From a virus, in the IMG/VR virus record IMGVR_UViG_3300024054_000362, positions 157,423 to 221,422 of that record: 64,000 bases of DNA; one strand, given 5' to 3'. The position numbers and the translations under genes were made by a program. Below are positions 1-64,000 of the stretch, in pieces. The notes under the pieces are model-generated. The model was not told the origin of the DNA. It ran no database searches and saw nothing but the letters and a program-made list of their open reading frames with translations. Positions within the stretch are counted from its first letter, which is position 1. The number at the start of each line of letters is the position of its first letter.

Positions 1-2
1 GT

Positions 3-197
3 CGGCTAGGCGAGTCCTGCGGACGACGGCGCTGCAGCTGTCCACAGTGTTTCATCGCGGCTCGATGGCGCGGCTGCATCCACACCGCCGAGAACATGCG
101 CAACGACGGTGGTGACGCGGATCGACCGGGACACCCGCTACCGCTCGGACGCGAGAACCCGGGCTATGTCGCGCTTCTCAAAGCACTTGGTCGATGA
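3..197 (+). CDS. C-terminal fragment of an unknown protein (cut by left edge)
   Basis: The frame is open from the left edge to a TGA at 195-197, so about 64 C-terminal residues are visible. The fragment starts with a Cys-rich stretch (CGRRRCSCPQC) that could bind zinc and ends in ENPGYVALLKALGR. Its stop overlaps the ribosome-binding site of the next gene, the spacing typical of operons in this window. No family is recognised. The reading could be chance because no start is visible. Confidence 0.4.
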   Translation, partial: RLGESCGRRRCSCPQCFIAARWRGCIHTAENMRNDGGDADRPGHPLPLGRENPGYVALLKALGR

Positions 198-207
198 GGA
201 GGATCTG

Positions 208-690
208 ATGAGCAGCAAGTCGTACGAAGGCAAGATGTTGATCGTCACGCCGGACATGGACAAGGGTTGGATCGTCTTCGCAAACAAGCACGTGATGGAC
301 GATATCGACCAGCTGGGATCGCACGCGATCGACGACATCCTCGGGAAAGAGCAGCCGCCTGAGCCCGGCGTCTGGATCTGGGAGGGCAAGGTCGTTTGGT
401 CGTCACACCAGAGCTTCGAAGGCGACTACGATTGTGACGTCGACTACCGCAACGGCACGTGGCGTCGGCCGACCGACGAAGAGACTGCCATGCTCGTACG
501 TGGCGAGTCGCCATGGCCGATCCCGCCGGAGAAAGAACCTTGGATCGATCCGAACCACAAACCGGAGGCACGGAACATGTGCATCTGCTGCAACTGCAAC
601 GGTCATCAAGTCCCTATCGGTGACCTGAACAACACCTGTCCGTTTTGCGGACAGACGCAAGCAGAGATCAACAAGCTGGAGGGACCATGA
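208..690 (+). CDS. Unknown protein with C-terminal zinc-ribbon-like cysteines
   Basis: This 160-residue protein is not recognised. I place the start at the ATG at 208 because a strong GAGGAGGA site lies just upstream; the longer frame from 109 lacks one. The C-terminal third has closely spaced cysteines (CICCNCNGH, then CPFCGQ), the pattern of a zinc ribbon. The rest is acidic and Trp-rich and has no membrane segment. It overlaps the next gene by the four bases ATGA, so the two are probably translationally coupled. Confidence 0.65.
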   Translation: MSSKSYEGKMLIVTPDMDKGWIVFANKHVMDDIDQLGSHAIDDILGKEQPPEPGVWIWEGKVVWSSHQSFEGDYDCDVDYRNGTWRRPTDEETAMLVRGESPWPIPPEKEPWIDPNHKPEARNMCICCNCNGHQVPIGDLNNTCPFCGQTQAEINKLEGP

Positions 691-851
691 TCTCCGGGTT
701 CCATGCGACGGTCGCAGCGTTCGTCGCGTTCGCGATCGCCTTGTCGCTTTACGCCGTCGGAGAGCCGTTGCTGCTTGCGGGCGTGTGTTGGTTCACGCTC
801 AGCTGGTTCATCAACGATCTCCTCGACGATCGACTGAAACAGTCGAAGTGA
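687..851 (+). CDS. Small membrane protein
   Basis: A 54-residue protein starting at an ATG that overlaps the preceding stop. It is mostly hydrophobic (VAAFVAFAIALSLYAV, then LLLAGVCWFTLSWF), which gives two likely membrane segments, and ends in a short charged tail (DDRLKQSK). Its stop overlaps the next start as TGATG. No family is recognised. Its place between two coupled genes supports it being real. Confidence 0.6.
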   Translation: MISGFHATVAAFVAFAIALSLYAVGEPLLLAGVCWFTLSWFINDLLDDRLKQSK

Positions 852-1186
852 TGCCTCCGACCCTGGCCTGCTATCTCTTGCGCGAAGACGGTGAGTGGTA
901 CGACCTCGGCAACGTCTACCTATGGCGATCAGCCTTCACGACGTTTCCTGGACCGGTAGACGGTTCTGTAGTGCTTCGCGGGGCCGAGGACACTCGCGTG
1001 CTCGGTCTTCGCCTCGACGGTTACGGTCACGACCAGGTCACATTGAACCGCATTGCGGCTGATATCGTTCGATGGGGTGATGGCAAGCGGATGCTCTTCG
1101 TGACTGAGTTGGACCCTGAAGTAGACCCCGACGTACGACCGTCGCCGATCATGGGCAGCGTGCGCGAAGCGCTCATGTCGTGCTAG
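851..1186 (+). CDS. Unknown protein
   Basis: This 111-residue protein starts at an ATG overlapping the preceding TGA, so it is probably coupled to the small membrane protein upstream. It has a mixed alpha/beta look, no cysteine pairs and no membrane segment. I do not recognise a family. The operon position and the long open frame are the main support. Confidence 0.55.
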   Translation: MPPTLACYLLREDGEWYDLGNVYLWRSAFTTFPGPVDGSVVLRGAEDTRVLGLRLDGYGHDQVTLNRIAADIVRWGDGKRMLFVTELDPEVDPDVRPSPIMGSVREALMSC

Positions 1187-1199
1187 GTTCCGCAGCTTC

Positions 1200-1382
1200 A
1201 TGCGGGAACTAGTTACTCCAGCGATCGCCACCGAAGCCGACCAGAACGAACTGGAGCTGCTCGTGCTCGAAATCGTCGAAGGTCAGCTCAACCGCGCACG
1301 GCTTGTGTATAGTCGAGAACAAGATGATTGCCGCGATCGAGCTACCAGACAAGCTGTGCGTGATCCGTTGGGTAGGTCGTGA
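1200..1382 (+). CDS. Possible small acidic protein
   Basis: A 60-codon frame. The first 40 residues (TEADQNELELLVLEIVEGQ) look like an acidic helix, but the last 20 overlap the better gene starting at 1324 in another frame. The ribosome-binding site is weak. A TATAGT box near 1310 could instead be a promoter for the 1324 gene. It may not be a gene. Confidence 0.25.
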   Translation: MRELVTPAIATEADQNELELLVLEIVEGQLNRARLVYSREQDDCRDRATRQAVRDPLGRS

Positions 1383-1575
1383 ACGTCTTCACGTAGCCGT
1401 AGTAACCGTCTGTGGCACCAAAATGAACGTCGACAGAGGCGTAGTGCAAGTACCGGACTTCGTTCTCGATGGTCGGCCCGTCATGAGCTTCTCCGACTTC
1501 GACGGCCAGGGCCGTCGTCCGCTCAAGATCTGCGAAACCTGCAAGAACGCGATCGCGGCTGCGATCAAGGGCTGA
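1324..1575 (+). CDS. Unknown small protein with CETC motif
   Basis: This 83-residue protein could start at the ATG at 1324, or at one 21 bases upstream. The C-terminus has a CETCKNA motif, perhaps half of a metal site. A TATAGT sequence sits just upstream of the start and could be a -10 element. The gene ends tail to tail with the minus-strand hydrolase gene, overlapping it by 11 bases. The last codons contain the palindrome GATCGCGGCTGCGATC (1551-1566), which recurs at operon heads elsewhere. Confidence 0.5.
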   Translation: MIAAIELPDKLCVIRWVGRERLHVAVVTVCGTKMNVDRGVVQVPDFVLDGRPVMSFSDFDGQGRRPLKICETCKNAIAAAIKG

Positions 1576-2320
1576 CGCGCGGGTTCAGTAGTCGATCGCG
1601 CAGCGCCAGTTGCTTGGCGGCGCGAAGCGCTAGGGCGCTGATGCCGATGACGGCGACGAGGCCGAGTGTGCCGATGGCCAACTTGGTGTTGGGCGACATG
1701 CCTGCGATCGGTGTCGGGGTTGCGGTCGTCAGGACTGCGTTGGCGAGCTGAGGGCCTGCATTCGCGGCACCGGCCACGGTGAAATGAACGCCGTCGGAGG
1801 TGTGCTCAGCGTCGCGTGTCAGGTTGCGTGCATCGATCGTGTGATCGACACCGAAGACGTTTTGCATCACCTGCAACAGGGTCGGTGCCCCTTGCGTGTA
1901 ATGGTCGTTTGTGTACGACGGTGGCCCGATCGCGAAGACCTCTGCTCCCATCGCGCGATACGCATCGCGGATCTTCGTCATCGCGTTCGTAGTTTGTGCA
2001 AGCGCGGCAGCCGTCAGGCCTTGATCGATATCGTTCGTACCGAGCATGACGATGACCTTGCTCGGACGAAACGTACGGTCGCTTGCGAGAAGGCCCGCGC
2101 TGTCTTCGTTTGAGAAGAAGCTCTGTGCCGAGCGACCGACGCGCGCATCGATGCGGACAGCTTGCGCGCCACCGTTGAGCAACTGCTGACCTACGATCTC
2201 GCCGGGCGCCGACGACGCCGTAACACGTTTGGCGAGATCGACGATCGTCGGGCCGCTATCGCTGCCTGGATGCGACAAGCTGTCGCCGAAGATGATGATG
2301 CGTTCACCGACGACGTTCAC
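1565..2320 (-). CDS. SGNH/GDSL hydrolase with C-terminal membrane anchor
   Basis: This protein (251 aa) has the SGNH-hydrolase blocks in order: block I FGDSL near the N-terminus (nucleophile Ser), block III GTND, and block V DGVHF with the catalytic Asp and His. Family members hydrolyse esters such as lipids or acetylated polysaccharides. The C-terminus has a hydrophobic helix (LGLVAVIGISALALRAA) and then a basic tail, so it is probably membrane-anchored. I chose the GTG at 2320 because GGGAGGC lies just upstream; that site is inside the Arg-rich end of the upstream gene, so the two are coupled. The substrate may be the host envelope, which is an inference. Confidence 0.8.
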   Translation of the reverse strand: MNVVGERIIIFGDSLSHPGSDSGPTIVDLAKRVTASSAPGEIVGQQLLNGGAQAVRIDARVGRSAQSFFSNEDSAGLLASDRTFRPSKVIVMLGTNDIDQGLTAAALAQTTNAMTKIRDAYRAMGAEVFAIGPPSYTNDHYTQGAPTLLQVMQNVFGVDHTIDARNLTRDAEHTSDGVHFTVAGAANAGPQLANAVLTTATPTPIAGMSPNTKLAIGTLGLVAVIGISALALRAAKQLALRDRLLNPRVSP

Positions 2321-3272
2321 GGCGCCTCCCACGCAACACCGCCGTGGTGGCGAACTTTTTTGCGAGACGGATAGCACCGTAACCAAGGCCGACGAAGCCG
2401 CCTACGAGAAGGAGGCCCGCAAGAAACTGTCGACCGCTCGTTTGTGCGGGCTGCCCAGGTACGTTTGTGCAGATCGGCAGACTGGCGGACCAAACTGGAC
2501 GCAGGCTTTGCGCAATGATGCCGTTGGCGTCGTAGACCGGATTGCCGAAGACCTTGCGAGCGCGTTCGATCAGTTGCTGACCTTCGAACGAATTTGCGTC
2601 CAAACCAAGCTTTCGAAACTGCGCCGTCTTCCAGTGATCGACACCGGGAATTGGCCCAACCCAGTAACTGCCGCCCGACTGCGTGCAACCTGTCCGTTTT
2701 TTGCCGAATGCCTCACACAAAACTCGTTCCATCGGAACCGGGAAGAACGCGCGAAACTCAAGGCCGTCCTGATCGTCGGCGCCGAGGTTGATGTTCTCGC
2801 TCTTGCCGCTCATGACGAGATCGGCGAGTAGAGTTGTCAGAACGCTTGGATCGCGACTTGTTGCTGCGAAGCGGTTGCCGATGTTGCCGTGACCGGGAAC
2901 GTTGATCTCGCCGTAGAGTTTGGACGGCTGTGTAAACAGGAGCAGGCCGTTGACGTCCGTCTTGCGGCGCGCGGCCTGGTTGACGGCGACCTCGCCGACG
3001 GCGACACGTTCTTCGACGGTGCCGTCACCGACCTCGCTGTGCATATAGCGCGCGAGCGTATACGTCAACAGTGTGAGCGGCTTGTCAGCAGGCCAGAAGC
3101 CAGATGCTTGGAGCTGTTTCTCCGCGCTCGCACGCATGGCTTCCGGGTCGCAGCGAATCTCTCCTAGCTCGTCGGTACGACAGCCCGAATTCAGGATTCG
3201 AAGATCGGCGGGACCACCGCGCATCGGCGCGAACTTCGGGTGCCACGTCGGGTAGCAATCAAGCACGGCCAT
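2304..3272 (-). CDS. Putative cell-wall hydrolase (SleB-like) with C-terminal anchor
   Basis: This 322-residue protein starts at the ATG at 3272, preceded by GGAGG. Residues around 75-110 (LARYMHSEVGDG, then VAVGEVAVNQAARR) resemble the SleB/Hydrolase_2 fold, with a Glu before a helix ending in an Asn. Those enzymes cleave peptidoglycan glycan strands. The C-terminus carries a hydrophobic helix (LLLVGGFVGLGYGAIRLA) and the basic tail RGRRRERRR, as in its neighbours. It sits in a four-gene minus-strand operon with an SGNH hydrolase and an M23 peptidase, which fits an envelope-degrading role. The family call is moderate. Confidence 0.6.
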   Translation of the reverse strand: MAVLDCYPTWHPKFAPMRGGPADLRILNSGCRTDELGEIRCDPEAMRASAEKQLQASGFWPADKPLTLLTYTLARYMHSEVGDGTVEERVAVGEVAVNQAARRKTDVNGLLLFTQPSKLYGEINVPGHGNIGNRFAATSRDPSVLTTLLADLVMSGKSENINLGADDQDGLEFRAFFPVPMERVLCEAFGKKRTGCTQSGGSYWVGPIPGVDHWKTAQFRKLGLDANSFEGQQLIERARKVFGNPVYDANGIIAQSLRPVWSASLPICTNVPGQPAQTSGRQFLAGLLLVGGFVGLGYGAIRLAKKFATTAVLRGRRRERRR

Positions 3273-3957
3273 AGCGCCTCCGTCGACCAAGCGTCATCGC
3301 GGCGCCTTTGGCGAAGCGCAGTGCGAGCCAGCTGAGTCCAACGAGTGTACCGAGCGCAGCGACGCCGACGAAGAAATCGCGTGTCGCGTGGCTTGTCTCT
3401 TGAACGGTGACCGCCGTCTGAGGACGATCGCGGAACAGCGGAATGCCGAGTGTCTTCGCGTTCGCGACCACCGATGCCGAATAACCGTCGACAGGGAGCC
3501 ACGGCTCGGCGGGGATTCCAACGCCGAAACCGAAATCAGAGAAGAAGCCCGTCGACGGCTTGCCAACGGCCTGTACGACAGCTGCGGTCAACGATTGCGG
3601 CACGAACAGATCGAAGTGGAGATGCGGTCCACCAGAGAGACCCGTCGAGCCTGAAAGGCCAATCTGTTGGCCCTTGGTGACCGCTTGACCTTGAGAGATC
3701 TGTGCTTGCGAAAGGTGCAGGTAGCGCGAGACGACGCCATCGGCGTGTGTGAGCGCGATGAAGATGCCAGCATCACTAGAGTCGGTTGGGACGACGCGCG
3801 TTGCAACGCCGTCAGCTGCAGCAAGGATCGGTGTCCCGACGGCCAACGGAATGTCAAGCGCGGGATGAAGTCCGGTCGCGCGCTGCGACCAACCGTCCAG
3901 CACTGTCAACGTGACGTTGCTGGGGGCGACGCGACCGAGATCGGGATCGAAAGCCAT
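3259..3957 (-). CDS. M23 (LytM-type) metallopeptidase with C-terminal membrane helix and Arg tail
   Basis: This protein (232 aa) has the M23 zinc site: HPALD (HxxxD) near residue 31 and PHLHFD (HxH) near residue 120. Family members cut peptidoglycan cross-bridges. There is no N-terminal signal peptide. The C-terminus is a hydrophobic helix (GTLVGLSWLALRFAKG) followed by RRRRYGRA. The ATG at 3957 is one base past the upstream stop, so translation is coupled. It may be a virion-associated or membrane-anchored lysin; a second M23 gene at 8497 has nearly the same anchor sequence. Confidence 0.85.
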   Translation of the reverse strand: MAFDPDLGRVAPSNVTLTVLDGWSQRATGLHPALDIPLAVGTPILAAADGVATRVVPTDSSDAGIFIALTHADGVVSRYLHLSQAQISQGQAVTKGQQIGLSGSTGLSGGPHLHFDLFVPQSLTAAVVQAVGKPSTGFFSDFGFGVGIPAEPWLPVDGYSASVVANAKTLGIPLFRDRPQTAVTVQETSHATRDFFVGVAALGTLVGLSWLALRFAKGAAMTLGRRRRYGRA

Positions 3958-3958
3958 T

Positions 3959-4597
3959 TCATGCTCGACGACGGAAGTACTTGGGCGTGCGGTGGTTGCG
4001 ACTGAAGCGACGGCGGCCGAATCCTGCCCGATGCTTGGGTTTGCCGAAACCTTGAGCAATCGCAATCGTCGGCGTGATGATGGGGAACAAGGCTCCGAAG
4101 ATACCCCAGACGATCGCCCAGCCCACGCTGTCGTTGCGTTTGTAGCCGTGATAGACGCTCGCCGCGAACGACGCCGTTGCGAGGACGCTCCAGATTATAC
4201 GAACGGGCGTTGGTAGTCGCTTGAAGATCGTCGTGATACCGTTCGCCTTGGCAAGTGCCGCGTTGATCTGATTCGCCTGCGCGCCAAGCTTCACGGCACG
4301 CAGAGCGACATCAGAGCGATCACTGGCGTCGGGGATTGTCTGAAGAACCGCAACGGCTTGATCGAAGTTTTCAGTAGTCCCGAACTGTGTAATCAGGTCC
4401 AAAAGTCGTTTCGCGAGCGTATTCTTGTCGTCTTCGGTAAGCGCTCCTAAACCATTGAAGTGAACATCACCGTCGGGCGGCAGATCCCACGGGACTTTCT
4501 GAATGCTTCCGCCCCCGCCGGTGACGAAGACCGTCTCGTGCGGATGGACGGGGTAGAGGGTCTCGATACCAAGGGGCGTCGACACGGCGGCGAGCAT
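3959..4597 (-). CDS. Unknown two-helix membrane protein with Arg-rich tail
   Basis: This 212-residue protein is the first gene of the minus-strand operon 4597 to 1565. It has an N-terminal soluble part, two hydrophobic segments (IIWSVLATASFAASVYHG and WAIVWGIFGALFPIITPTIA), and a basic tail (FGRRRFSRNHRTPKYFRRR). GAGG lies seven bases before the ATG. The divergent region upstream holds the palindrome at 4631. No family is recognised. It may anchor or organise the hydrolases encoded downstream, which is inference from the operon only. Confidence 0.6.
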   Translation of the reverse strand: MLAAVSTPLGIETLYPVHPHETVFVTGGGGSIQKVPWDLPPDGDVHFNGLGALTEDDKNTLAKRLLDLITQFGTTENFDQAVAVLQTIPDASDRSDVALRAVKLGAQANQINAALAKANGITTIFKRLPTPVRIIWSVLATASFAASVYHGYKRNDSVGWAIVWGIFGALFPIITPTIAIAQGFGKPKHRAGFGRRRFSRNHRTPKYFRRRA

Positions 4598-4630
4598 GTT
4601 GCCTCAATCCTACACCGGAAACAGCACCTT

Positions 4631-4646
4631 GATCGCGCGAACGATC
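4631..4646. promoter_or_regulatory. GATCGC-N4-GCGATC-type palindrome (one mismatch)
   Basis: GATCGCGCGAACGATC lies in the 67-bp divergent gap between the genes starting at 4597 (minus) and 4665 (plus). It differs by one base from the perfect palindromes at 10998, 16213 and 16928, which sit in equivalent places. It is probably an operator or promoter element. Confidence 0.55.
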
Positions 4647-4664
4647 GCGCAGTAAGGTCCCGCG

Positions 4665-4919
4665 ATGCCACGAGGTAAGAAGCCGGACACCGACGAAGCG
4701 TGGGGATTCTACGGCGGTCCGCCGCACGAAGAGGGACGTTCGGCGCGAGCGCTCGCCGAGCTGGTTCGCAACACGAAGCTACGCACGCTGCACGACATGT
4801 CCGAACGTGAGATCCGTGCGCTGGAACGCTTCTACGGCTGTCCTGTGATCAGACCGGCTAGACTGCCGAAATCGTCGCGTCAACGCAACCGCGCTGTCCT
4901 CGCGGCTCTCGTAGCTTGA
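4665..4919 (+). CDS. Unknown small protein
   Basis: An 84-residue hydrophilic protein transcribed away from the palindrome at 4631. The middle (EEGRSARALAELVRN, then MSEREIRALERFYG) looks helical and the C-terminus is basic. There are no metal motifs or membrane segments. The family is unknown. The short leader and single-gene layout suggest it has its own promoter. Confidence 0.55.
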   Translation: MPRGKKPDTDEAWGFYGGPPHEEGRSARALAELVRNTKLRTLHDMSEREIRALERFYGCPVIRPARLPKSSRQRNRAVLAALVA

Positions 4920-5098
4920 ACTAGACGCGGGCTGTCGCGTCGTAGCTCGCGGGCCATTGCGTGATCACCGCGTCGCTCGGCACCACGCGCGAGTGCTTCG
5001 ATGACTCGTGCGTGGAGTCGATCGGCCGAGGGGCTCGGCAAACGCAGCTGCAAAAAGATCGTCGATCGTGGGGTCGGACGGGACTGTTTGGGAGGCAT
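4880..5098 (-). CDS. Possible small basic protein
   Basis: A 72-codon frame whose 3' end overlaps the plus-strand gene by 40 bases. The middle (ADRLHARVIEALARGAERRGDHA) looks like an amphipathic helix. The ribosome-binding site is weak. It fills half of an otherwise empty 400-base gap, so it may be real, but the evidence is thin. Confidence 0.3.
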   Translation of the reverse strand: MPPKQSRPTPRSTIFLQLRLPSPSADRLHARVIEALARGAERRGDHAMARELRRDSPRLVQATRAARTARLR

Positions 5099-5327
5099 AC
5101 CTGACGTATCGAGCGTCTCAGGGATGGGTCAGGATCTACTTGATCTAGGCCCCAGAACCGGCTAGATCCTCGAAAATACGCTCAAATTCGCCCTAGGAAA
5201 TCGCATACTTACAAGTTACTCTCGACAAGTCTGAATAAACTGGTGATCTGAGGCGTCGTTCCTGGCAGAGTTGCCAAGTAGCTCTCGCTATTTTAATCCA
5301 CGGCGATTCGCCGCTTCGGAGGATACC
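5099..5327. promoter_or_regulatory. Gene-free regulatory region with inverted repeat and promoter-like motifs
   Basis: This AT-richer gap before the 5328 gene holds no gene. It contains an inverted repeat GATCTAG (5142-5148) / CTAGATC (5162-5168) that could be a weak terminator or operator, a motif at 5207-5227 shared with the cas5 leader at 62599 and partly with 7502, and a CTCTCG element at 5282. It probably holds one or more promoters for the operon 5328-7500. Confidence 0.5.
5207..5227 (+). promoter_or_regulatory. Shared leader motif (ACTTAC..AGTT..ACTCTCGACA)
   Basis: ACTTAC, then AAGTT, then ACTCTCGACA. The same arrangement, with one substitution and one extra T, occurs at 62599-62620 before cas5. 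The TTACTCTCG core also occurs at 7503-7511. GAATAA follows 8 bases downstream here and 7 bases downstream at 7502. It is probably a phage promoter or operator. Confidence 0.45.
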
Positions 5328-5774
5328 ATGTCGGCAGGGCAGATTACGGACGGCGCGCAGGCACGCAAGTTCATCTTGGGCGGTAACGCGCGGGTGACCC
5401 TCGTCTCCCAAAGGACGGGCACACGGTTCACGTTCCGTGTCAAGGCGAAGGACATCCCCAAGGCGGGCGCGCCCGAGGCCCCGTGGTTTGTCTCGCTGCT
5501 GCGCGGCCCGGAGAACACCACGGACTACACGTTTCTGGGGACGATCTTCGAGGACCAGACCACATACCGTCACGGGCGTAAGTCGACCGTCTCGGACGGG
5601 GCGCCGAGCGCCAAGGGCTGGGCGTGGGCCTGGTCCTTCCTGGCGAAGGGCGAACTGCCGCCGGGCTGCGAAGTCTGGCACGAGGGCCGGTGCGGCCGGT
5701 GCGGTCGGGCACTCACGGTGCCCGAGTCGATCGAGGCGGGTCTGGGTCCCGAGTGCGCCACGGCGGGGTTCTAG
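5328..5774 (+). CDS. DUF6011-like zinc-binding protein
   Basis: This protein (148 aa) starts at the ATG at 5328 after CGGAGGA. The C-terminus has the pattern GRCGRCGRALTVPESIEAG followed by GLGPEC, typical of the DUF6011 domain found at the end of many phage proteins; its cysteines probably bind zinc. The N-terminal 100 residues form a beta-rich domain (RVTLVSQRTGTRFTFRVK). DUF6011 function is unknown, but it often occurs in phage helicase or single-strand-binding contexts. It is the first gene of an operon ending with a ComM-like ATPase. Confidence 0.65.
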   Translation: MSAGQITDGAQARKFILGGNARVTLVSQRTGTRFTFRVKAKDIPKAGAPEAPWFVSLLRGPENTTDYTFLGTIFEDQTTYRHGRKSTVSDGAPSAKGWAWAWSFLAKGELPPGCEVWHEGRCGRCGRALTVPESIEAGLGPECATAGF

Positions 5775-5776
5775 TC

Positions 5777-5935
5777 ATGTCCAAGCCCAAGTCCAACAAG
5801 AAGTGCACGTGCGAGGGCAAGCTGCTCCCTGCACGGCTCAGTCTAGCACCGCCCTCGATGATCACTGCCTTCTTCAAGAAGCGCGCGAAGCAGAACAAGC
5901 GTCGCGCCGAGCTTCGTCGTCAGAAGGGACGCTAA
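5777..5935 (+). CDS. Very small basic protein
   Basis: A 52-residue Lys/Arg-rich protein (KKRAKQNKRRAELRRQKGR at the end) two bases after the preceding stop. The N-terminus has a CTC pair. The family is unknown. It may bind nucleic acid because of its charge. Its support is close packing in the operon. Confidence 0.5.
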   Translation: MSKPKSNKKCTCEGKLLPARLSLAPPSMITAFFKKRAKQNKRRAELRRQKGR

Positions 5936-5938
5936 GCC

Positions 5939-6304
5939 GTGAAGTACTCAGTCCGCTACGTTCACAAGGTCACGCAGACGTGCAGCTGCAAGCACGTCGA
6001 GGGAAGCCACTACAGCTACGTCGCCGATGCGAAGGCGCCGAACGGTCTGCAATGGACCCGCGGCAAGTGCACCGTGCGTGACTGTCGTTGTGAGGGCTAC
6101 GAGCCCGACGTCGAGCACCACGATCTGCCAGACGGCGTGCCGGGCGATCGCAACGCGGTTACCAAGATCCTGTGCGAGCACCGGCTGCTCAGCGGTGGCC
6201 AGAAGCTGCAGGAAGTCCGTCGCAACAACGCCGGCCAGGTCGTGTGCTTCCTCAAGAACAGCACGTTTCACTCGATCATCCTCACCCGCTCGAAGGGAGC
6301 CTGA
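5939..6304 (+). CDS. Unknown Cys-rich protein
   Basis: This 121-residue protein starts at a GTG three bases after the preceding stop. The first half carries cysteines and histidines (TCSCKHVEGSH, then CTVRDCRCEGY), probably a metal site. The second half looks globular. No family is recognised. It lies directly upstream of the ComM-like gene and is probably cotranscribed with it. Confidence 0.55.
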   Translation: MKYSVRYVHKVTQTCSCKHVEGSHYSYVADAKAPNGLQWTRGKCTVRDCRCEGYEPDVEHHDLPDGVPGDRNAVTKILCEHRLLSGGQKLQEVRRNNAGQVVCFLKNSTFHSIILTRSKGA

Positions 6305-6306
6305 AC

Positions 6307-7500
6307 ATGAAGATCACGTCTTTCACGCTCGGCGGCGCGTTCGGCATCGACGCGATTCCGGTCTACATCACGTGCACTGTCGACGCCGATCGGCTCGATG
6401 CGTTCAAGATCACCGGTGTATCGCCGGTGCGCGCCAAGGAAATCGAGGTGCGTGTTCGTTCTGCGATCACGTCAGTCGGGCTGTGCGCGTGGCCAGTCGG
6501 TCAGGTGACGGTCGATGTCGATACCCGAGGCGCCAAGTTCCCTTCGGCAGCGCTCGATCTGCCGGTTGCTTGTGCGATCGCGGGCGTGAACGTCGACGGA
6601 CTGCTCGTCGCGGGCGAGCTTGGACTCGACGGGCGCACGCGTCCCGTGCGCGGCATCGTGCAGGCGACGCTCCTCGCCAAGAGCCTCGGGCTGCGCGGCG
6701 TGCTGATTCCTGCCGACAACGAACGTGACGCGAAGGAAACGATCGGCGATGCGATCGACGTCTATGTGCTCTCGCATCTCGTCGACTTGAACGGCGACAT
6801 CGACGTTCTGAAGCTCGAATACACGGTGCGAACGTCGCGCACGAGGGCGACGTGTGACTTCTCCGAAGTCCGTGGACAGTCGGATGCGGTCTTGGCAATT
6901 GCAAACGCAGTCCGCACGCGCAGCAACGTGCTCCTGTCAGGACCGCCGGGCGTCGGAAAGACCATGATCGCGCGCCGGATCCCAACGGTGCTCTCCGCGA
7001 TGACCAAGGACGAACAGATCGACGTGACGGAAGCCTACAGCGCGGTCGGCATGTCCGACGGGCTCGTGACCGAGCGTCCGTTTCGCGCTCCGCACCATAC
7101 GGTCTCGGTTTCTGCCTTGACGGGCGGCGGGATCGCGCCGCGTCCGGGCGAGGTTCAACTCGCAACCCACGGCGTGCTGTTCCTCGACGAAGTCGACCAG
7201 TTCTCGCGCGGCGCGATCGATGGTCTGGTCTCGACGCTGAATGCGATGCCGGTGGCGTCGCGGCCCCTCGTGGTCGCAGCTGCGAACCCCTGCCCGTGCG
7301 GCTGGCACGGTTCGACGGTGCGTCCCTGTGCGTGTTCCCCGGGGTCGATCAAGCGGCACGAGACGCGGGTCAACGAAGTGGCCGGGAAGTTGCGCCTGAC
7401 GGTTCGTGTGGAGCTGCAGCATGTGGATCTCGCCCAGCTTCGTACGGCGCCGGTCGGCGAGTCGAGCGCGACGATTGCCGCCCGAATCGCCGGCTGCTAG
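6307..7500 (+). CDS. ComM / Mg-chelatase-like AAA+ ATPase, C-terminally short
   Basis: This protein (397 aa) has the N-terminal ChlI/Lon-S5-like domain (residues 1-170) and an AAA+ domain with Walker A GPPGVGKT near residue 215, the family segment RPFRAPHHTVS, and Walker B VLFLDE. Cellular ComM is a helicase that aids branch migration during transformation and is about 500 residues long. Here the protein ends soon after a CPCG...CACSPG cysteine segment and seems to lack the usual C-terminal lid domain. A role in phage recombination is likely. The short C-terminus may be natural, because no frameshift is visible downstream. Confidence 0.85.
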   Translation: MKITSFTLGGAFGIDAIPVYITCTVDADRLDAFKITGVSPVRAKEIEVRVRSAITSVGLCAWPVGQVTVDVDTRGAKFPSAALDLPVACAIAGVNVDGLLVAGELGLDGRTRPVRGIVQATLLAKSLGLRGVLIPADNERDAKETIGDAIDVYVLSHLVDLNGDIDVLKLEYTVRTSRTRATCDFSEVRGQSDAVLAIANAVRTRSNVLLSGPPGVGKTMIARRIPTVLSAMTKDEQIDVTEAYSAVGMSDGLVTERPFRAPHHTVSVSALTGGGIAPRPGEVQLATHGVLFLDEVDQFSRGAIDGLVSTLNAMPVASRPLVVAAANPCPCGWHGSTVRPCACSPGSIKRHETRVNEVAGKLRLTVRVELQHVDLAQLRTAPVGESSATIAARIAGC

Positions 7501-7501
7501 A

Positions 7502-7524
7502 TTTACTCTCGCTTTGTTGAATAA
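7502..7524 (+). promoter_or_regulatory. TTTACTCTCG...GAATAA motif upstream of 7566 gene
   Basis: TTTACTCTCG, a 7-base gap, then GAATAA. The same two blocks occur 8 bases apart at 5218-5238. It lies between the ComM-like stop and a new gene start, a good place for a promoter. Confidence 0.4.
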
Positions 7525-7565
7525 GATGCCTTCCTCAGGCGTCTACTGTCATGAAAGACAGAAGA

Positions 7566-7733
7566 ATGAGCGACGAGAACAACGACAAAGCTCCCTGGGC
7601 AGACGACGTGTGGCGTGCCATCTGGGCCCGAATCACGACGCGGCGTGAATGGCGTCGAAAGCGTAACGAGCGTCGCGTACAGCGTCGCCTTTGCGCGTTT
7701 GCTGAACCCTTCAAAGCTGAAGGGAAAGGATAG
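7566..7733 (+). CDS. Small basic unknown protein
   Basis: 55 residues from the ATG at 7566, or 60 from 7551. The N-terminus is acidic and the middle strongly basic (RREWRRKRNERRVQRRL), predicted helical. It could bind nucleic acid. The family is unknown. Confidence 0.4.
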   Translation: MSDENNDKAPWADDVWRAIWARITTRREWRRKRNERRVQRRLCAFAEPFKAEGKG

Positions 7734-7739
7734 AAATCG

Positions 7740-8294
7740 ATGCGCGAGCGAGCAGTCGGTGGGTACGAGCCGGATGACGTCGAACAGCGTGAGCTGGTCG
7801 AGCTGTGGCACCTCTCGCGGGGGATGGCGCCGTTCAGTGTCGAGCTGCTTTCGAAGCACGGCACGCCGCGCGGCGTCCGAATCGCGTGGGTGGTCGATGA
7901 GTACATGAAGCAGCACGAGGGCAAGCCGAACGTCAAGCGCAAGTGGATCTACGTCTGGTGTGAGGCTGCACTCGGTCACTTGGTCGATCGCACGGTCACC
8001 GAGGTCGACTCACGCGGGCGCGGCGGCGTGGTCGCCGCTCAGCAGTGGATGTCGTGCTGCACGCATCACGCGACCGGTGGACCGACAACGGTCGCGTGCT
8101 CCGACGAAGTCTGGCACCGCCGCGCGCGAGTTCGCGTCCACGGTGGTGAAGTCACCGTCGGCGTGACTCGTATCTCGGACGTCGTGCCGCGCGATGATCT
8201 CAAGGTCTGCAAGGAGTGCAAGCTGCCGCGCCTCATGCACGGCACGCCGATGACCAACTGTACTGCGATGACGTCGTCACCGAGGAGCAAGTGA
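7740..8294 (+). CDS. Unknown protein with C-terminal cysteines
   Basis: A 184-residue protein after AAGGGAAAGG. It has an N-terminal helical part, a middle with CCTHHAT, and near the end CKECKLPRLMHG, which may bind zinc. No family is recognised. The stop overlaps the next start as GTGATG. Confidence 0.5.
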   Translation: MRERAVGGYEPDDVEQRELVELWHLSRGMAPFSVELLSKHGTPRGVRIAWVVDEYMKQHEGKPNVKRKWIYVWCEAALGHLVDRTVTEVDSRGRGGVVAAQQWMSCCTHHATGGPTTVACSDEVWHRRARVRVHGGEVTVGVTRISDVVPRDDLKVCKECKLPRLMHGTPMTNCTAMTSSPRSK

Positions 8295-8647
8295 TGCGAG
8301 GCCGACGGAAGCAGTCACCACCGCCTCCCCAGTCACCGCCTTTCCAAAAGGGTATTACGGCGTGGCTTGCAGCGAAGACGCAGATGGATACGGACGGACT
8401 TACCGTTAATCTATTTCGTCAAGTCGCGAAATGTATGTACGCGGAGTTGGCGGAGGAAGTTTCACCTACGCTCGGTGGCCGTCAACGTTGGCGGCATCAC
8501 CCGACGCTTCGAACAGCGGCGCTTCGTGCGAGGCGCAACGCGAGCCAACTGAGTCCGACGACGCTCCCGACTACAACTAGACCGGCGGCGACCTTTGCAC
8601 CCGTCGATGACGTCGGCGGCGCGGCTGGCTTCACGAGCGCGAGTTGA
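8294..8647 (+). CDS. Possible protein overlapping an M23 gene
   Basis: A 117-codon frame coupled to the preceding gene. The first 65 residues (MRGRRKQSPPPPQSPP, then LFRQVAKCMYAELAEEV) look plausible. The last 50 codons are antisense to the end of the M23 peptidase gene and are low-complexity (TTLPTTTRPAA). A convergent overlap of 150 bases is unusual, so the gene may be shorter or spurious. Confidence 0.35.
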   Translation: MRGRRKQSPPPPQSPPFQKGITAWLAAKTQMDTDGLTVNLFRQVAKCMYAELAEEVSPTLGGRQRWRHHPTLRTAALRARRNASQLSPTTLPTTTRPAATFAPVDDVGGAAGFTSAS

Positions 8648-9084
8648 TCTTTCAACCACTGGTTTGGATCGATCGTGTTCGGTGGGATGACCCCAAGACG
8701 TTGCTTGCGGACCTCCCAGTGCGTGTGCCCAGTGGCCGCGTCGAATTTCGCGAGGAGCGTGCCCTCAAGCACCGTCTGACCAGGACGCACCGTGATCGAA
8801 TTGAAATCGAGATGCGAGAGCAGGTGGAAGAAGCCACTCTTGCCCTGCATTAGTACAACGCCGGGACCGTAGCCGACAAACGGCGCTGAGTTGCCGTCGG
8901 CAACATCGATGACGGTACCGTCCTCGGGTGCGAACACCTGCGGCGCGGTCGCGAACATGTCGACCCCGAAGTGCTGACACGGGAACGTCCCGATGCCGCA
9001 CGAGCCGTCGGCAGGCGTTTGTCGAACGCACCCGAAGCAACCCGTCCGGTGCGTGTCGAACGGTCCGGTCGGGAAGCGCGCCAC
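8497..9084 (-). CDS. M23 metallopeptidase with C-terminal membrane helix
   Basis: This protein (195 aa) has the M23 zinc ligands QHFGVD (HxxxD, near residue 38) and GHTHWEV (HxH, near 117). The predicted activity is peptidoglycan endopeptidase. The N-terminus has several cysteines (CFGCVRQT, CGIGTFPC) and no signal peptide. The C-terminus GSVVGLSWLALRLARSA is almost the same as the anchor of the M23 protein at 3259 (GTLVGLSWLALRFAKGA), so the two share an anchor module. It is cotranscribed with the C39-like peptidase at 9086. Confidence 0.85.
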   Translation of the reverse strand: MARFPTGPFDTHRTGCFGCVRQTPADGSCGIGTFPCQHFGVDMFATAPQVFAPEDGTVIDVADGNSAPFVGYGPGVVLMQGKSGFFHLLSHLDFNSITVRPGQTVLEGTLLAKFDAATGHTHWEVRKQRLGVIPPNTIDPNQWLKDQLALVKPAAPPTSSTGAKVAAGLVVVGSVVGLSWLALRLARSAAVRSVG

Positions 9085-9085
9085 G

Positions 9086-9700
9086 TTACGCCGCCCTGCG
9101 ACGACGCGCCATCACGACGCCGACGGTGATCGAAGCCGCAACGATCGCGCCTGTGATCACGAGTGCGAAGAAGCGCTTGGGAGGCGATGGCGTCGCATCG
9201 GCGAGCATCATCTTCTTGCGCCGGGGGATTACAACCACGCCGACGCGGTCACGGAACTGCCAGCGCTGATCGAATTCGCGGCGTGAGATCGTGCGACGAT
9301 TGCCGCGAACGTTCGGGTCCATAACGACCACGTTGGTCGGCTTCACCTTGGTGGCGACGACGAAGTGGCCTTGGCCTGGACGTGTGAAGCTGCGGATCGC
9401 TACGATCACTGGAACATCGCTGTTGGTGTACGACCCCAACTCGTCGATGTTGCTGAAGCGCCGTGTCTGTGCGAAGTAGTTGCGTCGACGGGCGGCCATC
9501 GTGACCTGCCATGCCGTGGAGCCCGCCTTGGGATCGATGCCGATTTCGCGGATCAGAGTCGACTCGTCGACGTGATCGCCCCAGTGTCCCATCACCGCCT
9601 TGAGTGCGGCGGCACCGCACGAGTATGGCTGGATCTGTTGGTAGGGCGCTACCTCACCCAACCCAGCATCACCAAGACCTTGGGATTGTAGTGCCAACAT
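9086..9700 (-). CDS. C39-like (papain-fold) peptidase with C-terminal anchor
   Basis: This 204-residue protein has the C39 pattern: the catalytic Cys in QPYSCGAAAL (near residue 28), the His in GHFVVAT (near 111), and the Asp in VVMDPN (near 125). C39 domains cleave after double glycine or other bonds. The C-terminus is a hydrophobic helix (FFALVITGAIVAASITVGVV) and RRRRAA. The N-terminus MLALQSQ resembles MLALQHQ of the protein at 16227. It may process other virion or anchored proteins, which is inference. Confidence 0.7.
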   Translation of the reverse strand: MLALQSQGLGDAGLGEVAPYQQIQPYSCGAAALKAVMGHWGDHVDESTLIREIGIDPKAGSTAWQVTMAARRRNYFAQTRRFSNIDELGSYTNSDVPVIVAIRSFTRPGQGHFVVATKVKPTNVVVMDPNVRGNRRTISRREFDQRWQFRDRVGVVVIPRRKKMMLADATPSPPKRFFALVITGAIVAASITVGVVMARRRRAA

Positions 9701-9732
9701 TGTCCGCGTACTTCGAATGGTATCATGCTGCG

Positions 9733-10308
9733 GTGCCGCGCCACGTGATCACCGCGCCGGACGATCCTCCGACGATGACCTGTCCTTCGGGACCGATGGT
9801 CTATCTCGCAGGCCCGATCCAGGGCTCGGCGAACTGGCAGATGGAGGCGATCCAAATTCTTGATGATCTGGCGCCTGAGCTTCACGTCGCGTCGCCGCGG
9901 GCGAAGGACTTCAAGGGTGGCGCCGAGAGGTTTCTTGCGTGGGAGCAGCAGGCACTTGTTCGTGCGGCGGCGGACGGCGTCGTGTTGTTCTGGTTGGCGA
10001 AGGAGACCAAGCATCACTGCAGTCGACCGTATGCTGCGAACGCACGCTTCGAACTGGGCGAGCTGGCCGTGAAGGCGGCCACAGGTCTTTTGTGCGTCGT
10101 CGTTGGAATCGAACAAGGTTTCCCGGGCGGGAAGTACTTGCAGCGTCGGTTGACACTCTCGTACCCACAGATTCCGATCTGTCGAACACTTCGTCAGACG
10201 TGTGCGGTTGCGGCCGAGCGTGCTTGCGTCGACACGCTCTCAGCGGCGCTTCCACGATCGTTGGCCGAGCTGTTCGTGGTGCCGTCGTTCGGCCGGAACA
10301 ACGGTTAG
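9733..10308 (+). CDS. Nucleoside 2-deoxyribosyltransferase-like protein
   Basis: This protein of about 191 residues (from the GTG at 9733; the start is uncertain) has the NDT-like pattern: MVYLAGPIQGS at the start of the fold, a segment around ASPRA, then WEQQALVRAAADGVVLFWLA, and NARFELGEL with the likely catalytic Glu. Such enzymes swap or remove bases from deoxynucleosides and nucleotides. A TATCAT box lies six bases before the GTG, so the mRNA may be leaderless. The last 60 residues have no clear family match. Confidence 0.7.
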   Translation: MPRHVITAPDDPPTMTCPSGPMVYLAGPIQGSANWQMEAIQILDDLAPELHVASPRAKDFKGGAERFLAWEQQALVRAAADGVVLFWLAKETKHHCSRPYAANARFELGELAVKAATGLLCVVVGIEQGFPGGKYLQRRLTLSYPQIPICRTLRQTCAVAAERACVDTLSAALPRSLAELFVVPSFGRNNG

Positions 10309-10694
10309 AAGCCAGCGCGCTTGAGTGCTTCGTCGATCTCTTCTTCGACGGCTCTGGCGAGGTTGTGCTTCTGATCGATGGTGAGGCGCTTCCACGCCTG
10401 TACAGTCATCCTTTCGGGCGACTGCCACTCGAACACGCCGACCATCTGCGTGAGCGCCGCGACCTTGCTCCTGCTTCGACTGAATACAACGCGTTCCGCG
10501 AGCCACTTCGGGCCGAAGCCGTAGTTGCCTCCGAGCAACCAGCCAACTCGCTCCCCAACAATTTGGGGCGTATCGCGCATGGCCTCGAAGAAGTCGTCGC
10601 GCGCTGCTTGTCGATCGACGAGCGGAGCTGCGTTGACTTCCTGGGCCTGCCTGCGCGCGATCGCGATCTCGCGCTTCTCGTAGTCACCGGACAT
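10305..10694 (-). CDS. Unknown helical protein
   Basis: A 129-residue, mostly helical and charged protein with no membrane segment or metal motif. It follows the basic protein at 10698 with three bases between them, so the two form an operon. No family is recognised. The 3' end overlaps the plus-strand NDT-like gene by four bases. Confidence 0.55.
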   Translation of the reverse strand: MSGDYEKREIAIARRQAQEVNAAPLVDRQAARDDFFEAMRDTPQIVGERVGWLLGGNYGFGPKWLAERVVFSRSRSKVAALTQMVGVFEWQSPERMTVQAWKRLTIDQKHNLARAVEEEIDEALKRAGF

Positions 10695-10697
10695 GAG

Positions 10698-10958
10698 TTA
10701 CCGATGGCGACGGCGACGGGCGATCTTCTTGAGGGCCATCATCTTGCCGCCGCTTCCGACGACCTTGTACGACGTCTTGCGCCCGCGCTTCAGCGGACAG
10801 ACGCGGATTTTGCCGACGGGGCAGTAGCGACCTTTGCCCTTGTAGCGGCGGCCACCGATCTTGATGCTGCAGTCGCTGGCCGTGAACGTTCGGCAGTAGG
10901 CCGACTTGCCGTGCCGAGCAGCCGTGAACCGACGACGACGCTTTCTGCGCTTTGCCAT
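10698..10958 (-). CDS. Small Arg/Lys-rich protein with four cysteines
   Basis: This 86-residue protein begins MAKRRKRRRRF and ends KKIARRRRHR, so both ends are strongly basic. The middle has four cysteines (CRTF, DCSI, YCPVG, VCPLK), which may form disulfides or bind metal. It belongs to the set of small proteins in this window that end in Arg runs. Packaging in the virion with DNA is a reasonable guess. It starts 40 bases from the palindrome at 10998. Confidence 0.6.
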   Translation of the reverse strand: MAKRRKRRRRFTAARHGKSAYCRTFTASDCSIKIGGRRYKGKGRYCPVGKIRVCPLKRGRKTSYKVVGSGGKMMALKKIARRRRHR

Positions 10959-10997
10959 ACCCTATCCATACCATCGATCGCGCACGGGAAGCGAGTT

Positions 10998-11013
10998 GAT
11001 CGCGCGAGCGATC
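10998..11013. promoter_or_regulatory. Perfect palindrome GATCGCGCGAGCGATC in divergent gap
   Basis: It lies between the divergent genes starting at 10958 and 11076. The same sequence occurs at 16213 and 16928. It contains two GATC sites, so it could respond to the adenine methylase encoded at 23526 if that enzyme targets GATC. It is probably an operator or promoter. Confidence 0.65.
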
Positions 11014-11035
11014 GGGGGTACCGTTCAGGCACCTC

Positions 11036-11052
11036 GCTCGACTTCGTCGAGC
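11036..11052 (+). promoter_or_regulatory. Leader stem-loop before 11076 gene
   Basis: GCTCGAC-TTC-GTCGAGC forms a 7-bp hairpin in the leader, followed by CCGGCTACGGC and AGGAGG. A different hairpin with the same flank (CCGGCTACGGC, then AGGAG) precedes the gene at 16148, so the structure may matter more than its sequence. Confidence 0.4.
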
Positions 11053-11075
11053 CCGGCTACGGCTAGGAGGCGATC

Positions 11076-11426
11076 ATGGCTCTGGTTCTGAAACGCGAAG
11101 GCGCGTCGCCCAATCTTCTGAAGTACAGCGTCGTGGCCGACGCCGAGGGCGGTGAAGTCGTGTTGAGCCGTGATGCCTTGATTCGAGACACCGTACGCGG
11201 ACCCTTGCAGACGTACGTCGAACGCGGTGTTCGCGTCGACGATCCCTGCCGCTACCTCCTGTGCAACCCGTCGATGCGGACTTTCGTGACGCCACGGACG
11301 TTCGCGCGAGTTGCTGTCGACGCGGTCACCGAAGGTCCGTCGTCGGCAGTCGCCTTCAAGATCATGGCAGAGCCCAACGCGACTGCGATCGTTGCGCTCG
11401 AATTTCGACACACACTCGCAGCGTAA
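11076..11426 (+). CDS. Unknown protein, possible virion component
   Basis: This 116-residue protein has a strong AGGAGG site and is the first gene of a plus-strand operon with the 11436 protein. It looks beta-rich (VVADAEGGEVVLSRDALI), without membrane segments. No family is recognised. Its long structured leader, shared with the 16148 gene, suggests high or controlled expression, as for a structural protein. Confidence 0.55.
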   Translation: MALVLKREGASPNLLKYSVVADAEGGEVVLSRDALIRDTVRGPLQTYVERGVRVDDPCRYLLCNPSMRTFVTPRTFARVAVDAVTEGPSSAVAFKIMAEPNATAIVALEFRHTLAA

Positions 11427-11435
11427 AGGGACCCC

Positions 11436-11828
11436 ATGAGCAAGAACGCAGGACAACTTCTTTGGAACCGCCAACGGATCAATCTCCCGGCGGGAACGAC
11501 GCAAGTCAACACCGGTCTCACCCAGATCAACCGGTCGTTCGAAAGCGAGTCGATCGGCGAACCACCACTCGGTGTGACTGCGGCGCCTCCAGGGCCGGCG
11601 CCTGGCACGTTGCCGGCATCACGTGTCCAGGTCATCCCGCTCGCTCAGACGGACAAGTGGGCCAACGTCACCCACGGCGAGCCGTACCTCAACCCGGCGA
11701 CGAACACGATTTTCGTCGCGTTTCAGAACGCCTCTGAGATTGGCATCACCGATCTCAACGTCCTGTTCTGGTTGCCGCACTCGATGATCGGTCCGGGCGA
11801 CGCCGATACGTACAACCTCGCGGACTAG
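11436..11828 (+). CDS. Unknown protein, paralogue of the 15753 protein
   Basis: This 130-residue protein is clearly related to the minus-strand protein at 15753. Shared segments include AGQLLWNRQR, NRSFESESIGEPPLGVT and GPGDADTYN. The fold looks beta-rich and Pro-rich (APPGPAPGTLPAS). It may be a minor virion or fibre-associated protein, but no family is recognised. GGGACC lies upstream of the ATG. Confidence 0.6.
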   Translation: MSKNAGQLLWNRQRINLPAGTTQVNTGLTQINRSFESESIGEPPLGVTAAPPGPAPGTLPASRVQVIPLAQTDKWANVTHGEPYLNPATNTIFVAFQNASEIGITDLNVLFWLPHSMIGPGDADTYNLAD

Positions 11829-11835
11829 TCGGAAC

Positions 11836-12327
11836 ATGCTCCGGCGGTATTGCTGGAACGATCCATCGACGTTCCTCGACGCGCTTCGAGGGGAGGTTCT
11901 TCGTCGCGCATCACTCACGCCGTCGTTCTTCTCGCACAACGTCGGCGGTTGGCGCTCCGAAGACGATTTTTTCGAATGGCCGTTGGAGCAGGCGACACAG
12001 CTCCGTGTGCGCTTCGCCGAGATCGTCGGTGAGTTACCGTCGACCAAGGACCCTCATACGTACCGGTATCGTGCATGGGCGATCGTGAACCGCGCAGGTA
12101 GTTTCCACCGCAGACACGTCCACGGAGGATCTATCTGGTCGGGCGTCTTCTATGTCGACGCGGGCGGTCATCCGAGTGCGCGAACACTTTTCGAAATCGA
12201 AGGACGAGTCTTTCACATCGATCCAGAATCGGGCCTGATGACGGTGTTTCCGTCGTGCACACCTCACAGCGTAGAACCTCACCTCGGCGGCGGCGAACGC
12301 GTTACGATCGCCTTTGACGCATATTAG
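11836..12327 (+). CDS. 2OG-Fe(II) oxygenase-like protein
   Basis: This 163-residue protein matches the putative 2OG-Fe(II) oxygenase family seen in phages. It has an Fe-binding segment HRRHVHGGSIWSGVFYV (near residue 94), then VFPSCTPHSVEPH with the distal His, and GERVTIAFD with the 2-oxoglutarate-binding Arg. Such enzymes hydroxylate proteins or small molecules. It lies seven bases after the 11436 gene, so it may modify that protein, which is only an inference. Confidence 0.7.
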   Translation: MLRRYCWNDPSTFLDALRGEVLRRASLTPSFFSHNVGGWRSEDDFFEWPLEQATQLRVRFAEIVGELPSTKDPHTYRYRAWAIVNRAGSFHRRHVHGGSIWSGVFYVDAGGHPSARTLFEIEGRVFHIDPESGLMTVFPSCTPHSVEPHLGGGERVTIAFDAY

Positions 12328-12336
12328 GAGGCACAC

Positions 12337-12519
12337 ATGTTAGCGATGACGTTTAGTGGTCCGCGTGGCGGACACGGTGGAGGGCACGGTGGTGGCGGAC
12401 ATGGCGGTGGACACGGCGGTGGCGGTTTCCGTCGCGGCGGCGGTTTTCGTCGCGGCGGTGGATGGTGGCCCAACTACTACGGCTACGGTCCTGAGGTTGT
12501 AGTCCTCCCGCCCGTATAG
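12337..12519 (+). CDS. Gly/His-rich small protein with in-frame extension past TAG
   Basis: This 60-residue protein is a run of GGHGGGH and GGGFRRGG repeats followed by a Tyr-rich end (WWPNYYGYGP). Low-complexity Gly/His proteins may bind metal or form gels. AGGAGG precedes the ATG. The frame ends at TAG (12517-12519), yet continues in the same frame for 36 sensible codons to a TGA at 12628-12630, with a Cys-containing, hydrophobic sequence (GEQIIVVGPCPTALTQPV). The TAG may be read through, or the gene may be broken. Confidence 0.5.
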   Translation: MLAMTFSGPRGGHGGGHGGGGHGGGHGGGGFRRGGGFRRGGGWWPNYYGYGPEVVVLPPV

Positions 12520-12616
12520 ACGGACTGTCAGTTCACGATCCGAATGCCGACCGGTGAGCAGATCATCGTGGTTGGTCCGTGTCCGACGGCGCTGACCCAA
12601 CCCGTCAACGCGTTGA

Positions 12617-13306
12617 TCACGCCGCGCTGAGCGTTGTCAGCCGGCGTGCCGCGATCAACCAATCGGTGGCTTCATCCGGGATGGCTGTGTGTTCGGCGTG
12701 CGAGAGCGTGCGCCACGACGGTGGTACGTATCGTCGAGGGCTGGTGTTGTTGACGTGCGTCGATGCGATCAGGAAGGTCCGTGCAGGCATCGCTGGGCGT
12801 TCACGGTGTGCGTTGCACCAGAGGACGTCTTCGCCCGAGTCGACGTCATCGAAGGGATGCTTGTGCCAGAGGTCACGTAGGTATAGGAGCGACGCACCAA
12901 CAGCTCCGGGAAGCTCGGCCGAATATGTGTACTGCCAGTAGTCGCCGGTTCGCAGGTCGAAGAACGGAAGTGTCCGTAGTCCTGAAACTGCGACACCGCC
13001 CGCACGAAGGACGCCAACCTGCTCTTGAAGTCGCCACGGTGCGTACCAATCGTCGTCATCCCAGTGCGCCACGATGGTGCCGCGAGCGTGCGTGAGCCCG
13101 AGGTTGCGTTTGGCGCCGAGTCTGAGGCCGTCTGTTTCGATGAACCGGATGCGTTCGTCGTTTGGCAGCAGTGACGCGATTGGTCGTGGTCCGACGACGA
13201 TCAGCTCACGATTGTCGTAGGTCTGTGCCTGCCAGCAGCGGAGCGTGAGAGGAATCCAGAGGGCGCGCCGAACGGTCGTCGGCATGATCGCACTTACGAG
13301 TGTCAT
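12617..13306 (-). CDS. Family 2 glycosyltransferase
   Basis: This protein (229 aa) has a GT-A fold: an N-terminal nucleotide-sugar domain (SAIMPTTVRR, then YDNRELIVVG), the segment LGAKRNLGL, and the metal-binding motif HWDDDDWY near residue 82. It transfers a sugar from an activated donor. The acceptor could be host surface glycan, phage DNA or a virion protein. It is divergent to a second glycosyltransferase at 13346. Confidence 0.8.
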   Translation of the reverse strand: MTLVSAIMPTTVRRALWIPLTLRCWQAQTYDNRELIVVGPRPIASLLPNDERIRFIETDGLRLGAKRNLGLTHARGTIVAHWDDDDWYAPWRLQEQVGVLRAGGVAVSGLRTLPFFDLRTGDYWQYTYSAELPGAVGASLLYLRDLWHKHPFDDVDSGEDVLWCNAHRERPAMPARTFLIASTHVNNTSPRRYVPPSWRTLSHAEHTAIPDEATDWLIAARRLTTLSAA

Positions 13307-13345
13307 CGTTGAAATCGGCGGTGAGGATCTTCATCATACCGTTCG

Positions 13346-13996
13346 ATGCAGGTGATCGTCAGCATGACGTCGATTCCGGCGCGCAACGGCCGACTCGCGT
13401 CGACGCTCGCCTCGTTGCAATCACAGACACGGCTGCCAGACGAGATTCGGCTCTACCTCGGGCCTGGATGTGCGCTCGTCGCAGACGTGACGTGCGTCGA
13501 TGTTGAAGATCGCGGGCCGATCACCAAGTTGTCAGCGGTCGTGGATCCAGAAATTCCTGACGACGCGTTGATTGTTACCGTCGACGACGACATCCTCTAC
13601 GAACCGACTTGGCTGGAGACGTTGGTGGCTGCCGCTGAAGCGTCGCCGGGAGCGGTAGTTGGACGTTCGGGCTGGTTGGTTGCAGACTTCCTGCGTAGCG
13701 AGCATCACGGCTACTTCATCTGGGCGCAGGAAGACACGTGCGACGTCCTAGAAGGCTGGGCGGGCGTTGCCTATCGCAAGAGCTTCTTCGACGGATCCGT
13801 ACTCGAACCGCCGCCGGAGTTTCGACTTGTCGATGACGTTTGGATCTCTGGTTACCTCTATCGGCGTGGTATCGAACGTCGCATCGTTCGTCCACCGATG
13901 GCCATCCCCGATCCGAAGGGTCTGCCGGGTCTTCACAACAGGTCTGACTTCGTCAAACTCAACCGCAAAGCCGCACGGATCGCCTTCGCACCATGA
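13346..13996 (+). CDS. Glycosyltransferase-like protein
   Basis: This 216-residue protein has the start VSMTSIPARNGRLASTLASL, common in GT-A-fold transferases that begin with a mannosyltransferase-like segment, and the metal motif VTVDDDILYEP near residue 78. The end has SDFVKLNRKAA. The sugar and the acceptor are unknown. It overlaps the next gene by four bases, so the products may act in one pathway. Confidence 0.7.
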   Translation: MQVIVSMTSIPARNGRLASTLASLQSQTRLPDEIRLYLGPGCALVADVTCVDVEDRGPITKLSAVVDPEIPDDALIVTVDDDILYEPTWLETLVAAAEASPGAVVGRSGWLVADFLRSEHHGYFIWAQEDTCDVLEGWAGVAYRKSFFDGSVLEPPPEFRLVDDVWISGYLYRRGIERRIVRPPMAIPDPKGLPGLHNRSDFVKLNRKAARIAFAP

Positions 13997-15204
13997 ACCC
14001 TATCAAGCTGTCCATCTGCATCAGTTCGCTCAACAGTCGGCACGCAACGTTGCACCGTCTCGTACGGCAGCTCCAGACACAACCACGTAGCGACGAGATC
14101 GAGATCCTGATCGCTGCCGACGAGCGACGACATCCCACCGGTGCCAAGCGCAATCGGTTGGTGGCTTCTGCCGTTGGTGCCTACGTCGTTCACATCGACG
14201 ACGATGACATGGTTGCGGTCGACTACGTCCCCAAGGTACTTGCTGCGATCGATGCGAATCGTGGCGTCGACGTCATCCTGCTTCGCGGTCGCCGTACGCA
14301 TGTGGGTGGAGCTGCAGTCGTGTTCGACTATCGGCTCGGCGGTGAAGAAGGCGAAGTCGACAAGAACGGCGTCCTCTGGCGCAACCCGGCCCATTTGTGT
14401 CCCATCCGTGCGGACATCGCCAAGTCGGTTCCGTTTGAGGAGATCTGGTTCGCTGAAGATGTTCGTTGGCTCGAACAGGTCAAGCCTCTTCTCAAGACCG
14501 CTGCGCGCGCAGGCACACCTAACGAAGTGCTCTACAACTACCTATGGGAACCTAACAAGGACGTCTATATCTCCATGGTCACCGATCCGAAAGCCCCCAA
14601 GCCCGTCATGAAGATCGGCGGCGTCGTCATCGCAAACCCGGCAGCGACCGTCGACGTTTCCGATCACGAGTGCATCTTCGCGCCACAGTACGTCGAGCGA
14701 TCAGGACCCGGCTCGACGGTCGAATTCAGTGCGCCGTACCGCGAGTTTCTGCGCAACTTCATCCGCGATCTGAAGATCCGTTCGATCGTCGATCTCGGCT
14801 GCGGTGACATGACCATCATGTCGAACGTCGACATGAACGACGCGCAATACCTAGGACTCGACGTCATTCCCGAACGCATCAAGCGCAACCGCGTGAAGTG
14901 TCCGCAGCTGGCTTTCGAGCATCGCGACATTCACAAGGGGCCGTTCCCGGCTGCGGACCTCTTCATTTGCAAGGATGTCGTCCAACACTGGTCGAACGAG
15001 GACATCCAAGGCTGGCTCGTCGATCTGCGAAGGGCACACTTTCGCTTCGCGCTCGTTACAAACTGCAACTACGGGCCGACGGTCAACACCAAGATCGCGA
15101 CCGGCGGCTGGCGTGCAATCGACTTGACCAAATCGCCGTTCTCCGTCGGCGAAGTCGTCTTCACCTGGGGCAACAAGGATGTCGTCCTACTGCGAGGCAT
15201 GTGA
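13993..15204 (+). CDS. Fusion of glycosyltransferase and SAM methyltransferase
   Basis: This 403-residue protein has two domains. Residues 1-200 form a family 2 glycosyltransferase (LSICISSLNSRHATL, GAKRNRLV, VVHIDDDDMVAVDYV). Residues 230-403 form a class I methyltransferase (SIVDLGCGDMTIMSNV near 260 is the SAM-binding loop, then YLGLDVIPERI). The fusion suggests a glycan that is built and then methylated. It is flanked by a glycosyltransferase and another methyltransferase with overlapping ends. Confidence 0.8.
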   Translation: MNPIKLSICISSLNSRHATLHRLVRQLQTQPRSDEIEILIAADERRHPTGAKRNRLVASAVGAYVVHIDDDDMVAVDYVPKVLAAIDANRGVDVILLRGRRTHVGGAAVVFDYRLGGEEGEVDKNGVLWRNPAHLCPIRADIAKSVPFEEIWFAEDVRWLEQVKPLLKTAARAGTPNEVLYNYLWEPNKDVYISMVTDPKAPKPVMKIGGVVIANPAATVDVSDHECIFAPQYVERSGPGSTVEFSAPYREFLRNFIRDLKIRSIVDLGCGDMTIMSNVDMNDAQYLGLDVIPERIKRNRVKCPQLAFEHRDIHKGPFPAADLFICKDVVQHWSNEDIQGWLVDLRRAHFRFALVTNCNYGPTVNTKIATGGWRAIDLTKSPFSVGEVVFTWGNKDVVLLRGM

Positions 15205-15752
15205 TGCATCTCCACGAAATTCTCACTGCCGAGTTCAACCGTTTCGGCAACGCACCGCTCAACATCATCGAGACCGGTACGATTCGCGGCGACAGTGAGG
15301 CGTCTCGCCTCGGTGACGGCTGGTCGACGCTCTGGTTCGCAGAGCGTCGTGCGCGATGCGGCGGTGAGCTGCTCTCGATCGACCTGGACGTGTCGACGGC
15401 GGCAACGGTGCTCGCCGAGCACGGCGTCGCGGATGGCGTCGAACTGGAACAAGGCCACAGCATCGATCGTCTGGCGTTCCGTTGCCGTCGAGGTCGACGA
15501 TGGGACGTCATCCTTCTCGACAGCGACAACGACGCACAGCTCATCCTGCACGAGTTTCTGATCGCGCAGCACCTCGTCACCGATGGCGGTCTCGTCATGA
15601 TCGATGACGTCCGTATGCCGAACCAACCGATCGGCGCCCTCAAGGGCGATCAGGTATGGCCCTACATCAAGAAGCGCGGTCTCGCGCATCACATCGTAGA
15701 GCGTGAAGGCTGGAACGGTTATCGCACGGGCGTACTCACCGTCCAGCTGTGA
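15204..15752 (+). CDS. Class I SAM methyltransferase
   Basis: This protein (182 aa) starts at an ATG overlapping the preceding TGA. It has the O-methyltransferase-like order: IIETGTIRGDS (motif I region), LLSIDLDVS (motif II), and WDVILLDSDND followed by GGLVMIDDVRMP. It probably methylates a sugar or small molecule together with the fusion protein upstream. It ends one base before the convergent gene at 15753. Confidence 0.75.
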   Translation: MHLHEILTAEFNRFGNAPLNIIETGTIRGDSEASRLGDGWSTLWFAERRARCGGELLSIDLDVSTAATVLAEHGVADGVELEQGHSIDRLAFRCRRGRRWDVILLDSDNDAQLILHEFLIAQHLVTDGGLVMIDDVRMPNQPIGALKGDQVWPYIKKRGLAHHIVEREGWNGYRTGVLTVQL

Positions 15753-16148
15753 CTACTGGCCGGGGTTGTACGTGTCCGCGTCGCCGGGTCCCACGATCGA
15801 GTGTGGATCCCAGAAGAGCACGTTCGGTGTCACTGTCACCGGTGGCGAGCTGGTGTTGGTGAACGTGACCTTTACGGTGTTGGTCGCTGGGTCGACGAAC
15901 GGCTCGCCGTGGGTGATGCCTGTCCAGTCCGATAGCGGCGCCATCGGGATCACCTGGATACGCGACGCCGGAAGGGTACCGTCGGCAGGTCCCGGTGGTG
16001 CCACTGTCACACCGAGAGGCGGTTCGCCGATCGACTCGCTCTCGAACGACCTGTTGACCTGGGTGAGACCGGTGTCGATGGTCGTCACGCCGCCCGCCAG
16101 CGTCATGCGCTGACGATTCCAGAGAAGCTGTCCTGCCTTCTTGCTCAT
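15753..16148 (-). CDS. Unknown protein, paralogue of the 11436 protein
   Basis: This 131-residue protein is the inverted paralogue of the 11436 protein. It keeps AGQLLWNRQR, NRSFESESIGEPPLGVT, ITHGEP and GPGDADTYN. AGGAG precedes the ATG. The leader has the same parts as that of the 11076 operon: the palindrome (16213), a hairpin (16173) and CCGGCTACGGC. So the gene was probably copied with its control region. It may be a minor virion protein. Confidence 0.6.
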   Translation of the reverse strand: MSKKAGQLLWNRQRMTLAGGVTTIDTGLTQVNRSFESESIGEPPLGVTVAPPGPADGTLPASRIQVIPMAPLSDWTGITHGEPFVDPATNTVKVTFTNTSSPPVTVTPNVLFWDPHSIVGPGDADTYNPGQ

Positions 16149-16172
16149 GGTTTCTCCTGTGCCGTAGCCGGA

Positions 16173-16189
16173 TCCCGCAAAATGCGGGA
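16173..16189 (-). promoter_or_regulatory. Leader stem-loop before 16148 gene
   Basis: TCCCGC-5-nt loop-GCGGGA forms a hairpin between the palindrome at 16213 and the start at 16148. Its position matches the hairpin at 11036 although the sequence differs. Confidence 0.4.
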
Positions 16190-16212
16190 CGAGGTTCCAT
16201 GAAGCTACACCC

Positions 16213-16228
16213 GATCGCGCGAGCGATC
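16213..16228. promoter_or_regulatory. Perfect palindrome GATCGCGCGAGCGATC
   Basis: It is identical to the copies at 10998 and 16928. It overlaps the last codons of the upstream minus-strand gene and lies 64 bases before the start at 16148. On the minus strand it is followed after 5 bases by TAGCTT, similar to TAGGCT and TAGGTT after the copies at 16928 and 18376. Confidence 0.6.
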
Positions 16229-16910
16229 AACGCCGCCTACGATAACGTCGACCTACGCCCGCGCTGCCGTGCCGCTTGGCGCGCCAACGGGACACGCCAT
16301 ACACGATTCCGGCACCGAGCCCAGCAAGCACAACGGCCGCGCCGGCTCCGACGAGGATCGGATGGTCGAGGGCGAACTGGGCCGCCGGATGCTTGTTGAG
16401 GAAGATCGCTGTGTCGAGGACAGGAATCAGCTTATCGACGCCGGAGCCCGTCGAAGTAGCTGGCGCAGAACCGTCAGCGGGTACGGGTGCCTTGGCAGCT
16501 TCTTGCGCCTTCAAGGTCTGAAGGCGTTCGATCACCTGTGGAAGTGCAGGGTCCTGTGCGATCTGAAGAATCGTGTCGAGGTGCGGTCCGGCTTGCGTGA
16601 GGATCTGTTGGAGCTTCGCAAGCAGCTCGGGAGCCTGCTGCACGATGGCGGCGATGTCGCTGGTGATGTCGCCAAGGCCGTTCGACATGAAAGGCAGCCG
16701 CGCAAGGCGGGACTGCAAATCGAAATCGTCATCGGTCGACCACACCGTCGGCCAGTTCTTGGGCTGACCTGGGATCGCGCCGACGCCGGCAAGGCCGGGG
16801 GGTTGCGGGATGAAATGGAAGACGCGACCAGCGCGTGCGATCGCGTCTTCTTGCGCATCGGTCGAGAGCACTCGCACGGAGCCGCCAAGCTGATGTTGAA
16901 GTGCGAGCAC
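16227..16910 (-). CDS. Unknown helical protein with C-terminal anchor and Arg tail
   Basis: This 227-residue protein starts at a GTG. Residues 75-115 are helical (PELLAKLQQILTQAGPHLDT). A hydrophobic helix (ILVGAGAAVVLAGLGAGIVY) near residue 190 is followed by RWRAKRHG and RRYRRRR, the anchor type of the hydrolases nearby. The start MLALQHQ resembles the C39-like protein (MLALQSQ). The leader is only 17 bases from the palindrome at 16928. The function is unknown. Confidence 0.55.
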   Translation of the reverse strand: MLALQHQLGGSVRVLSTDAQEDAIARAGRVFHFIPQPPGLAGVGAIPGQPKNWPTVWSTDDDFDLQSRLARLPFMSNGLGDITSDIAAIVQQAPELLAKLQQILTQAGPHLDTILQIAQDPALPQVIERLQTLKAQEAAKAPVPADGSAPATSTGSGVDKLIPVLDTAIFLNKHPAAQFALDHPILVGAGAAVVLAGLGAGIVYGVSRWRAKRHGSAGVGRRYRRRR

Positions 16911-16927
16911 GGTCCAAGCCTATCATC

Positions 16928-16943
16928 GATCGCGCGAGCGATC
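16928..16943. promoter_or_regulatory. Perfect palindrome GATCGCGCGAGCGATC in divergent gap
   Basis: It lies between the divergent genes starting at 16910 (minus) and 16997 (plus). It is identical to the copies at 10998 and 16213, and is followed on the minus strand by GATAGGCTT, a possible -10 region. Confidence 0.65.
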
Positions 16944-16996
16944 ACGACTCAGCCTTTGTGCTTCCCCATCGCGGATCCCGTAGTAGGGTCGCCGAC

Positions 16997-17578
16997 ATGA
17001 CGATCGAATCTCTCATCGTTGCGATCCTTGCCATCACGGGCACAGCAGCGCCGCACACGTCCAAGAATGCGCGCGTGCACGCAGAGAGCGCACAGGCAGT
17101 CGCCACCGTCGATTTCCCGGTCGAAGTTCTCCTCGGTACGGCCTACGTCGAATCGCGCTTCTATCAGACGGCGCTGAGTCGGTTGGAGGATTGTACGGAT
17201 CCGAAGGATCCTAAAACCTGCATTCGAAAGACCGGCGTGTGGGCCAGCCATGTACCGCCGCCGACGGCGCGACCGGACTGGTACTGTGGGCCGCTACAGA
17301 CGGGCGGCTGGGTCACGTGGGCCGAGTGTCAGCGGATGCGGACGGACGTGCTGTACGGTTACCAGCAGGGCGTGCGCGAGCTGACGAAGTGGTGGAACGA
17401 TCCGAGCTGTTCGCGACTACCGGATGACGATCGGCTGCGTTGTACGCTTGCCGGACACAACGCCGGGTATGCAGGTGCGGCGAACTACAAGGTCTCGCCG
17501 TACGTTCGTGACGTGTTCAAGGCGCGCGATCGGATCGTGAAGATCACCGAGCACGAAGAGTTGAAGCCGGGTAGCTAG
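16997..17578 (+). CDS. Lytic transglycosylase-like (SLT) protein
   Basis: This 193-residue protein starts MTIESLIVAILAITGTAA, a short hydrophobic segment that may be a signal or anchor. The catalytic region has AYVESRFYQTA with the catalytic Glu (near residue 51), GPLQTGGWV and LAGHNAGYAGA, the order seen in SLT-type lytic transglycosylases. These cleave peptidoglycan glycan strands. It faces the palindrome at 16928 and ends tail to tail with the 17575 gene, their TAG codons overlapping. Confidence 0.7.
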   Translation: MTIESLIVAILAITGTAAPHTSKNARVHAESAQAVATVDFPVEVLLGTAYVESRFYQTALSRLEDCTDPKDPKTCIRKTGVWASHVPPPTARPDWYCGPLQTGGWVTWAECQRMRTDVLYGYQQGVRELTKWWNDPSCSRLPDDDRLRCTLAGHNAGYAGAANYKVSPYVRDVFKARDRIVKITEHEELKPGS

Positions 17579-17904
17579 CGGCGCTTCTTGCGGCGGCTCT
17601 TGCGCTTGCGCGAGCGGCCGAGATTCGTGGGACAGAGACTGCCGTGGTAGAGCAGCGTGCCGGCAGGGTATCCACGGTTTTGCCGAGTCTGATTCCGCTC
17701 GGTGTACCAGTCGACGACCTTACGGTTCGTCGAGGACGAACACGGCACGTAGCATTGGATGTCGCCGCGCTGGCTCGGCTTCCCCGACGCCATCGCGACG
17801 TCGACGCACTCGCGCGTACTGAGGCCGTGGCGCTGCGCGGCGCGGCGCGCGCTTTTCATTGGGCCCTTGACGATCAACGAGACGCTGTTCGCACGTGTCG
17901 CCAC
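17575..17904 (-). CDS. Small basic protein, paralogue of the 20409 protein
   Basis: This 109-residue protein shares a run of segments with the C-terminal half of the 20409 protein: VSLIVKGPMKS against VSLIAKGPKKS, DIQCYVPC against DVQCFTAC, and GTLLYHGSLC against GSLLYVGGSC. It ends RSRKRKSRRKKRR. The conserved cysteines suggest a small folded domain with a basic tail. The function is unknown. Confidence 0.6.
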   Translation of the reverse strand: MATRANSVSLIVKGPMKSARRAAQRHGLSTRECVDVAMASGKPSQRGDIQCYVPCSSSTNRKVVDWYTERNQTRQNRGYPAGTLLYHGSLCPTNLGRSRKRKSRRKKRR

Positions 17905-17906
17905 GG

Positions 17907-18344
17907 TTAGCGTCCTGCGGTGCGGTTCTTGGTGCGGCCCGCGTAGCGGTAGAGCGCGACGCCGAACACTGCGAGCGCACCACCGACGGCGAGCGCGCCA
18001 CCGGCGACGAGCATGTTCGAAACCGTCGGGCTCTGGTTCGCGAGGAACGAGTCGATGCCGCCGAACTGACGTCGGTAGGGGATCACGGTCTGGCCTCCGT
18101 TGATGGACGTGAAGTAGCTGGGGTCGCAGTAGTCGCAGACAGGTCCGCGTGCGGGGTAGCGGCGGCGGTACATCTGCGGCGTGCCGCCGGGGCCGTAGAC
18201 CGGTGTCGCGACGCGGGTCGGTCCGACGATGGCCTGATGTGGCGCGAGCGGCTGACCAGCCGATGGAAAAGACACCGTGGGCTCGTCGCGCAGCCCTGCG
18301 AGCTGCGCGTCACTGAGACCTTCCAAGGTGAATACGTGGGGCAC
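17907..18344 (-). CDS. Unknown protein with C-terminal membrane helix
   Basis: This 145-residue protein starts at GTG with AAGGAG upstream. It has a Pro/Tyr-rich N-terminal part with CDYCDPSYF, then one membrane helix (GGALAVGGALAVFGVALYRY) and a short basic tail (GRTKNRTAGR). It sits in an operon with small basic proteins, 31 bases from the palindrome at 18376. The function is unknown. Confidence 0.55.
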   Translation of the reverse strand: MPHVFTLEGLSDAQLAGLRDEPTVSFPSAGQPLAPHQAIVGPTRVATPVYGPGGTPQMYRRRYPARGPVCDYCDPSYFTSINGGQTVIPYRRQFGGIDSFLANQSPTVSNMLVAGGALAVGGALAVFGVALYRYAGRTKNRTAGR

Positions 18345-18375
18345 TGGGTCAGCTCCTTGCTCTACAACCTACCAC

Positions 18376-18391
18376 GATCGCGTGCGCGATC
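18376..18391. promoter_or_regulatory. Perfect palindrome GATCGCGTGCGCGATC
   Basis: It lies between the stop at 18393 and the start at 18344 on the minus strand. It shares both half-sites with the other copies but not the 4-base centre. On the minus strand it is followed by GGTAGGTTG. Confidence 0.6.
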
Positions 18392-18392
18392 G

Positions 18393-18926
18393 TTACTTAC
18401 GTCGCCGCCCCCGTAGTGGCATGTCGGGCGGGAAATCGAACTTGCCGGTCGCGGCCCACGTGCCACAGGCGGCGTTTGCCTTGGCGACCGCATCCATGGG
18501 CGAGTCGACGTCGACGCGCACACCGGGCTGCTTGTCCGTGGTGCAGAAGCGCAAGAACGGTTGGCCCTTGTCGAATGCAAGTTGAACTGGGCAACCCTTG
18601 CGCTTGAGCGCACCTGCGCACGGCTTGGGACAGGGGCGTGGCTTTATCTTGCCCTTGTGCTTGCCCTTCTTGACTTCGTACTGGCCACACGACTTCCCGT
18701 CGACGGAATCGACGCTCTTGCTCGTCGAACGGAAGCTGCGGTTGAGGTCGAACTGCGTGACGGCAACGCGGCTCTCGCCAACGATCGTACACGCATTGGC
18801 GTCGACCTGTCCCGTTCGACCTGACTTGGCGCCGACAACGACACGAAGACAAGGCACGCTTGACGTGTCTGGCTTTGGCTTCTTGATCTTCTTGGGCTTG
18901 GTCGTGGTCGTTTGGGATTTCGCCAT
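18393..18926 (-). CDS. Lys-rich, Cys-rich small protein
   Basis: This 177-residue protein begins with a Lys-rich stretch (KPKKIKKPKP), has many spaced cysteines (CLRVVV, NACTIVG, SCGQYEV, RPCPKPCAG) and ends RGRRRK. Disulfides or metal binding are likely. It lies just after the GP88-family gene in the same direction. No family is recognised. It fits the set of basic-tailed small proteins of this region. Confidence 0.55.
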   Translation of the reverse strand: MAKSQTTTTKPKKIKKPKPDTSSVPCLRVVVGAKSGRTGQVDANACTIVGESRVAVTQFDLNRSFRSTSKSVDSVDGKSCGQYEVKKGKHKGKIKPRPCPKPCAGALKRKGCPVQLAFDKGQPFLRFCTTDKQPGVRVDVDSPMDAVAKANAACGTWAATGKFDFPPDMPLRGRRRK

Positions 18927-18934
18927 GGCGATCC

Positions 18935-20308
18935 TCAGTGAAGAGAGTAGTTGACGATCTCACCGGGAGCGATCCAACAAGCGCGACAGCCCTTGCCGTC
19001 CGGTCCGCCGAGACCTGGCGGTGCTACGGCTTTGCGACACGTGTGCTTCGCGTCTTCGGTCGCATACGCTTGGCAGTTCCACGTGTAGCGAGGATCGGGA
19101 CCCGTCATCTTCGGCTCGAAGCGTTGGGCATGTTGATAGACGTACTGCTCGCGCTCCGGCGTCATGCCGCGGTTCTGTTCGACTTGCAGTACGACCGTCG
19201 CGCCCGCCCAGCCAGGACCGAGATGCTGTCCGACGGGGTCGTAGCCTTCGATGCGACGATTCCAGCCGGGACCGGGTTCGTTCACTTCGTACGCGCTCGG
19301 TCGGATGATGAAGTTGCGCGGATCGCGGTTGATGTCATTGACCGCGTCGGTACCCCATTCGGTCGCCCAGATGCGCGACGGCGCCCAGAACGTGATGTCA
19401 GGAAGGCGATCTGCGATCATCTTCCACTGCTGCAGGTATTCAGGTTCGAAGAAGTCGCCCGAGTCGTGGATCCGAAAGAAGCGCCGACCGGTCGGTTCAG
19501 ATGGCAGCGCTTGCGTCTTCTCGACGACCTTCTCTTCACCGGTCTCGGTGTTGACGATCTTCACCTCTTCCTTCACCGTGCCGCCGTTCAGCTTGTAGTC
19601 CGCGTTGTTGATCGCGTAGACCATTGTCTCGACGAACGCGGTCGACGGTCCGTACGGGCCTTGAACATTGAACTTGATCGCTTGCCGCGCCCACAGGAAC
19701 CGAAGGATCTGCGCGAACTGCACTTGGCCCGTCGAGTACTGTCCACCCTGCGCGTAACAGAACTGGCAGATGGCCTGCGCCAGGTTGACAGGCGCGTTGT
19801 ACGGTCGACCGAGACCGTAGTTGACGTACTTCGCTGCTTTGCGCAGTGCATCTGCGGGAACGAGGCTTTGTCCAGCGACCGCACCAGGGCACGCGCCACC
19901 GACTTGCGGCGGTCCTGCAGGGATGCTCCACGACGGCGTGTTCATCTTCGACGTCCATGACAGAAGTTGGTACTGCTGGACGTTGGGGTTGGTTGCAGGA
20001 TTCCACGCCGGGCCAGGCCCGATCGGCTGATCGAGCACGACGTAGACGTTGCTCGGATCCTTGCCGTGCACGTTGCCGGGACGGACGACAAACTGCTTGG
20101 TCTCCAGACTACGGATGACGGCGTCACGTACGAACATCATGCCGAGCAGCCCAGCATGCGCATCCGCGAGAACAGCACTGGGCGCAGGACAGGCCGGATG
20201 ATCCTCACCGAGGTACGCGCCGTTCATCGACCCGACGCACATATCGTACGCACGTTCGATGGCGGTGACGTCTTCGGTGACTTCGAGGTGCGGAATGATG
20301 GCTGCCAT
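18935..20308 (-). CDS. GP88-family protein
   Basis: This 457-residue protein has the GP88 pattern known from actinobacteriophages: KMNTPSWSIPAG, then CPGAV, ICQFCYAQGGQYSTG, and RFFRIHDSGDFFEPEYLQQW followed by DITFWAPSRIW. The spaced cysteines and His/Asp residues suggest metal binding, but no activity is established for the family. Here it sits among small basic proteins and is longer than usual, with an extra N-terminal region of about 110 residues. Confidence 0.75.
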   Translation of the reverse strand: MAAIIPHLEVTEDVTAIERAYDMCVGSMNGAYLGEDHPACPAPSAVLADAHAGLLGMMFVRDAVIRSLETKQFVVRPGNVHGKDPSNVYVVLDQPIGPGPAWNPATNPNVQQYQLLSWTSKMNTPSWSIPAGPPQVGGACPGAVAGQSLVPADALRKAAKYVNYGLGRPYNAPVNLAQAICQFCYAQGGQYSTGQVQFAQILRFLWARQAIKFNVQGPYGPSTAFVETMVYAINNADYKLNGGTVKEEVKIVNTETGEEKVVEKTQALPSEPTGRRFFRIHDSGDFFEPEYLQQWKMIADRLPDITFWAPSRIWATEWGTDAVNDINRDPRNFIIRPSAYEVNEPGPGWNRRIEGYDPVGQHLGPGWAGATVVLQVEQNRGMTPEREQYVYQHAQRFEPKMTGPDPRYTWNCQAYATEDAKHTCRKAVAPPGLGGPDGKGCRACWIAPGEIVNYSLH

Positions 20309-20313
20309 GGTGT

Positions 20314-20406
20314 TTACTCGGTGATGCGGTAGCGGTCGCGACCCCGACGATCGAACAAGTTCCCCGAGTTGGGGCGTACGCCTTCGCGAAGATTTGGTGC
20401 ACGCAT
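20314..20406 (-). CDS. Very small basic protein (30 aa)
   Basis: This short frame (MRAPNLREGVRPNSG, then RDRYRITE) lies between the 20409 and 20308 genes. Its ATG is two bases after the upstream TGA and follows a perfect GGAGGCGC site, which is encoded in the upstream Arg tail. The tight fit supports a real micro-gene. The function is unknown. Confidence 0.45.
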   Translation of the reverse strand: MRAPNLREGVRPNSGNLFDRRGRDRYRITE

Positions 20407-20408
20407 CT

Positions 20409-20924
20409 TCAGCGCCTCCGCTTGCGACGACGACGTGTGCCGTCGAGCGCGCTCAGGCACGAACCTCCGACGTACAGCAGCGAGCCGGGCGAACTCCAGG
20501 TCCGCTGCGTCGAACGGTTGGGACGGCTCGCCCTGAACCACTTGTCGAGGCGATCACGCGTCGATGGTGTGCAGGCGGTGAAGCACTGCACGTCCTTGCC
20601 GTGGGTCACGCACGACGACATCGGGATGCCGTAGCGCGCCGCCTCACGCTGGACGCTCTTCTTGGGGCCCTTCGCGATCAGCGAGACGTGCTCGCGGCGC
20701 TTCGCGGTGCCGAGGCCGCGCGAGCCGCGCCCACCCTTGACTTTGACGGACACGACGTTGCGATCGTCGGCAATGCCGGGCGTACCGTGCTTGCCACCCA
20801 TGTTGAGCACCCAGCCACCATGCGATGAACGCATGACGGCGGTGCCCGTGCGCTGTTGGCCTTGTGGCGTGACGATCGTAACGCGATCACCGGGCTTGAT
20901 GACCTTGATCAGTGGATTCGCCAT
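20409..20924 (-). CDS. Basic-tailed protein with N-terminal beta domain
   Basis: This 171-residue protein has an N-terminal part resembling a small beta-barrel (IKPGDRVTIVTPQGQQRTG, then GGWVLNMGG) and a C-terminal half homologous to the 17575 protein (VSLIAKGPKKS, DVQCFTAC, GSLLYVGGSC). It ends RRRRKRRR. The repeat of this module in two genes suggests a real folded domain. Its role is unknown; binding to DNA or envelope polymer is possible. Confidence 0.6.
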   Translation of the reverse strand: MANPLIKVIKPGDRVTIVTPQGQQRTGTAVMRSSHGGWVLNMGGKHGTPGIADDRNVVSVKVKGGRGSRGLGTAKRREHVSLIAKGPKKSVQREAARYGIPMSSCVTHGKDVQCFTACTPSTRDRLDKWFRASRPNRSTQRTWSSPGSLLYVGGSCLSALDGTRRRRKRRR

Positions 20925-20926
20925 GG

Positions 20927-21331
20927 CTAGCGCCTCGCTTTCCGACGGCGTCGACGGCCGAGACCGTTGTTGCGATTGACGAGACAGTTCTCCGCGAACT
21001 CGCCCGCCGCTTTGCGGATCAGGCCTGCGTGCGACGGCGCGCTCGCACGACCGCCCGCGCTCTGGTGTGCGAGGTACTGACCGTAGTGCGTCATCATCTC
21101 GGCGTAGTCAGCCCACGCCGCACCGCACTTGCCGTTGCGCGACTTGTTGGTGACCATCGCGATCGAGTATCCGATGTCGTCGGACGCCTCGGTCATCTTC
21201 TTGGTGTGGATCGCCTCGGAGCTGCCAAGCCCGCGACGTGAACGCTTACGGCGTTGTGCATGGCCCTTCATACGACGCTCGTGCGCTTTGCGTTTGTGGA
21301 ACGCGCGAGAACGCGTCTTCTTGTTCGCCAT
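20927..21331 (-). CDS. Basic-tailed small protein
   Basis: A 134-residue protein, basic at both ends (MANKKTRSRAFHKRKAHERR and GRRRRRKARR) with a helical middle (CGAAWADYAEMMTHYGQYL). The ATG at 21331 follows GGAAGGCGAAG inside the upstream Arg tail, so the genes are coupled. It may bind nucleic acid. The function is unknown. Confidence 0.6.
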   Translation of the reverse strand: MANKKTRSRAFHKRKAHERRMKGHAQRRKRSRRGLGSSEAIHTKKMTEASDDIGYSIAMVTNKSRNGKCGAAWADYAEMMTHYGQYLAHQSAGGRASAPSHAGLIRKAAGEFAENCLVNRNNGLGRRRRRKARR

Positions 21332-21333
21332 GA

Positions 21334-21612
21334 CTAGCGCTTCGCCTTCCGGCGACGACGGCGACGACCGACGCCGCCGCCGACGTTGTAGCACTCGTTG
21401 CGGTTGCACTCGGCGATCGTCCGTTGCATGCCAGGCAGCCCTTCCTCGACGCGACAGACCGCGTTCGGGAACTGGCGCGAGCACGCGTGGCCGGCATCCA
21501 TCGCTGCGCTGTATGACTTGTGGAGGCTGCGTCGATAGCCCGAAGGGCCGCTGACGACAAATCGTCCCGACGACGAGCCGAGTGACTTCCTACGACGACG
21601 TTTCTTCGCCAT
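21334..21612 (-). CDS. Basic-tailed small protein
   Basis: A 92-residue protein starting MAKKRRRRKSLG and ending GRRRRRRKAKR. The middle has SLHKSYSAAMDAGHAC, CRVEEG and AECNRNECYN, so four cysteines lie in a short domain. It belongs to the run of coupled small basic proteins from 22374 to 20409. The function is unknown. Confidence 0.6.
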   Translation of the reverse strand: MAKKRRRRKSLGSSSGRFVVSGPSGYRRSLHKSYSAAMDAGHACSRQFPNAVCRVEEGLPGMQRTIAECNRNECYNVGGGVGRRRRRRKAKR

Positions 21613-21614
21613 GG

Positions 21615-21854
21615 CTAGCGGCTCCTCTTCTTCTTCTTGCTCTTGCCCTTCTTGCGACGACGGCGCCCGAAGTTGACGGGGCACGCGCGCTCGTGGATGC
21701 GTGTGTCGACGTCGCCGACGTTGAGTCGGCGACGGCCGCCCGGGAGGATGACCGTGTGACGAGCGTCGACCTTGCGACGCGTCGCCGTGATCGTCTCGGC
21801 GTCGAACGCGAAGCAGGCGCCGATCGGAAGCTGTCGGAACGTACGCGCTGGCAT
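21615..21854 (-). CDS. Basic-tailed small protein
   Basis: A 79-residue protein. The N-terminal 60 residues look like a beta domain (LPIGACFAFDAETITATRRK, then HTVILPGGRRRLN) and the tail is GRRRRKKGKSKKKKRSR. GAGGAGACG precedes the ATG, which overlaps the upstream TGA. The function is unknown. Confidence 0.6.
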   Translation of the reverse strand: MPARTFRQLPIGACFAFDAETITATRRKVDARHTVILPGGRRRLNVGDVDTRIHERACPVNFGRRRRKKGKSKKKKRSR

Positions 21855-22117
21855 CAACGTCTCCTCTTTCGCGTGCGTCGACTGCGTCCGGCGATTTGGA
21901 GTAAACACACCGGACGAAGGCCGAAGGTCCGCTGGTACTTCTGCCGTAACTTGTCCTCCATCTTGATGCGTGCGTCGGTGCAGTCGGTCGCGGCCACGTC
22001 GACATAGACGTGTTCGGTCCCGACCGTCTTGACCTTGAGGCCTGCGCGACGAATCTTGCGACTCATCTCGACCACGGTGACGGGACCCGTGTGGACCTTC
22101 ATTCGGAAGATCGGCAT
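21854..22117 (-). CDS. Basic-tailed small protein
   Basis: An 87-residue protein. The N-terminus looks like an alpha/beta fold (FRMKVHTGPVTVVEMSRKI, then EHVYVDVAATDCTDARIKM) and the tail is AGRSRRTRKRRR. GGAGGCG lies upstream and the stop overlaps the next ATG. The function is unknown. Confidence 0.6.
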   Translation of the reverse strand: MPIFRMKVHTGPVTVVEMSRKIRRAGLKVKTVGTEHVYVDVAATDCTDARIKMEDKLRQKYQRTFGLRPVCLLQIAGRSRRTRKRRR

Positions 22118-22176
22118 CAGCGACGCCTCCTGCGCGCACGCTTGCGTTTGCCGAGTCTGTAGGTAACGCCTACGGA

Positions 22177-22374
22177 CTAGCGACGGCGGCGCTTGCGCCA
22201 ACGCGTGCCGCAGACCTTCGTGCCCCGCGCGGTGCGGATGCAGATCTTGCGACCCTTGCGGCGACCCTTGCGACCGCGGCGACGGCGACCGACGAGGGTG
22301 GGGAGAGCGCCCATGTGGCGACGACGACGGCGGCGACGCTTGCCGAGACCGTCGCCCTGATTCGAGGTGTCCAT
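22177..22374 (-). CDS. Very Arg-rich small protein with in-frame extension past TAG
   Basis: A 65-residue protein from the ATG at 22374 (GKRRRRRRRHMG, GRRRRGRKGRRKGRK, then WRKRRRR), close to a protamine in composition. A start at 22497 is also open, but that stretch holds two operator-like palindromes. After the TAG the same frame runs on for 18 codons, again ending in GKRKRARRRRR, to a TGA that overlaps the next ATG. Condensing DNA in the virion is a plausible role. Confidence 0.55.
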   Translation of the reverse strand: MDTSNQGDGLGKRRRRRRRHMGALPTLVGRRRRGRKGRRKGRKICIRTARGTKVCGTRWRKRRRR

Positions 22375-22442
22375 CTTCTTGGTCCTTGTTGAAGTTGCCC
22401 CACAAGTCGGCGACGCCGTCTCGATGGGTGTTTCTTTCAAGA

Positions 22443-22488
22443 AGATCCCACGAGCGATCGAGGTCGTCAAGATGATCGCTGCTGCGAT
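22443..22488. promoter_or_regulatory. Two GATCGC-type palindromes in tandem
   Basis: GATCCCACGAGCGATC (22443-22458, one mismatch) and GATCGCTGCTGCGATC (22473-22488, perfect) lie upstream of the run of small basic genes on the minus strand and of the HNH gene at 22551 on the plus strand. This is the largest operator-like cluster between modules. Confidence 0.55.
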
Positions 22489-22550
22489 CGGTGTCATGGA
22501 AGCAGACGCCCAACGGTCACGATTGAAGGTACAGTTACGGCTCCAAACCG

Positions 22551-23258
22551 ATGAAACCGTTCAAACCTGGTAGCGATCCGCGTAAAGTCTTCAAAGGAGA
22601 ACACCGCGAACGAAAGCCAACTCGACTGTTCACGTTTGATGACCTTGCTACAGCGGCTGTCGAGGCGCCAGCAACGACACGCAAGAAGCTGCGAACGACG
22701 ACGAACGCGAGGACCGTAGCGCTCTACATCGTTGACGCACTGGCCCGTGGCTCTGTCCGACTTTCGGACGAAGAAGCTGTGCAAGCGCTCGCAGGAGCCG
22801 CGACGTTGAAGGAATGGCGAGGTCGTTGGCCACGCTTCGATCTATATCGATGCGGCTACCCCGACTGCGTGAACACGCTCCTCGATGCTGGCCTGTGTGT
22901 TAGCCATGGTGGGTCGGCTCGGCCGACCGTGAAGATTGAGGGTGACCACTTCGTGATGTGGACGGGCCGAGCGTACACACCGATCTGTCGGGTGATTTTT
23001 GGCGTGATCGATTCGGGTGCGGTCGAGCACATTGATCAGAACAGCTGGAACAACCACCCCGACAACCTCATCGCGCCCGCCGACGTTCACGTCCGTTCGA
23101 CGAGACGCAACCGTTGGTCGTATGGCTACGCCGAGCTGGGTGACCTGTTCGGCTTATCGGTCGACGGCACACGACAAGCTGCGTCGCGTGGACTCTTCGA
23201 TCCGGCGTCGCTCGACAGCGTGACGAGCTTCTGGTTCCTTCGACAGACCCCGCGTTAG
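22551..23258 (+). CDS. HNH homing endonuclease-like protein
   Basis: This 235-residue protein has the HNH pattern around residues 160-185: VEHIDQNSWNNHPDNLI, with the catalytic His and the Asn pair. An upstream segment RCGYPDCVNTLLDAGLCVSH may bind zinc. Such enzymes are often mobile and cut intron-less or intein-less alleles. The gene is oriented opposite to its neighbours and lies at the border between the structural-like and replication modules, which fits an inserted selfish gene. Confidence 0.65.
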   Translation: MKPFKPGSDPRKVFKGEHRERKPTRLFTFDDLATAAVEAPATTRKKLRTTTNARTVALYIVDALARGSVRLSDEEAVQALAGAATLKEWRGRWPRFDLYRCGYPDCVNTLLDAGLCVSHGGSARPTVKIEGDHFVMWTGRAYTPICRVIFGVIDSGAVEHIDQNSWNNHPDNLIAPADVHVRSTRRNRWSYGYAELGDLFGLSVDGTRQAASRGLFDPASLDSVTSFWFLRQTPR

Positions 23259-23524
23259 CGCAGGGTCGTATCGTTGCCCTTGCACTTGCGGCAAATTCGA
23301 ATCGAAAGACCGCGGTACGCGAAGTAGGTAATCTCCTGCTCGTTCAGGTTGGTCTTGGCGCACTTCAGGCAGAGCTTCTTCTGCATACCGTGGCGCTCTG
23401 CCATCTCGTACGCGGTATGCCACATGCCGATCTTGGTGGCAGCGACAACCGCGTCTCGAACGTTCCTGAGGGTCATCCCATCGGGGAAGACGTGATCGTC
23501 GGGCAGGGACGGTCGTTGCGCCAT
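23255..23524 (-). CDS. Small zinc-finger-like protein
   Basis: An 89-residue protein after GGGAGGAGAG. The C-terminal half has CLKCAKTN and ICRKCKGND, a four-cysteine zinc ribbon. The N-terminal half is helical (LRNVRDAVVAATKIGMWHTA). It is tail to tail with the HNH gene and one base after the methylase gene. No family is recognised. Confidence 0.55.
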   Translation of the reverse strand: MAQRPSLPDDHVFPDGMTLRNVRDAVVAATKIGMWHTAYEMAERHGMQKKLCLKCAKTNLNEQEITYFAYRGLSIRICRKCKGNDTTLR

Positions 23525-23525
23525 G

Positions 23526-24416
23526 TCACTCTCCTCCCAAGAACGTATCATCGGAAACGATCAGGACCGCCGGTCGAAGTCCTCGACGTTCAGCGGTAGC
23601 ACCGACAGCGTGACGTTCGTGGACAGGCGCGATGGTCGCCCAGCTGTAGAGGTCGCGAACGTACTCATGGTCGCTGTTGGACGCGACGATTGTGGCACCG
23701 CGATCGTGTGCGGCACGAAGGGCCGTGGCGAGCGTGACGTGATCGTCGTCGGAGAAGCCTCCCGCCGTGTACTTGTCGAACGTCTCGTAGTAAGGCGAGT
23801 CGGCGTAGACGACGTCACCTGCTTGCGCGGCAGCGATCGTATCTCGGAAATCGGCGTGGCGAACGTCGGCGCCGCGAAGGGCGTGCGCGACGATCGCCAG
23901 GCTTTCGGCGGTGGGAACGCTCGCGCGACTGCGATCACCGCCGTGCGGGACGTTGAACTTGCCCTTGCTGTTTTCACGGTAGAGACCGTTGAAGCCGAAC
24001 CGGTTCAGGTACAGGAACCGAGCCGCCGCGAGGACCGGGCTACGCGACTCCTCGGCGCGGATGCGGATGTAGCTCTCTTTGTCGGTGCCACGATCCACGA
24101 GCGTCTTCAGCGCCCACGCGACCGATGCGGAGGTCTTCCGGATCGTCTGATACATCGAGATCAGCGGCTTGCAGTTGTCGCCGAGCACCATGTCAGGAAG
24201 CCCGAGATCGAGCGCGACCGCACCGCCACCGAGGAACGGTTCGACGTAACGTCCTCGGGTGACGGCGAGTCGTGCATGAATCGCGGGCGCCAAGAGCGGG
24301 ACCAGCCATCGTTTGCTTCCGACCCACTTGAGTGGCGGGGTGCAGCCGACGCGCGGTGGAAACACGTTCGCTGTGGGAACGGTCGATAGCGGGTTGGGCG
24401 TTGCGGTCGTCATCAT
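23526..24416 (-). CDS. dam: D12-class DNA N6-adenine methyltransferase
   Basis: This protein (296 aa) has the D12 class order: PPLKWVGSKRWLVP near residue 30, the SAM-binding EPFLGGGAVAL near 60, NRFGFNGLYRENSKGKFN near 140, and motif IV as DSPYYETF near 206, in place of DPPY. It methylates adenine in DNA; many phage members act on GATC, but the site cannot be read from sequence. The start is the ATG at 24416 after GGGGGCT. If it targets GATC, it would protect phage DNA and could modulate the GATC-containing palindromes. Confidence 0.85.
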   Translation of the reverse strand: MMTTATPNPLSTVPTANVFPPRVGCTPPLKWVGSKRWLVPLLAPAIHARLAVTRGRYVEPFLGGGAVALDLGLPDMVLGDNCKPLISMYQTIRKTSASVAWALKTLVDRGTDKESYIRIRAEESRSPVLAAARFLYLNRFGFNGLYRENSKGKFNVPHGGDRSRASVPTAESLAIVAHALRGADVRHADFRDTIAAAQAGDVVYADSPYYETFDKYTAGGFSDDDHVTLATALRAAHDRGATIVASNSDHEYVRDLYSWATIAPVHERHAVGATAERRGLRPAVLIVSDDTFLGGE

Positions 24417-24424
24417 AGAGCCCC

Positions 24425-24586
24425 CTAGAGCTGTGCGAACAGGTACAGCGCGAGCACGATCAAGGTCAGCGTGACAGCGTAGCGTAGAAGCTGTTCGAGT
24501 AGACCTGGACTTTGTAGATACGGATCGCTGCTGCGAACGAGCAAGTCGCGCCACAGGTGGTTACGGGTCTCGCGGCTGAGTTTCAC
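24425..24586 (-). CDS. Small protein with C-terminal membrane helix
   Basis: A 53-residue protein starting at a GTG that overlaps the upstream TGA. The N-terminal half is charged (KLSRETRNHLWRDLLV), and the last 22 residues form a membrane helix (AVTLTLIVLALYLFAQL). It ends just before the methylase leader. The function is unknown. Confidence 0.5.
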   Translation of the reverse strand: MKLSRETRNHLWRDLLVRSSDPYLQSPGLLEQLLRYAVTLTLIVLALYLFAQL

Positions 24587-24885
24587 GTTGCCGAGCCTTC
24601 GTAGTCCATGCCGAGCTTTAGCTGGTCACGAAGATCCAGGTAGAAGCTGACCGCGGCACGAACGTCGTCGAAAAATTCTTCGTCGACAGCCACGCCGTCG
24701 GCCCTGTATTGACGCGAGACGCGGAAACGACCGTCTTCGACGCGGTCGATCCAAAAATCTGCGAACAGCTCGATGCCGAAGCCTGCTGGATGCGTCAAGA
24801 CAACCGCGAACGCGGCCATGAGCTGCTCGGCTTGGGCACGTTCGCGTTCTGGATCGATGTCAGCCATAGGGCGCCGAAGGTTCAC
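24583..24885 (-). CDS. Unknown acidic protein
   Basis: A 100-residue protein starting at a GTG that overlaps the tmk stop (GTGA), or at the ATG at 24867. It is acidic and helical (ERERAQAEQLMAAFAVVL, then FFDDVRAAVSFYLDLRDQL) with no clear family. It is probably coupled to tmk and to the small membrane protein after it. Confidence 0.55.
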   Translation of the reverse strand: MNLRRPMADIDPERERAQAEQLMAAFAVVLTHPAGFGIELFADFWIDRVEDGRFRVSRQYRADGVAVDEEFFDDVRAAVSFYLDLRDQLKLGMDYEGSAT

Positions 24886-25562
24886 CCTCGGAGGACGTCC
24901 GTCAACACCTGATCGAGGAGCTTGTCGGTCGGCAAGGTTCCGTCGAGCAGCACCGTGTTGTCGAAGTGCTGGTAGGCGTACGCCAGGTAGCGAGCGCGCA
25001 GTCGCTGTTGGTAGGCGCGGTCTTTCTTCTCATACAGCTCGTTGCGCGTTTCGGCGCGTTTGGCGAAACGTTCCTCCATGACTTCGGGCGGGATGTCGAT
25101 GATGTACACGCGATCCGGACGAAGGAACTGGACGCGCTGCTGGAAGGCGTAGATCGCTTCGACGGGGTACTCCTCGGCCTGATACACGAGGCCGCTGACC
25201 TCGACGAGACGATCGGCGATGATGTAGCAGCCGCGATCGTAGGCGGCTTGGAGGTCCGGATCGCGTTCGACGCGATCGGCGACTAGTAGATACGCCATCC
25301 CGCGCGCGGACACGTGTTCGTGCTTGCTGAACACGCGACGGATCATCTGGCCCGGCGCTGACATCGAACTGGGGAAGTTGCAGGTGTAGATCCTGTCGGT
25401 CGTGACACCTTGCTTGTGCAGCGTCTCGGCGACAGCGCGCGAGAGGGTACTCTTGCCGCTACCGTCAGGGCCCTCGAAGGCGAGGAAGCGTGCACCGCCA
25501 GGGCGTGCCGCGAGGCGCTGTTGATCTTCGTAGTCCATGTGTGCGGTCTTGGTCTCGGTCAT
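24882..25562 (-). CDS. tmk: Thymidylate kinase
   Basis: This 226-residue protein has the thymidylate-kinase P-loop FEGPDGSGKST near residue 29, and a DR motif in IIADRLVEVSG where cellular enzymes have DRY. It phosphorylates dTMP to dTDP, which with ThyX and ribonucleotide reductase supplies dTTP for phage replication. The ATG at 25562 follows GGAGAAG. It lies just after the XPD/DinG-like helicase gene. Confidence 0.85.
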   Translation of the reverse strand: MTETKTAHMDYEDQQRLAARPGGARFLAFEGPDGSGKSTLSRAVAETLHKQGVTTDRIYTCNFPSSMSAPGQMIRRVFSKHEHVSARGMAYLLVADRVERDPDLQAAYDRGCYIIADRLVEVSGLVYQAEEYPVEAIYAFQQRVQFLRPDRVYIIDIPPEVMEERFAKRAETRNELYEKKDRAYQQRLRARYLAYAYQHFDNTVLLDGTLPTDKLLDQVLTDVLRG

Positions 25563-25576
25563 GTTCTTCTCCGAAT

Positions 25577-27643
25577 CTATCGTGAGGCTGATGCGAGGAA
25601 CTTGCCTGCGTCGGCGAGGACTTTCGAAAAGCCGACGAACGGAAGCGAACGGCGCATCATGCCGCCGTACGACTTTGCGAGGATGCGCGTGTCGAGAAGC
25701 ACGAACACACCGCGATCCGTCGTACTGCGAATCAGTCGACCGGCACCTTGCGCCAACTCGATGGCGGCGCGCGGGAAGTAGAAGTCGTCCCAGAAGGTGT
25801 CTGGGTGCTTCTGTTTCATCATGTCGACGAGCGGATCGTTGAACGATTCGAGGGGCAGCTTGTCGATCACGAGGCACGATAGTGCTTCGCCTTGAATGTC
25901 CAGCCCGACCCAAAAGCTCTTAGTCGCGAGGAGGACCGAGTCGGTCTGTTCGCGGAACATGTGCGCGAGGGTCTTGTTGGGCGCGTCGCCCTGAACCAGC
26001 AACGGGTAGTCGATGTTGCCTTGCAACTGCTCCGCGACGTACTTCAGGCGCCGCCACGACGTGAACAGGACGAGCGTGCGCCCTTTGCAATCACGGATGA
26101 GCGTCTTGATCGCTTCAGCGGCCTTCTGGTTGTAGATCGCGTCGTTTTCTGGAATCGGCCACGGGATGCCGAGCGGTACGATGAACTTGGCTTGTGTCGC
26201 GAAGTTGAAGGGGCTCGGTACACGCACACCGATGACGTTGGCGCCGGGGACGTTGGTGCCGCGTTGGGCGAACTGCCAGCTGTGCAGCCGGACGTCTTCG
26301 TTGCCGGCGTTGACTTTGTCGGTGCCGGGTAAAACCGCTTGGCGGACGAGGCCCAGCTCGTCGCGGATGAAGTCGAACGTTCCGCCGCTCGTCATCGTCG
26401 CAGACACGCAGATCACCGACGGGTACCGTTCGAAGACGCGCTCGGAAAGATGCTGTCCGACGCGGTATGGGACGGCGCGAAGCCGGACGGTAGCAGCCGT
26501 GACGCGCTGATCGTCGTTTGGCTTGTCGATCCAGTACGCCGTCGTGTCGTTGAGCTGCCCTGCAAATTCCTTGATTTGGACGACGAACGTCTCAGCACGG
26601 TCGCGACAGGACTTTCGCATCGCACACGTTCCACAGAGCGCGGGCGTGTCACATCCACAGCCGCCCTGCGCAGCCCGCATCGCATCGTCAAGCACGTCGA
26701 CGATTTCGATCGTCGCCACGCAATCGACTTCAGCGACGCGGGGTGATTCCATGTTGAGCGCGTAGCGCGCGACGTCTTCGAAGAAGGGGCTCGCGGTGTC
26801 GCGCAACGCCTTGGCGAGTCCGCGATCGCCGAGATACTTCGAGATGTCGGATGCGAGCTGGTTGATGTGGGTCAGGCCCAGTTCGCGACCGAAACATCGC
26901 CGCGCGATGTTGGCAGCCTCGTGAGCCTCATCGAAGATGACGGTCTGGAAGTTCGTCCACGTCGGATCAGTTGTGTGGAGCAACTTGGAGAAGAACAGGT
27001 CGTAGTTGGCGACCACCACGGTGGCGTTCTCTGCGTTGTCGGCGGCGCGTTCGGCGAAGCACGACTCGTAGTAGGCACACGCGCGACGCCCGCAGCGTTC
27101 ACCAGACACCGAGAAGACGTTCCACGTCCGTTGTGAGACAGCCGGTGGCGCCTCGGACTGATCGCCGGTAGGGGTGGCTGTTCCCCATGCGCTGAGCGCT
27201 TGCGCTTCGATGTTTCCGTCGAGATCGAGTCCCGGAATCGGTGCACCACTGTCGAACATCGCCATCTCGCGCTGGCAGAGGTAGTTCGCACGGCCCTTGA
27301 GGAGCGCGAAACTGAAGTCAATCTCTTCGTCGGCGGCGGCGAAGGCTTTCTCGACGACCGGAAGATCCTTGTCGATCAGCTGCTCCTGCAGCGCCTTGTT
27401 CGCCGTGACGACGAGGACGCGTCGACCCTTGTGGACGGCGTGCCGGATGGCCGGAATCAAGTACGCCATCGTTTTGCCGGTTCCAGTCGGTGCTTCTCCA
27501 AGGAGAACGAGGCGACCTTCGATCGCCTCGTCGACGGCCTGTGCAAGCTGCACTTGACCTTCACGCTTGGAGTACCCCGGGATCACGGTCGCAAGCGCAC
27601 CCGTGAAGTCGTCGAACATGTTGTCGATGTAGTTCGTGCTCAT
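25577..27643 (-). CDS. XPD/DinG-like Fe-S helicase
   Basis: This protein (688 aa) has Walker A GEAPTGTGKT near residue 50, DEAH in VIFDEAHEAAN, and cysteines between motifs I and II (NYLCQREM, then SGERCGRRACAYYESC) that fit the iron-sulfur cluster of the XPD/DinG superfamily. The C-terminal motor has motif VI in ELAQGAGRLIRS. It unwinds DNA 5' to 3' in characterised relatives. A CTAGGGGAGC leader precedes the ATG. It lies between tmk and the polymerase, so it probably acts in replication or repair. Confidence 0.85.
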   Translation of the reverse strand: MSTNYIDNMFDDFTGALATVIPGYSKREGQVQLAQAVDEAIEGRLVLLGEAPTGTGKTMAYLIPAIRHAVHKGRRVLVVTANKALQEQLIDKDLPVVEKAFAAADEEIDFSFALLKGRANYLCQREMAMFDSGAPIPGLDLDGNIEAQALSAWGTATPTGDQSEAPPAVSQRTWNVFSVSGERCGRRACAYYESCFAERAADNAENATVVVANYDLFFSKLLHTTDPTWTNFQTVIFDEAHEAANIARRCFGRELGLTHINQLASDISKYLGDRGLAKALRDTASPFFEDVARYALNMESPRVAEVDCVATIEIVDVLDDAMRAAQGGCGCDTPALCGTCAMRKSCRDRAETFVVQIKEFAGQLNDTTAYWIDKPNDDQRVTAATVRLRAVPYRVGQHLSERVFERYPSVICVSATMTSGGTFDFIRDELGLVRQAVLPGTDKVNAGNEDVRLHSWQFAQRGTNVPGANVIGVRVPSPFNFATQAKFIVPLGIPWPIPENDAIYNQKAAEAIKTLIRDCKGRTLVLFTSWRRLKYVAEQLQGNIDYPLLVQGDAPNKTLAHMFREQTDSVLLATKSFWVGLDIQGEALSCLVIDKLPLESFNDPLVDMMKQKHPDTFWDDFYFPRAAIELAQGAGRLIRSTTDRGVFVLLDTRILAKSYGGMMRRSLPFVGFSKVLADAGKFLASASR

Positions 27644-27657
27644 GCTGCTCCCCTAGT

Positions 27658-30600
27658 TCAGTTGACTTCCGCCCAAGTTTTTCCGGCCTTGGCGTCGACG
27701 GGAAAATTCATCTTGTTGCCGTTGTACTCGACCTCGCGCGTGAAGCACTTCACGACGAGGGCCTTGAGCAGATCCTGATCGTCTTCGTCGCACTCGAAGA
27801 CTACGGCATCGTGGATCTGAAGGATCGGCCACGCGCCCTCGGGCAGGAGCGGCATGATATCCGCGAGCCCCAGGTTGATAAGGTCAGCGCCCGACGCCTG
27901 AATCGGGAAGTTGACGACTTCGGTCAGGTCGAACTGCTTGATCGGAAAACATCGACGACGTCCGAGGATCATGCTTCGGATCTCGCCTTGCTGATCCGCC
28001 ATCCGTTGCATGTCCTGGTGCCACTTGGTGACGCCCGGCATGCGGGTCTTCATCACCTGCACCATCTTGCCGATCATGCCGATGGTGACCTGCGGGTAGT
28101 CGCGGACGACGGCCTTCCACAACGTCTCGATCGAGCCGGCGTAGAACGCGCCGTACTCCGGGCGCTTGATCAGGTCGCGGCGGACCTTGCGTTCGTCGAC
28201 AGGAACCGTGTCGAAGTCCGGCCAGACGATGCGCGCGAACTCGCTATGGATGTCCTTGTCCTTGTGGAAGATGTCGAGGAGGAACGGGTCACCTGACATG
28301 AGCGCGATCAGGCGTGCTTCGAGTTGCTTCGCATCGAAAGCGACGAACGCACGCCCGTACGGTGCGACCACCTGGCTACGGAGGTTGGGGCGTCCCTTCT
28401 TTTTGTCGGCCTTGGGCCAGTTCTGTGCTTGTGGTCCTTCGGAGCGCCATCGTCCAGTGATGGCGTGGACGCTCCATCGTGGGTGAACACGCAGCCACGG
28501 ATCGGCGAAGCCGTAACGGATCTTGCCGGGGATCGGTCGGCCTTCCTTGTCGAGGACCGGGCGATCGAGCATGCGTTCACAGAACGTCGACAGGAGCTTT
28601 GCGTTCTCGCGGTAGTTGAGGAGCGCTTGGATTTCCGGGTACTGCGAGAACGCTTCGAGGACGTCTTTCTTTGTCGAGATTCGACCACTGGCCGTCTGAA
28701 GACTGAGCGGCACACCGCAGGCCTTGAGGAAGGCCACGATGTGATCGCCCGAGTCGATCATGAAGTTGAACTTGCTAGCCTCGATCTCGCCGAGGCGTTT
28801 CGAAATACGTTCGTCAAGATCGATCGGATCGTGCTTTCGCGTACGCCGCGCCTGTTCGAAGGCGAGCCGTTCCTTGAAGCGCGCCAGGATCGTCGGATCC
28901 TGAATTTTGTCGTCCAGCTCTTTTTTGGCCGCATCGATGTTGGCGCGGAAGCCTTTGCGGAGTTGCCCGTTGATTTCTGGATCGATCGGGACGCCCTTCA
29001 TGTGCATCACGCTGGCGGCGTGCGCCATCGCGAGATCCACCTTGTAGGTCTTCTCGGCGTTCGACTCCTTGATGATGAGCGCGATCGGACCTTCGATACG
29101 TGCCGTCGCAAGCGTGTCGCGTGCGTTGTAGGGCAGCAGCTCGTCGAGCGTTCCTTGACCATGGCGGTATTCGGCCTTCCACGGCGGAGCGGCGTAGAAC
29201 TGCGTCAGGACACGCTGAAGGTTGTGTGCGAGGCCTGGGAACGCACTGTGATGCATGAGCATCGTGCAGTGGATTTCGCCGTTGATCTGAAAACCGTGAC
29301 GTTCCAAGACAGGTACGTCGTAGATCCGGTTGTGGAAGATCTTGACGACGGACTCGTCGGCGAACAGTTTGTCGAGCGGTTCGAGAACCTCCGGGATGCA
29401 CAGCTCCCACGCGATGCTGATCGCGCGCTCGAACGTGGCGAGCCCGAGCGCCGACATGTTGGCGTTGTAAGGTGAGAGCGCGGTGTGTTGCTTCGTGTTT
29501 TCGACGAAGGTCTCGGTGTCACACGCGAACCGACCTGAACGGTATGCGTCGACGACGAAGTCGGCGACGAGCTTCTTCGCCCGCTGCCAATCTTCTAGTT
29601 CGACCTGAATGTCGTCGGTGAACTTGATGTCGGCGCCCTGCGAGATCAGGTTCACCTTGGCCGTGTCGTAGAGCAGGTTCCAGAAGGCGAGGTCGACCGT
29701 GTGTGACCCACCACCGCCACTCGCACCGCCGCCACGAAGGATCGCAGCGGGGTGAATGCTCGGGATCACCGCACGCGTCCGTCCGCTGTTGTCGCAGTCG
29801 ACCTCGTGGTACGAGCCCGCCATCTGCGTGATCGAGAACTTCTCGTTGCCAGTGAGTTGTTGGGCGGCGTGAGCCCCGAGGGCGAGGACGGGCACGCCGG
29901 GGAACTGTGCGATCTCTTGTTTGAGTCGGTCGCCACAAGCTTGACGTGCTTGCTTCTTGATGGCGTCGGAGGCGCCGTGCGGCGGTTGGCAGTTGTGAAC
30001 GACGGCTCCGGGCGTGAGGAAGTTGTGCGTGCCTTCCACTTCGAGGCAGTACACGGTCGCGCCTTCGCCTTTTCGTCGGGGGCTCGTACAGACGCTCTCG
30101 GCCTGATCGTAAAAGGCCGCTGCTGGAATGGGCTCGTATGTTTGCGGGTCGTACTTGCCGCGATCTTCAGGTCGAAGTTTGTACGCCATCACAGGTGGAA
30201 CGTAAGTCGCGATCGCAGCACTGAATCGCGCAGTCCCTTCGACCGTGAATCGGATACGGCCGCGCCGAACGCGGTTTTCGAAACCGCGTGCACGTAGTAC
30301 TGCAGAGGCGTGAAGAAGATCTGGTTCGGGAAAGGCGACGCCACAAATCTCGGCGAGCGGACGGTGCCCGTTGCGGATCTGCATGTACCCATCGTCTAGG
30401 TACCAGACGGCAAACAACAGCTCGTCCGCCGAAGCGAGAACAGTCGATGGGATTCGTTTCTTGCCTTCGGGGTAGAAGAGGTCGCGTGTTGCATGTCCCC
30501 ATGCACCGGCAGCTGTACGGAACCCGTACTTAGCTTGCTCATTTTGTCGGGGTGGCTGTTGGAACAGTGACACGCCGAATTTTTTCAACACGCGCGCCTT

Positions 30601-31347
30601 CAGCATCGCGTACTGTTTTTGATCTTCGGCGTGGGTAACTACGAGTGAGCCCTTTGCGAGGGTTCCGTCACCGAGCAACGTTCCATAGGCAACCTGCAGT
30701 GCACGACCCGCAGGTGCCACGTCGCCGGTGGCGATCCACCCACCGTTGATATCGGCGGCGGGTCGCCAACCTTCCGGTGTCAGGACGGGATGATCTTCGG
30801 TAAGTACGGCATGCGTTCGTCCTCGGGCTCCTGCACGTTGCGCCCATCGGAACGATACGTCACGCATCTCGCGCGTTCCTCGTGGATTTCGATACCAGTT
30901 CGTAACGCGCGCTGCGATCACACTCCCTGTTGCGTCGATGGACTGTACGAGTCCGTCATAACGGTTGGCAACGAGGTGATCGATCCGTTTCAGGGATCCG
31001 TCTGCGAGTCGAACTTGGGTGGTCCCTTCGACGCACAGCATGCTGTTCGACACCCACAACGACTCACGTGCGATGCCGAGCCTGGAGAGCGTTTCGTTGA
31101 CGAGACGACCGGAGCTGCCGACGAACGGGCGCTGCTGGATGACTTCGTTCTGGCCAGGTCCTTCGCCGACGACGATGAAGTTTGGCCGTTCCCAGCCCTC
31201 ACCGAAGACAGGTTGGTTCGGTTTGCCGAACTTGCCGAATGGACAGTTTGCGCAGTCGGCGCCGTGCGCGTTGCCGCGGATTGTCTTCGGCGCGTCGTCG
31301 TCGACGAAGCGATCCTCGGACGGCATATCGGCAACGGTGAAGCTCAT
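27658..31347 (-). CDS. Uracil-DNA glycosylase / DNA polymerase A fusion with intein
   Basis: This 1229-residue precursor has three domains. A family 4-like uracil-DNA glycosylase comes first (GEGPGQNEV near residue 61, RPFVGSSG, the Cys split by the intein, LGAHAAQQL, IPSIHPAAIL). A 3'-5' exonuclease follows (FACDTETF near 607, IFHNRIYDVPVL, YNARDTLAT). Last is a family A polymerase (motif A FDAKQLEAR near 1004, motif B RRDLIKRPEYG near 1056, motif C QIHDAVVFE near 1177). All catalytic motifs look intact. The start at 31347 follows GGAGG. The mature enzyme after splicing should have about 881 residues. The glycosylase may remove or sense uracil at the fork. Confidence 0.9.
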   Translation of the reverse strand: MSFTVADMPSEDRFVDDDAPKTIRGNAHGADCANCPFGKFGKPNQPVFGEGWERPNFIVVGEGPGQNEVIQQRPFVGSSGRLVNETLSRLGIARESLWVSNSMLCVEGTTQVRLADGSLKRIDHLVANRYDGLVQSIDATGSVIAARVTNWYRNPRGTREMRDVSFRWAQRAGARGRTHAVLTEDHPVLTPEGWRPAADINGGWIATGDVAPAGRALQVAYGTLLGDGTLAKGSLVVTHAEDQKQYAMLKARVLKKFGVSLFQQPPRQNEQAKYGFRTAAGAWGHATRDLFYPEGKKRIPSTVLASADELLFAVWYLDDGYMQIRNGHRPLAEICGVAFPEPDLLHASAVLRARGFENRVRRGRIRFTVEGTARFSAAIATYVPPVMAYKLRPEDRGKYDPQTYEPIPAAAFYDQAESVCTSPRRKGEGATVYCLEVEGTHNFLTPGAVVHNCQPPHGASDAIKKQARQACGDRLKQEIAQFPGVPVLALGAHAAQQLTGNEKFSITQMAGSYHEVDCDNSGRTRAVIPSIHPAAILRGGGASGGGGSHTVDLAFWNLLYDTAKVNLISQGADIKFTDDIQVELEDWQRAKKLVADFVVDAYRSGRFACDTETFVENTKQHTALSPYNANMSALGLATFERAISIAWELCIPEVLEPLDKLFADESVVKIFHNRIYDVPVLERHGFQINGEIHCTMLMHHSAFPGLAHNLQRVLTQFYAAPPWKAEYRHGQGTLDELLPYNARDTLATARIEGPIALIIKESNAEKTYKVDLAMAHAASVMHMKGVPIDPEINGQLRKGFRANIDAAKKELDDKIQDPTILARFKERLAFEQARRTRKHDPIDLDERISKRLGEIEASKFNFMIDSGDHIVAFLKACGVPLSLQTASGRISTKKDVLEAFSQYPEIQALLNYRENAKLLSTFCERMLDRPVLDKEGRPIPGKIRYGFADPWLRVHPRWSVHAITGRWRSEGPQAQNWPKADKKKGRPNLRSQVVAPYGRAFVAFDAKQLEARLIALMSGDPFLLDIFHKDKDIHSEFARIVWPDFDTVPVDERKVRRDLIKRPEYGAFYAGSIETLWKAVVRDYPQVTIGMIGKMVQVMKTRMPGVTKWHQDMQRMADQQGEIRSMILGRRRCFPIKQFDLTEVVNFPIQASGADLINLGLADIMPLLPEGAWPILQIHDAVVFECDEDDQDLLKALVVKCFTREVEYNGNKMNFPVDAKAGKTWAEVN
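29992..31035 (-). mobile_element. Intein in the glycosylase domain of the polymerase fusion
   Basis: A 348-residue intein starts at Cys (CVEGTTQVRLADGS), ends GAVVHN and is followed by Cys. Block B is HAVLTEDHPVLTPEGW. A LAGLIDADG-type endonuclease is suggested by AYGTLLGDGTL and AVWYLDDGYM, so it may still be mobile. It splits the sequence SNSML / CQPPHG, the position of a likely Fe-S cysteine of family 4 glycosylases (usually KCRPP). Confidence 0.9.
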
Positions 31348-32459
31348 GCGCGCAGTGCCTCCATGAACCACGTGAGCCACGAAGGAAGATCGACGATGGG
31401 CGCCGGAATCCAAAACGCCGGTTCACCAGAAACTTGCGTTGAAGGGGCGACTGCGATGAGGCCTCCTTCACAGAGAATTTCTAGGCCGGCCGCGAATCGT
31501 TGGCTGCGCGGGAGCCAGAGGCCGTGCGGAACGTTGTAGAAGTGCGCGCGCACGTCACCTGTCTGATGTGTCAACGTGATTGGTAGAGGCCCGTCGACAG
31601 TACTGACGGCGCGTGTGACTACGACCAAGAGTCGCGATGCTCCTCCAGTTCGAATGCCGATGCGCGTGCTTGGTGCGTGCCTCCACATATTGGCGACGCG
31701 TTCAGGGCGACATCCAGGAAATGTGTGTGAGACGAGATGCAGTCCAAGTTGTCTACAGGTTGTTCCTTCTGAACACGTACAACCGGCCTTGCCTTGTGCT
31801 TCAGGGGTCCTGAGCGGATTCGTGAATTGTAGATCTCGCAACGGGTCAACCCAGAAGTGGTGCTGCACATACCGTTGCGCAGCTTCGGTCAAGGACACCG
31901 TGTGATTCGGAAGCCAGGACCAGTCTCGGGTCTCGTGAGGCGTTGGTGGTGGTGGTGGCACTGCTGCGAGCAATTGTTCGGCGTCAGCCTCGCGCAGAAA
32001 TTTTTCCGGGATCAGATAACACGGTCGTGCAATGTCTTCGCGCCACCAGTTCGCGTAGCGCGCCAGACGTGGCAATGTCCAACCTACGATCTCGATCGAC
32101 GGACAACGGTGGGTGTTGACCAGGACGTGGGGGACATCTTCGGGATCTTGATCATGGAGTGGTAGACACCCGTTGGGATAGTTCGTCGAGCGAACACGGA
32201 TCCCCCCTACAAGACCAGCTTCTGTCCGCGCCGCTTCCCAGTCGCGCAGATTGAGTGCACCTGCCCATCCACAGTTCAGGAACTGTGCGAATGCGTACTC
32301 AGCGAGTGCACCTTGAATGTCGATCGTCTCACCGTCGGCTGTCGGCGTGACGCGCCCATCGTTGCGACCGCCTTGACGCTGTACGCGATAGCGTGTGCGA
32401 CCAACCTTGACGGCGTGCGCGACCTCGACATCAGACAGTTGAATCTGGATTCGCGTCAC
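31344..32459 (-). CDS. Fusion of unknown domain and dead primase-polymerase (AEP-like) domain
   Basis: This 371-residue protein overlaps the polymerase start by ATGA. Residues 215-371 align by eye with the active AEP at 51726: GCTCSEGTTC, MWRHAPSTRIGI, TLTHQTGDVRAHFY and GLEILCEGGLIAVAPST. But the catalytic metal motif DID is replaced by VTR (LLVVVTRAVS), so polymerase activity is unlikely. The N-terminal 200 residues (DIQGALAEYAFAQFL, then GGIRVRSTNYPNG) could be a PD-(D/E)XK-like fold, which is tentative. Coupling to the polymerase suggests a replisome role. Confidence 0.6.
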   Translation of the reverse strand: MTRIQIQLSDVEVAHAVKVGRTRYRVQRQGGRNDGRVTPTADGETIDIQGALAEYAFAQFLNCGWAGALNLRDWEAARTEAGLVGGIRVRSTNYPNGCLPLHDQDPEDVPHVLVNTHRCPSIEIVGWTLPRLARYANWWREDIARPCYLIPEKFLREADAEQLLAAVPPPPPTPHETRDWSWLPNHTVSLTEAAQRYVQHHFWVDPLRDLQFTNPLRTPEAQGKAGCTCSEGTTCRQLGLHLVSHTFPGCRPERVANMWRHAPSTRIGIRTGGASRLLVVVTRAVSTVDGPLPITLTHQTGDVRAHFYNVPHGLWLPRSQRFAAGLEILCEGGLIAVAPSTQVSGEPAFWIPAPIVDLPSWLTWFMEALRA

Positions 32460-34177
32460 GACGCGTCCTCGAAGAGTGCGTCGGCTGCTTTCACAGCGGC
32501 GCTGCCGACCTCGTTGGTCAGCTCCTTCGCACCGAGGCGAAGTAGGTACGCGTCGCGCGTCGATCGTTTGAAGCCGGTCAGCTCGTCGATCTCGGCTTTA
32601 TGGACGGGGTTCGGCCATGCGTTGGCGAGGATCTCCAACACCTGACGTTCGCCCTTGGGGAGCTTGGCGAACCAGTAGTCGCGTAACGCTTCGCCGGTAG
32701 GTAGCGGTTCGACGTCGGGCATCGCGGCGATGCCTTCCTCGGTTGCAAAGATCGTATCGCCGTCTTCCGAGAGGAGACCCTTCTTCCGAAGCCGCAGGAT
32801 GTAAGCATCCCGCGTCGAACGTTTGTAGCCGGTGAGCGTGGTGACTCGCTTCTTGATCAGCCCGTCAACGAACTGAATCGCCGCACGTAGCACGGCGGCC
32901 TCACCTTCGGGGAGTGGCTTGTCGTCGTAGGTGCCGTGCGACTTGGACGTAGAACGTACAGGCGCAGGTGCGGGCGTTAACGTGAAGCCCTTCGGTGCCT
33001 TCGTCGGCTGCTTCACGGGCAGCACGACAGGCGCCTTGAGCGTTCGGCCCGAATTCAAAACGAACGTTTGCAGCGTCGTCACCTGCGCGCGCAGGCTTGC
33101 CGTGCCGGCCGTCAGCGTCTCCAGGCCCGGCGCGAGCCTCTCACTGATCGCCAGCATCTTGACGGCGATCGCCTCGATACGCTTCAGGTCGCGATCTTTG
33201 AACGCAGGCTTCTCGACGATCTTGGTCTCGATCTTCGTCTCGGCCTTCGGCTGCGCGGCCTTGGTCTTGGTCAGCTCGGACTTCAGCTGTTTGATTTGCG
33301 CGCGCAGATCGCCGACGGTCTTGGCCTCTTCTTCGGCTTCGTGGGGCAGGTCCGCGAGCTGTGCGAGGACTTTCTTCACGCGCTCGCGTGGCGGCGTCGG
33401 AGGCGTCGCACGCTGACCTGCGCGCAGGTGCGTCGTCTGAACGCCGCCGACTTGGATCTGTTTGACTTCGTCGGCGAACGCGGGACCGAAGACGTAGAAC
33501 TGCCCTGGCTTGAGCGTGCGAAGCGACATCGTGTCTTCGCGCGTCGTGAAACCCAGCTCCGCGGCGGCGCGTTTCATGTCGACGTCGAGGGCCGACCTGC
33601 CAATCAACTTGTTGTTGCACTCGGCAGCGGCGTCCTTCGAGAGCTTGGCGATCCGCTGCGTCGCGAGTACGCCAGCGAAGCCGCGCTTGCGGCCGAGCGC
33701 CATGAGGTTCTTGACGGCGCCCGTTGAGACGGCGCTACCGACTTCGGGGCAGTAGAGGTGCGCTTCGTCGAGGATGACGAGCGCGGAGTGCCACAGGTCG
33801 CGTGGTGCGTTCACGAGCGATTCGAGGAACCGCTTCACGAATTCGGCACGCTGGGTACCAAGCTCGTAGATGTCGACGATCACGGAAACGTTCAGCTCCA
33901 GAAGTCGACGAGCGAGCAGCGTCGCGCTTTTCAAATCGGCGGGGCAGTCGCCTTTCTGACCCGCGAGCACGAAGTCGAACTTCTCGCGCAGCGTGTGGTA
34001 CTCGCCGTCGTGATCGATGACGATCTGTTGGGCCTTGCCGTACGTCTGTTCGATGAGACGGCGGATCGCCCAGCTCTTTCCGGCACCGCTGTTGGCTTGA
34101 ACCAGGAGGCGCGATTCGACGAGCTTGTCGACGTCGATCGCACAGTCCGCTCCTAGTAATGGTTCACGCTTTGTCAT
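32456..34177 (-). CDS. HerA/FtsK-like ATPase with coiled coil and two winged-helix repeats
   Basis: This 573-residue protein has Walker A QANSGAGKSW near residue 27 and Walker B ALVILDEAHLY near 132. It is followed by GRKRGFAGVLATQR and a long Glu/Lys-rich coiled coil with a Pro-rich linker. Two repeats near the end (LTGYKRSTRDAYILRLRKKG and LTGFKRSTRDAYLLRLGAKE) look like twin winged-helix units. HerA-like ATPases move or process DNA with nucleases. It overlaps the next gene by four bases. A CTAGGGAG leader precedes it. Confidence 0.75.
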   Translation of the reverse strand: MTKREPLLGADCAIDVDKLVESRLLVQANSGAGKSWAIRRLIEQTYGKAQQIVIDHDGEYHTLREKFDFVLAGQKGDCPADLKSATLLARRLLELNVSVIVDIYELGTQRAEFVKRFLESLVNAPRDLWHSALVILDEAHLYCPEVGSAVSTGAVKNLMALGRKRGFAGVLATQRIAKLSKDAAAECNNKLIGRSALDVDMKRAAAELGFTTREDTMSLRTLKPGQFYVFGPAFADEVKQIQVGGVQTTHLRAGQRATPPTPPRERVKKVLAQLADLPHEAEEEAKTVGDLRAQIKQLKSELTKTKAAQPKAETKIETKIVEKPAFKDRDLKRIEAIAVKMLAISERLAPGLETLTAGTASLRAQVTTLQTFVLNSGRTLKAPVVLPVKQPTKAPKGFTLTPAPAPVRSTSKSHGTYDDKPLPEGEAAVLRAAIQFVDGLIKKRVTTLTGYKRSTRDAYILRLRKKGLLSEDGDTIFATEEGIAAMPDVEPLPTGEALRDYWFAKLPKGERQVLEILANAWPNPVHKAEIDELTGFKRSTRDAYLLRLGAKELTNEVGSAAVKAADALFEDAS

Positions 34178-34242
34178 GCTCGTCTCCCTAGTGACGAGAT
34201 TGTGGTCGCTCCTGCTCGTAGACGCTCGGTGTTGTCCGGGGC

Positions 34243-34773
34243 TCAGCCGGGCAACGGCGCTTCCGCTTCGAACTTCTTCTCGACGGGACCGCCGAGCACG
34301 ATCTCGGGGACGTGTTCGTACGTGAGTAGATCACCATCGAACGTCGCCTCGACACGGATCTGATCGATGCGCTTGCGCTTGCCGTCGATGGCGACGTCGA
34401 ACGACTCACGCGCACGAGCATCGAGCATGATGCAATCGCCGTGTCGCAGAAGCAGTGGCTGCTTCGGCGTCCATCGGAAAGTGCTATGGCCGTCGACGAC
34501 CTGGAGTGGCAACGACTCGCCGATGTTGCGATTCCTCGCGGCATCGTGTGCGCTGATCTTGATCAACCGATCGAGGATGGGAGGCTGCACGTCACAGACA
34601 GCCCCCTCGGCGAGTGCAGTGAACTTGAACAGGATCGAAGACACTTCGAAGTCTTGGTACATCGAGTGAAGTCCGGTCTTGTCTGGGAACACGATCTTCT
34701 CACCTGCCTTCACGGTGACTTCGCCGCTGCGGGTGAAGGGGTCGCGATCGACGACGGGCTTTCCGTTCTGCAC
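34243..34773 (-). CDS. Unknown beta-rich protein
   Basis: This 176-residue protein starts at a GTG preceded by AAGGAGATCTC. The much longer open frame upstream is antisense-like sequence inside the nrdB intein and is not used. The protein looks beta-rich (GEVTVKAGEKIVFPDKTG, then PLLLRHGDCIML). It follows nrdB in the operon. No family is recognised. Confidence 0.6.
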   Translation of the reverse strand: MQNGKPVVDRDPFTRSGEVTVKAGEKIVFPDKTGLHSMYQDFEVSSILFKFTALAEGAVCDVQPPILDRLIKISAHDAARNRNIGESLPLQVVDGHSTFRWTPKQPLLLRHGDCIMLDARARESFDVAIDGKRKRIDQIRVEATFDGDLLTYEHVPEIVLGGPVEKKFEAEAPLPG

Positions 34774-34793
34774 GAGATCTCCTTGGTGAATCG

Positions 34794-36776
34794 TTAGAAG
34801 TCGGCGTTCAGGTCGACTTCGCCTTCGACGCCCTGTTGGTACGCCGACGCACGGCGTTCGAAGAAGTTGGTCATCTCTTGGACGTCCTGCAGGTCCATGA
34901 ACCCGAACGGATTCTTGACGTTGAACGTCTTGCTGTAGCCGAGCGCCGCAAGACGCTGATCGGCGACGAACTGGAGGTACGTCACGACGTCGTTGACCGA
35001 GAGGCCGGCGACGCCACCTGCCAGGAGGTCTTCCGCGAAGGCGGCTTCGCAGTCGATAGCTTCGTCGATCATCTGTCGGACGTCGCGTTCCAGTTCGGCG
35101 TCGAACAATTCGGGTTCTTCGCGGCGGACGGTGGCGACGACCGCGAACGCGAACGTCATGTGACAGTTGCCAGTGATCGAGACTTTGTTGTTGTAGCGCA
35201 TCACAAAAGCGCCGGTTGGGACGGTTACACAGTGAACGTTCCCGTCGTATGCGACGATGTCGTCGAGGATCGACCCGCACGACACGATATCGACGTCGTG
35301 GATCCACGTACGGTACATCGTCGAGTACGTATCCGATCTGTGATCTTCTTCGATGCCGAACGTGGCGTGTCGACCGCCTAGCGTTGCCACAGCTTGAACG
35401 ACGTCGACGTTGTCGCGGAACTTGGACGAGTAGTAGATGTAGTAGCCGTCCATTGGATCGGCTGGCGTATGTCCGTCCCAGTGCCGAAGTTCTTCGACGA
35501 AGTCAGTAGCCCACTTGGTGTCGATCTTCGTCAAGTCGACCCACGTGTTCAGGTGCTTGCTGAGAGGTGTAGAAGCGGGGACGTTGATGAAGAACTCGTT
35601 CCAGCCGTTCTCGTCGCAGTCAACTTTGTACTTCCAACCGAGACGCGTGACGAGATCTGTCAATCTCGCGATTTTGCGATCACGCCGCAGAGAGAACTTC
35701 GCCGGGACCGTCCCGCAACGCTCGCCGGTATACCGCTCGCTGAGGTGCCCGTCGGCTTGGAACGCGATCAAGAAACGTTGCTCGTCGGTAAGCTCCGGTG
35801 CGACCTGTAGCGCGTGTCCTGCCACTGGAAGCTTCTTCTTGCCGTTGATCTTGAATTCAGACGCCGGCTGCTTGGACCACTGCTTCTGATAGTCCCAGCG
35901 CTGCACGATGTCGTGATCCATTGTCATCATCTGATCGACACCACCCTTGCGGTGTCGCAGATGTCGAACAGATCCTCGGTGCGGCTTGTGAAGCACCCTG
36001 AGCGGCTTCACGAATGAAATTTCATGAGTCTGAAGATCGAACTGGGCGACCTGTGTGTCTTCCGTCAGCTCACGGAAGTCGACCCAACCCTTGGGGGTTA
36101 GCACTTCGGTGCCGTCAACCATACAACTCTCATCTCTAAACACCCAGTTGGTGCCGTCGGCGAGGCCGGGCAGGAGGCCCTTCGAGCGCAGGAAGTAGAC
36201 GTAGGCGAACGCGCCGAAGAAGAACAGACCTTCGATGCACGCGGCGAAGCAGATCAGATTCGAGAGAAACTGTCGACGCTGGCGGGGCGTGCTGATCCGA
36301 TCGAGCGATTGGATCGAGTCGATCCAGCGAAGACAGAAGTCAGCTTTCTGTTTGATCGACGGGATCGTCTCGACGGCGGCGAACGCTTTCTGTCGCTCGC
36401 TGTGTTCGGGGACGTAGGTGTCGAGCAGGGTCAGATAGAACTGGACGTGGAGCGCTTCCTCGAAGAGCTGTCGCGACAAGTACATCCGCGCCTCGGGGGC
36501 GTTGACGTGCTTGTAGAGGTTCAGCACGAGGTTGTTCGCGACGATCGAGTCGCCCGTCGCGAAGAACGCGACGAGCCGTTGGATCAGGTGACGTTCAGCC
36601 GACGTCATCTTGGTGAGGTCGGCGACGTCCGTCGAGAAGTTGATCTCCTCGACGGTCCACGTGTTCTTGATCGCCGCGCGGTACATCTCGAAGAACTGTG
36701 GATAGATCATCGGCCGCAGCGTCAGACACATCCCAGGATCGAGGAGACGCGCTGGTCGCTGCATGTCGATGTTCAC
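34794..36776 (-). CDS. nrdB: Class I ribonucleotide reductase, small subunit, with intein
   Basis: This 660-residue precursor spliced to about 340 residues gives a class I beta subunit. Metal ligands are visible in FEEALHVQFY (near residue 105, with a Tyr at the radical position), IEGLFFFGAF (near 181) and RDES/CHM, which the intein splits. The enzyme reduces ribonucleotides to deoxyribonucleotides with NrdA, encoded upstream. The start overlaps the nrdA stop by ATGA. The C-terminal tail ends EVDLNADF. Confidence 0.95.
   Translation of the reverse strand: MNIDMQRPARLLDPGMCLTLRPMIYPQFFEMYRAAIKNTWTVEEINFSTDVADLTKMTSAERHLIQRLVAFFATGDSIVANNLVLNLYKHVNAPEARMYLSRQLFEEALHVQFYLTLLDTYVPEHSERQKAFAAVETIPSIKQKADFCLRWIDSIQSLDRISTPRQRRQFLSNLICFAACIEGLFFFGAFAYVYFLRSKGLLPGLADGTNWVFRDESCMVDGTEVLTPKGWVDFRELTEDTQVAQFDLQTHEISFVKPLRVLHKPHRGSVRHLRHRKGGVDQMMTMDHDIVQRWDYQKQWSKQPASEFKINGKKKLPVAGHALQVAPELTDEQRFLIAFQADGHLSERYTGERCGTVPAKFSLRRDRKIARLTDLVTRLGWKYKVDCDENGWNEFFINVPASTPLSKHLNTWVDLTKIDTKWATDFVEELRHWDGHTPADPMDGYYIYYSSKFRDNVDVVQAVATLGGRHATFGIEEDHRSDTYSTMYRTWIHDVDIVSCGSILDDIVAYDGNVHCVTVPTGAFVMRYNNKVSITGNCHMTFAFAVVATVRREEPELFDAELERDVRQMIDEAIDCEAAFAEDLLAGGVAGLSVNDVVTYLQFVADQRLAALGYSKTFNVKNPFGFMDLQDVQEMTNFFERRASAYQQGVEGEVDLNADF
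35166..36125 (-). mobile_element. Intein in NrdB metal-binding motif
   Basis: A 320-residue intein starts at Cys (CMVDGTEVLTPKGW), has block B-like MTMDHDIVQRW, and ends KVSITGN before a Cys. Endonuclease-type segments AFQADGHL and RHWDGHTP are weak LAGLIDADG matches, so activity is uncertain. It is inserted between RDES and CHM, next to the iron-ligand His of the small subunit. Confidence 0.9.
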
Positions 36777-39154
36777 TGGCAGGCCTCACAGCTCTCGGGA
36801 TTCTCCAACGAACATGCGATCGCGGCCTCGTCAGGCATCACGGATGCCACGTTCGTCTTCGCGATCCTGGTTGCCGGGCGCGAGCGTAGGTAGTACGTCG
36901 TCTTCAGGCCGGCCTTCCAGGCGTAGAAGTACATCGACGAGAGCGCTCCGATGTTCGGGTTCTCGACGAACAGGTTCAGCGACTGGCTCTGATCGATGAA
37001 GGCGCCACGCTCGGCGGCCATATCGATCAGCGCACGCATCGGCAGCTCCCATGCGGTGCGGAACACCTTGCGGACGTCTTCGGGGACTTCCGCGAGCGTG
37101 TGAACCGAGCCCTCGGCGTTCTTGATCCGCGTCCGTGTGTGCTCCGTCCAGAGGCCGAGACGCTTGAGCGCGTCGACGAGGTAACGGTTGACCTGCAGGA
37201 AGTCACCGGACATCGTCTCGCGCTTGAAGAGGTTCGAGACCTGTGGCTCGATGCACTCGTAGCAGCCTGCGATCGACGCGATGGTCGCGGTCGGCGCGAT
37301 CGCGATCGTCAACGAGTTGCGAAGGCCCGTCTTCTTGATCCGCTCGCGTAACACGTTCCAGCGAACCGGATCGCGAGGGACGACGTTCCACGCGTCGAAC
37401 TGCAACTCGCCGTGTGCGGCGCGCGTATCATCGAACGTCTCGTGCTTGCCCTTCTCGACGGCGAGGTCGGCGGACGTCGTCAGCGCGTGGAAGTAGATCT
37501 CCTCCGAGATCCGTTTCGAGAGGTCTCGGGCTTCCGACGAGTCGAACGCCCAGCCGAGTTGGAAGAAGACGTCCTGCAGTCCCATGATCCCGAGGCCCAC
37601 GGGACGCCATCGCATGTTCGAGCGCTTGGTGCTCGGGATCGTGTAGAAGTTGACATCGATGACGAAGTCGAGCTGACGGATCGCGGTACGCACCGTACGC
37701 GCCAGCTTGGTGAAGTCGAACTTGCCGTCGATGACGTGGCGACCGAGGTTGATCGAGCCGAGGTTGCAGACCGCGGTCTCGTCTTGCGACGTGACTTCGA
37801 GGACCTCCGTGCAGAGATTGGACAGATGCACGACGCGATCGGGCGACCACGTCTGGTTGCACGCGCGGTTACACGCGTCCTTCCAGGTCATCCAACCGTT
37901 GCCGGTCTGCGCGAGCGTACGCATCATCTTGGCGTACAGGTCGCGTGCCTTGACGGTCTTCGCGGCGAGGCCGGCAGCTTCGGCCTTGATGTACTGCCTT
38001 TCGAATTCCGCACCCCAGACGTCACAGAGCGTCGGGACCATCTTCGGATCGAAGAGGCTCCACGGTTCGTCCGCTTCGACGCGGCGCATGAACAGATCCG
38101 GAACCCAGTTCGCGAGATGAAGGTTGTGGGTTCGGCTGCCCTCATCGCCCGTGTTGTTGCGCAGCTCCAGAAACTCCTCGATGTCGGCGTGCCACGTCTC
38201 CAGGTACACGCACGCTGCGCCCTTGCGCTTGCCGCCCTGGTTGACTGCTGCGACGCTTGCGTCGAGCGTCTTCAGCCACGGCACGATGCCGTTCGAGTGG
38301 CCGTTCGTGCTGGAGATCAGTGAGCCGCGTGACCGCACGCGGTGGTACGCCAGGCCGATGCCGCCGGAGAACTTCGACAACAACGCGACGTCGGAGTACC
38401 GCCCGTAGATGTTCTCCAGGTGATCTTTTGGCGAGTCGAGCAGGAAACAGCTCGACAGTTGCTCATGCGCTGTACCGGCGTTGAACAGCGTCGGCGAGCC
38501 CGGGAGATACTCCAGTGCGGAGAGGAGCGCGTACAGCTCCAACGCTTCGGAACATGTCGAGGTGAGCGCGCACGCGATGCGCAAGAAGAACTGCTGCGGC
38601 GTCTCGATCACCTGTCGCGACGTCGGATGACGAAGCAGGTAGCGATCGTAGAGTGTGCGCAGGCCGAAGTACTCGAAGTTGTCGTCGGCGAGCGGGTTGA
38701 CCGCATCGTTGAGCTTGCGCGTGTGGTGTCCGACGAACGTTGCCAACCGTTCGTTGATGAAGCCGAGCTGCACGCCTGCGTCGATCGACTGGCTGAAGGC
38801 GTGGATCTTTTGGCTTTGTACTTCCTTGGCAATGTAGTTCGCCAGAATGCGTGCCGCAAGACGGCTGTACTGCGGCTCTTCGGCGGTGAGACCGGCCGCG
38901 GTCTGGATCGACAAGAGATCCAGCTCTCGTGTAGTGGCGCCGTCGTAGAGGCCGCTGATGGTTCGTGTGGCGACCTGGAGCGCGTCGACGTCCTTGAGAC
39001 CTCCGCAGCACCGACTGATCGCACGCACGATCTTATTGATGTCGGCGATCTCCGATGAGCCGTCACGCTTGGTGACCCTCATCGTGGTGTGCGTCTTTAG
39101 ATCGGGGTTGGTGAGAGTTGTTGCCCGTTGGCTGTACGACCGCGTAACAGACAT
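36773..39154 (-). CDS. nrdA: Class I ribonucleotide reductase, large subunit
   Basis: This protein (793 aa) has an N-terminal ATP-cone (VTKRDGSSEIADINKIVRAI), the first active-site Cys in QLSSCFLLDS, the catalytic NLCTEVLE, the second Cys in AVCNLGSINL, and the C-terminal redox pair in SCEACQ. It reduces NDPs to dNDPs using the NrdB radical. The ATP cone suggests control by dATP. Unlike nrdB, it has no intein. GGGAGA precedes the ATG. The leader holds the palindrome at 39271. Confidence 0.95.
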   Translation of the reverse strand: MSVTRSYSQRATTLTNPDLKTHTTMRVTKRDGSSEIADINKIVRAISRCCGGLKDVDALQVATRTISGLYDGATTRELDLLSIQTAAGLTAEEPQYSRLAARILANYIAKEVQSQKIHAFSQSIDAGVQLGFINERLATFVGHHTRKLNDAVNPLADDNFEYFGLRTLYDRYLLRHPTSRQVIETPQQFFLRIACALTSTCSEALELYALLSALEYLPGSPTLFNAGTAHEQLSSCFLLDSPKDHLENIYGRYSDVALLSKFSGGIGLAYHRVRSRGSLISSTNGHSNGIVPWLKTLDASVAAVNQGGKRKGAACVYLETWHADIEEFLELRNNTGDEGSRTHNLHLANWVPDLFMRRVEADEPWSLFDPKMVPTLCDVWGAEFERQYIKAEAAGLAAKTVKARDLYAKMMRTLAQTGNGWMTWKDACNRACNQTWSPDRVVHLSNLCTEVLEVTSQDETAVCNLGSINLGRHVIDGKFDFTKLARTVRTAIRQLDFVIDVNFYTIPSTKRSNMRWRPVGLGIMGLQDVFFQLGWAFDSSEARDLSKRISEEIYFHALTTSADLAVEKGKHETFDDTRAAHGELQFDAWNVVPRDPVRWNVLRERIKKTGLRNSLTIAIAPTATIASIAGCYECIEPQVSNLFKRETMSGDFLQVNRYLVDALKRLGLWTEHTRTRIKNAEGSVHTLAEVPEDVRKVFRTAWELPMRALIDMAAERGAFIDQSQSLNLFVENPNIGALSSMYFYAWKAGLKTTYYLRSRPATRIAKTNVASVMPDEAAIACSLENPESCEACQ

Positions 39155-39270
39155 GAATTCTCCCTGAGACGAAGAGGACTGCTAACAGCTCACTGTGGAC
39201 GGCTCTCTTGAACGAAATGGTCCGCGGCGTGGGTCCGATCCCACGTTACGCTGGTGATAGCCCGCGGGTC

Positions 39271-39286
39271 GATCGCGCGCACGATC
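39271..39286. promoter_or_regulatory. GATCGC-type palindrome upstream of nrdA (one mismatch)
   Basis: GATCGCGCGCACGATC lies in the 170-base gap between the nrdA start and the SSB-like stop. A nearby run of GATCAACG repeats (around 39295-39315) adds further GATC sites. It is probably an operator, but it lies 116 bases from the start. Confidence 0.45.
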
Positions 39287-39324
39287 ATCGGATGATCAAC
39301 GTTGAGCGATCAACGATCAGTCGG

Positions 39325-39900
39325 TTAACGACCCGCGCGGGCGCCGTTCCCGCTGGGCGGGGACTGCGGACGACGCGGTGCGTTCGACGTCGGCTTGGTG
39401 GGCTGCGCCGGGGGCGGCTGCGCCGGGGGCGGAGCTGCCGCTTGCGCCTGGCCGACATCGGCGCCGACCGGACGCTCACGCACCCACGACGTGAAGTCGC
39501 GCTCGACCTCGTTGCCCATCTTGTCGATGGTCTTGCCGGCGCGCTTCTCGACGTCCGCCGTGAAGCTCAGGCCGACGAGCTGGTCGGTGTCGAACCCACC
39601 GTTGTCGTCGATCACCGCGTTGGAAGCGGTCAGGAACGACAGCATACGACCGCGCGCGAAGTCGCTGTCGTTGACGAGGTACGAGTTGACCATCGTACGC
39701 CCCATCATCGGGTTGCCCTCGGGACCGACGACCTGACCGGTGACCTTGAGGGTGTTGTTGCCCGCGTTCGACGTTCCGGTCGCAACCTTCGTGATCTCGA
39801 AGTCGTACGTGCCGGGATCGACGGACTGGAACCCGCCGTCGTTCGGACGGAGGTTCGGGTCCTTCAGGTTCATGCTGCTGATGATCTTGACGTGATCCAT
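39325..39900 (-). CDS. DUF669-like single-stranded-DNA-binding protein
   Basis: This 191-residue protein has an N-terminal OB-like part (PGTYDFEITKVATG, then LKVTGQVV and GRTMVNSYLV), similar to DUF669 proteins that act as phage SSBs. The C-terminal 50 residues are a disordered Pro/Ala-rich tail (PPPAQPPPAQP). It lies just downstream of the Sak4-like recombinase, the usual pairing of SSB and annealase in phage recombination. The fold call is moderate. Confidence 0.6.
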   Translation of the reverse strand: MDHVKIISSMNLKDPNLRPNDGGFQSVDPGTYDFEITKVATGTSNAGNNTLKVTGQVVGPEGNPMMGRTMVNSYLVNDSDFARGRMLSFLTASNAVIDDNGGFDTDQLVGLSFTADVEKRAGKTIDKMGNEVERDFTSWVRERPVGADVGQAQAAAPPPAQPPPAQPTKPTSNAPRRPQSPPSGNGARAGR

Positions 39901-39933
39901 GTGACTCTCTCCCTGGTTTGCTTGGTTGTCTCG

Positions 39934-40902
39934 CTACCTGGACGACGGTCGTCCAGACTGTGCCGCTGTCTGAGGACGCACCGGCGCCTTGCCTCTGTTG
40001 TTGGGCGTTGGCGTCGGATCTGGTGTAGCAGTCGCCGGAGCGACTACTGAAGGCTCTGGGGTCGCTGCAGCGACTGGTTGTGCAGTCTCGCTTGGAAGCG
40101 ACACTGGAGTCTCCGGTGGAAGATCGAAAAGATCTTCGACGCGTTCGAGCGGATCGAGGATCCCGAGCGCTTCTGCGAGAGTGCGGTAGGTGCACTCGGG
40201 GATGAAGACGTCCTTGTTGTCGGCGCCCTCGGTGATGTAACCGAGCGGATCGGGAAGACGACCTTCGTCGCGACCGCCTGCTGCGTAGCTGCCGAACTTG
40301 CGCGTTCGGACTTCCCACTGTAACGGCCCGTTGCCGCTCTGAAAGTGACGGTGGTAGAGCAGGTAGTCGCAACCTGCCGAGAACTTCTGCGCGTTCTGTC
40401 CTGACAGCATCGGACCGCCGACGGGCTGTTCTTCGCCAGGATCCTTGGCGAGGCAGAGCCAGACGACGTTGCATCCGAGAAGGTGAATCTCTTCGCGCAA
40501 CGTCTTCAGGTGCGCGGCGAGCTTCTGGTAGAGACGGCGCGGGTCGCGTTCGCCGCCAGCAGACTCGAAGAAGTTGAAGACGAGATCCGAGTAGAACGTC
40601 AGCGAGTCGATGACGATCGTGCGCACTTCACCGCGTTTGATCAGCGGCTCGGCGTCCTTCACCGCCTTGGTCATGTCGATCATCTTCTCGATCGCCCAGA
40701 CCTTCGGATCGCGCCCTTCTTCGAAGAGGATGCTCTTGTCCATGTTCTGCAGCGTCGTCCAGCCGGACTCGGTGGCGTCCGAGAGGAACAGCGGTCTCGG
40801 CCAGCTGCCGGCGAAGCGTGTCTTGCCGCTTCGCGACGCGCCGTAGGAGAGCGCGGTGATGCGCTGATGCTTTCCCGGTTTCGATACGTCGATTACACGC
40901 AT
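39934..40902 (-). CDS. Sak4-like RecA-fold recombinase
   Basis: This 322-residue protein has a short RecA core with Walker A YGASRSGKT near residue 20, Walker B TIVIDSLTFY near 95, and no N-terminal domain, as in Sak4 (phage RecA-like annealase and recombinase). The C-terminal 80 residues are a disordered Pro/Thr-rich tail. The partner is probably the SSB-like protein encoded next. AAGGGAGAG precedes the ATG. Confidence 0.75.
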   Translation of the reverse strand: MRVIDVSKPGKHQRITALSYGASRSGKTRFAGSWPRPLFLSDATESGWTTLQNMDKSILFEEGRDPKVWAIEKMIDMTKAVKDAEPLIKRGEVRTIVIDSLTFYSDLVFNFFESAGGERDPRRLYQKLAAHLKTLREEIHLLGCNVVWLCLAKDPGEEQPVGGPMLSGQNAQKFSAGCDYLLYHRHFQSGNGPLQWEVRTRKFGSYAAGGRDEGRLPDPLGYITEGADNKDVFIPECTYRTLAEALGILDPLERVEDLFDLPPETPVSLPSETAQPVAAATPEPSVVAPATATPDPTPTPNNRGKAPVRPQTAAQSGRPSSR

Positions 40903-40968
40903 GGCTCTCCCTTAGCTCTCTGTGGTTGCGTTGTCAGACGAAGGTTGCAGGTGTCGGTCTGCACACCG

Positions 40969-43245
40969 TTACTCGTTGGTTGAGGTCTCCGCCGAAGAAA
41001 CGCCGTTTGCCGTATCGCTCGACGGCGTCGTGAGATCAAGTCCCATCTGCGACTCAGTCGCTTCCGCGATCGGTGCATCGGCAGCCTTCGCCGCCTTGGC
41101 TGCGCGCACCGCCTTCTCAAGTCTGCGAAGCGGCGTGAGCTTTTCGTTCGTCGAGCAGTGTTGAAACAACGAACACATGCCGTAACGATGGACGCAGTTG
41201 TTGCGAGCCTTCGGCCAGGTGTTCGTTGCGCGACACATCTCTTGGTACGCCGCCCACACGCGTAGATCGTCGTCGTGGCCGCTGACGTGCCACGCTTGGG
41301 CCGGCACGATGATGCGTTGAAACTGGGGGATCTTCTGTTTGCCGACGATATTGACGATGGTGCCGCGCAGCTTGCCGTACTTCTTGTCGAGCTTGGCCTG
41401 TTTCCAGACCATGATCTGTCCCAAGATTTCGCCGTCGTTGTGCCAGCCTTCGAGAAGGTCTGCGGTGAATCGGGAGGCCGTGTTGTGGGTGATGATTCCG
41501 TTCGCGACGAAGTTGTGAACGCGCGGAACGGTGATGTCATACATCATCGCGCGACCGCTGACGACGACGTGGCTAACACGATCCCAGGTCAATTCGGCGT
41601 AGATGACGTTGTCGAATTCCTTGGATGGGCGATCGACGGCGTACTTCTTCAGCGTCTCGCGTTCGACGGCGCGATTCTTGAGCTGCTGTCGAAGGGCGCC
41701 AGGTTGATTCTCGACGGGTACGTGCAGTTTGACGTATGTCGACGGAACGTAGGCGTCGTCGCCCTGCTTGAGGCAACGAAGGACAGGGCGTACGTCGTAC
41801 TTTACGAACCACACGTGCTTGTCATCGATGGCGCACAGGAAACGACGTTTGCCTTCGCGCGTGATGACTTTGGTGGTCCACACGTCGCGACGTTCGCCGT
41901 CGTACTCGACGGAAGACTCGGTGACCGAAGACGGAATGCCGCGTCGATGAAGAAGTGCTTGTACGCCCATGCACAGCTTCTCGCTACGTGAGACGTACGC
42001 GATTCGAACCTTGTCTTGTGACGGCTTGCCGTCGTTACGGTCCTCGCGGAAGAGGTCGACACATCCGTCGGTGTTCCACAGCGCGCCGAGAAGAATGTCG
42101 ACTTGACGATCAGGACAACCGAACAGCTGGTCGGGGATGAACTTGGTGGCTGCCAAGCATTCAGAAAGGCCAAGTTCGTCGAGGAGTACCTGTGCCGGGT
42201 TGTCGGTCGCACGGGAGACAGATACCGTCGGAGCGCGTTCTTCGCTTCGAAAGAGCGTCGGCTTGGCGCCGATCGTGGCAGCGACGTCCTGGAAACGTTC
42301 AAGGATCGCCTCGTTGGTGTTTGTGAACTTGCCGTTCGTCATGCAGCCGTCGCCGAGCATGAGACCGACGAATTCAACTTGCGCGTCGGTGAACGGACTC
42401 GGGCCGTCGTAACCGCCGGTTGACGGCGCGATCGCAACCCAGTCTTCGTGCGTTAGCGCTGCAGCAGGAACCCAACCGCGTGCGGTCAGAAACGGGTGAT
42501 TGTCAGAAGTGCGCAGCCGGCGACCGGATTCCAAAACGACTTCATAGACGTCTCGGACCGACGTTGGCTCGGGAACACCTGCGCGAGTCTTGACCATCCG
42601 TCGCGTGTTCTCGTCGTAGGCCAGGACGATCGGCTCTTGCTTGCGTGCTGCTAGCTCTGCAATGGACAGCAGCTCGCCGGTGCCGTAATCGAACAGCTTC
42701 TCGTCAGCGTGGAGGCACTTGTGTTCGATGATCCACGTGCCTTCACGGATGCCCGGCTGATCTTCGACGACGCGCGCGATCAAGTCGTACCGGCACGTAT
42801 TGCCGCGATCACCCATTGCCCAGTCCTCGATCGCGATCGGGTCGAGGTAGTCGTTCGGGTAGTGATCGCGGTACGACTCGTAACACTTCCACCCGGCGAG
42901 GACGGCTTCCATGCGTGCGCCGCCTTCGATGAGCAGCTCACGACACATGTCAGGCGTGAGCTTGAGGTTCTCGTCCATCATCCACAAGTAGTGGAGCGCC
43001 ATGAACGTGTGAAACGCTGAGCCGGTCTCCAGCGCCATCGCTGCTGGACCGCGCTCGCCGTCGATGTAGTTGACCTTGTAGAGATACGGACAGCGTTGGA
43101 ACGTTGCGTACGACGACCAGCCGCGCCCGGATGCTCCGCCGAGGCGTTCCATCCCGAACTTCTTGAAAATCTCTTCGAGGACGTCGTCGAGACGACGAAT
43201 GTCGTCGCGCGGCATGAGGCTGATGACGGTACCGTCGACGTTCAT
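40969..43245 (-). CDS. Cas4/RecB-like Fe-S exonuclease with intein in the active site
   Basis: This 758-residue precursor splices to about 346 residues. The nuclease has WSSYATFQRCPYLY (first cluster Cys, near residue 52), the motif IIEHK/TASRF that carries the catalytic Lys, and the C-terminal cysteines NCVHRYGMCSLFQHC that would complete a 4Fe-4S cluster. Such enzymes resect DNA ends for recombination. It lies upstream of Sak4, so this is more likely a recombination nuclease than a CRISPR adaptation protein. The C-terminus is disordered. Confidence 0.8.
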   Translation of the reverse strand: MNVDGTVISLMPRDDIRRLDDVLEEIFKKFGMERLGGASGRGWSSYATFQRCPYLYKVNYIDGERGPAAMALETGSAFHTFMALHYLWMMDENLKLTPDMCRELLIEGGARMEAVLAGWKCYESYRDHYPNDYLDPIAIEDWAMGDRGNTCRYDLIARVVEDQPGIREGTWIIEHKCLHADEKLFDYGTGELLSIAELAARKQEPIVLAYDENTRRMVKTRAGVPEPTSVRDVYEVVLESGRRLRTSDNHPFLTARGWVPAAALTHEDWVAIAPSTGGYDGPSPFTDAQVEFVGLMLGDGCMTNGKFTNTNEAILERFQDVAATIGAKPTLFRSEERAPTVSVSRATDNPAQVLLDELGLSECLAATKFIPDQLFGCPDRQVDILLGALWNTDGCVDLFREDRNDGKPSQDKVRIAYVSRSEKLCMGVQALLHRRGIPSSVTESSVEYDGERRDVWTTKVITREGKRRFLCAIDDKHVWFVKYDVRPVLRCLKQGDDAYVPSTYVKLHVPVENQPGALRQQLKNRAVERETLKKYAVDRPSKEFDNVIYAELTWDRVSHVVVSGRAMMYDITVPRVHNFVANGIITHNTASRFTADLLEGWHNDGEILGQIMVWKQAKLDKKYGKLRGTIVNIVGKQKIPQFQRIIVPAQAWHVSGHDDDLRVWAAYQEMCRATNTWPKARNNCVHRYGMCSLFQHCSTNEKLTPLRRLEKAVRAAKAAKAADAPIAEATESQMGLDLTTPSSDTANGVSSAETSTNE
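41482..42717 (-). mobile_element. Intein splitting the nuclease catalytic motif
   Basis: A 412-residue intein starts CLHADEKLFDYG, has block B TSDNHPFLTARGW, and ends HNFVANGIITHN before Thr. LAGLIDADG-type segments are FVGLMLGDGCM and ALWNTDGCV, so an active homing endonuclease is likely. It sits right after the catalytic Lys of EHK, so the nuclease is inactive until splicing is complete. Confidence 0.9.
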
Positions 43246-43430
43246 TTCGAAATCCTTGCTCGGGGGTACTTCGGCTCACCGTCGACCGCAACGACTTCGC
43301 TCGGAGCAATCCAACCACAACCATCGCACTCGAACTCTTCGTGCATGCGAAGCACGCCGTCGCCGTCGAGGTCTTTCTCGCGAAGGATCGTCTCGACGTC
43401 GTTGCCGCAAGCGCGATGGATTTCTTTCAT
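43242..43430 (-). CDS. Small protein with EF-hand-like loop and zinc pair
   Basis: This 62-residue protein is coupled on both sides by overlapping start and stop codons. Residues 25-36 match the EF-hand calcium loop exactly in spacing (DLDGDGVLRMHE: Asp 1, Asp 3, Asp 5, Gly 6, Val-Leu, Glu 12). It is followed by CDGCGW. It may be a small metal-dependent partner of the nuclease or helicase next to it. The function is unknown. Confidence 0.6.
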   Translation of the reverse strand: MKEIHRACGNDVETILREKDLDGDGVLRMHEEFECDGCGWIAPSEVVAVDGEPKYPRARISK

Positions 43431-45223
43431 TCGCCCTTCTCCCAGTCGTAGTCCCAAAGGGACCCGTGGTAGTCGCTGTCGCCGTCGTCGAGATCGGGAT
43501 GGTCCATCATCAACGCCTTCGCGAGCGCGTCGAAGTCGTCGGGACCGTCAGTGATACGCGCGAAGGCCGCAGCGAGGACACCGATCGTCGACTCGGCCGC
43601 GGGCACACCCATGCGATACGCGACATCGCACTTGTCCTGCAGCGCTGCAAGGATCTTGCGGTCGATTTCGTGATCGATGATCACGTACGTGGCCGCCATC
43701 GGGCGTAGCGGTGAGAACGTACGCATCTCAGCCTGTGCCACCACCGACGGCGTGAAGTCCAACTCGGCGAACACACAGTGGCGGGCCGCGCTGAGATCGA
43801 TGCCGACTTGACCGACGGACAACGTGATACAGAGAGGCGCAGGCTTCTCGTAGGTACGCCAACGATCGAAGATGTCCTCACGGATCGACATTGGCGTCTC
43901 GCCGCCGCCGGAGACGACGACGCCCGGGAAGCCGGCTTCCGAGAGCCTGTGCTCGATCTGAAGGGCGACGTCGCGGTGCCAGCTCCAGATCACGACCTTC
44001 TCACCGCTTTGCAGGATTCGCTTGGCGACGTCGACGGCTACGGGGATCTTGTGCTTGGCGAGGAGCCGTCGGAACCGCGCCATCGCACCGATGGCAGTGG
44101 TTCGCTTGTTGTGGTCGCGAACGCGTTCAGCGTCCTTCTCGATTTCGAATTGCTGCGTTTCCGAAACGACCACTGCCTCGACCGCGCGTTCGATCGCCGG
44201 CAGCTCGCCCGAGACGTCCTGCCACGTGCGGCGGATCATGATCTCGGAGAGGCGTTCTCGAAACTCGTCCTCATTGGAGGCGCCGTCGTACTCGTAGCCG
44301 TGCGTTCCGGGATGCGCGTCGCAGTAGCGTACGGCGTAGTCGAAGAACTTGCCGAACGCAGCAGGCGCCACGCACGACAGCGTCGTGAAGAGCCCCGACG
44401 GTCTATTCCAAATCGGCGTTCCCGTTGCTGCGATCACGCGTTCGGCAAGGTTAGACACGAACGTCACTGCTTCGGCGCGGCGCGAGACGCGTTGGGAGAT
44501 GAGATGGATCTCATCGAGCACGAGCGTTCCGATACGGCGACCGTTCAGCTCCATCCAAGTTTCGAGAATGTCGTAGTTGCAGAAGATCAGCTTGGCGTCG
44601 GCGAGCTGCTTCGGATCGAACCGCTTGCCTTCGATCAGGTCGAAGCCGCGATCGCGTCTGGGTGCGACGGGCTTCTTGGGATTGGTCCGCTCGATCATTC
44701 GGCCGCTGAGGACGACGGGACGTACGTCAGGCCAGCGTCGACGCATCCAAGCAAGCCAAACTTCACGTGTCGCGAGCGGTGCGACGACGAGCATCGGTCC
44801 CAGTTCAGGATCGTGTGATGACGTCGCCGTCAGGGTCTTACCGACGCGCATCGCGTCGCCAAGGAGCGTACCGCGACGTGCACGGATGAAGTCGCGGCCG
44901 TCGTGTTGATAGGAGCGAAGGGTCCAGCCGTTCGGACTGGTGGTCGCGTCGAAGGCCGCTCGATCGCGGCAGCGATCACTTTCCGATCGCTGCCGCGATC
45001 GGAGGTCGGCCAAAAAAACAGCGGCCTCCGGGTGCGTCTTGGCGAGAAGCGGCAGATGGGAACGGTGCGCTAGCGGGCCGATGCGCGCGTCGTAGCCGAC
45101 GGACGGAGCGATCGCGATCTCCGGGGTCCATGCCGCCGGGATCGCGTACCAGTCCTGTCGTTTTGGGTGCGGTCGGATGACGACGGGGCTCGCCGTCGCC
45201 GCGACCGCGGCCGATGCTCTCAT
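43427..45223 (-). CDS. SF2 (SNF2-like) helicase
   Basis: This protein (598 aa) has Walker A GDAMRVGKT near residue 122, the DEIH box in LVLDEIHLIS, motif III-like ATGTPIWN, and C-terminal motifs V and VI in GQVGIDLSAARHCVF and PSVVAQAEMR. It looks like a SNF2-type remodeller of nucleoprotein, common in phages. An operator-like palindrome is embedded at residues 75-88. The ATG at 45223 lies after AGGGG in the leader. It is the first gene of the minus-strand replication run. Confidence 0.8.
   Translation of the reverse strand: MRASAAVAATASPVVIRPHPKRQDWYAIPAAWTPEIAIAPSVGYDARIGPLAHRSHLPLLAKTHPEAAVFLADLRSRQRSESDRCRDRAAFDATTSPNGWTLRSYQHDGRDFIRARRGTLLGDAMRVGKTLTATSSHDPELGPMLVVAPLATREVWLAWMRRRWPDVRPVVLSGRMIERTNPKKPVAPRRDRGFDLIEGKRFDPKQLADAKLIFCNYDILETWMELNGRRIGTLVLDEIHLISQRVSRRAEAVTFVSNLAERVIAATGTPIWNRPSGLFTTLSCVAPAAFGKFFDYAVRYCDAHPGTHGYEYDGASNEDEFRERLSEIMIRRTWQDVSGELPAIERAVEAVVVSETQQFEIEKDAERVRDHNKRTTAIGAMARFRRLLAKHKIPVAVDVAKRILQSGEKVVIWSWHRDVALQIEHRLSEAGFPGVVVSGGGETPMSIREDIFDRWRTYEKPAPLCITLSVGQVGIDLSAARHCVFAELDFTPSVVAQAEMRTFSPLRPMAATYVIIDHEIDRKILAALQDKCDVAYRMGVPAAESTIGVLAAAFARITDGPDDFDALAKALMMDHPDLDDGDSDYHGSLWDYDWEKGE
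44961..45001. repeat. Perfect 17-7-17 inverted repeat inside a helicase gene
   Basis: Two perfect GATCGC-N4-GCGATC palindromes (44962-44977 and 44985-45000) lie 7 bases apart and are also inverted copies of each other, making a 17-bp stem. They encode residues 75-88 of the SF2 helicase (RSRQRSESDRCRD). It may be a mobile palindromic element or an internal operator. Confidence 0.75.
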
Positions 45224-45517
45224 TTTTCAGACCCCTAGCTCTGCGAACAAGCTCTGACCTTGGCACGCTATGTGTGGATGGCCGGTCTGTCAAGTCGGTT
45301 GCGCGTGAACGCACAGCGAATGTCGCATCGCCTACGTTGGCGGGATCTGCTTCCCTCGATCCACAGCTTGTGGATAGACTGTGAAGTTGGATCGCGATCG
45401 TCGCGATCTGACGAGATTCTCGACGAGAGATCTCGATGACGCTCGTACGAAAACTTGACGGGCACCGTCGCGGCATGTAGTGATGCGCGAACACGCTTGC
45501 GCGTGCGTGGTGGACAC
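45224..45517. other. Divergent regulatory gap and candidate replication origin
   Basis: No gene is supported here. Transcription diverges from this gap: the replication run reads left, the other run reads right. It holds TGTGGATAG (45369-45377, 8 of 9 to the DnaA box TGTGGATAA), an inverted TCCACA-GCT-TGTGGA (45360-45374), TGTGGATGG (45273-45281), a perfect inverted repeat GATCGCGA-TCG-TCGCGATC (45390-45408) and a further imperfect one (45413-45434). Confidence 0.45.
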
Positions 45518-45730
45518 ATGAGACACGTGAGTCGCACGAAGAACATCGACAACCTCATGACCGCCGAGCAGGTCGCCGCGTTCTTGGGCGTGTCGGTTGC
45601 CACGGTGTGGCGCTTGACAAGTTCAAAGAAGCTCACGGGGACCCGCGTGCTCGGTCGAACCGTTTTTGATCGCGCCAAGGTTGAAGCGGTTCACAGACAG
45701 CGTCAACGAACGGCGACGGCGGCGGGTTGA
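45518..45730 (+). CDS. Excisionase/MerR-like helix-turn-helix protein
   Basis: This 70-residue protein has the HTH_17 pattern MTAEQVAAFLGVSVATVWR and ends with a basic tail. Such proteins bind DNA as excisionase or repressor. It is the first gene on the plus side of the palindrome-rich divergent gap, so it is a likely regulator of that gap or a replication initiator accessory protein. The start is the ATG at 45518, with GGTGG upstream. Confidence 0.7.
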   Translation: MRHVSRTKNIDNLMTAEQVAAFLGVSVATVWRLTSSKKLTGTRVLGRTVFDRAKVEAVHRQRQRTATAAG

Positions 45731-45795
45731 GGATGCAACCAGGGGCGGTGTACATCATTCTTCTGGGCGAAGTCGTACGCCCATAGACGAGGCGC

Positions 45796-47481
45796 ATGTC
45801 GAACAACGTCATCCCCTTCCCCGGAACGACTGTGCCCGCGGCACCGCAGGCGCCTAGCAGTCCCATCAGCGATCCGGATCCGGAAGCGTGGGTTGAGCAA
45901 CGGATCTGGACCATCCGTTACGACAAGACGTTCAACCTCGATCAGAAGGCGCGCATTATCTACAACTTCATCTGGAGCTACGAAAGCTCCAGGACACGCG
46001 CAGGGTGCGCCTGGCTTTCCGTCGACGGTCGCCCGTATCTCTGGGTCTACGATCCACGCCGTCCGCGGCTCCTGGAGATCGACAACAAGAATCTCGAATT
46101 CACGAGCTACTTCTTCTTGCGCTACGGGCTTACGCACTCCGAGCCGCTCACGCGCCACCTGATCGACATGCTCCGCAACGGCGCTGCCGGTAGCGGCCAT
46201 CCGCGCACCGAACGACGGTTCTCATACTGGGATCGGTGGACCAAGACCCTCTACATCTCGTCGTACGACGGCTACTGTTGGGAGATCACGGGCGCACCGA
46301 TCGATCCAAAAAACCCCGGCGATCAACGCGGCGTGACGTCGCAGCCCAACGGCGCCGGTCGAACGCTATTTATCGACGACGATCGTGGCATGACACCCGC
46401 GGATCCGCTCCTCGGCAGCGACAACCGTGCACTGTTTCGACACCTGATCGAGGACTTGCAGTACGCACCGACGCGCGAGCAGTCGGGCATGTCACCGGAG
46501 ATCCAGAAGACGTGCCTCGGGATCTGGATCTTCGCGATCGCGTTCCCAGACCTGCTTCCGACCAAGCCGATCCTCCTCATCGAGGGCGATCCAGGATCCG
46601 GCAAGACGATGGCCATGCAGCGCATTGCGCTCGCACTCCACGGCGAGAACATGCCGATCCAGGTTCCCAAGCAGGAGGACAAGGACTTCGGCGTGAAGAT
46701 TCTACGTCGACCGATCGCCATCCTCGACGACATCAACGAACCGGTGACGTGGCTGCGCGACATGCTCTGCACCTACGCGACCGGCGGCGGCTGGAGCAAG
46801 CGCAAGCACTACACCAACGACGCCGAGCACGTGATCAAGCCGGAGAGCTTCCTCGCGATCACGACGAACAACCCATCGACGTTCCGCCAGGCGCAGTTGG
46901 CTGACCGTTGTCTCATCCTTCGCCTCGAACGTCGCGAGGACAAGAACGGTTACCTCGGCGCCGAAGCACTGTTCGAGCAGATCCGCGCCGATCGTGACGA
47001 GATCTTCGGCGACTGGCTCACGTGGCTCAACGAGATCGTCGCTGAGCTGCGCAAGAACCGGAAACCGCGTCCGACGAAGTCGCGCATGGCTGACTTCGCG
47101 CACCTTGCACACGTGATCGGTCGCGTGCTCTCTCGTCCAGGCGGACCGAAAGGCAACTGGTCGCCTGAAGCGATCGACACGATGCTTACGTGCATGCAGT
47201 CCGAGCGCAACGCGCTCGTGATCGAGGGTGATCCGCTGACCGAGATCATCGACCGTTGGCTCGAAGTCGCTTCGAACCAGGGTCGTGAGGTTCGCGTTTC
47301 AGATTTGCATCGCGAGCTGGCGAATATCGCGCGCGCATCTGGTAGTACGACGTTCTTCAAGTCACCCAAGGCGCTCGCTACACGCCTCAAGGAGGCGGAC
47401 GCCGCGCTCAAGGAACACTTCGAGATCTCGCGACGTGTCGCCCACGGCGGCGTCACGATGTACACGTTCCGACGTACGTAA
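45796..47481 (+). CDS. AAA+ ATPase, probable replicative helicase or DNA-handling ATPase
   Basis: This protein (561 aa) has Walker A GDPGSGKT near residue 264, Walker B IAILDDINEP near 311, a sensor-like AITTNNPSTF near 356, and a possible arginine finger in LADRCLILRLERRED. The N-terminal 220 residues are a domain of unknown fold. It has the size and context of a phage replication helicase or primase-associated ATPase. It lies just downstream of the candidate origin, with a primase-polymerase gene 4 kb further on. Confidence 0.7.
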   Translation: MSNNVIPFPGTTVPAAPQAPSSPISDPDPEAWVEQRIWTIRYDKTFNLDQKARIIYNFIWSYESSRTRAGCAWLSVDGRPYLWVYDPRRPRLLEIDNKNLEFTSYFFLRYGLTHSEPLTRHLIDMLRNGAAGSGHPRTERRFSYWDRWTKTLYISSYDGYCWEITGAPIDPKNPGDQRGVTSQPNGAGRTLFIDDDRGMTPADPLLGSDNRALFRHLIEDLQYAPTREQSGMSPEIQKTCLGIWIFAIAFPDLLPTKPILLIEGDPGSGKTMAMQRIALALHGENMPIQVPKQEDKDFGVKILRRPIAILDDINEPVTWLRDMLCTYATGGGWSKRKHYTNDAEHVIKPESFLAITTNNPSTFRQAQLADRCLILRLERREDKNGYLGAEALFEQIRADRDEIFGDWLTWLNEIVAELRKNRKPRPTKSRMADFAHLAHVIGRVLSRPGGPKGNWSPEAIDTMLTCMQSERNALVIEGDPLTEIIDRWLEVASNQGREVRVSDLHRELANIARASGSTTFFKSPKALATRLKEADAALKEHFEISRRVAHGGVTMYTFRRT

Positions 47482-47509
47482 GACACTCTCAAGCTAGGGG
47501 ATCACGTCC

Positions 47510-47767
47510 ATGAGTCAATTGACAGCGTGCCAGCCGGGTTGGTTGGCGATTTTCGAAAACGCCCACGGAGACGGCTTCTCGACGGAGCCCATCGCGTGTT
47601 GGTTGTTGTCCAACGACGACGAGGACGTGCGACCGATCTGTGCGCTCGGTGGTGACATGACCGACGCCTCGCAGGCCAAGAACTTCATCGGTGTTGCCGG
47701 TCCGGGAACAGCGGCCAAAGCGGTGTATGAGGCAATGCGCGCGCTGCCGGTCAAGAAGGCAACGTAG
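47510..47767 (+). CDS. Unknown small protein
   Basis: This 85-residue protein has no clear family. It follows AGCTAGGGGATC, the leader form seen at several operon heads in this window. Residues 40-60 (CALGGDMTDASQAKNF) look globular. It is followed after two bases by the 47770 gene. Confidence 0.5.
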   Translation: MSQLTACQPGWLAIFENAHGDGFSTEPIACWLLSNDDEDVRPICALGGDMTDASQAKNFIGVAGPGTAAKAVYEAMRALPVKKAT

Positions 47768-47769
47768 TC

Positions 47770-47955
47770 ATGCAACGAAACTTGGTAGAAGGTGACGAAA
47801 TCAAGACCGCCGCGGGGACCGGGAAAATCCGTCGCATCGGTCCGATTCAACGTAGCGACAGCAGCAAGTACGCGTGGGCGATGCTCACGTTGGATCTTGC
47901 CGGGCAGACCGCCTACTGCGTTGCGCGCGAGGACGAGCTGCTGCGCAGCGACTGA
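47770..47955 (+). CDS. Unknown small protein, beta-barrel-like
   Basis: This 61-residue protein starts MQRNLVEGDEIKTAAGTGKI and has the feel of a small SH3-like barrel, but no family match is certain. It is tightly packed between neighbours. Confidence 0.5.
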   Translation: MQRNLVEGDEIKTAAGTGKIRRIGPIQRSDSSKYAWAMLTLDLAGQTAYCVAREDELLRSD

Positions 47956-47958
47956 TCC

Positions 47959-48243
47959 ATGGCGCTGGTCGAAACTACAGTCGTCAACGTCTACACGACG
48001 CCGTTCGATGTGAAGATCGATCGGACGACGCCGTTCGGCAACCCATTCATCTTGGGCAAGGACGGCGATCGCACGACGGTGCTCGCGAAGTTCAAGACGT
48101 ACTTCCTAAAGCGCGTCGAAGAAGAGCCGTTTTTTCGTCGACAGGTGTTGGCGCTTCGTGGAAAAAAGTTAGGGTGTGTCTGTGCTCCAAAAATCTGTCA
48201 CGGGATGGTGATCGCCGAGTGGTTGGAGGCGAACGCAGCATGA
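47959..48243 (+). CDS. DUF4326 protein
   Basis: This protein (94 aa) matches DUF4326 in order: VVNVYTTPFDVKIDRTTPFG, NPFILG, DRTTVLAKFKTYF, then LGCVCAPKICHG, the conserved C-x-C...CH motif. DUF4326 is common in phages, with unknown function and likely metal binding. It overlaps the next gene by four bases. Confidence 0.8.
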   Translation: MALVETTVVNVYTTPFDVKIDRTTPFGNPFILGKDGDRTTVLAKFKTYFLKRVEEEPFFRRQVLALRGKKLGCVCAPKICHGMVIAEWLEANAA

Positions 48244-48455
48244 ACGCACAACAGAAAGCGCTCGTCAGCCGCGAGCTGGCGAAGGCGTCGACGGCGCTAC
48301 ACAACGCCCACATGTTGGCCGTGCACGGCGGTGATATGGATCTGGCCGCCGCACTCATGAAGGACAAGATCTCGGTCGCGACGCAGATCACCGCGCTGAG
48401 CGGCGGTCCTGTGCGCGTCACCGGAGCTGAGCTACTGAAGCACCCGCCGAAGTAA
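48240..48455 (+). CDS. Unknown small helical protein
   Basis: This 71-residue protein is helical (NAQQKALVSRELAKASTALH, MDLAAALMKDKI). It overlaps the DUF4326 stop by ATGA. No family is recognised. Confidence 0.5.
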   Translation: MNAQQKALVSRELAKASTALHNAHMLAVHGGDMDLAAALMKDKISVATQITALSGGPVRVTGAELLKHPPK

Positions 48456-48466
48456 CGCAATAGTCG

Positions 48467-48494
48467 CCCACTAGGGAACGCGCAAGCGTGTGGG
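48467..48494 (+). promoter_or_regulatory. Leader hairpin with GCAA tetraloop
   Basis: CCCAC (48467-48471), a bulge TAGGGA, ACGC-GCAA-GCGT (48478-48489), then GTGGG (48490-48494) fold into one stem-loop with a GNRA-type tetraloop. It lies between the 48240 stop and the 48508 start, and is followed by AAGGGAGAG. It could be a 5' leader element or a processing site. Confidence 0.4.
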
Positions 48495-48507
48495 CAAGGG
48501 AGAGCTG

Positions 48508-48810
48508 ATGAGCCGTAGGAAGCCAGAAGGACCGACGCACTTGCTTTGCGTCGTTGCTACAGCGAGCGCCGACGATGTCGGACCGGCGATCGCACACCAA
48601 CGCGCACAGCTACAGGGCAAGACAGCTGCATGGGTCCCTGATGTTCCGACGCTGTGGAATCCCAACACGGTGGAGACAGTTCGCGACGGTAGTGGTCGCC
48701 CGGTGATGATCATCCCGATCGAGAAGCTCGATCCGCGCGTGAAGTTCGTCGCCGTCTACATCGACGACTACGACGCGAGCATGAGCACGACACTTGGGGA
48801 GCTGCAGTGA
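48508..48810 (+). CDS. Unknown protein
   Basis: This 100-residue protein follows AAGGGAGAG and a leader hairpin. It has a DxD in YIDDYDAS but is otherwise unremarkable. The stop overlaps the next GTG. Confidence 0.5.
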   Translation: MSRRKPEGPTHLLCVVATASADDVGPAIAHQRAQLQGKTAAWVPDVPTLWNPNTVETVRDGSGRPVMIIPIEKLDPRVKFVAVYIDDYDASMSTTLGELQ

Positions 48811-49148
48811 CCGCCGCGACGCAGAAGACCGGCCGCGTCACCAAGCTGACGCACGTCAAAGGCGCGATGGAGTACCGCTTCGTGCCCAAGGGCTGGACCA
48901 CGCCTCCCGGATTCGAAAATCTGTGTTGGTTCGAATTCGATCCTGTCGAGCACGCCGACGAGTACGCGAAGTGGAAGGCGGACATCGGTCACGCCCGTGG
49001 TGCGCGCCTCAAGAAGTTCACCGGCTCCAACGTCGAGTGGGACTTCACAGCGAGCTGGTACCACGACGGCAAGATCGTCTACCGAGTCCGCGTTGACCAT
49101 GATCCTGTCGAGCGTCCTGTGCTCGTCGTTATCGGAGGCTTCTCGTGA
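48807..49148 (+). CDS. Unknown protein
   Basis: A 113-residue protein starting at a GTG in a GTGA overlap. It is alpha/beta, with FENLCWFEFDPVEHADEYA. No family is recognised. It is followed by another GTGA-coupled gene, so it is probably one of a set of three cotranslated proteins. Confidence 0.45.
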   Translation: MTAATQKTGRVTKLTHVKGAMEYRFVPKGWTTPPGFENLCWFEFDPVEHADEYAKWKADIGHARGARLKKFTGSNVEWDFTASWYHDGKIVYRVRVDHDPVERPVLVVIGGFS

Positions 49149-49468
49149 ACAAGCACACCACGTTTCGGAAGCTCTTGAAGGAACGACTCGCCATTGGGCA
49201 GGCGCTACAGACGGAGCTGGACAAGCTCGTGCCACCAACTCCAACGGGCTACCTCCGCGCCAATGAACACTGGAAGGTCGTCTACGTCGCGCCGGGTGAG
49301 GGTCCCGTGGAGTTGGAGATCGCCATCGAGCCCCCTGACGGCGCTTACGAGTGGCGTTCGCCGCGAGCGCAGCAACTCAACACACTTCAAGCGCTACTCG
49401 GCTGCGACGACATCTACGTCAAGGCGATCGGCGGACCTCACTACATCGCGTACTACAACAAGACCTAA
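49145..49468 (+). CDS. Unknown protein
   Basis: A 107-residue protein coupled to the previous gene by GTGA. The first 30 residues are helical (LKERLAIGQALQTELDKL). No family is recognised. It is the last gene before thyX. Confidence 0.45.
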   Translation: MNKHTTFRKLLKERLAIGQALQTELDKLVPPTPTGYLRANEHWKVVYVAPGEGPVELEIAIEPPDGAYEWRSPRAQQLNTLQALLGCDDIYVKAIGGPHYIAYYNKT

Positions 49469-49483
49469 CTGAAGGACCACGCC

Positions 49484-50881
49484 ATGAAAGAGCCGTTTCT
49501 CAAGATCGTCGACCACCTGAACCCCGAAGACGTCGCCATGTTGCAAGCGCTCTACTCGCGTTCGGCAGACAGCGTCGAAGAGCATCTGAAGCGCGTCAAG
49601 GAGGTCGGCTCCGGCAAGTTCATGAAGCAGTACTACGTCGGCTTCAACCACAAGTCGATTGCCGACTGCGGCTCGACGACGATGTTCACCGAAGGCGTAA
49701 GCCTTCTCGCGGCGAAGGCGATCCAGGATTGGCCGCTGTACTCGGGCCAAGAGACGAGCACGCGCTACATCAACATGAGCCAGCAGCCGATCATCGACCC
49801 GATCGGGTCAGCCGAGTCGCTAGCGATCCTCGAAGCGTGGATGGCCTTCTACGTGAAGCATCAGGATCGTGTCGCCGAGATCATCGCCCTTCGATATCCG
49901 AAGGGCGAAGCTGAGAAGCAAGAGACTTACGATCGTGCGGTGAAGGCGCGCGTGTTCGATGTTCTCCGTGGCTTCCTGCCAGCTGGAATCACAACGCAGC
50001 TGTCGTGGCACTCAAACTTGCGACAAGCCGACGACCACCTATCATGGATGCTGCATCATCCGATGCCAGAGGTTGTGCGGGTCGCGCTGCAGCTGCGCAG
50101 ATTGCTCCACGAGCGCTATCCGTCGAGCGGGTTCAACCATTTTGGTGGGGCTGGCGTCAGCGGCGTCGCCAACAAGGACGAAGGACTCCGCGATGTACGT
50201 CAGGAGTGGATGTGGCGTGTAGCCACGGAGTGGACGTATTCGGCGCGGTGGGCACCGACGCACGCGGAGAGTGTCGACGTGTTATCGACGGGCTTTCGTG
50301 GTCTCGACTACGACGCGGACGCGCGGATGGAGCCCTACAAGGAGATGCTCGCGACGAGGCCGGAAGGCTGCGTGCTGCCGCACTTCCTGACGTCACTCGG
50401 GCAGTTCAACCTACGACACTTGATCGATTTCGGTTCGTTCCGCGACGCACAACGACACCGAAACGGCGTCGTTCAGATGCCGCTCCTCGACACGAGCTTC
50501 GGCTTCGAGCGGTGGTACCTGGAGCAGCTTGGTGACCCAAACAACGGGGATGTCGGCGGCCTTCGCGACGAAGCCGTCGAGCTGATCCACAAGCAACAGG
50601 AACGAATCCGTACACTGTCGACGGATCCTGTGAAGCGCCAGTACTATGTCGCGCTCGGCTTCCGTGTGCCGTGCCAGATGACGATGGCGCTTCCCGCGCT
50701 GCTCTACTACCTGGAGCTGCGCTCGAAGAAGACCGTCCATCCGACGCTGCGGCATCAGGTTCATAACGTGGTCAGGAAGTTCCAGCAGGTCTACCCGCCG
50801 GAGCAGATCGCGTTGCATGTGGACATGGACCCGAGCGACTGGGATGTCCGTCGCGGCAACCAGACGATCACGAAGCGTTGA
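49484..50881 (+). CDS. thyX: FAD-dependent thymidylate synthase ThyX, double-length
   Basis: This 465-residue protein is twice the usual ThyX length (about 220). The first half has SGQETSTRYINMSQ near residue 88 (the E...S.RY part of ThyX) but not the RHR part. The second half has SFRDAQRHRNGVVQMPLL near 318 (the RHR part) but not S.RY. So each half keeps complementary parts of the active site and one monomer may act as a pseudodimer. It converts dUMP to dTMP with FAD and folate. The glycosylase fused to the polymerase fits control of dUTP incorporation. Confidence 0.85.
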   Translation: MKEPFLKIVDHLNPEDVAMLQALYSRSADSVEEHLKRVKEVGSGKFMKQYYVGFNHKSIADCGSTTMFTEGVSLLAAKAIQDWPLYSGQETSTRYINMSQQPIIDPIGSAESLAILEAWMAFYVKHQDRVAEIIALRYPKGEAEKQETYDRAVKARVFDVLRGFLPAGITTQLSWHSNLRQADDHLSWMLHHPMPEVVRVALQLRRLLHERYPSSGFNHFGGAGVSGVANKDEGLRDVRQEWMWRVATEWTYSARWAPTHAESVDVLSTGFRGLDYDADARMEPYKEMLATRPEGCVLPHFLTSLGQFNLRHLIDFGSFRDAQRHRNGVVQMPLLDTSFGFERWYLEQLGDPNNGDVGGLRDEAVELIHKQQERIRTLSTDPVKRQYYVALGFRVPCQMTMALPALLYYLELRSKKTVHPTLRHQVHNVVRKFQQVYPPEQIALHVDMDPSDWDVRRGNQTITKR

Positions 50882-50884
50882 GCT

Positions 50885-51736
50885 GTGGCAAACGAACTTG
50901 TCAACGCCGCCATCGAATACGCCAACCTGATCTATGGACTGATCGACCCACGAACGCAGATGGTCTTTTACATCGGAAAAACTGAACGCGGGCTTTCGCG
51001 CACAAAGCAGCATCGTCATGAGAAAAAGAATAAGGCGCTACGCGCCGTAATCGCTGCCTTGCAGAAAGCCGGGCTGACTTACGAGGTTATCGTACTTGAT
51101 CGAACCGACGAGCCTCGAACGCCGCGCGTCGTGTGTTGGTGGAACCGAGATCGCGCCCCAACGCACCTCGCCGATCTGGAGAGGTGGTGGATTGCAATGG
51201 GTCGCGCAATGGAATGGCCGTTGACGAATCAAACTGACGGCGGTGAAGGCGCGCCAAACCGATTCGACGTAGGACAACGTTCGATCATCGCCAAGAAGGC
51301 CAAAGCGGCGATGTCACCGAAACAACGGAGTGCGGCTGTGGTCAAAGCCAACGCAACACGCGGTCCTGAACAGCGAAAAGCGATTGCACAAAGAGCAGCG
51401 GCGACACGTGTTGCATCGGGCGTCCAAGCAATGCTGAACGCGGCCACGTCACAACGCAACAGGACACGAACGTCAGAACAGAATTCAGAGAACTCGCGAC
51501 GTTCATGGTCAGAAGAACGCCGCGCACATCGTAGCGCGCAAATGACGGCTTACATGGCGAAGTTCACACCCGAAGAACGTCGCGAGCGCGCCCGCCGCAG
51601 CAACGCCTTACGAACGCATGAAGAACGTAGCGCTGCTGTACGGAGGGTGCATGCGGCACGTACGCCTGAACAGCGGAGCGAGATCGTGCGAAAAGGGCAT
51701 TTAGCTCGTCGGAGGTCTTCCACCAATGTCGAATGA
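50885..51736 (+). CDS. GIY-YIG endonuclease with C-terminal repeats
   Basis: This 283-residue protein starts at a GTG after thyX. The catalytic domain has NLIYGLIDPRTQMVFYIGKT near residue 14 (GIY...YIG). The rest is a series of about 20-residue repeats such as MSPKQRSAAVVKANA, GPEQRKAIAQRAAATR and TPEQRSEIVRKG, resembling the DNA-binding tails of GIY-YIG homing enzymes. It is a likely free-standing homing endonuclease. Its 3' end overlaps the primase-polymerase start. Confidence 0.75.
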   Translation: MANELVNAAIEYANLIYGLIDPRTQMVFYIGKTERGLSRTKQHRHEKKNKALRAVIAALQKAGLTYEVIVLDRTDEPRTPRVVCWWNRDRAPTHLADLERWWIAMGRAMEWPLTNQTDGGEGAPNRFDVGQRSIIAKKAKAAMSPKQRSAAVVKANATRGPEQRKAIAQRAAATRVASGVQAMLNAATSQRNRTRTSEQNSENSRRSWSEERRAHRSAQMTAYMAKFTPEERRERARRSNALRTHEERSAAVRRVHAARTPEQRSEIVRKGHLARRRSSTNVE

Positions 51737-52931
51737 CCTCTTGGAAGCAGCACTTACGTATGCCAGTAGGGGATGGCGCGTGATCGCGTTGCATTTTTTA
51801 AATCAGTACAACGGAGTGACGGGCTGTTCATGTCGTAAGAAGACTGAGTGTACGGCAATAGGCAAACATCCGATCTTCCCAAAGTGGCGCGAGATCGCGA
51901 CGACGGATACAGATAGATTGCATGTCTGGTGGCGACATAAACCGAGAGGGAATGTTGGCCTCTTGATGGGTGGCGCAGCGAGTCTCGTGTGCGTCGACAT
52001 CGACGGCGACGAGGGCCGTGCGTCGTTGAAGAAGCTCGAAGCTGAGAACAGCAAGCTCCCGAAGACGCGCTCGCAGACGACGGGACGCGCGGGCGGCGGC
52101 GAGCACTTTCTCTTCCACGTCGATCCGTTCTACGTCGACTGGATTCGGAACCGCGCGAAGGTAGCGCCCGGCCTCGATTTCAGATCCGAGGGCGGCCTCA
52201 TCGTCGCGGCGCCGTCGCTGCACCTATCCGGCAACCGCTACCAGTGGCGTGATCCGAACTATCCCATCGCCGAGTTGCCGGAGTGGATGTTCAAGCTGGC
52301 GCTCTCGAAGCGCGAGGTCTCGCACGAGGTCTTGTCGAGCGGTGAGCGCCCCAAAGAGGAAGATCTCGCGCGAGTCGGTTGGCCGCTCGAACGGCGCATG
52401 GCCGCTGCGCGCGTCGAGCTGGCGAAGGCTGAACCGGCGATCCAAGGTCAGAACGGATCGGCCGCGTGCTATCGCGCAGCGATTCTCGTGACGCGTGGAT
52501 TCTGTATCCCCGTCGAGGGTCACAACCACGTCCACGACCTCATGTGGGAGGTCTACAACCCGCTGTGCGTACCGTCCTGGCCTGAGGACGAGCTGACGCA
52601 CAAGATCCACGACGCCGAGAAGGTCTCCTACGCGCCGTGGGGCTTCCGTCTGAACTTCGCGATCATGACGGAGCAGTATTCGAAGCCGCACAAGACCAAG
52701 CTGGTCGCGCCGATCGGTACAACGTCGCCGACAGGAGCCAGTGATGTACACGCGCGGCTGGCCGCGCACGCGTCGTTGGTGCGTCCACAGCCGAGTGCGC
52801 GGCCGGTGAGGCCGCCGACGCGGGCCGAATTGCTTGCGCGGCCTGATCGTCGAGATCCGGAGATCGCCTCACAACCAGTTCCGAAACCGTCTGTCGACGA
52901 AGACGACGAAGGAGTCGCCGAATGCGTTTGA
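51726..52931 (+). CDS. Primase-polymerase (AEP fold)
   Basis: This protein (401 aa) has the AEP metal site VCVDIDGDEG near residue 88, an H in GGEHFLF near 124, and the segment FRSEGGLIVAAPSLHLSG. The first part has CSCRKKTEC and GKHP, common in prim-pol proteins. It makes primers, and often short DNA, for replication. It is intact, unlike the paralogous domain at 31344. The C-terminal 100 residues are disordered and Pro-rich. It is separated from the AAA+ helicase by 4 kb. Confidence 0.85.
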   Translation: MSNDLLEAALTYASRGWRVIALHFLNQYNGVTGCSCRKKTECTAIGKHPIFPKWREIATTDTDRLHVWWRHKPRGNVGLLMGGAASLVCVDIDGDEGRASLKKLEAENSKLPKTRSQTTGRAGGGEHFLFHVDPFYVDWIRNRAKVAPGLDFRSEGGLIVAAPSLHLSGNRYQWRDPNYPIAELPEWMFKLALSKREVSHEVLSSGERPKEEDLARVGWPLERRMAAARVELAKAEPAIQGQNGSAACYRAAILVTRGFCIPVEGHNHVHDLMWEVYNPLCVPSWPEDELTHKIHDAEKVSYAPWGFRLNFAIMTEQYSKPHKTKLVAPIGTTSPTGASDVHARLAAHASLVRPQPSARPVRPPTRAELLARPDRRDPEIASQPVPKPSVDEDDEGVAECV

Positions 52932-53332
52932 TCTACTTGGCACATCCTCTCGGCGCACCGACCCCCGAAGGTGTCGAAGCCAACAAGGCACGCGCCCGTC
53001 GCTGGATCCGATGGATCTACGATCACCTCAATGTCGGACGTGTTCGAGTTGCCGTCGTCGCTGATTGGCTGATCACGTGCGACGTCCTCGACGACTTCAA
53101 CCCTGATCATCGTTCGCAGGGTATGACGATGAACAAGGCGATCATCCCCGTGTGTCACGAGTTTTGGATGGTGGGTGGTCGCGTCTCGTCGGGCATGGAA
53201 GAGGAGTGGAAGCTCGTCCGCAACCTCATCGCGAGTCGAATGAGTCCGATGAAGCGCTACTTCGACCTGACGTGGCTCGGCGACGAGCCGCCAGCTGTCA
53301 TGCCTGATGAGGTCAAGGCACTCGTCGCATGA
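52922..53332 (+). CDS. Nucleoside 2-deoxyribosyltransferase-like / DUF4406-like protein
   Basis: This 136-residue protein has LIYLAHPLGAPTPEGVEAN and then FWMVGGRVSSGMEEEWK, the NDT-like order with the Glu near the end. It differs from the 9733 protein in sequence, but both belong to the same broad fold. A role in nucleotide pools or base modification is likely. The start overlaps the primase-polymerase gene by 10 bases. Confidence 0.65.
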   Translation: MRLIYLAHPLGAPTPEGVEANKARARRWIRWIYDHLNVGRVRVAVVADWLITCDVLDDFNPDHRSQGMTMNKAIIPVCHEFWMVGGRVSSGMEEEWKLVRNLIASRMSPMKRYFDLTWLGDEPPAVMPDEVKALVA

Positions 53333-53997
53333 CGCTCGATCCCAACATCCGGCGTGAGGCGTGGGGCGTCTTGAAGATGTACTCGACGCCGCAGCAAGAG
53401 CTGATCAAGAAGAACCTGTACGGCCCCCGCGAAGCGCGTCTGGCAGGTGCCATCGTTGCCAACAGCATGGTTGCAGTGGTCCATCAGCAACCGACGGAAA
53501 CAGATGCGTTACGCGAGCTACAGGAAAGCGCCTGGGAGACCGTCTCGGCGCTGGTGGAGCTGTTGAAGCAGGCTGCGCAGATCATCGAGGACAACGTCGC
53601 CGGTGATCACGTGGCGTTGCTGAATGAGATCGATCGTGAAGTGTCGTCGGCCGAGGAGAACTTCGACTACGCGGAAGCTGACGCTGCGACGGAGGAAGGC
53701 ACGTCGTCGTTCAAGGTCATCGTGTTCCCGCCATTGATCGACGCGCCGGATCAAGCGATCACGGCGTTCGTGGAGAAGATACGGGTGCGGGCGATCCCAG
53801 TGTGGGTGGCCGACGAAAATGACCAGACCAAGCGCCTGAAGGCGATGACCATCCGCGAGATCTACAACATCGGCCGTGTTGCGGCCGTCGTCATCACGAA
53901 TGTTGATGGCATGGTGCTCGATGGCTGGTACAACGGTCTGCCCTGGGTAGAAGAAGTCACGAGCAAGTTGGCAGCGCTACAGGAGCGGTTTCGATGA
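53329..53997 (+). CDS. Unknown protein
   Basis: This 222-residue protein has an N-terminal helical half (ESAWETVSALVELLKQAAQI), an acidic linker (SAEENFDYAEADAATEEG) and a C-terminal alpha/beta half. No family is recognised. It overlaps both neighbours by four bases. Confidence 0.5.
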   Translation: MTLDPNIRREAWGVLKMYSTPQQELIKKNLYGPREARLAGAIVANSMVAVVHQQPTETDALRELQESAWETVSALVELLKQAAQIIEDNVAGDHVALLNEIDREVSSAEENFDYAEADAATEEGTSSFKVIVFPPLIDAPDQAITAFVEKIRVRAIPVWVADENDQTKRLKAMTIREIYNIGRVAAVVITNVDGMVLDGWYNGLPWVEEVTSKLAALQERFR

Positions 53998-54314
53998 AGC
54001 AGAAGACCAAGAAGCGCGTGCGTGACCCACTCGCGAAAGCCAAGAAGGCCGTGCCGCCCATATCGCTGGCGAGGGCCAAGGCAACAGTGCGTCGTCGACC
54101 GCCGCCGAAGAAGGTCACGTCGAGCGTATTCCACGTTCTCGACACCAAGGGCGAGGTCTTTGGTGAGTACGCGACGCGCGAAGATGCCTGGCACGACGCC
54201 GTCGGCCCGCGGTTCTGCAAGGGCTTCTATATCGTCGAGTACGCGAAGCGCGGTGTGCGTCGGTACGACTATAACGCGGCGTCGCTGAAGGAGATGCGCG
54301 ATGTCGGTAGATGA
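53994..54314 (+). CDS. Unknown basic protein
   Basis: This 106-residue protein has a Lys/Arg-rich N-terminus (KKRVRDPLAKAKKA, then VRRRPPPKK) and a beta-rich second half (VFHVLDTKGEVFGEYATRE). It may bind nucleic acid. It overlaps the preceding and following genes. Confidence 0.5.
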   Translation: MKQKTKKRVRDPLAKAKKAVPPISLARAKATVRRRPPPKKVTSSVFHVLDTKGEVFGEYATREDAWHDAVGPRFCKGFYIVEYAKRGVRRYDYNAASLKEMRDVGR

Positions 54315-55086
54315 AAAGAAGAGAGATGGCGGCTTCCTGGACGTTCAGCTCGTCGAGAAACTGTTGTCTTCGTCGGTCGAGATGCCGGCTGATGACAAGG
54401 TCAAGATCCTGCGCGGGCTCGTGACGACAGGCCCGTACGCGTCGGTCAAGGAGATGGAGGCGTTGCCGCAAGGCGTGGCGACGTTCCTACGTGCGCTGCG
54501 CGATCTGTTGCCTGACGTCCTCGACGAGATCGATCGAGCTGTCGGACAAGAGAAGCAGACGGCGTCGGCGTTGGATGGTTTTGTCGGCGATCTCGAACGC
54601 ATGCGCGACGCGAAGGTCCCTACGGAGATCTGCTGCCCACAGTGCAAGATGCTCCATGTTGACCAGGACGAGTGGGCGACGACGCGGCTGCACCGCAAGC
54701 ATCTGTGTGTGAAGTGCGGACATGTCTGGGCGCCGTACGCGGTCACGACGGTCGGCGTTGACTTTCACATCGAATGTCGCGTTGAAATGGAGCAGCTACG
54801 TACTGATGCTATCTGGCTCCGGTCAGCGTGGGAAACAGAAATCGAGGCGAACAAGAAGCTAATCGCACGTCGTGATGAGCTACTCACGATGATCGCCAAC
54901 CTTTCGCAAGCGGTTCCCCTCGACAGCGAAGTCGCGGGCGCGATCGATGCACAGCGCTCGCTCATCGCCGAGGTCGGTACGCTCAAAGCCCGCGTCGCCG
55001 AGCTGGAACGTGAGAAAGCCGAACGCGACAAGCCTCGCGAGTACGTCAACATGGCGACCGAGTACGACGGGACCGACTATGGCTAG
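54301..55086 (+). CDS. Unknown protein with zinc ribbon and coiled coil
   Basis: This 261-residue protein has CCPQCKMLH and LCVKCGHVW near the middle, a four-cysteine zinc ribbon, and then a coiled coil (EMEQLRTDAIWLRS, EIEANKKLIARRDELL). The C-terminus has more coil (LKARVAELEREKAERDK). No family is recognised. It overlaps the genes on both sides. Confidence 0.5.
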   Translation: MSVDEKKRDGGFLDVQLVEKLLSSSVEMPADDKVKILRGLVTTGPYASVKEMEALPQGVATFLRALRDLLPDVLDEIDRAVGQEKQTASALDGFVGDLERMRDAKVPTEICCPQCKMLHVDQDEWATTRLHRKHLCVKCGHVWAPYAVTTVGVDFHIECRVEMEQLRTDAIWLRSAWETEIEANKKLIARRDELLTMIANLSQAVPLDSEVAGAIDAQRSLIAEVGTLKARVAELEREKAERDKPREYVNMATEYDGTDYG

Positions 55087-55444
55087 AAAGACCACAACGA
55101 GAACAGCGGTGGCTACGCGTGTGCCGCATCGAGGCCACCCGAAGTGTCGTCCGGGCAAAACGGCGCACGGCACCAAAGCGCTCCAGCTGCGACCGAACGG
55201 TCGTTGGGGAAAGGATGATGGCGGTCCCGGGCTCGCGTTCATCGGTACGGCTGCTAGCGAGATCGATCCGCAGACGGCGACGGTGTGGGTCGCGAACTGC
55301 AGCTGCAAGATCTACTTGCAGTGCCCGCTTGCGAAAGCGCTCGCCTACGCAGGTGATCGTTACGAAGCCACAACAGTCGAACGTCGTCGACGGGCGCAGG
55401 GTCGAAAGATCCGTCGACCGCGAGCGGGACGGACGCTGTTGTAG
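55079..55444 (+). CDS. Unknown basic Cys-containing protein
   Basis: This 121-residue protein is basic (TVERRRRAQGRKIRRPRAG at the end). It has a segment ANCSCKIYLQCPLAKALAYA that looks like a small metal or helical motif. No family is recognised. It overlaps the previous gene by eight bases. Confidence 0.5.
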   Translation: MARKTTTRTAVATRVPHRGHPKCRPGKTAHGTKALQLRPNGRWGKDDGGPGLAFIGTAASEIDPQTATVWVANCSCKIYLQCPLAKALAYAGDRYEATTVERRRRAQGRKIRRPRAGRTLL

Positions 55445-55821
55445 TGCCAGCGTTCCTTCGGGGGTTCATCGTCTGCGACGGCTGTGGCACGACCGCAACC
55501 GTGACGGCGAAGGTGTCTGCACGTGACCACACGGACCTGTGGTGGGATCTGCCGACGGGCTGGCAGCTGTTCGGGCGCGGACACAACGGGGTCATCGTGT
55601 ACTGCTCGCGCGCATGCAACACGAACGGCGCGTCGATGGGGTATCCAGATCAGCAAGGTCGCGGCAATCTCGATCCGGCGACGTTCGACGTACGCACGCT
55701 CGACAAGCTCTACGAGCTGATCGAGATCGGCGCGAAGAAATCGACGGGTGCCGACAACGTCCTCGCTGCGATCGAGGCCGTCTTGATCGCGTGGCGACAA
55801 CGCCCAAAGGGGGCATCATGA
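55444..55821 (+). CDS. Unknown zinc-binding protein
   Basis: This 125-residue protein starts at a GTG just at the preceding stop. It has CDGCGTTA near the start and YCSRACNTNG near residue 58, a likely zinc site. The second half is helical (LDKLYELIEIGAKKS). No family is recognised. It overlaps the next gene by four bases. Confidence 0.5.
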   Translation: MPAFLRGFIVCDGCGTTATVTAKVSARDHTDLWWDLPTGWQLFGRGHNGVIVYCSRACNTNGASMGYPDQQGRGNLDPATFDVRTLDKLYELIEIGAKKSTGADNVLAAIEAVLIAWRQRPKGAS

Positions 55822-56204
55822 GCAACAAAGGTCTCCTCAGATTTTGCTGGCAGGAACAGAACGGTGAAATCACCAACTGGTGGTCGGACGACCTGGCGAA
55901 GCAGAAGCATCGGTTCGTGCACACCGAGTGGGGAAAGTTCGCGGTCGCCGTCGACGTCAAGCTCGGCGAGGTGCAGCTTCAGATCGCCAACCCACCATCG
56001 CGGCGTATCGTACGTGTTGTCGACCTCCCTCGCGTCGACGGGAACGACTTTCAAATGGCGTTCGAAGCTGTCGCCATGACGGGTACGCACGCGGCGTTCG
56101 CGGTCGAGTTGTTCTTGCGAGCCATCGATCGCGACGATCTTGCAAGTTGCCTCACGCCGGACGGGCGACCTGAAGGCTATGACCCTGGAGGACGACTGCC
56201 GTGA
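55818..56204 (+). CDS. Unknown beta-rich protein
   Basis: This 128-residue protein (LLRFCWQEQNGEITNWWSDD, then GKFAVAVDVKLGEVQLQI) looks beta-rich. No family is recognised. It overlaps both neighbours by four bases, so it is translated as part of a chain of coupled genes from 53329 to 56692. Confidence 0.5.
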   Translation: MSNKGLLRFCWQEQNGEITNWWSDDLAKQKHRFVHTEWGKFAVAVDVKLGEVQLQIANPPSRRIVRVVDLPRVDGNDFQMAFEAVAMTGTHAAFAVELFLRAIDRDDLASCLTPDGRPEGYDPGGRLP

Positions 56205-56692
56205 TTCTCGGCGTTACGGGACATCGACCCGATAAGATCGGCGGCTACGACGACGACGCCAACCCGCTACGCAGCTGGGTTCGTGGACAGATTCGTCGAC
56301 ACCTACAAACGTTTCGGCCGCTGTACGGCATCAGCGGGATGGCGCTCGGAACGGATCAAGATTTCGCCGCTGCCTGCGTCGAGCTGGGCATTCCGTTCAT
56401 CGCCGCCGTGCCGTTCAAAGGTCAGGAGCTGGCGTGGCGATCGCATCCGACGTCGCGCAAGAGGTATCGCGAGCTGATTGCGAAGGCTTACGAGGTCGTG
56501 ATCGTGAGTGAAGGTGGTTACGAGAATTTCAAAATGCAGGTGAGGAACGAGTGGGTCGTGGATCATTGCAACGCGATGTTGTGCGTGTTCGACGGTTCAC
56601 CCGGCGGAACGGCAAACACCGTCAACTACGCTGACCGCGTTCGCCGTGACAAGATCCGTATCAACCCTCGGGACTTTCAGGCGGCCGTGTGA
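56201..56692 (+). CDS. SLOG (DprA-like) domain protein, DUF1273-like
   Basis: This protein (163 aa) has the SLOG-type fold: ILGVTGHRPDKIGGYDDD, then YGISGMALGTDQDFAAACVE, GIPFIAAVPFKGQE and VFDGSPGGTANTVNYA. Proteins with this fold bind nucleotides or nucleotide-like ligands, and DprA binds single-stranded DNA. The phage role is unknown; sensing of nucleotide signals is possible. It starts at a GTG in a GTGA overlap. Confidence 0.8.
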   Translation: MILGVTGHRPDKIGGYDDDANPLRSWVRGQIRRHLQTFRPLYGISGMALGTDQDFAAACVELGIPFIAAVPFKGQELAWRSHPTSRKRYRELIAKAYEVVIVSEGGYENFKMQVRNEWVVDHCNAMLCVFDGSPGGTANTVNYADRVRRDKIRINPRDFQAAV

Positions 56693-56771
56693 GGGTCGCG
56701 CGATCGAACCAAACGCAGACGTACGAACCAACGTCAGTGACCTTGGCATTCGAAGGCTGGAGCTACGACAC

Positions 56772-56912
56772 ATGACGACGTTCTTAATCGGCCTTGCTGC
56801 GTTCTCGTCGGTGTTCTTGGGCACTTTTTACGATGTTGCGATCAACTTTGATCGTGACGTGGATAGAAATCAGACCATCAACGTCACACATGGACGACAT
56901 GCAGGTGTATAA
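56772..56912 (+). CDS. Small membrane protein
   Basis: This 46-residue protein has one hydrophobic segment (MTTFLIGLAAFSSVFLGTF) and a charged tail. It follows an 80-base gap after the SLOG gene, with GGAG 13 bases before the ATG. It ends right at the start of the next gene. The function is unknown. Confidence 0.4.
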   Translation: MTTFLIGLAAFSSVFLGTFYDVAINFDRDVDRNQTINVTHGRHAGV

Positions 56913-57446
56913 ATGAGTCGCGAAGACGACGACAAAGGCGAAATCGAAATCGGTGCCGTGTTCCCGGGCGGGACGCTCGAAGAAGCGCAAGCCTTCGTGC
57001 AGCTCCACCTGGCGAACGGCGCCAAGTGTCCTGCCTGTGGACAATTCGCCAAGCTCTATCGCAGAAAATTGAATGCCACGATGGCCTACGCGCTCGTGCT
57101 GATCCACCAGTTCTTCAAGAAGAACCCGCAACACGCCTGGATCCACGTCGCGTCGTTCTTGGTCAACACGCGTCGCGATAGCTCGGTGGCAGGTGGTGAT
57201 GTTGTCAAGCTCCGACACTGGGGCTTGATCGAGCGCGTCGACGGCGAGCGCGGCGATGGCAGTGACCGTGTCGGTCGGTACACGATCACGGAGCTGGGAC
57301 GACGGTTCGTCGAGGGGGCGATCGCCGTTCCGCGCTACGCATATCTGTTCAATCAGATGCTCATGCGGTTGAGTGAAGAGAAGACGACGATCCAGGAGGC
57401 GTTAGGCGATCGATTCTCGTACGAAGAGCTACTGCAAGGAGCCTGA
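56913..57446 (+). CDS. Winged-helix-like zinc protein
   Basis: This 177-residue protein has CPACGQFAKL near residue 39, a metal-binding pair, and a winged-helix-like C-terminal part (VVKLRHWGLIERVDGERG, then VGRYTITELGRRFV). A regulatory or DNA-binding role is likely. It directly follows the small membrane protein and lies two bases before the next gene. Confidence 0.6.
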   Translation: MSREDDDKGEIEIGAVFPGGTLEEAQAFVQLHLANGAKCPACGQFAKLYRRKLNATMAYALVLIHQFFKKNPQHAWIHVASFLVNTRRDSSVAGGDVVKLRHWGLIERVDGERGDGSDRVGRYTITELGRRFVEGAIAVPRYAYLFNQMLMRLSEEKTTIQEALGDRFSYEELLQGA

Positions 57447-57448
57447 AG

Positions 57449-57739
57449 ATGAACTGCACCTGCGATCAGCGCGGCGACTTCTGCCCCGAGCATCCCACCT
57501 GCGCGTGCGGTTGCGAGCGGCACGCGCACCGCGGCAACGCCGAGTGCATCGCCGGCTCGATGAACTGCCACGGTTGTAACGCCTACCGCCCGGCGCGGCT
57601 CAAACGCTTCCACGAGCTGTACGACCACGACCTTGAAGACATCACGTTGGATGCCCTCAAGCTCGCCTACAGAGACCTGCGCGCGCACCACATCGAAGAA
57701 ACCACGGCGTTGTGGCATAGGATCACCAATCCGAAGTGA
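57449..57739 (+). CDS. Cys/His-rich protein
   Basis: A 96-residue protein. The first 45 residues have nine cysteines and several histidines (CTCDQRGDFC, CACGCERHAHRG, ECIAGSMNCHGC), likely one or two zinc sites. The rest is helical (LKLAYRDLRAHHIEE). No family is recognised. It overlaps the next gene by four bases. Confidence 0.5.
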   Translation: MNCTCDQRGDFCPEHPTCACGCERHAHRGNAECIAGSMNCHGCNAYRPARLKRFHELYDHDLEDITLDALKLAYRDLRAHHIEETTALWHRITNPK

Positions 57740-57993
57740 AGACCTACGAGACCAAGCCGTCTGAGCCGCCGACAACATGTCCCGTCCCGCGATGTGGCTA
57801 CAAGCGCGTCTGGAAGTATTTCAAGTACGACCGCGTACGCGGTGGTCGTAAGCCGCCGCGTGACGGTTGGCGGGCGCACTGTGCAGCCTGTGCGGTGCTC
57901 ACCGAGCTACGCCATCATAAACGCCGCGCCGAAGTACTCCAAGAACGCTGGTCGGCGATGGTAGAACCGCCGAAGCCTGTGCCGCGTCGATAG
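57736..57993 (+). CDS. Small zinc-binding protein
   Basis: An 85-residue protein starting at a GTG in a GTGA overlap. It has CPVPRCGYKRVW and HCAACAVL, which give a four-cysteine pattern. It is basic. No family is recognised. Confidence 0.5.
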   Translation: MKTYETKPSEPPTTCPVPRCGYKRVWKYFKYDRVRGGRKPPRDGWRAHCAACAVLTELRHHKRRAEVLQERWSAMVEPPKPVPRR

Positions 57994-58128
57994 TTCTCGT
58001 TCTGACGAAAAGCCTCGACGACGGTGAAGACCGACGACGGTGAGGACTTGCGGAATTAGTCTTGCTTTGGTGCTTGCTTTAGTGAGTGCCTTTGTGCTGT
58101 GCTATAGCTCTCGACTTCTAGGGGAACC
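57994..58128. promoter_or_regulatory. Gap with promoter-like and CTCTCG sequences
   Basis: No gene is supported in this 135-base gap. It holds TTGCTTT and TTTGTGCTGTGC before CTATAGCTCTCGAC (a TATAGC box followed by the CTCTCG core seen elsewhere) and then CTAGGGGAACC just before the ATG at 58129. It is probably a promoter. Confidence 0.35.
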
Positions 58129-58350
58129 ATGGGCACCAAAATCACGGCACTTGCCAAGGCGAAAAAGATCGGCATGTACGAAGACGCCAAGAGGGCGATC
58201 TTCGTCAACGTCACCGAAATCGACATCGAGCGCGCGACATGCTTCGCGCCCGACCAGTGCGCAATGGCCAAGGCTGCTTGCCGCGCAATTCCGAATGCGT
58301 TGAGGGCCTTCTTCCATGCTTATCCGGTTAACACCCCAAACATGATTTAG
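58129..58350 (+). CDS. Small unknown protein
   Basis: A 73-residue protein (KITALAKAKKIGMYEDAKRA, then TCFAPDQCAMAKAACRAI) with a CTAGGGGAACC leader. Three cysteines lie in the second half. No family is recognised. It is probably the first gene of the next operon. Confidence 0.45.
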   Translation: MGTKITALAKAKKIGMYEDAKRAIFVNVTEIDIERATCFAPDQCAMAKAACRAIPNALRAFFHAYPVNTPNMI

Positions 58351-58354
58351 ACAC

Positions 58355-58414
58355 ATGAGTACCGTACTGACACATCAAGTCACGATCTGGATGGCAGGCG
58401 ACAAGTTGTGCTGA
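58355..58414 (+). CDS. Possible leader micro-ORF before PAPS-reductase-like gene
   Basis: A 19-residue frame (MSTVLTHQVTIWMAGDK) whose TGA overlaps the GTG start at 58408. It could be a translated leader that couples the two, but it is too short to be certain. Confidence 0.25.
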   Translation: MSTVLTHQVTIWMAGDKLC

Positions 58415-59439
58415 ACCTCGCGAACTGGCGTAAGTACCAGCACCTGTTTGTCCCTCCGTCCGATCGCCCGTGCATCGCTGGAGTCAGCGGTGGTTCGACG
58501 AGTGGTGTGATGGCCGCGCTGCTCTCGGCTGCCGTGCTCATGTCGTTCCAGAACACGGGCAAAGAGCACGCGCTGACTTACGAATTCCTGGAGGCGCTCG
58601 CAGATGCTATCGGTCGCGAGATTGTCTGGTTGGAGTACCGCCCGCCCGCCTCGCGCGGGGCCCCGCCTGCGGCGGCACGTTTTGCAGTCGTAACACCGCG
58701 AACCGCTGATCGTAGCGGCGGACCGTTCGAGATGATGATGATGGACGCGATCAACGCATATCGCGCAGCCATCGGTAAGGGGCCGATCGCGCCGTGGTGG
58801 CGCTCGCGCATCTGCACGACGTACATGAAGACGCGACTCGCGCGCCGCTACGTGGAGTCGCTTGGGTGGAACGGCCACGATGAACTAGTGGGGCTTCGTG
58901 CCGACGAGCCCGATCGTGTGGCCAAACTCCGCGTGGGCGTCCCCAAGCGAATCGGTCGCCATGCGCCGCTTAGCGTCGCTGGTTTCACGGCCAACGATGT
59001 AGCTGCGTTCTGGGGTGAGCAGTCGTTCAGGCTCAACCTGCCGCCTCACCTCGGCAACTGCACTGGATGCTTTCTAAAGGACCAGGCCGACCAAAGCCGC
59101 GCGCTCGACCAGAATGGCGACGTCGATTACTGGGCGGGTATGCAGGAGCGGCATCCGGGATTCGGCGGCAAGAATCACCCCGGCTATCGTCGGCTCGCAG
59201 CCGAGGCGCCATCGCGTTACGCGATTGAGGCGGCACTGTTGGCCGGGCGAACGCCCGATAACGAGAACGGTATGGAGTCTCGTCGGTTCAAGCTTGTTGT
59301 CATCCAGGAGCGCAAGCGGCTAGCCGGACAGGTGGCGCCGTTCTCGTGTGCGTGCGAGGGCTCCGACGCACTAGCGCAGATGGACGACGACGAAGAGAAC
59401 GCATACATCGCATCACTACCAAGTGAGGACGCGGCATGA
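58408..59439 (+). CDS. PAPS-reductase-family protein
   Basis: This protein (343 aa) has the PP-loop of the family as GVSGGSTSGVMAA near residue 25 and a likely metal-binding segment NCTGCFLKDQ. It is longer than cysH and lacks the usual C-terminal motif. Family members reduce PAPS or adenylate groups, and some phage and bacterial relatives modify DNA with sulfur. Here the substrate is not known; DNA modification is one option given the methylase at 23526. It starts at a GTG that overlaps a short upstream frame. Confidence 0.75.
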   Translation: MLNLANWRKYQHLFVPPSDRPCIAGVSGGSTSGVMAALLSAAVLMSFQNTGKEHALTYEFLEALADAIGREIVWLEYRPPASRGAPPAAARFAVVTPRTADRSGGPFEMMMMDAINAYRAAIGKGPIAPWWRSRICTTYMKTRLARRYVESLGWNGHDELVGLRADEPDRVAKLRVGVPKRIGRHAPLSVAGFTANDVAAFWGEQSFRLNLPPHLGNCTGCFLKDQADQSRALDQNGDVDYWAGMQERHPGFGGKNHPGYRRLAAEAPSRYAIEAALLAGRTPDNENGMESRRFKLVVIQERKRLAGQVAPFSCACEGSDALAQMDDDEENAYIASLPSEDAA

Positions 59440-59807
59440 AGAGTGCCAATTCACAATCTAACAAGGACGGTCAGACCTGTTATGGGTGCCAACCGGATAA
59501 GCATGCCTTCTTCTACGAGAATGCTGTGTACATCGCATACTACGACACGAAGACAAAGAAGAAGAGGACCTTGCGCTTCATTCCTTCACCGGAAGCGCGG
59601 AAGAACATTCATACCTTCGACACGACCGGGAAGTTCTCTCCAGGACGCTACCGGCTGGACGCACCCAAGGGTTCGGACACGCTGGCCAGCATTCGTGAGC
59701 GGAGTCGACGTCGTCCTGGTCGACATCCTCCGAGCAACAAGCCGGTGATCAAGCGCGCTGTCAAGGCTACCGTCAAAGGGCGTCTGCAGTACGCCTACGC
59801 CTACTAG
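59436..59807 (+). CDS. Unknown basic protein
   Basis: This 123-residue protein begins with QTCYGCQPDKH and has a basic C-terminus (SRRRPGRHPPSNK, then IKRAVKATVKG). It overlaps the PAPS-reductase-like gene by four bases and may act with it. No family is recognised. Confidence 0.5.
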   Translation: MKSANSQSNKDGQTCYGCQPDKHAFFYENAVYIAYYDTKTKKKRTLRFIPSPEARKNIHTFDTTGKFSPGRYRLDAPKGSDTLASIRERSRRRPGRHPPSNKPVIKRAVKATVKGRLQYAYAY

Positions 59808-59815
59808 CCGAGACC

Positions 59816-60277
59816 GTGAAGACCGACGACGAGATCAGTCACGCGATCGCGCGAGCACACAGCGACGAAGCCGTGTTCGCTGACTACCTGCGCGGCTTTG
59901 GTCTCGTCGTCGATACACTCTCCCGCGGTTTTCGAAAGTCGCTCGACGACATCGCGCAGTACGCCCACGACGTCGACCTGCAAGTCGCCGGCTACGCTTG
60001 CCAGTACAAGCATCGCGGCAACGCGCGGCTCGCGTACATCGTCAGGAACTACTGGGGGCCGTTCCTCGACGAGAAGCAGAAGGCCGATCGCACGCCGGTC
60101 GACTTCTACATCCTCGACTTCACCGACGCGACAGTGATCGCACCGTATGCACCGGATCTGTGGAAAGTCCAGACCAACGACGATCGATCGGACCGAGCAC
60201 GCGCGAAACAGTTCTACATCGTGAACATCCGCGACTGCGTCCAGCTGCAAGCCTGGATCGACTGGCTCAGAAGCTGA
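59816..60277 (+). CDS. Unknown protein, possible nuclease fold
   Basis: This 153-residue protein (from a GTG) has the segment DVDLQVAGYACQYKHRGNAR near residue 52, with the D...QxK arrangement sometimes seen in PD-(D/E)XK nucleases, but the match is loose. It is the last gene before the tandem repeat and the cas operon. Confidence 0.45.
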   Translation: MKTDDEISHAIARAHSDEAVFADYLRGFGLVVDTLSRGFRKSLDDIAQYAHDVDLQVAGYACQYKHRGNARLAYIVRNYWGPFLDEKQKADRTPVDFYILDFTDATVIAPYAPDLWKVQTNDDRSDRARAKQFYIVNIRDCVQLQAWIDWLRS

Positions 60278-60313
60278 CGTCGAGTGATCTCGCCGCGGTT
60301 CGTTCGCATCATA

Positions 60314-60413
60314 GGCTTGACTTGTCAGGTACATCTGCGAAACGTTCAGTTCCAGTAGAGAACGGCTTGACTCGTCGAAGTCGTGCGTGAGAGGTTCAGT
60401 TCGAGTAGAGCGC
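60314..60413 (+). repeat. Two-copy 50-bp tandem repeat upstream of cas3
   Basis: Copy 1 is 60314-60363 and copy 2 is 60364-60413, exactly 50 bp apart. Both contain GGCTTGACT (60314 and 60364), then GTTCAGTTC and AGTAGAG in the same spacing. The 18 bases in the middle differ between the copies. TTGACT resembles a -35 box but no good -10 follows. It is just before the cas3 leader, so it is probably regulatory, or a degenerate CRISPR-like pair. Confidence 0.75.
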
Positions 60414-60430
60414 GACAATTTAGGGAGCAC

Positions 60431-62536
60431 ATGAAGAGCACGAGGCTAGGGCCTCGGTCACTCACTGCCCGTAGGGTTCGGGACGTTGAGCGACCACTGG
60501 TCGAGGACATTCTTGCGACCGCAGATCGTGGAGCCGCTCTCGCCGTAGCGTTCGGTGCGCAGGAAACTCGCGCTGTCTGTCTTTGGTCGGATATCGGCAA
60601 GGCATCCGAGTCCTGGCAGATCCAGCAACGCGGGTCGAAGTACGGCCTACGTATTAACCATGTTGGATTAGGCGTTTGGCACACCTTACGCGTTCCCGGC
60701 ATCCCGTCCATGCAACGATTGGCAATCGCTGTCGCGATCGCCGGTCACCATGGTGGTCTCCCAGACGCAAGTTACCTACCTGCACTGGCAGATGAGAGCG
60801 CACCGCTTCGAGAGGCGCTGATCGATCTTCCCGACGAGATCACTGCCCTTCCCGTAATGCGACAACGTCGGTTCGCAAACGCGACGCATTTGTTCATGTT
60901 CACGCAGATGATCGCGTCGGCACACATCGACGCCGACTGGCAAAACGCGGCGGAATGGGAGCGAGAAGTCTGTGGTGCGCCCATCACACGACCTTCGTAT
61001 CCGAGCATCGAACAGCTCTACCGACAGTTGGAGAGCGTGTGCAGTGACACACGGCTCGATCGGAGCGATCTCCGTACTGCGTTCCGTTTGCACTATCTAA
61101 GTGCCGCTGAACGTGTTCCGGGGTTCTATTCGTTCTCAGCCCCTCTCGGTGCGTTCAACGTCGAAGCCTTGGCGCTGTACGGGCTGGCACACGCGCGACG
61201 CAACGCACGAGAAAGGGTCATCCTTGTCTGTTCGACGCAGATGATGTTCGAAGAGTGCACAGACAAGCTTCGTGCCTCTCTCGGAGACGCATTCGCAGAG
61301 CCCGCCGCGTTCGACGTCCAAAGTTGTGGGTTCAGTCCTCGTGTCGAGACCTGGGACGCTCCTGTCGTCGTTACCGCGCTTCGAGATTTCTTAGGGCTCC
61401 TCTTTGACAATCGTCCAGCGTCTCTGCGACGTTTCCATCACCTCGCACGCGCAGTGGTCGTTGTCGTCGACGCACAACAGATCCCGTTGCCCGTGCGCAC
61501 GTTGACCCGCGAAGCGTTACAAGTACTCGTTGATCATTTCCACGCTTCGGTGTCGCTCGTGTCGGCGGTCCCCTACGGAGTCGCGGAGGACGATCGACCA
61601 GAGTTGTTGGGGCCAAAGGACGCCTTCAACACGGTCTACGGAGAGATTCAGACCACATGGCCCGATCATCACGAACCGTTACCCTCCGCCGTACAGATCG
61701 CACACGAGATCGCCGAGCACGCTGAGTGTTTGACGGTTCTCCAAGATGCATCCAGATTGCGTGAGGTAGCACAAGCGATGAGGGCGTACGTCCCCGACGT
61801 CCAGGTCACTGCCGTGTCGTCTCGGATGTGTGCTGAACATCGTCGTGCGGTGATACGTAACCTTCGTGGAGGGTGTATCATCGCCGACGAAATCGGGAGT
61901 GCTCTCGCGAGGACGTTCAATACGGTCCTGTGTGAGATGACCGAACTGCCGACCATGGCCGCTGCTGCCTGTCGTGCGTTTGGTGACGGTCAGCGGCGTG
62001 CAAACTTCAAAGTTCTTCTCTCGACGAGACGTACGGCTGGAGCTGTCGTCACGCACCTCATGTGGCGAGGTCGTTCAACACTGGCGTTTCAGGATCCCGC
62101 AACCTGGCGCGAGTACTTTCTGGACTTGCGCTCCGGGGTTCTACCAAACGATCGGCAGTGGGCCGACGCTCGTCAGGCGGACGTCGAGTGTCTTCGGTTC
62201 CGAACACTGGCCGCGGAAATGTTGCGTGTCGGCAAACGCTGCGCGGCACCTGTGAGCCTTGGGTTGGGAGAAGCCAGCCTAGTCCCGGTCGTCGTTCCTA
62301 TGCCACTGCCGAGGGGTGGCTCCAGACCGGCGACCAAAGCCTTGATCGACAGGCTTCGTGCAGACGGTTCAAGTCAAGAAATTCTACGTCGACTCATGAG
62401 CTACGTCGTGTGGATCTCCGTCGACGAGCGCACACAACTTCTTCGCGACGGTCATGCTGTCTGGGTCAGCGAGGCCGTGGTCTATGTGATCAACGAGCTT
62501 CTGTACGATGAATTTGGGCTGAAGCCACTAGCCTAG
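60431..62536 (+). CDS. cas3: Type I-C Cas3-like protein with degenerate nuclease and helicase motifs
   Basis: This 701-residue protein has full Cas3 length. HD domain: the first His of the usual EHL is Asp (VEDIL, near 24-28), HDIGK is SDIGK (53-57), but NHVGLG, AGHHGGLPD (104-112) and HIDAD (165-169) remain. Helicase: Walker A is APLGAFNV (237-244) with no GKT, DEAQ is VDAQ (346-349), SAT is SAV, and the QxxGRxxR of motif VI is AACRAFGDG. So ATP binding is probably lost, and DNA cleavage is doubtful. ATTTAGGGAGC precedes the ATG. It probably still binds Cascade. I keep the name cas3 for homology. Confidence 0.85.
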   Translation: MKSTRLGPRSLTARRVRDVERPLVEDILATADRGAALAVAFGAQETRAVCLWSDIGKASESWQIQQRGSKYGLRINHVGLGVWHTLRVPGIPSMQRLAIAVAIAGHHGGLPDASYLPALADESAPLREALIDLPDEITALPVMRQRRFANATHLFMFTQMIASAHIDADWQNAAEWEREVCGAPITRPSYPSIEQLYRQLESVCSDTRLDRSDLRTAFRLHYLSAAERVPGFYSFSAPLGAFNVEALALYGLAHARRNARERVILVCSTQMMFEECTDKLRASLGDAFAEPAAFDVQSCGFSPRVETWDAPVVVTALRDFLGLLFDNRPASLRRFHHLARAVVVVVDAQQIPLPVRTLTREALQVLVDHFHASVSLVSAVPYGVAEDDRPELLGPKDAFNTVYGEIQTTWPDHHEPLPSAVQIAHEIAEHAECLTVLQDASRLREVAQAMRAYVPDVQVTAVSSRMCAEHRRAVIRNLRGGCIIADEIGSALARTFNTVLCEMTELPTMAAAACRAFGDGQRRANFKVLLSTRRTAGAVVTHLMWRGRSTLAFQDPATWREYFLDLRSGVLPNDRQWADARQADVECLRFRTLAAEMLRVGKRCAAPVSLGLGEASLVPVVVPMPLPRGGSRPATKALIDRLRADGSSQEILRRLMSYVVWISVDERTQLLRDGHAVWVSEAVVYVINELLYDEFGLKPLA

Positions 62537-62598
62537 GTGGCTGGTCTTCCGAGCAGGTTCGCAGGGAAAGTAGGCTAGGTACGCCTTAAAAATCAAGG

Positions 62599-62620
62599 AC
62601 TTACGAGTTTACTCTCGACA
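62599..62620 (+). promoter_or_regulatory. Shared leader motif before cas5
   Basis: ACTTAC, then GAGTTT, then ACTCTCGACA. It repeats the element at 5207-5227 with one substitution and one extra base, and is preceded by CCTTAAAAATC against CCTAGGAAATC there. It lies 44 bases before the cas5 start, so cas5 and cas8 may have their own promoter, separate from cas3. Confidence 0.5.
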
Positions 62621-62663
62621 GAACGGACGCCTCGCGCGTCGTAGACAACAACAGGGAGAGCAC

Positions 62664-63299
62664 ATGAAACGGAGCAGTGTACTTGCACTACGCGCAATGG
62701 GGCGGCGCGCGTGTTGGACGAACCATCTTTGTCGTGTCGAACGACAGACATACGACATTCCTACGCCGTCTGGCGCTGTAGGGGTGTTCGAAGCTGTCAA
62801 TTGGCATCCCGGAATGCATTGGGAGCTGCACAAAATCTGGGTACTCAAGCCCATTCAGCACTTTTCACTGCGCACGAACGAGGTGAAGTGTTTCGCAGGC
62901 CGCCAGCCAATCAACATCGACAGCAATCGGACGCAGCGCAATACCGTCGGGCTCTACGACGTCGACTACATCTTCGAGGCCAGCTTCGTACTGGACGCGC
63001 GTGCGTCTCACGACGTCGCGACCAACGAAGACATCTTTCGTCGGCGCGTCAAGAACGGTGCCTGCTATCACACGCCGTATCTGGGGATGCACCCCTTTAT
63101 CTGTGACGTGATGGCGCCGCCTGCCCAGTATACGCCGATTCGCCTGAGTCGGAGTTTTGGGCGAATGTTGTACGGGTTCGACTACACGAATAAGAAGCCG
63201 ACGCCGCTCTACTTCGAAGCCTCGATGGAGAACGGTGTCGTGCAGATCCCTTCGCGTGAATACGTTCTTCAGAACCAAGGGATCAACCATGTTCCGTGA
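62664..63299 (+). CDS. cas5: Cas5c (type I-C), putative crRNA-processing endonuclease
   Basis: This protein (211 aa) has the Cas5c/Cas5d layout: RVERQTYDIPTPSGAVGVFE (near 24-43), then LKPIQHFSLRTNEVK and IFRRRVKNGACYHTPYLG (near 124-141). The Tyr and His in these segments correspond to conserved residues of the family, in which Cas5 replaces Cas6 as the pre-crRNA endonuclease; the lysine at 130 may be catalytic too. AGGGAGAGC precedes the ATG. It overlaps cas8c by 11 bases. Confidence 0.9.
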   Translation: MKRSSVLALRAMGRRACWTNHLCRVERQTYDIPTPSGAVGVFEAVNWHPGMHWELHKIWVLKPIQHFSLRTNEVKCFAGRQPINIDSNRTQRNTVGLYDVDYIFEASFVLDARASHDVATNEDIFRRRVKNGACYHTPYLGMHPFICDVMAPPAQYTPIRLSRSFGRMLYGFDYTNKKPTPLYFEASMENGVVQIPSREYVLQNQGINHVP

Positions 63300-64000
63300 G
63301 TTGTACGAATTCGCCCAGCGCAACCGATTAGCAGACCCCGGCTTTCAGAATCGATTCGTCCATTACGAGATCGTCCTCGACGAGAACGGTCGATTGATCT
63401 CAGGACATCGGATCGACGCAGAAATGCGCGCCCCCATGATGCCGAACAGGGCTGGTACCATCGTCCGTCCACAAGCTTGCATCGAATCGGTGCAGTACAT
63501 CCTTGGGCACGTCCTCGCAAAGCCGGGGGAGGACCCGCACAAGAAGCAAGAGCGTGCAGTGATTCTCTTCCGGGGACACTACGCGCACGTACACCGTATG
63601 GCGGAGGAAACCGGCGATCCCTACGCTCGGGCGTTGGCCAACTTCGTACGAGACGTCGACAATGGTGTCTATGGTCCGCCTCAACAGGCCGCCGAACGCT
63701 GTTTGGGATGGACATCTGTCGACGAACCGCTTACCGGCAGTGAGTGGTGTGTCTTCGCCGTCAAGGAACCGGATCAGCCGAAGTACTACATCCACGATCG
63801 GCCGGCGGTCTCACAGTGGCTTCGCGCGAACCGGCCCACTGCCGACAGCGACGTTGTTATCACATGCGCTGTGACAGGTCGCCAAGACAAACTCTGTATG
63901 ACGTGGAACAAGGTCAAAGGCATTCCTGGTACGCAAGGGTCAACTCTCGTTTCGTACAACCATGCCCCGTGGACTTCCTACGGCTTCGACCAAGGGGAAA
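63289..64000 (+). CDS. cas8c: Cas8c (Csd1) large subunit, cut by right edge
   Basis: The first 237 residues are visible. Family signature CAVTGRQDKL (near 193) and VKGIPGTQGSTLVSYNHAP (near 209-227) with TSYGFDQG match the conserved Csd1 core. The N-terminus MFRELYEFAQR is shorter and more divergent than in bacterial Cas8c. It recognises PAM and completes the type I-C Cascade with Cas5c and Cas7c; cas7 is expected next. AAGGGATC precedes the ATG. Confidence 0.9.
   Translation, partial: MFRELYEFAQRNRLADPGFQNRFVHYEIVLDENGRLISGHRIDAEMRAPMMPNRAGTIVRPQACIESVQYILGHVLAKPGEDPHKKQERAVILFRGHYAHVHRMAEETGDPYARALANFVRDVDNGVYGPPQQAAERCLGWTSVDEPLTGSEWCVFAVKEPDQPKYYIHDRPAVSQWLRANRPTADSDVVITCAVTGRQDKLCMTWNKVKGIPGTQGSTLVSYNHAPWTSYGFDQGE

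What the first reader, a model, noticed from the sequence alone, without database searches (positions are those of the whole stretch)
60431..64000. Phage-borne type I-C CRISPR-Cas with a Cas3 that has lost its catalytic motifs
Cas5c and Cas8c carry clear family signatures and their Tyr/His and core motifs look intact, but the full-length Cas3-like protein has no Walker A lysine (GAFNV for GxGKT), no DExx acid pair (VDAQ), SAV for SAT, no motif VI arginines, and only part of the HD site (SDIGK, VED). Retention of length with coordinated loss in all motifs suggests selection for a non-cutting role: a Cascade that binds and represses host or rival phage genes, or one that recruits a host Cas3. 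Phage-encoded CRISPR systems are known; this combination of a Cas3 pseudoenzyme with type I-C effector genes appears unusual.
Basis: partly seen in the sequence, partly recalled or inferred. Interest (0 to 1): 0.95.

Follow-up and report, generated by a model that had tools for sequence, protein, structure and literature searches.

The report
Virus-borne CRISPR with crippled cutting enzyme
A large virus-like genome carries a CRISPR system whose cutting motor (Cas3) has lost its ATP-driven helicase, whose backbone protein (Cas7) has been re-cut so that its front end now sits at its back end, and whose repeats have drifted apart, which suggests a DNA-binding tool that no longer shreds its targets.

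Summary
The core observation holds. Window 60431-62536 encodes a full-length type I-C Cas3 homologue that has lost helicase motifs I, II, III, V and VI. It keeps only 5 of 19 positions conserved in helicase motifs of other virus-borne I-C Cas3s, but 8 of 10 HD-nuclease positions. Cas5c and Cas8c follow.

The window is the end of a 221,422-base IMG/VR record. A second record bridges its ends, so the whole locus could be read: cas3*-cas5c-cas8c-cas7c-CRISPR array. No Cas1, Cas4 or second Cas3 was found in the genome.

Two stranger features lie outside the window. Cas7c is circularly permuted: the profile is covered once, positions 90-288 first and 4-96 last. None of 19 other virus-borne Cas7s found is like this. 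The array has 46 handles, but 21 different sequences among 29 well-formed 36-nt repeats; the 3' handle and hairpin are conserved and the loop is not.

Best reading: an adaptation-less, helicase-dead I-C Cascade used to bind and block DNA rather than shred it. Targets are unknown. New variant of a known kind. "Phage" is IMG/VR's classification; no terminase or capsid gene was recognised.

The parts
60316..60410 (+). Tandem duplicate of a ~45-50 nt unit (CTTGACTYGTC...GTTCAGTTCSAGTAGAG) directly upstream of cas3; occurs only here in the genome; possible promoter/operator of the operon
   Evidence: Sequence; the 17-nt core occurs twice in 221 kb, both here. No sigma-70 consensus site found. Function inferred.
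60431..62536 (+). cas3-like gene, 701 aa, helicase motifs lost, HD domain mostly kept (H26D, H53S)
62664..63299 (+). cas5c, 211 aa; usual processing-site residues substituted
   Evidence: TIGR01876 112.4 bits; solved-structure matches; alignment
63289..64000 (+). cas8c, 5' part (237 of 670 aa); continues at the other end of the record (whole gene L002:12859-14871); starts 11 nt before the end of cas5c
   Evidence: The rest of the locus is outside the window: cas7c at G000:C1:1381-2562 (L002:14956-16137) and the CRISPR array at G000:C1:2742-6215 (L002:16317-19790)

Best explanation
This is a type I-C variant carried by a virus or other mobile element that most likely works as an RNA-guided DNA roadblock. 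The long array is transcribed and cut at its hairpins into guides carrying the conserved handle. Cas5c, Cas8c and a circularly permuted Cas7c assemble around each guide. The complex binds matching DNA in the host or in a rival element and blocks transcription or replication. The Cas3 homologue may still dock, but without ATP hydrolysis it cannot reel in and shred DNA; at most it nicks locally or adds bulk. New spacers, if gained, must come from host adaptation proteins or recombination. Shown: gene content, motif losses, Cas7 permutation, array structure, and that no Cas1, Cas4 or second Cas3 was found. Inferred: expression, processing, assembly, binding, repression.
For: Complete cas3*-cas5c-cas8c-cas7c-array locus read across the record's ends. 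Helicase motifs lost while the ORF and the overall predicted fold are kept: pLDDT 76, pTM 0.76, best PDB matches the I-C Cas3s 8zns and 8g9u. About 3.3% of single-base changes in this ORF would create a stop, so a long-unconstrained 701-codon frame would not be expected to stay open. Cas7 keeps every segment of its profile once despite permutation, which argues that the fold is still needed. Repeats keep the handle (93% mean column identity) and stem (87-90%) while the loop varies (63% over its six positions, about 48% at the four variable ones). Changes outside the variable loop are mostly transitions (60:9) against 15:31 in the loop, Fisher p=2e-9, or 19:7 against 3:7, p=0.03, counting each distinct change once. 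I-C Cascade without Cas3 is known to repress genes (PMC10865793).
Against: No spacer matches its own genome convincingly (best are 15-19 nt, close to the shuffled control) or known phages and plasmids, and the four spacers tested in IMG/VR had no real match, so no target is known. Stem variation shows no compensatory covariation beyond shuffles. Cas5c lacks the usual processing residues. AlphaFold of the permuted Cas7 was poor with the shallow alignment available (pLDDT 48.5). No diverged relative of the virus was found, so selection could not be measured.
Confidence: 0.45

Rival explanations
1. The HD domain still cuts: the Cas3-like protein is recruited by Cascade and nicks the displaced strand locally with a partial metal site, without helicase-driven shredding.
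For: 8 of 10 conserved HD positions kept, including D54, K57, H77, H106, H107 and D169. L033, another virus record, keeps 10 of 10 HD but only 10 of 24 helicase-motif positions, so helicase loss with HD retention has happened more than once.
Against: H26 and H53, invariant in the 11 comparison sequences, are lost; from my own knowledge of T. fusca Cas3, their equivalents bind one of the two metals and are needed for nuclease activity.
Confidence: 0.17
2. Cascade binds and a Cas3 supplied by the host does the cutting, so the virus attacks rivals with a host enzyme.
For: A complete I-C effector set without its own motor; published discussion that phage systems may use host Cas proteins (PMC7162821).
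Against: The virus keeps a full-length Cas3 homologue, which would compete for docking. The repeat pattern was found in no array in the GTDB species genomes or other IMG/VR contigs, so no matching host system is known.
Confidence: 0.13
3. A decaying relic: the system lost its motor and adaptation genes and is drifting; degenerate repeats are the sign of decay.
For: Cas5c and Cas3 catalytic residues changed; irregular repeat spacing and about 15 malformed repeats; no stem covariation; only one genotype known.
Against: Four intact ORFs; several replacements in each helicase motif without any frameshift; Cas7 kept whole through a permutation; the handle conserved in 46 copies while the loop varies.
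Confidence: 0.15
4. A decoy: diverged Cascade parts or pseudo-Cas3 interfere with host I-C immunity, for example by sponging host crRNA or occupying host Cas3 docking sites.
For: An inactivated phage Cas9 is proposed to act as a decoy, and AcrIF3 mimics a Cas8f domain (PMC11656645).
Against: A decoy would not need a 3.5-kb array with its own repeats and dozens of spacers.
Confidence: 0.1

Closest known systems
Type I-C (cas3-cas5c-cas8c-cas7c), e.g. Neisseria lactamica / Desulfovibrio vulgaris, PDB 8g9u, 8g9s, 7kha, 8zns
   Same: Gene set and order; Cas5c and Cas8c families; Cas7 sequence segments; I-C-like repeat hairpin and a GGATAGAAAC handle close to GGATTGAAAC
   Different: Cas3 helicase motifs lost; Cas7 circularly permuted with an NG-rich N-terminal extension and an acidic tail; repeats diversified; no Cas1 or Cas4 found in the genome
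Huge-phage type I-C variant of Al-Shayeb et al. 2020 (PMC7162821)
   Same: Large virus genome, I-C-like effector, no adaptation genes, altered Cas5d active site noted
   Different: That variant has another helicase in place of Cas3; here a true Cas3 homologue is kept but degenerate. No permuted Cas7 or diversified repeats are mentioned in the passages read
Type IV-A, type V-M (Cas12m) and nuclease-less CAST Cascades
   Same: RNA-guided binding without target shredding (PMC11656645)
   Different: Different effector families; no DinG, transposase or inactive Cas12 seen at this locus
L033 (IMGVR_UViG_3300009514_000001, 222,005 bases)
   Same: Virus-borne I-C-like locus whose Cas3 keeps HD (10/10) but has lost much of the helicase (10/24)
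   Different: Ordinary Cas7 order, Walker A lysine kept, uniform repeats

Membership tests
Type I-C CRISPR-Cas | cas5c, cas8c, cas7c of the I-C families in one operon | tested here: met
   TIGR01876 above cutoff; Cas8c full-length PF09709 (9.5e-59), though below the TIGR01863 equivalog cutoff; Cas7 PF05107 (2.5e-53), just below the TIGR02589 cutoff (176.7 vs 182.25 bits)
Type I-C CRISPR-Cas | Cas3 with working SF2 helicase motifs | tested here: not met
   5 of 19 conserved motif positions kept; motifs I, II, III, V, VI altered
Type I-C CRISPR-Cas | Cas3 HD nuclease ligands | tested here: inconclusive
   8 of 10 kept; H26D and H53S; activity untested
Type I-C CRISPR-Cas | Cas1-Cas2-Cas4 adaptation module | tested here: not met
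   No Cas1 (PF01867) or Cas4 (PF01930) match in the 221-kb record; Cas2 not searched by profile
Type I-C CRISPR-Cas | CRISPR array with uniform hairpin repeats ending in ATTGAAAC | tested here: inconclusive
   46 handles, hairpin kept, but 21 variants among 29 well-formed repeats and a GGATAGAAAC ending
Type I-C CRISPR-Cas | Cas7 in the ordinary N-to-C order | tested here: not met
   Circular permutation: profile 90-288 at residues 58-258, then 4-96 at 284-372; artificially re-permuting gives one hit 4-288
Type I-C CRISPR-Cas | Cas5c cleaves pre-crRNA | not testable with these tools
   Active-site positions differ (N, T, N), but N. lactamica Cas5c also departs at two of them
Bacteriophage genome | Terminase, capsid or portal genes | tested here: inconclusive
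   DNA polymerase, RNR, dCTP deaminase and a vWA protein ~34% identical to phage homologues found. No convincing terminase or capsid: PF03237 and phrog_2 absent, and only one partial 'terminase' match on an ATPase among the proteins scanned; not every ORF was scanned

The most novel reading that the evidence does not exclude
A naturally circularly permuted Cas7 forms the backbone of a working, helicase-dead Cascade in a virus, guided by an array whose repeats have been diversified under constraint (handle and hairpin kept, loops free), possibly because dissimilar repeats resist recombinational loss of spacers.
Probability: 0.35. Interest if true: 0.87.

Novelty: new variant of a known kind. 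Interest (0 to 1): 0.7.

Why it matters
If functional, it would be a natural, virus-borne form of CRISPR interference by binding alone, built from type I-C parts. It would show that the Cascade backbone protein tolerates circular permutation, which is useful for engineering fusions at new termini, and that a long array can work with dissimilar repeats. It would also give a test case for why viruses keep a Cas3 body without its motor.

Tried and rejected
Spacer targets: own genome, phages and plasmids and four spacers in two merged exact patterns in IMG/VR (the two extra hits matched only 24 of 37-38 positions); none convincing. GATC enrichment of the array as a methylation signal: dropped, because GATC in the genome is as expected from trinucleotides. 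Compensatory covariation of the repeat stem: not above shuffles. Host by shared repeat: one lone match in a Rhodobacteraceae MAG, not followed further. Relatives of the virus by DNA polymerase: only identical records. AlphaFold of Cas7: too low confidence to use. Assembly artefact for the Cas7 permutation: rejected, the gene is away from the record's ends and identical in a second record. Several alignments of Cas7 fragments (A5, A6, A8) were misaligned and were not used for the model. A first run of the permutation test read a gapped sequence by mistake and was repeated.

Full report
Setting. The window is G000:C1:157423-221422, the last 64 kb of a 221,422-base IMG/VR record. A second record, IMGVR_UViG_3300044996_000468 (L002), is the same virus. 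Its bases 1-13570 match the end of G000 (one difference) and 13576-22103 match its start, with 5 bases between. The genome is therefore circular or circularly permuted, and the locus cut off by the window can be read in full: cas3-like, cas5c, cas8c, cas7c, then a CRISPR array.

Cas3. The 701-aa protein matches TIGR01596 above cutoff and the solved I-C Cas3s 8zns and 8g9u by sequence. Eleven other virus-borne Cas3s gathered through a Cas7-motif scan of IMG/VR align well with it. Of positions conserved in at least 9 of those 11, it keeps 8 of 10 in the HD site, 5 of 19 in helicase motifs and 29 of 65 elsewhere. In leave-one-out controls nine of the eleven others keep 18 or more of their helicase-motif positions and one keeps 16 of 23; the clear exception is L033 (10 of 24, with HD 10 of 10). 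So the loss is a helicase loss first, with partial damage to the HD site (H26D, H53S). A model built on that alignment reached pLDDT 76 and pTM 0.76, and its best structural matches are type I-C Cas3s; the overall fold appears kept.

Cas5c and Cas8c. Both are clear family members. The Cas5c positions that carry Y/H/F/L and K-H/K-Y/K-F in most relatives are N and T-N here, so an intact processing site is not supported, though two other virus Cas5cs also lack the lysine.

Cas7c. A profile made from 19 ordinary virus Cas7s hits this protein twice, out of order: profile 90-288 at residues 58-258 and profile 4-96 at 284-372. Artificially re-permuting the protein turns this into a single hit over 4-288, and doubling it gives a full-length hit across the join. 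Ordinary Cas7s permuted artificially as a control give the same split pattern. The break falls in a loop that varies among relatives; a linker joins the old C-terminus to the old N-terminus. All the other Cas7s for which both halves were matched have one ORF in the ordinary order. No paper in the held library was found to report a permuted Cas7.

Array. The array spans L002:16317-19790 with 46 handles. Among 29 well-formed 36-nt repeats there are 21 sequences, mean pairwise identity 81%. Arrays of other virus loci were mostly uniform; L032 has truncated repeats and L029 a degenerate end. Column conservation is about 93% in the handle, 87-90% in the stem and 63% in the loop. Changes outside the variable loop are mostly transitions, many of which keep G-U pairing, while loop changes are not. 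Identical changes may be shared by descent, so the stronger p-value overstates the case; the p=0.03 version counts each change once. Compensatory covariation is absent. Repeats were first found by their handle, but a separate search by stem arms gave 50 left arms and 52 right arms in the same region. Neighbouring repeats resemble each other more than chance allows (0 of 5000 shuffles), which suggests local copying.

Genome. No Cas1, Cas4 or second Cas3 was found. The genome carries a DNA polymerase with an apparent intein, RNR, dCTP deaminase, Prim-Pol, integrases and a vWA protein about 34% identical to Aeromonas, Dickeya and Klebsiella phage proteins. No convincing terminase or capsid protein was recognised, so phage identity rests on IMG/VR.

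Function. A complete guide-binding set, no motor, no adaptation genes found and a constrained array fit an RNA-guided roadblock. The precedent is that N. lactamica I-C Cascade without Cas3 represses genes (PMC10865793), and that type IV-A and Cas12m act without cleavage (PMC11656645). A partly kept HD site leaves room for local nicking. The idea that dissimilar repeats protect the array from recombination is speculation.

Novelty. A type I-C variant with another helicase in place of Cas3 is known in huge phages (PMC7162821). A retained pseudo-helicase Cas3 with a permuted Cas7 and diversified repeats is, as far as could be searched here, new.

Noticed in passing
G000:C1:1381-2562 (L002:14956-16137): Circularly permuted Cas7c with an NG-rich N-terminal extension and acidic C-terminal tail; Cas8c also ends in an Ala/Gln-rich stretch and acidic tail.
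   Followed up: yes
G000:C1:2742-6215: CRISPR array with strongly diversified repeats and some nested or truncated hairpins.
   Followed up: yes
L033 (IMGVR_UViG_3300009514_000001): Another 222-kb virus record whose I-C Cas3 keeps the HD site but has lost helicase motifs V and VI.
   Followed up: partly
L032 (IMGVR_UViG_3300005613_000001, 527 kb): I-C-like array in which several repeats are shortened at the 5' end while the 3' part is kept.
   Followed up: partly
window 58408-59439: PAPS-reductase (CysH)-like protein upstream of cas3 with SGGSTS in place of the usual SGGKDS; weak Pfam match. Type IV-B systems carry inactivated CysH-like proteins.
   Followed up: no
whole record G000: No recognisable terminase, portal or capsid in a 221-kb circular virus record that has DNA polymerase, RNR and tRNAs; a HerA/FtsK-like ATPase at window 32456-34177 matches a 'terminase' PHROG over part of its length. 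Virion type unclear.
   Followed up: partly
window 27658-31413: DNA polymerase ORF with an N-terminal uracil-DNA-glycosylase-like part interrupted by a LAGLIDADG segment, apparently an intein.
   Followed up: no
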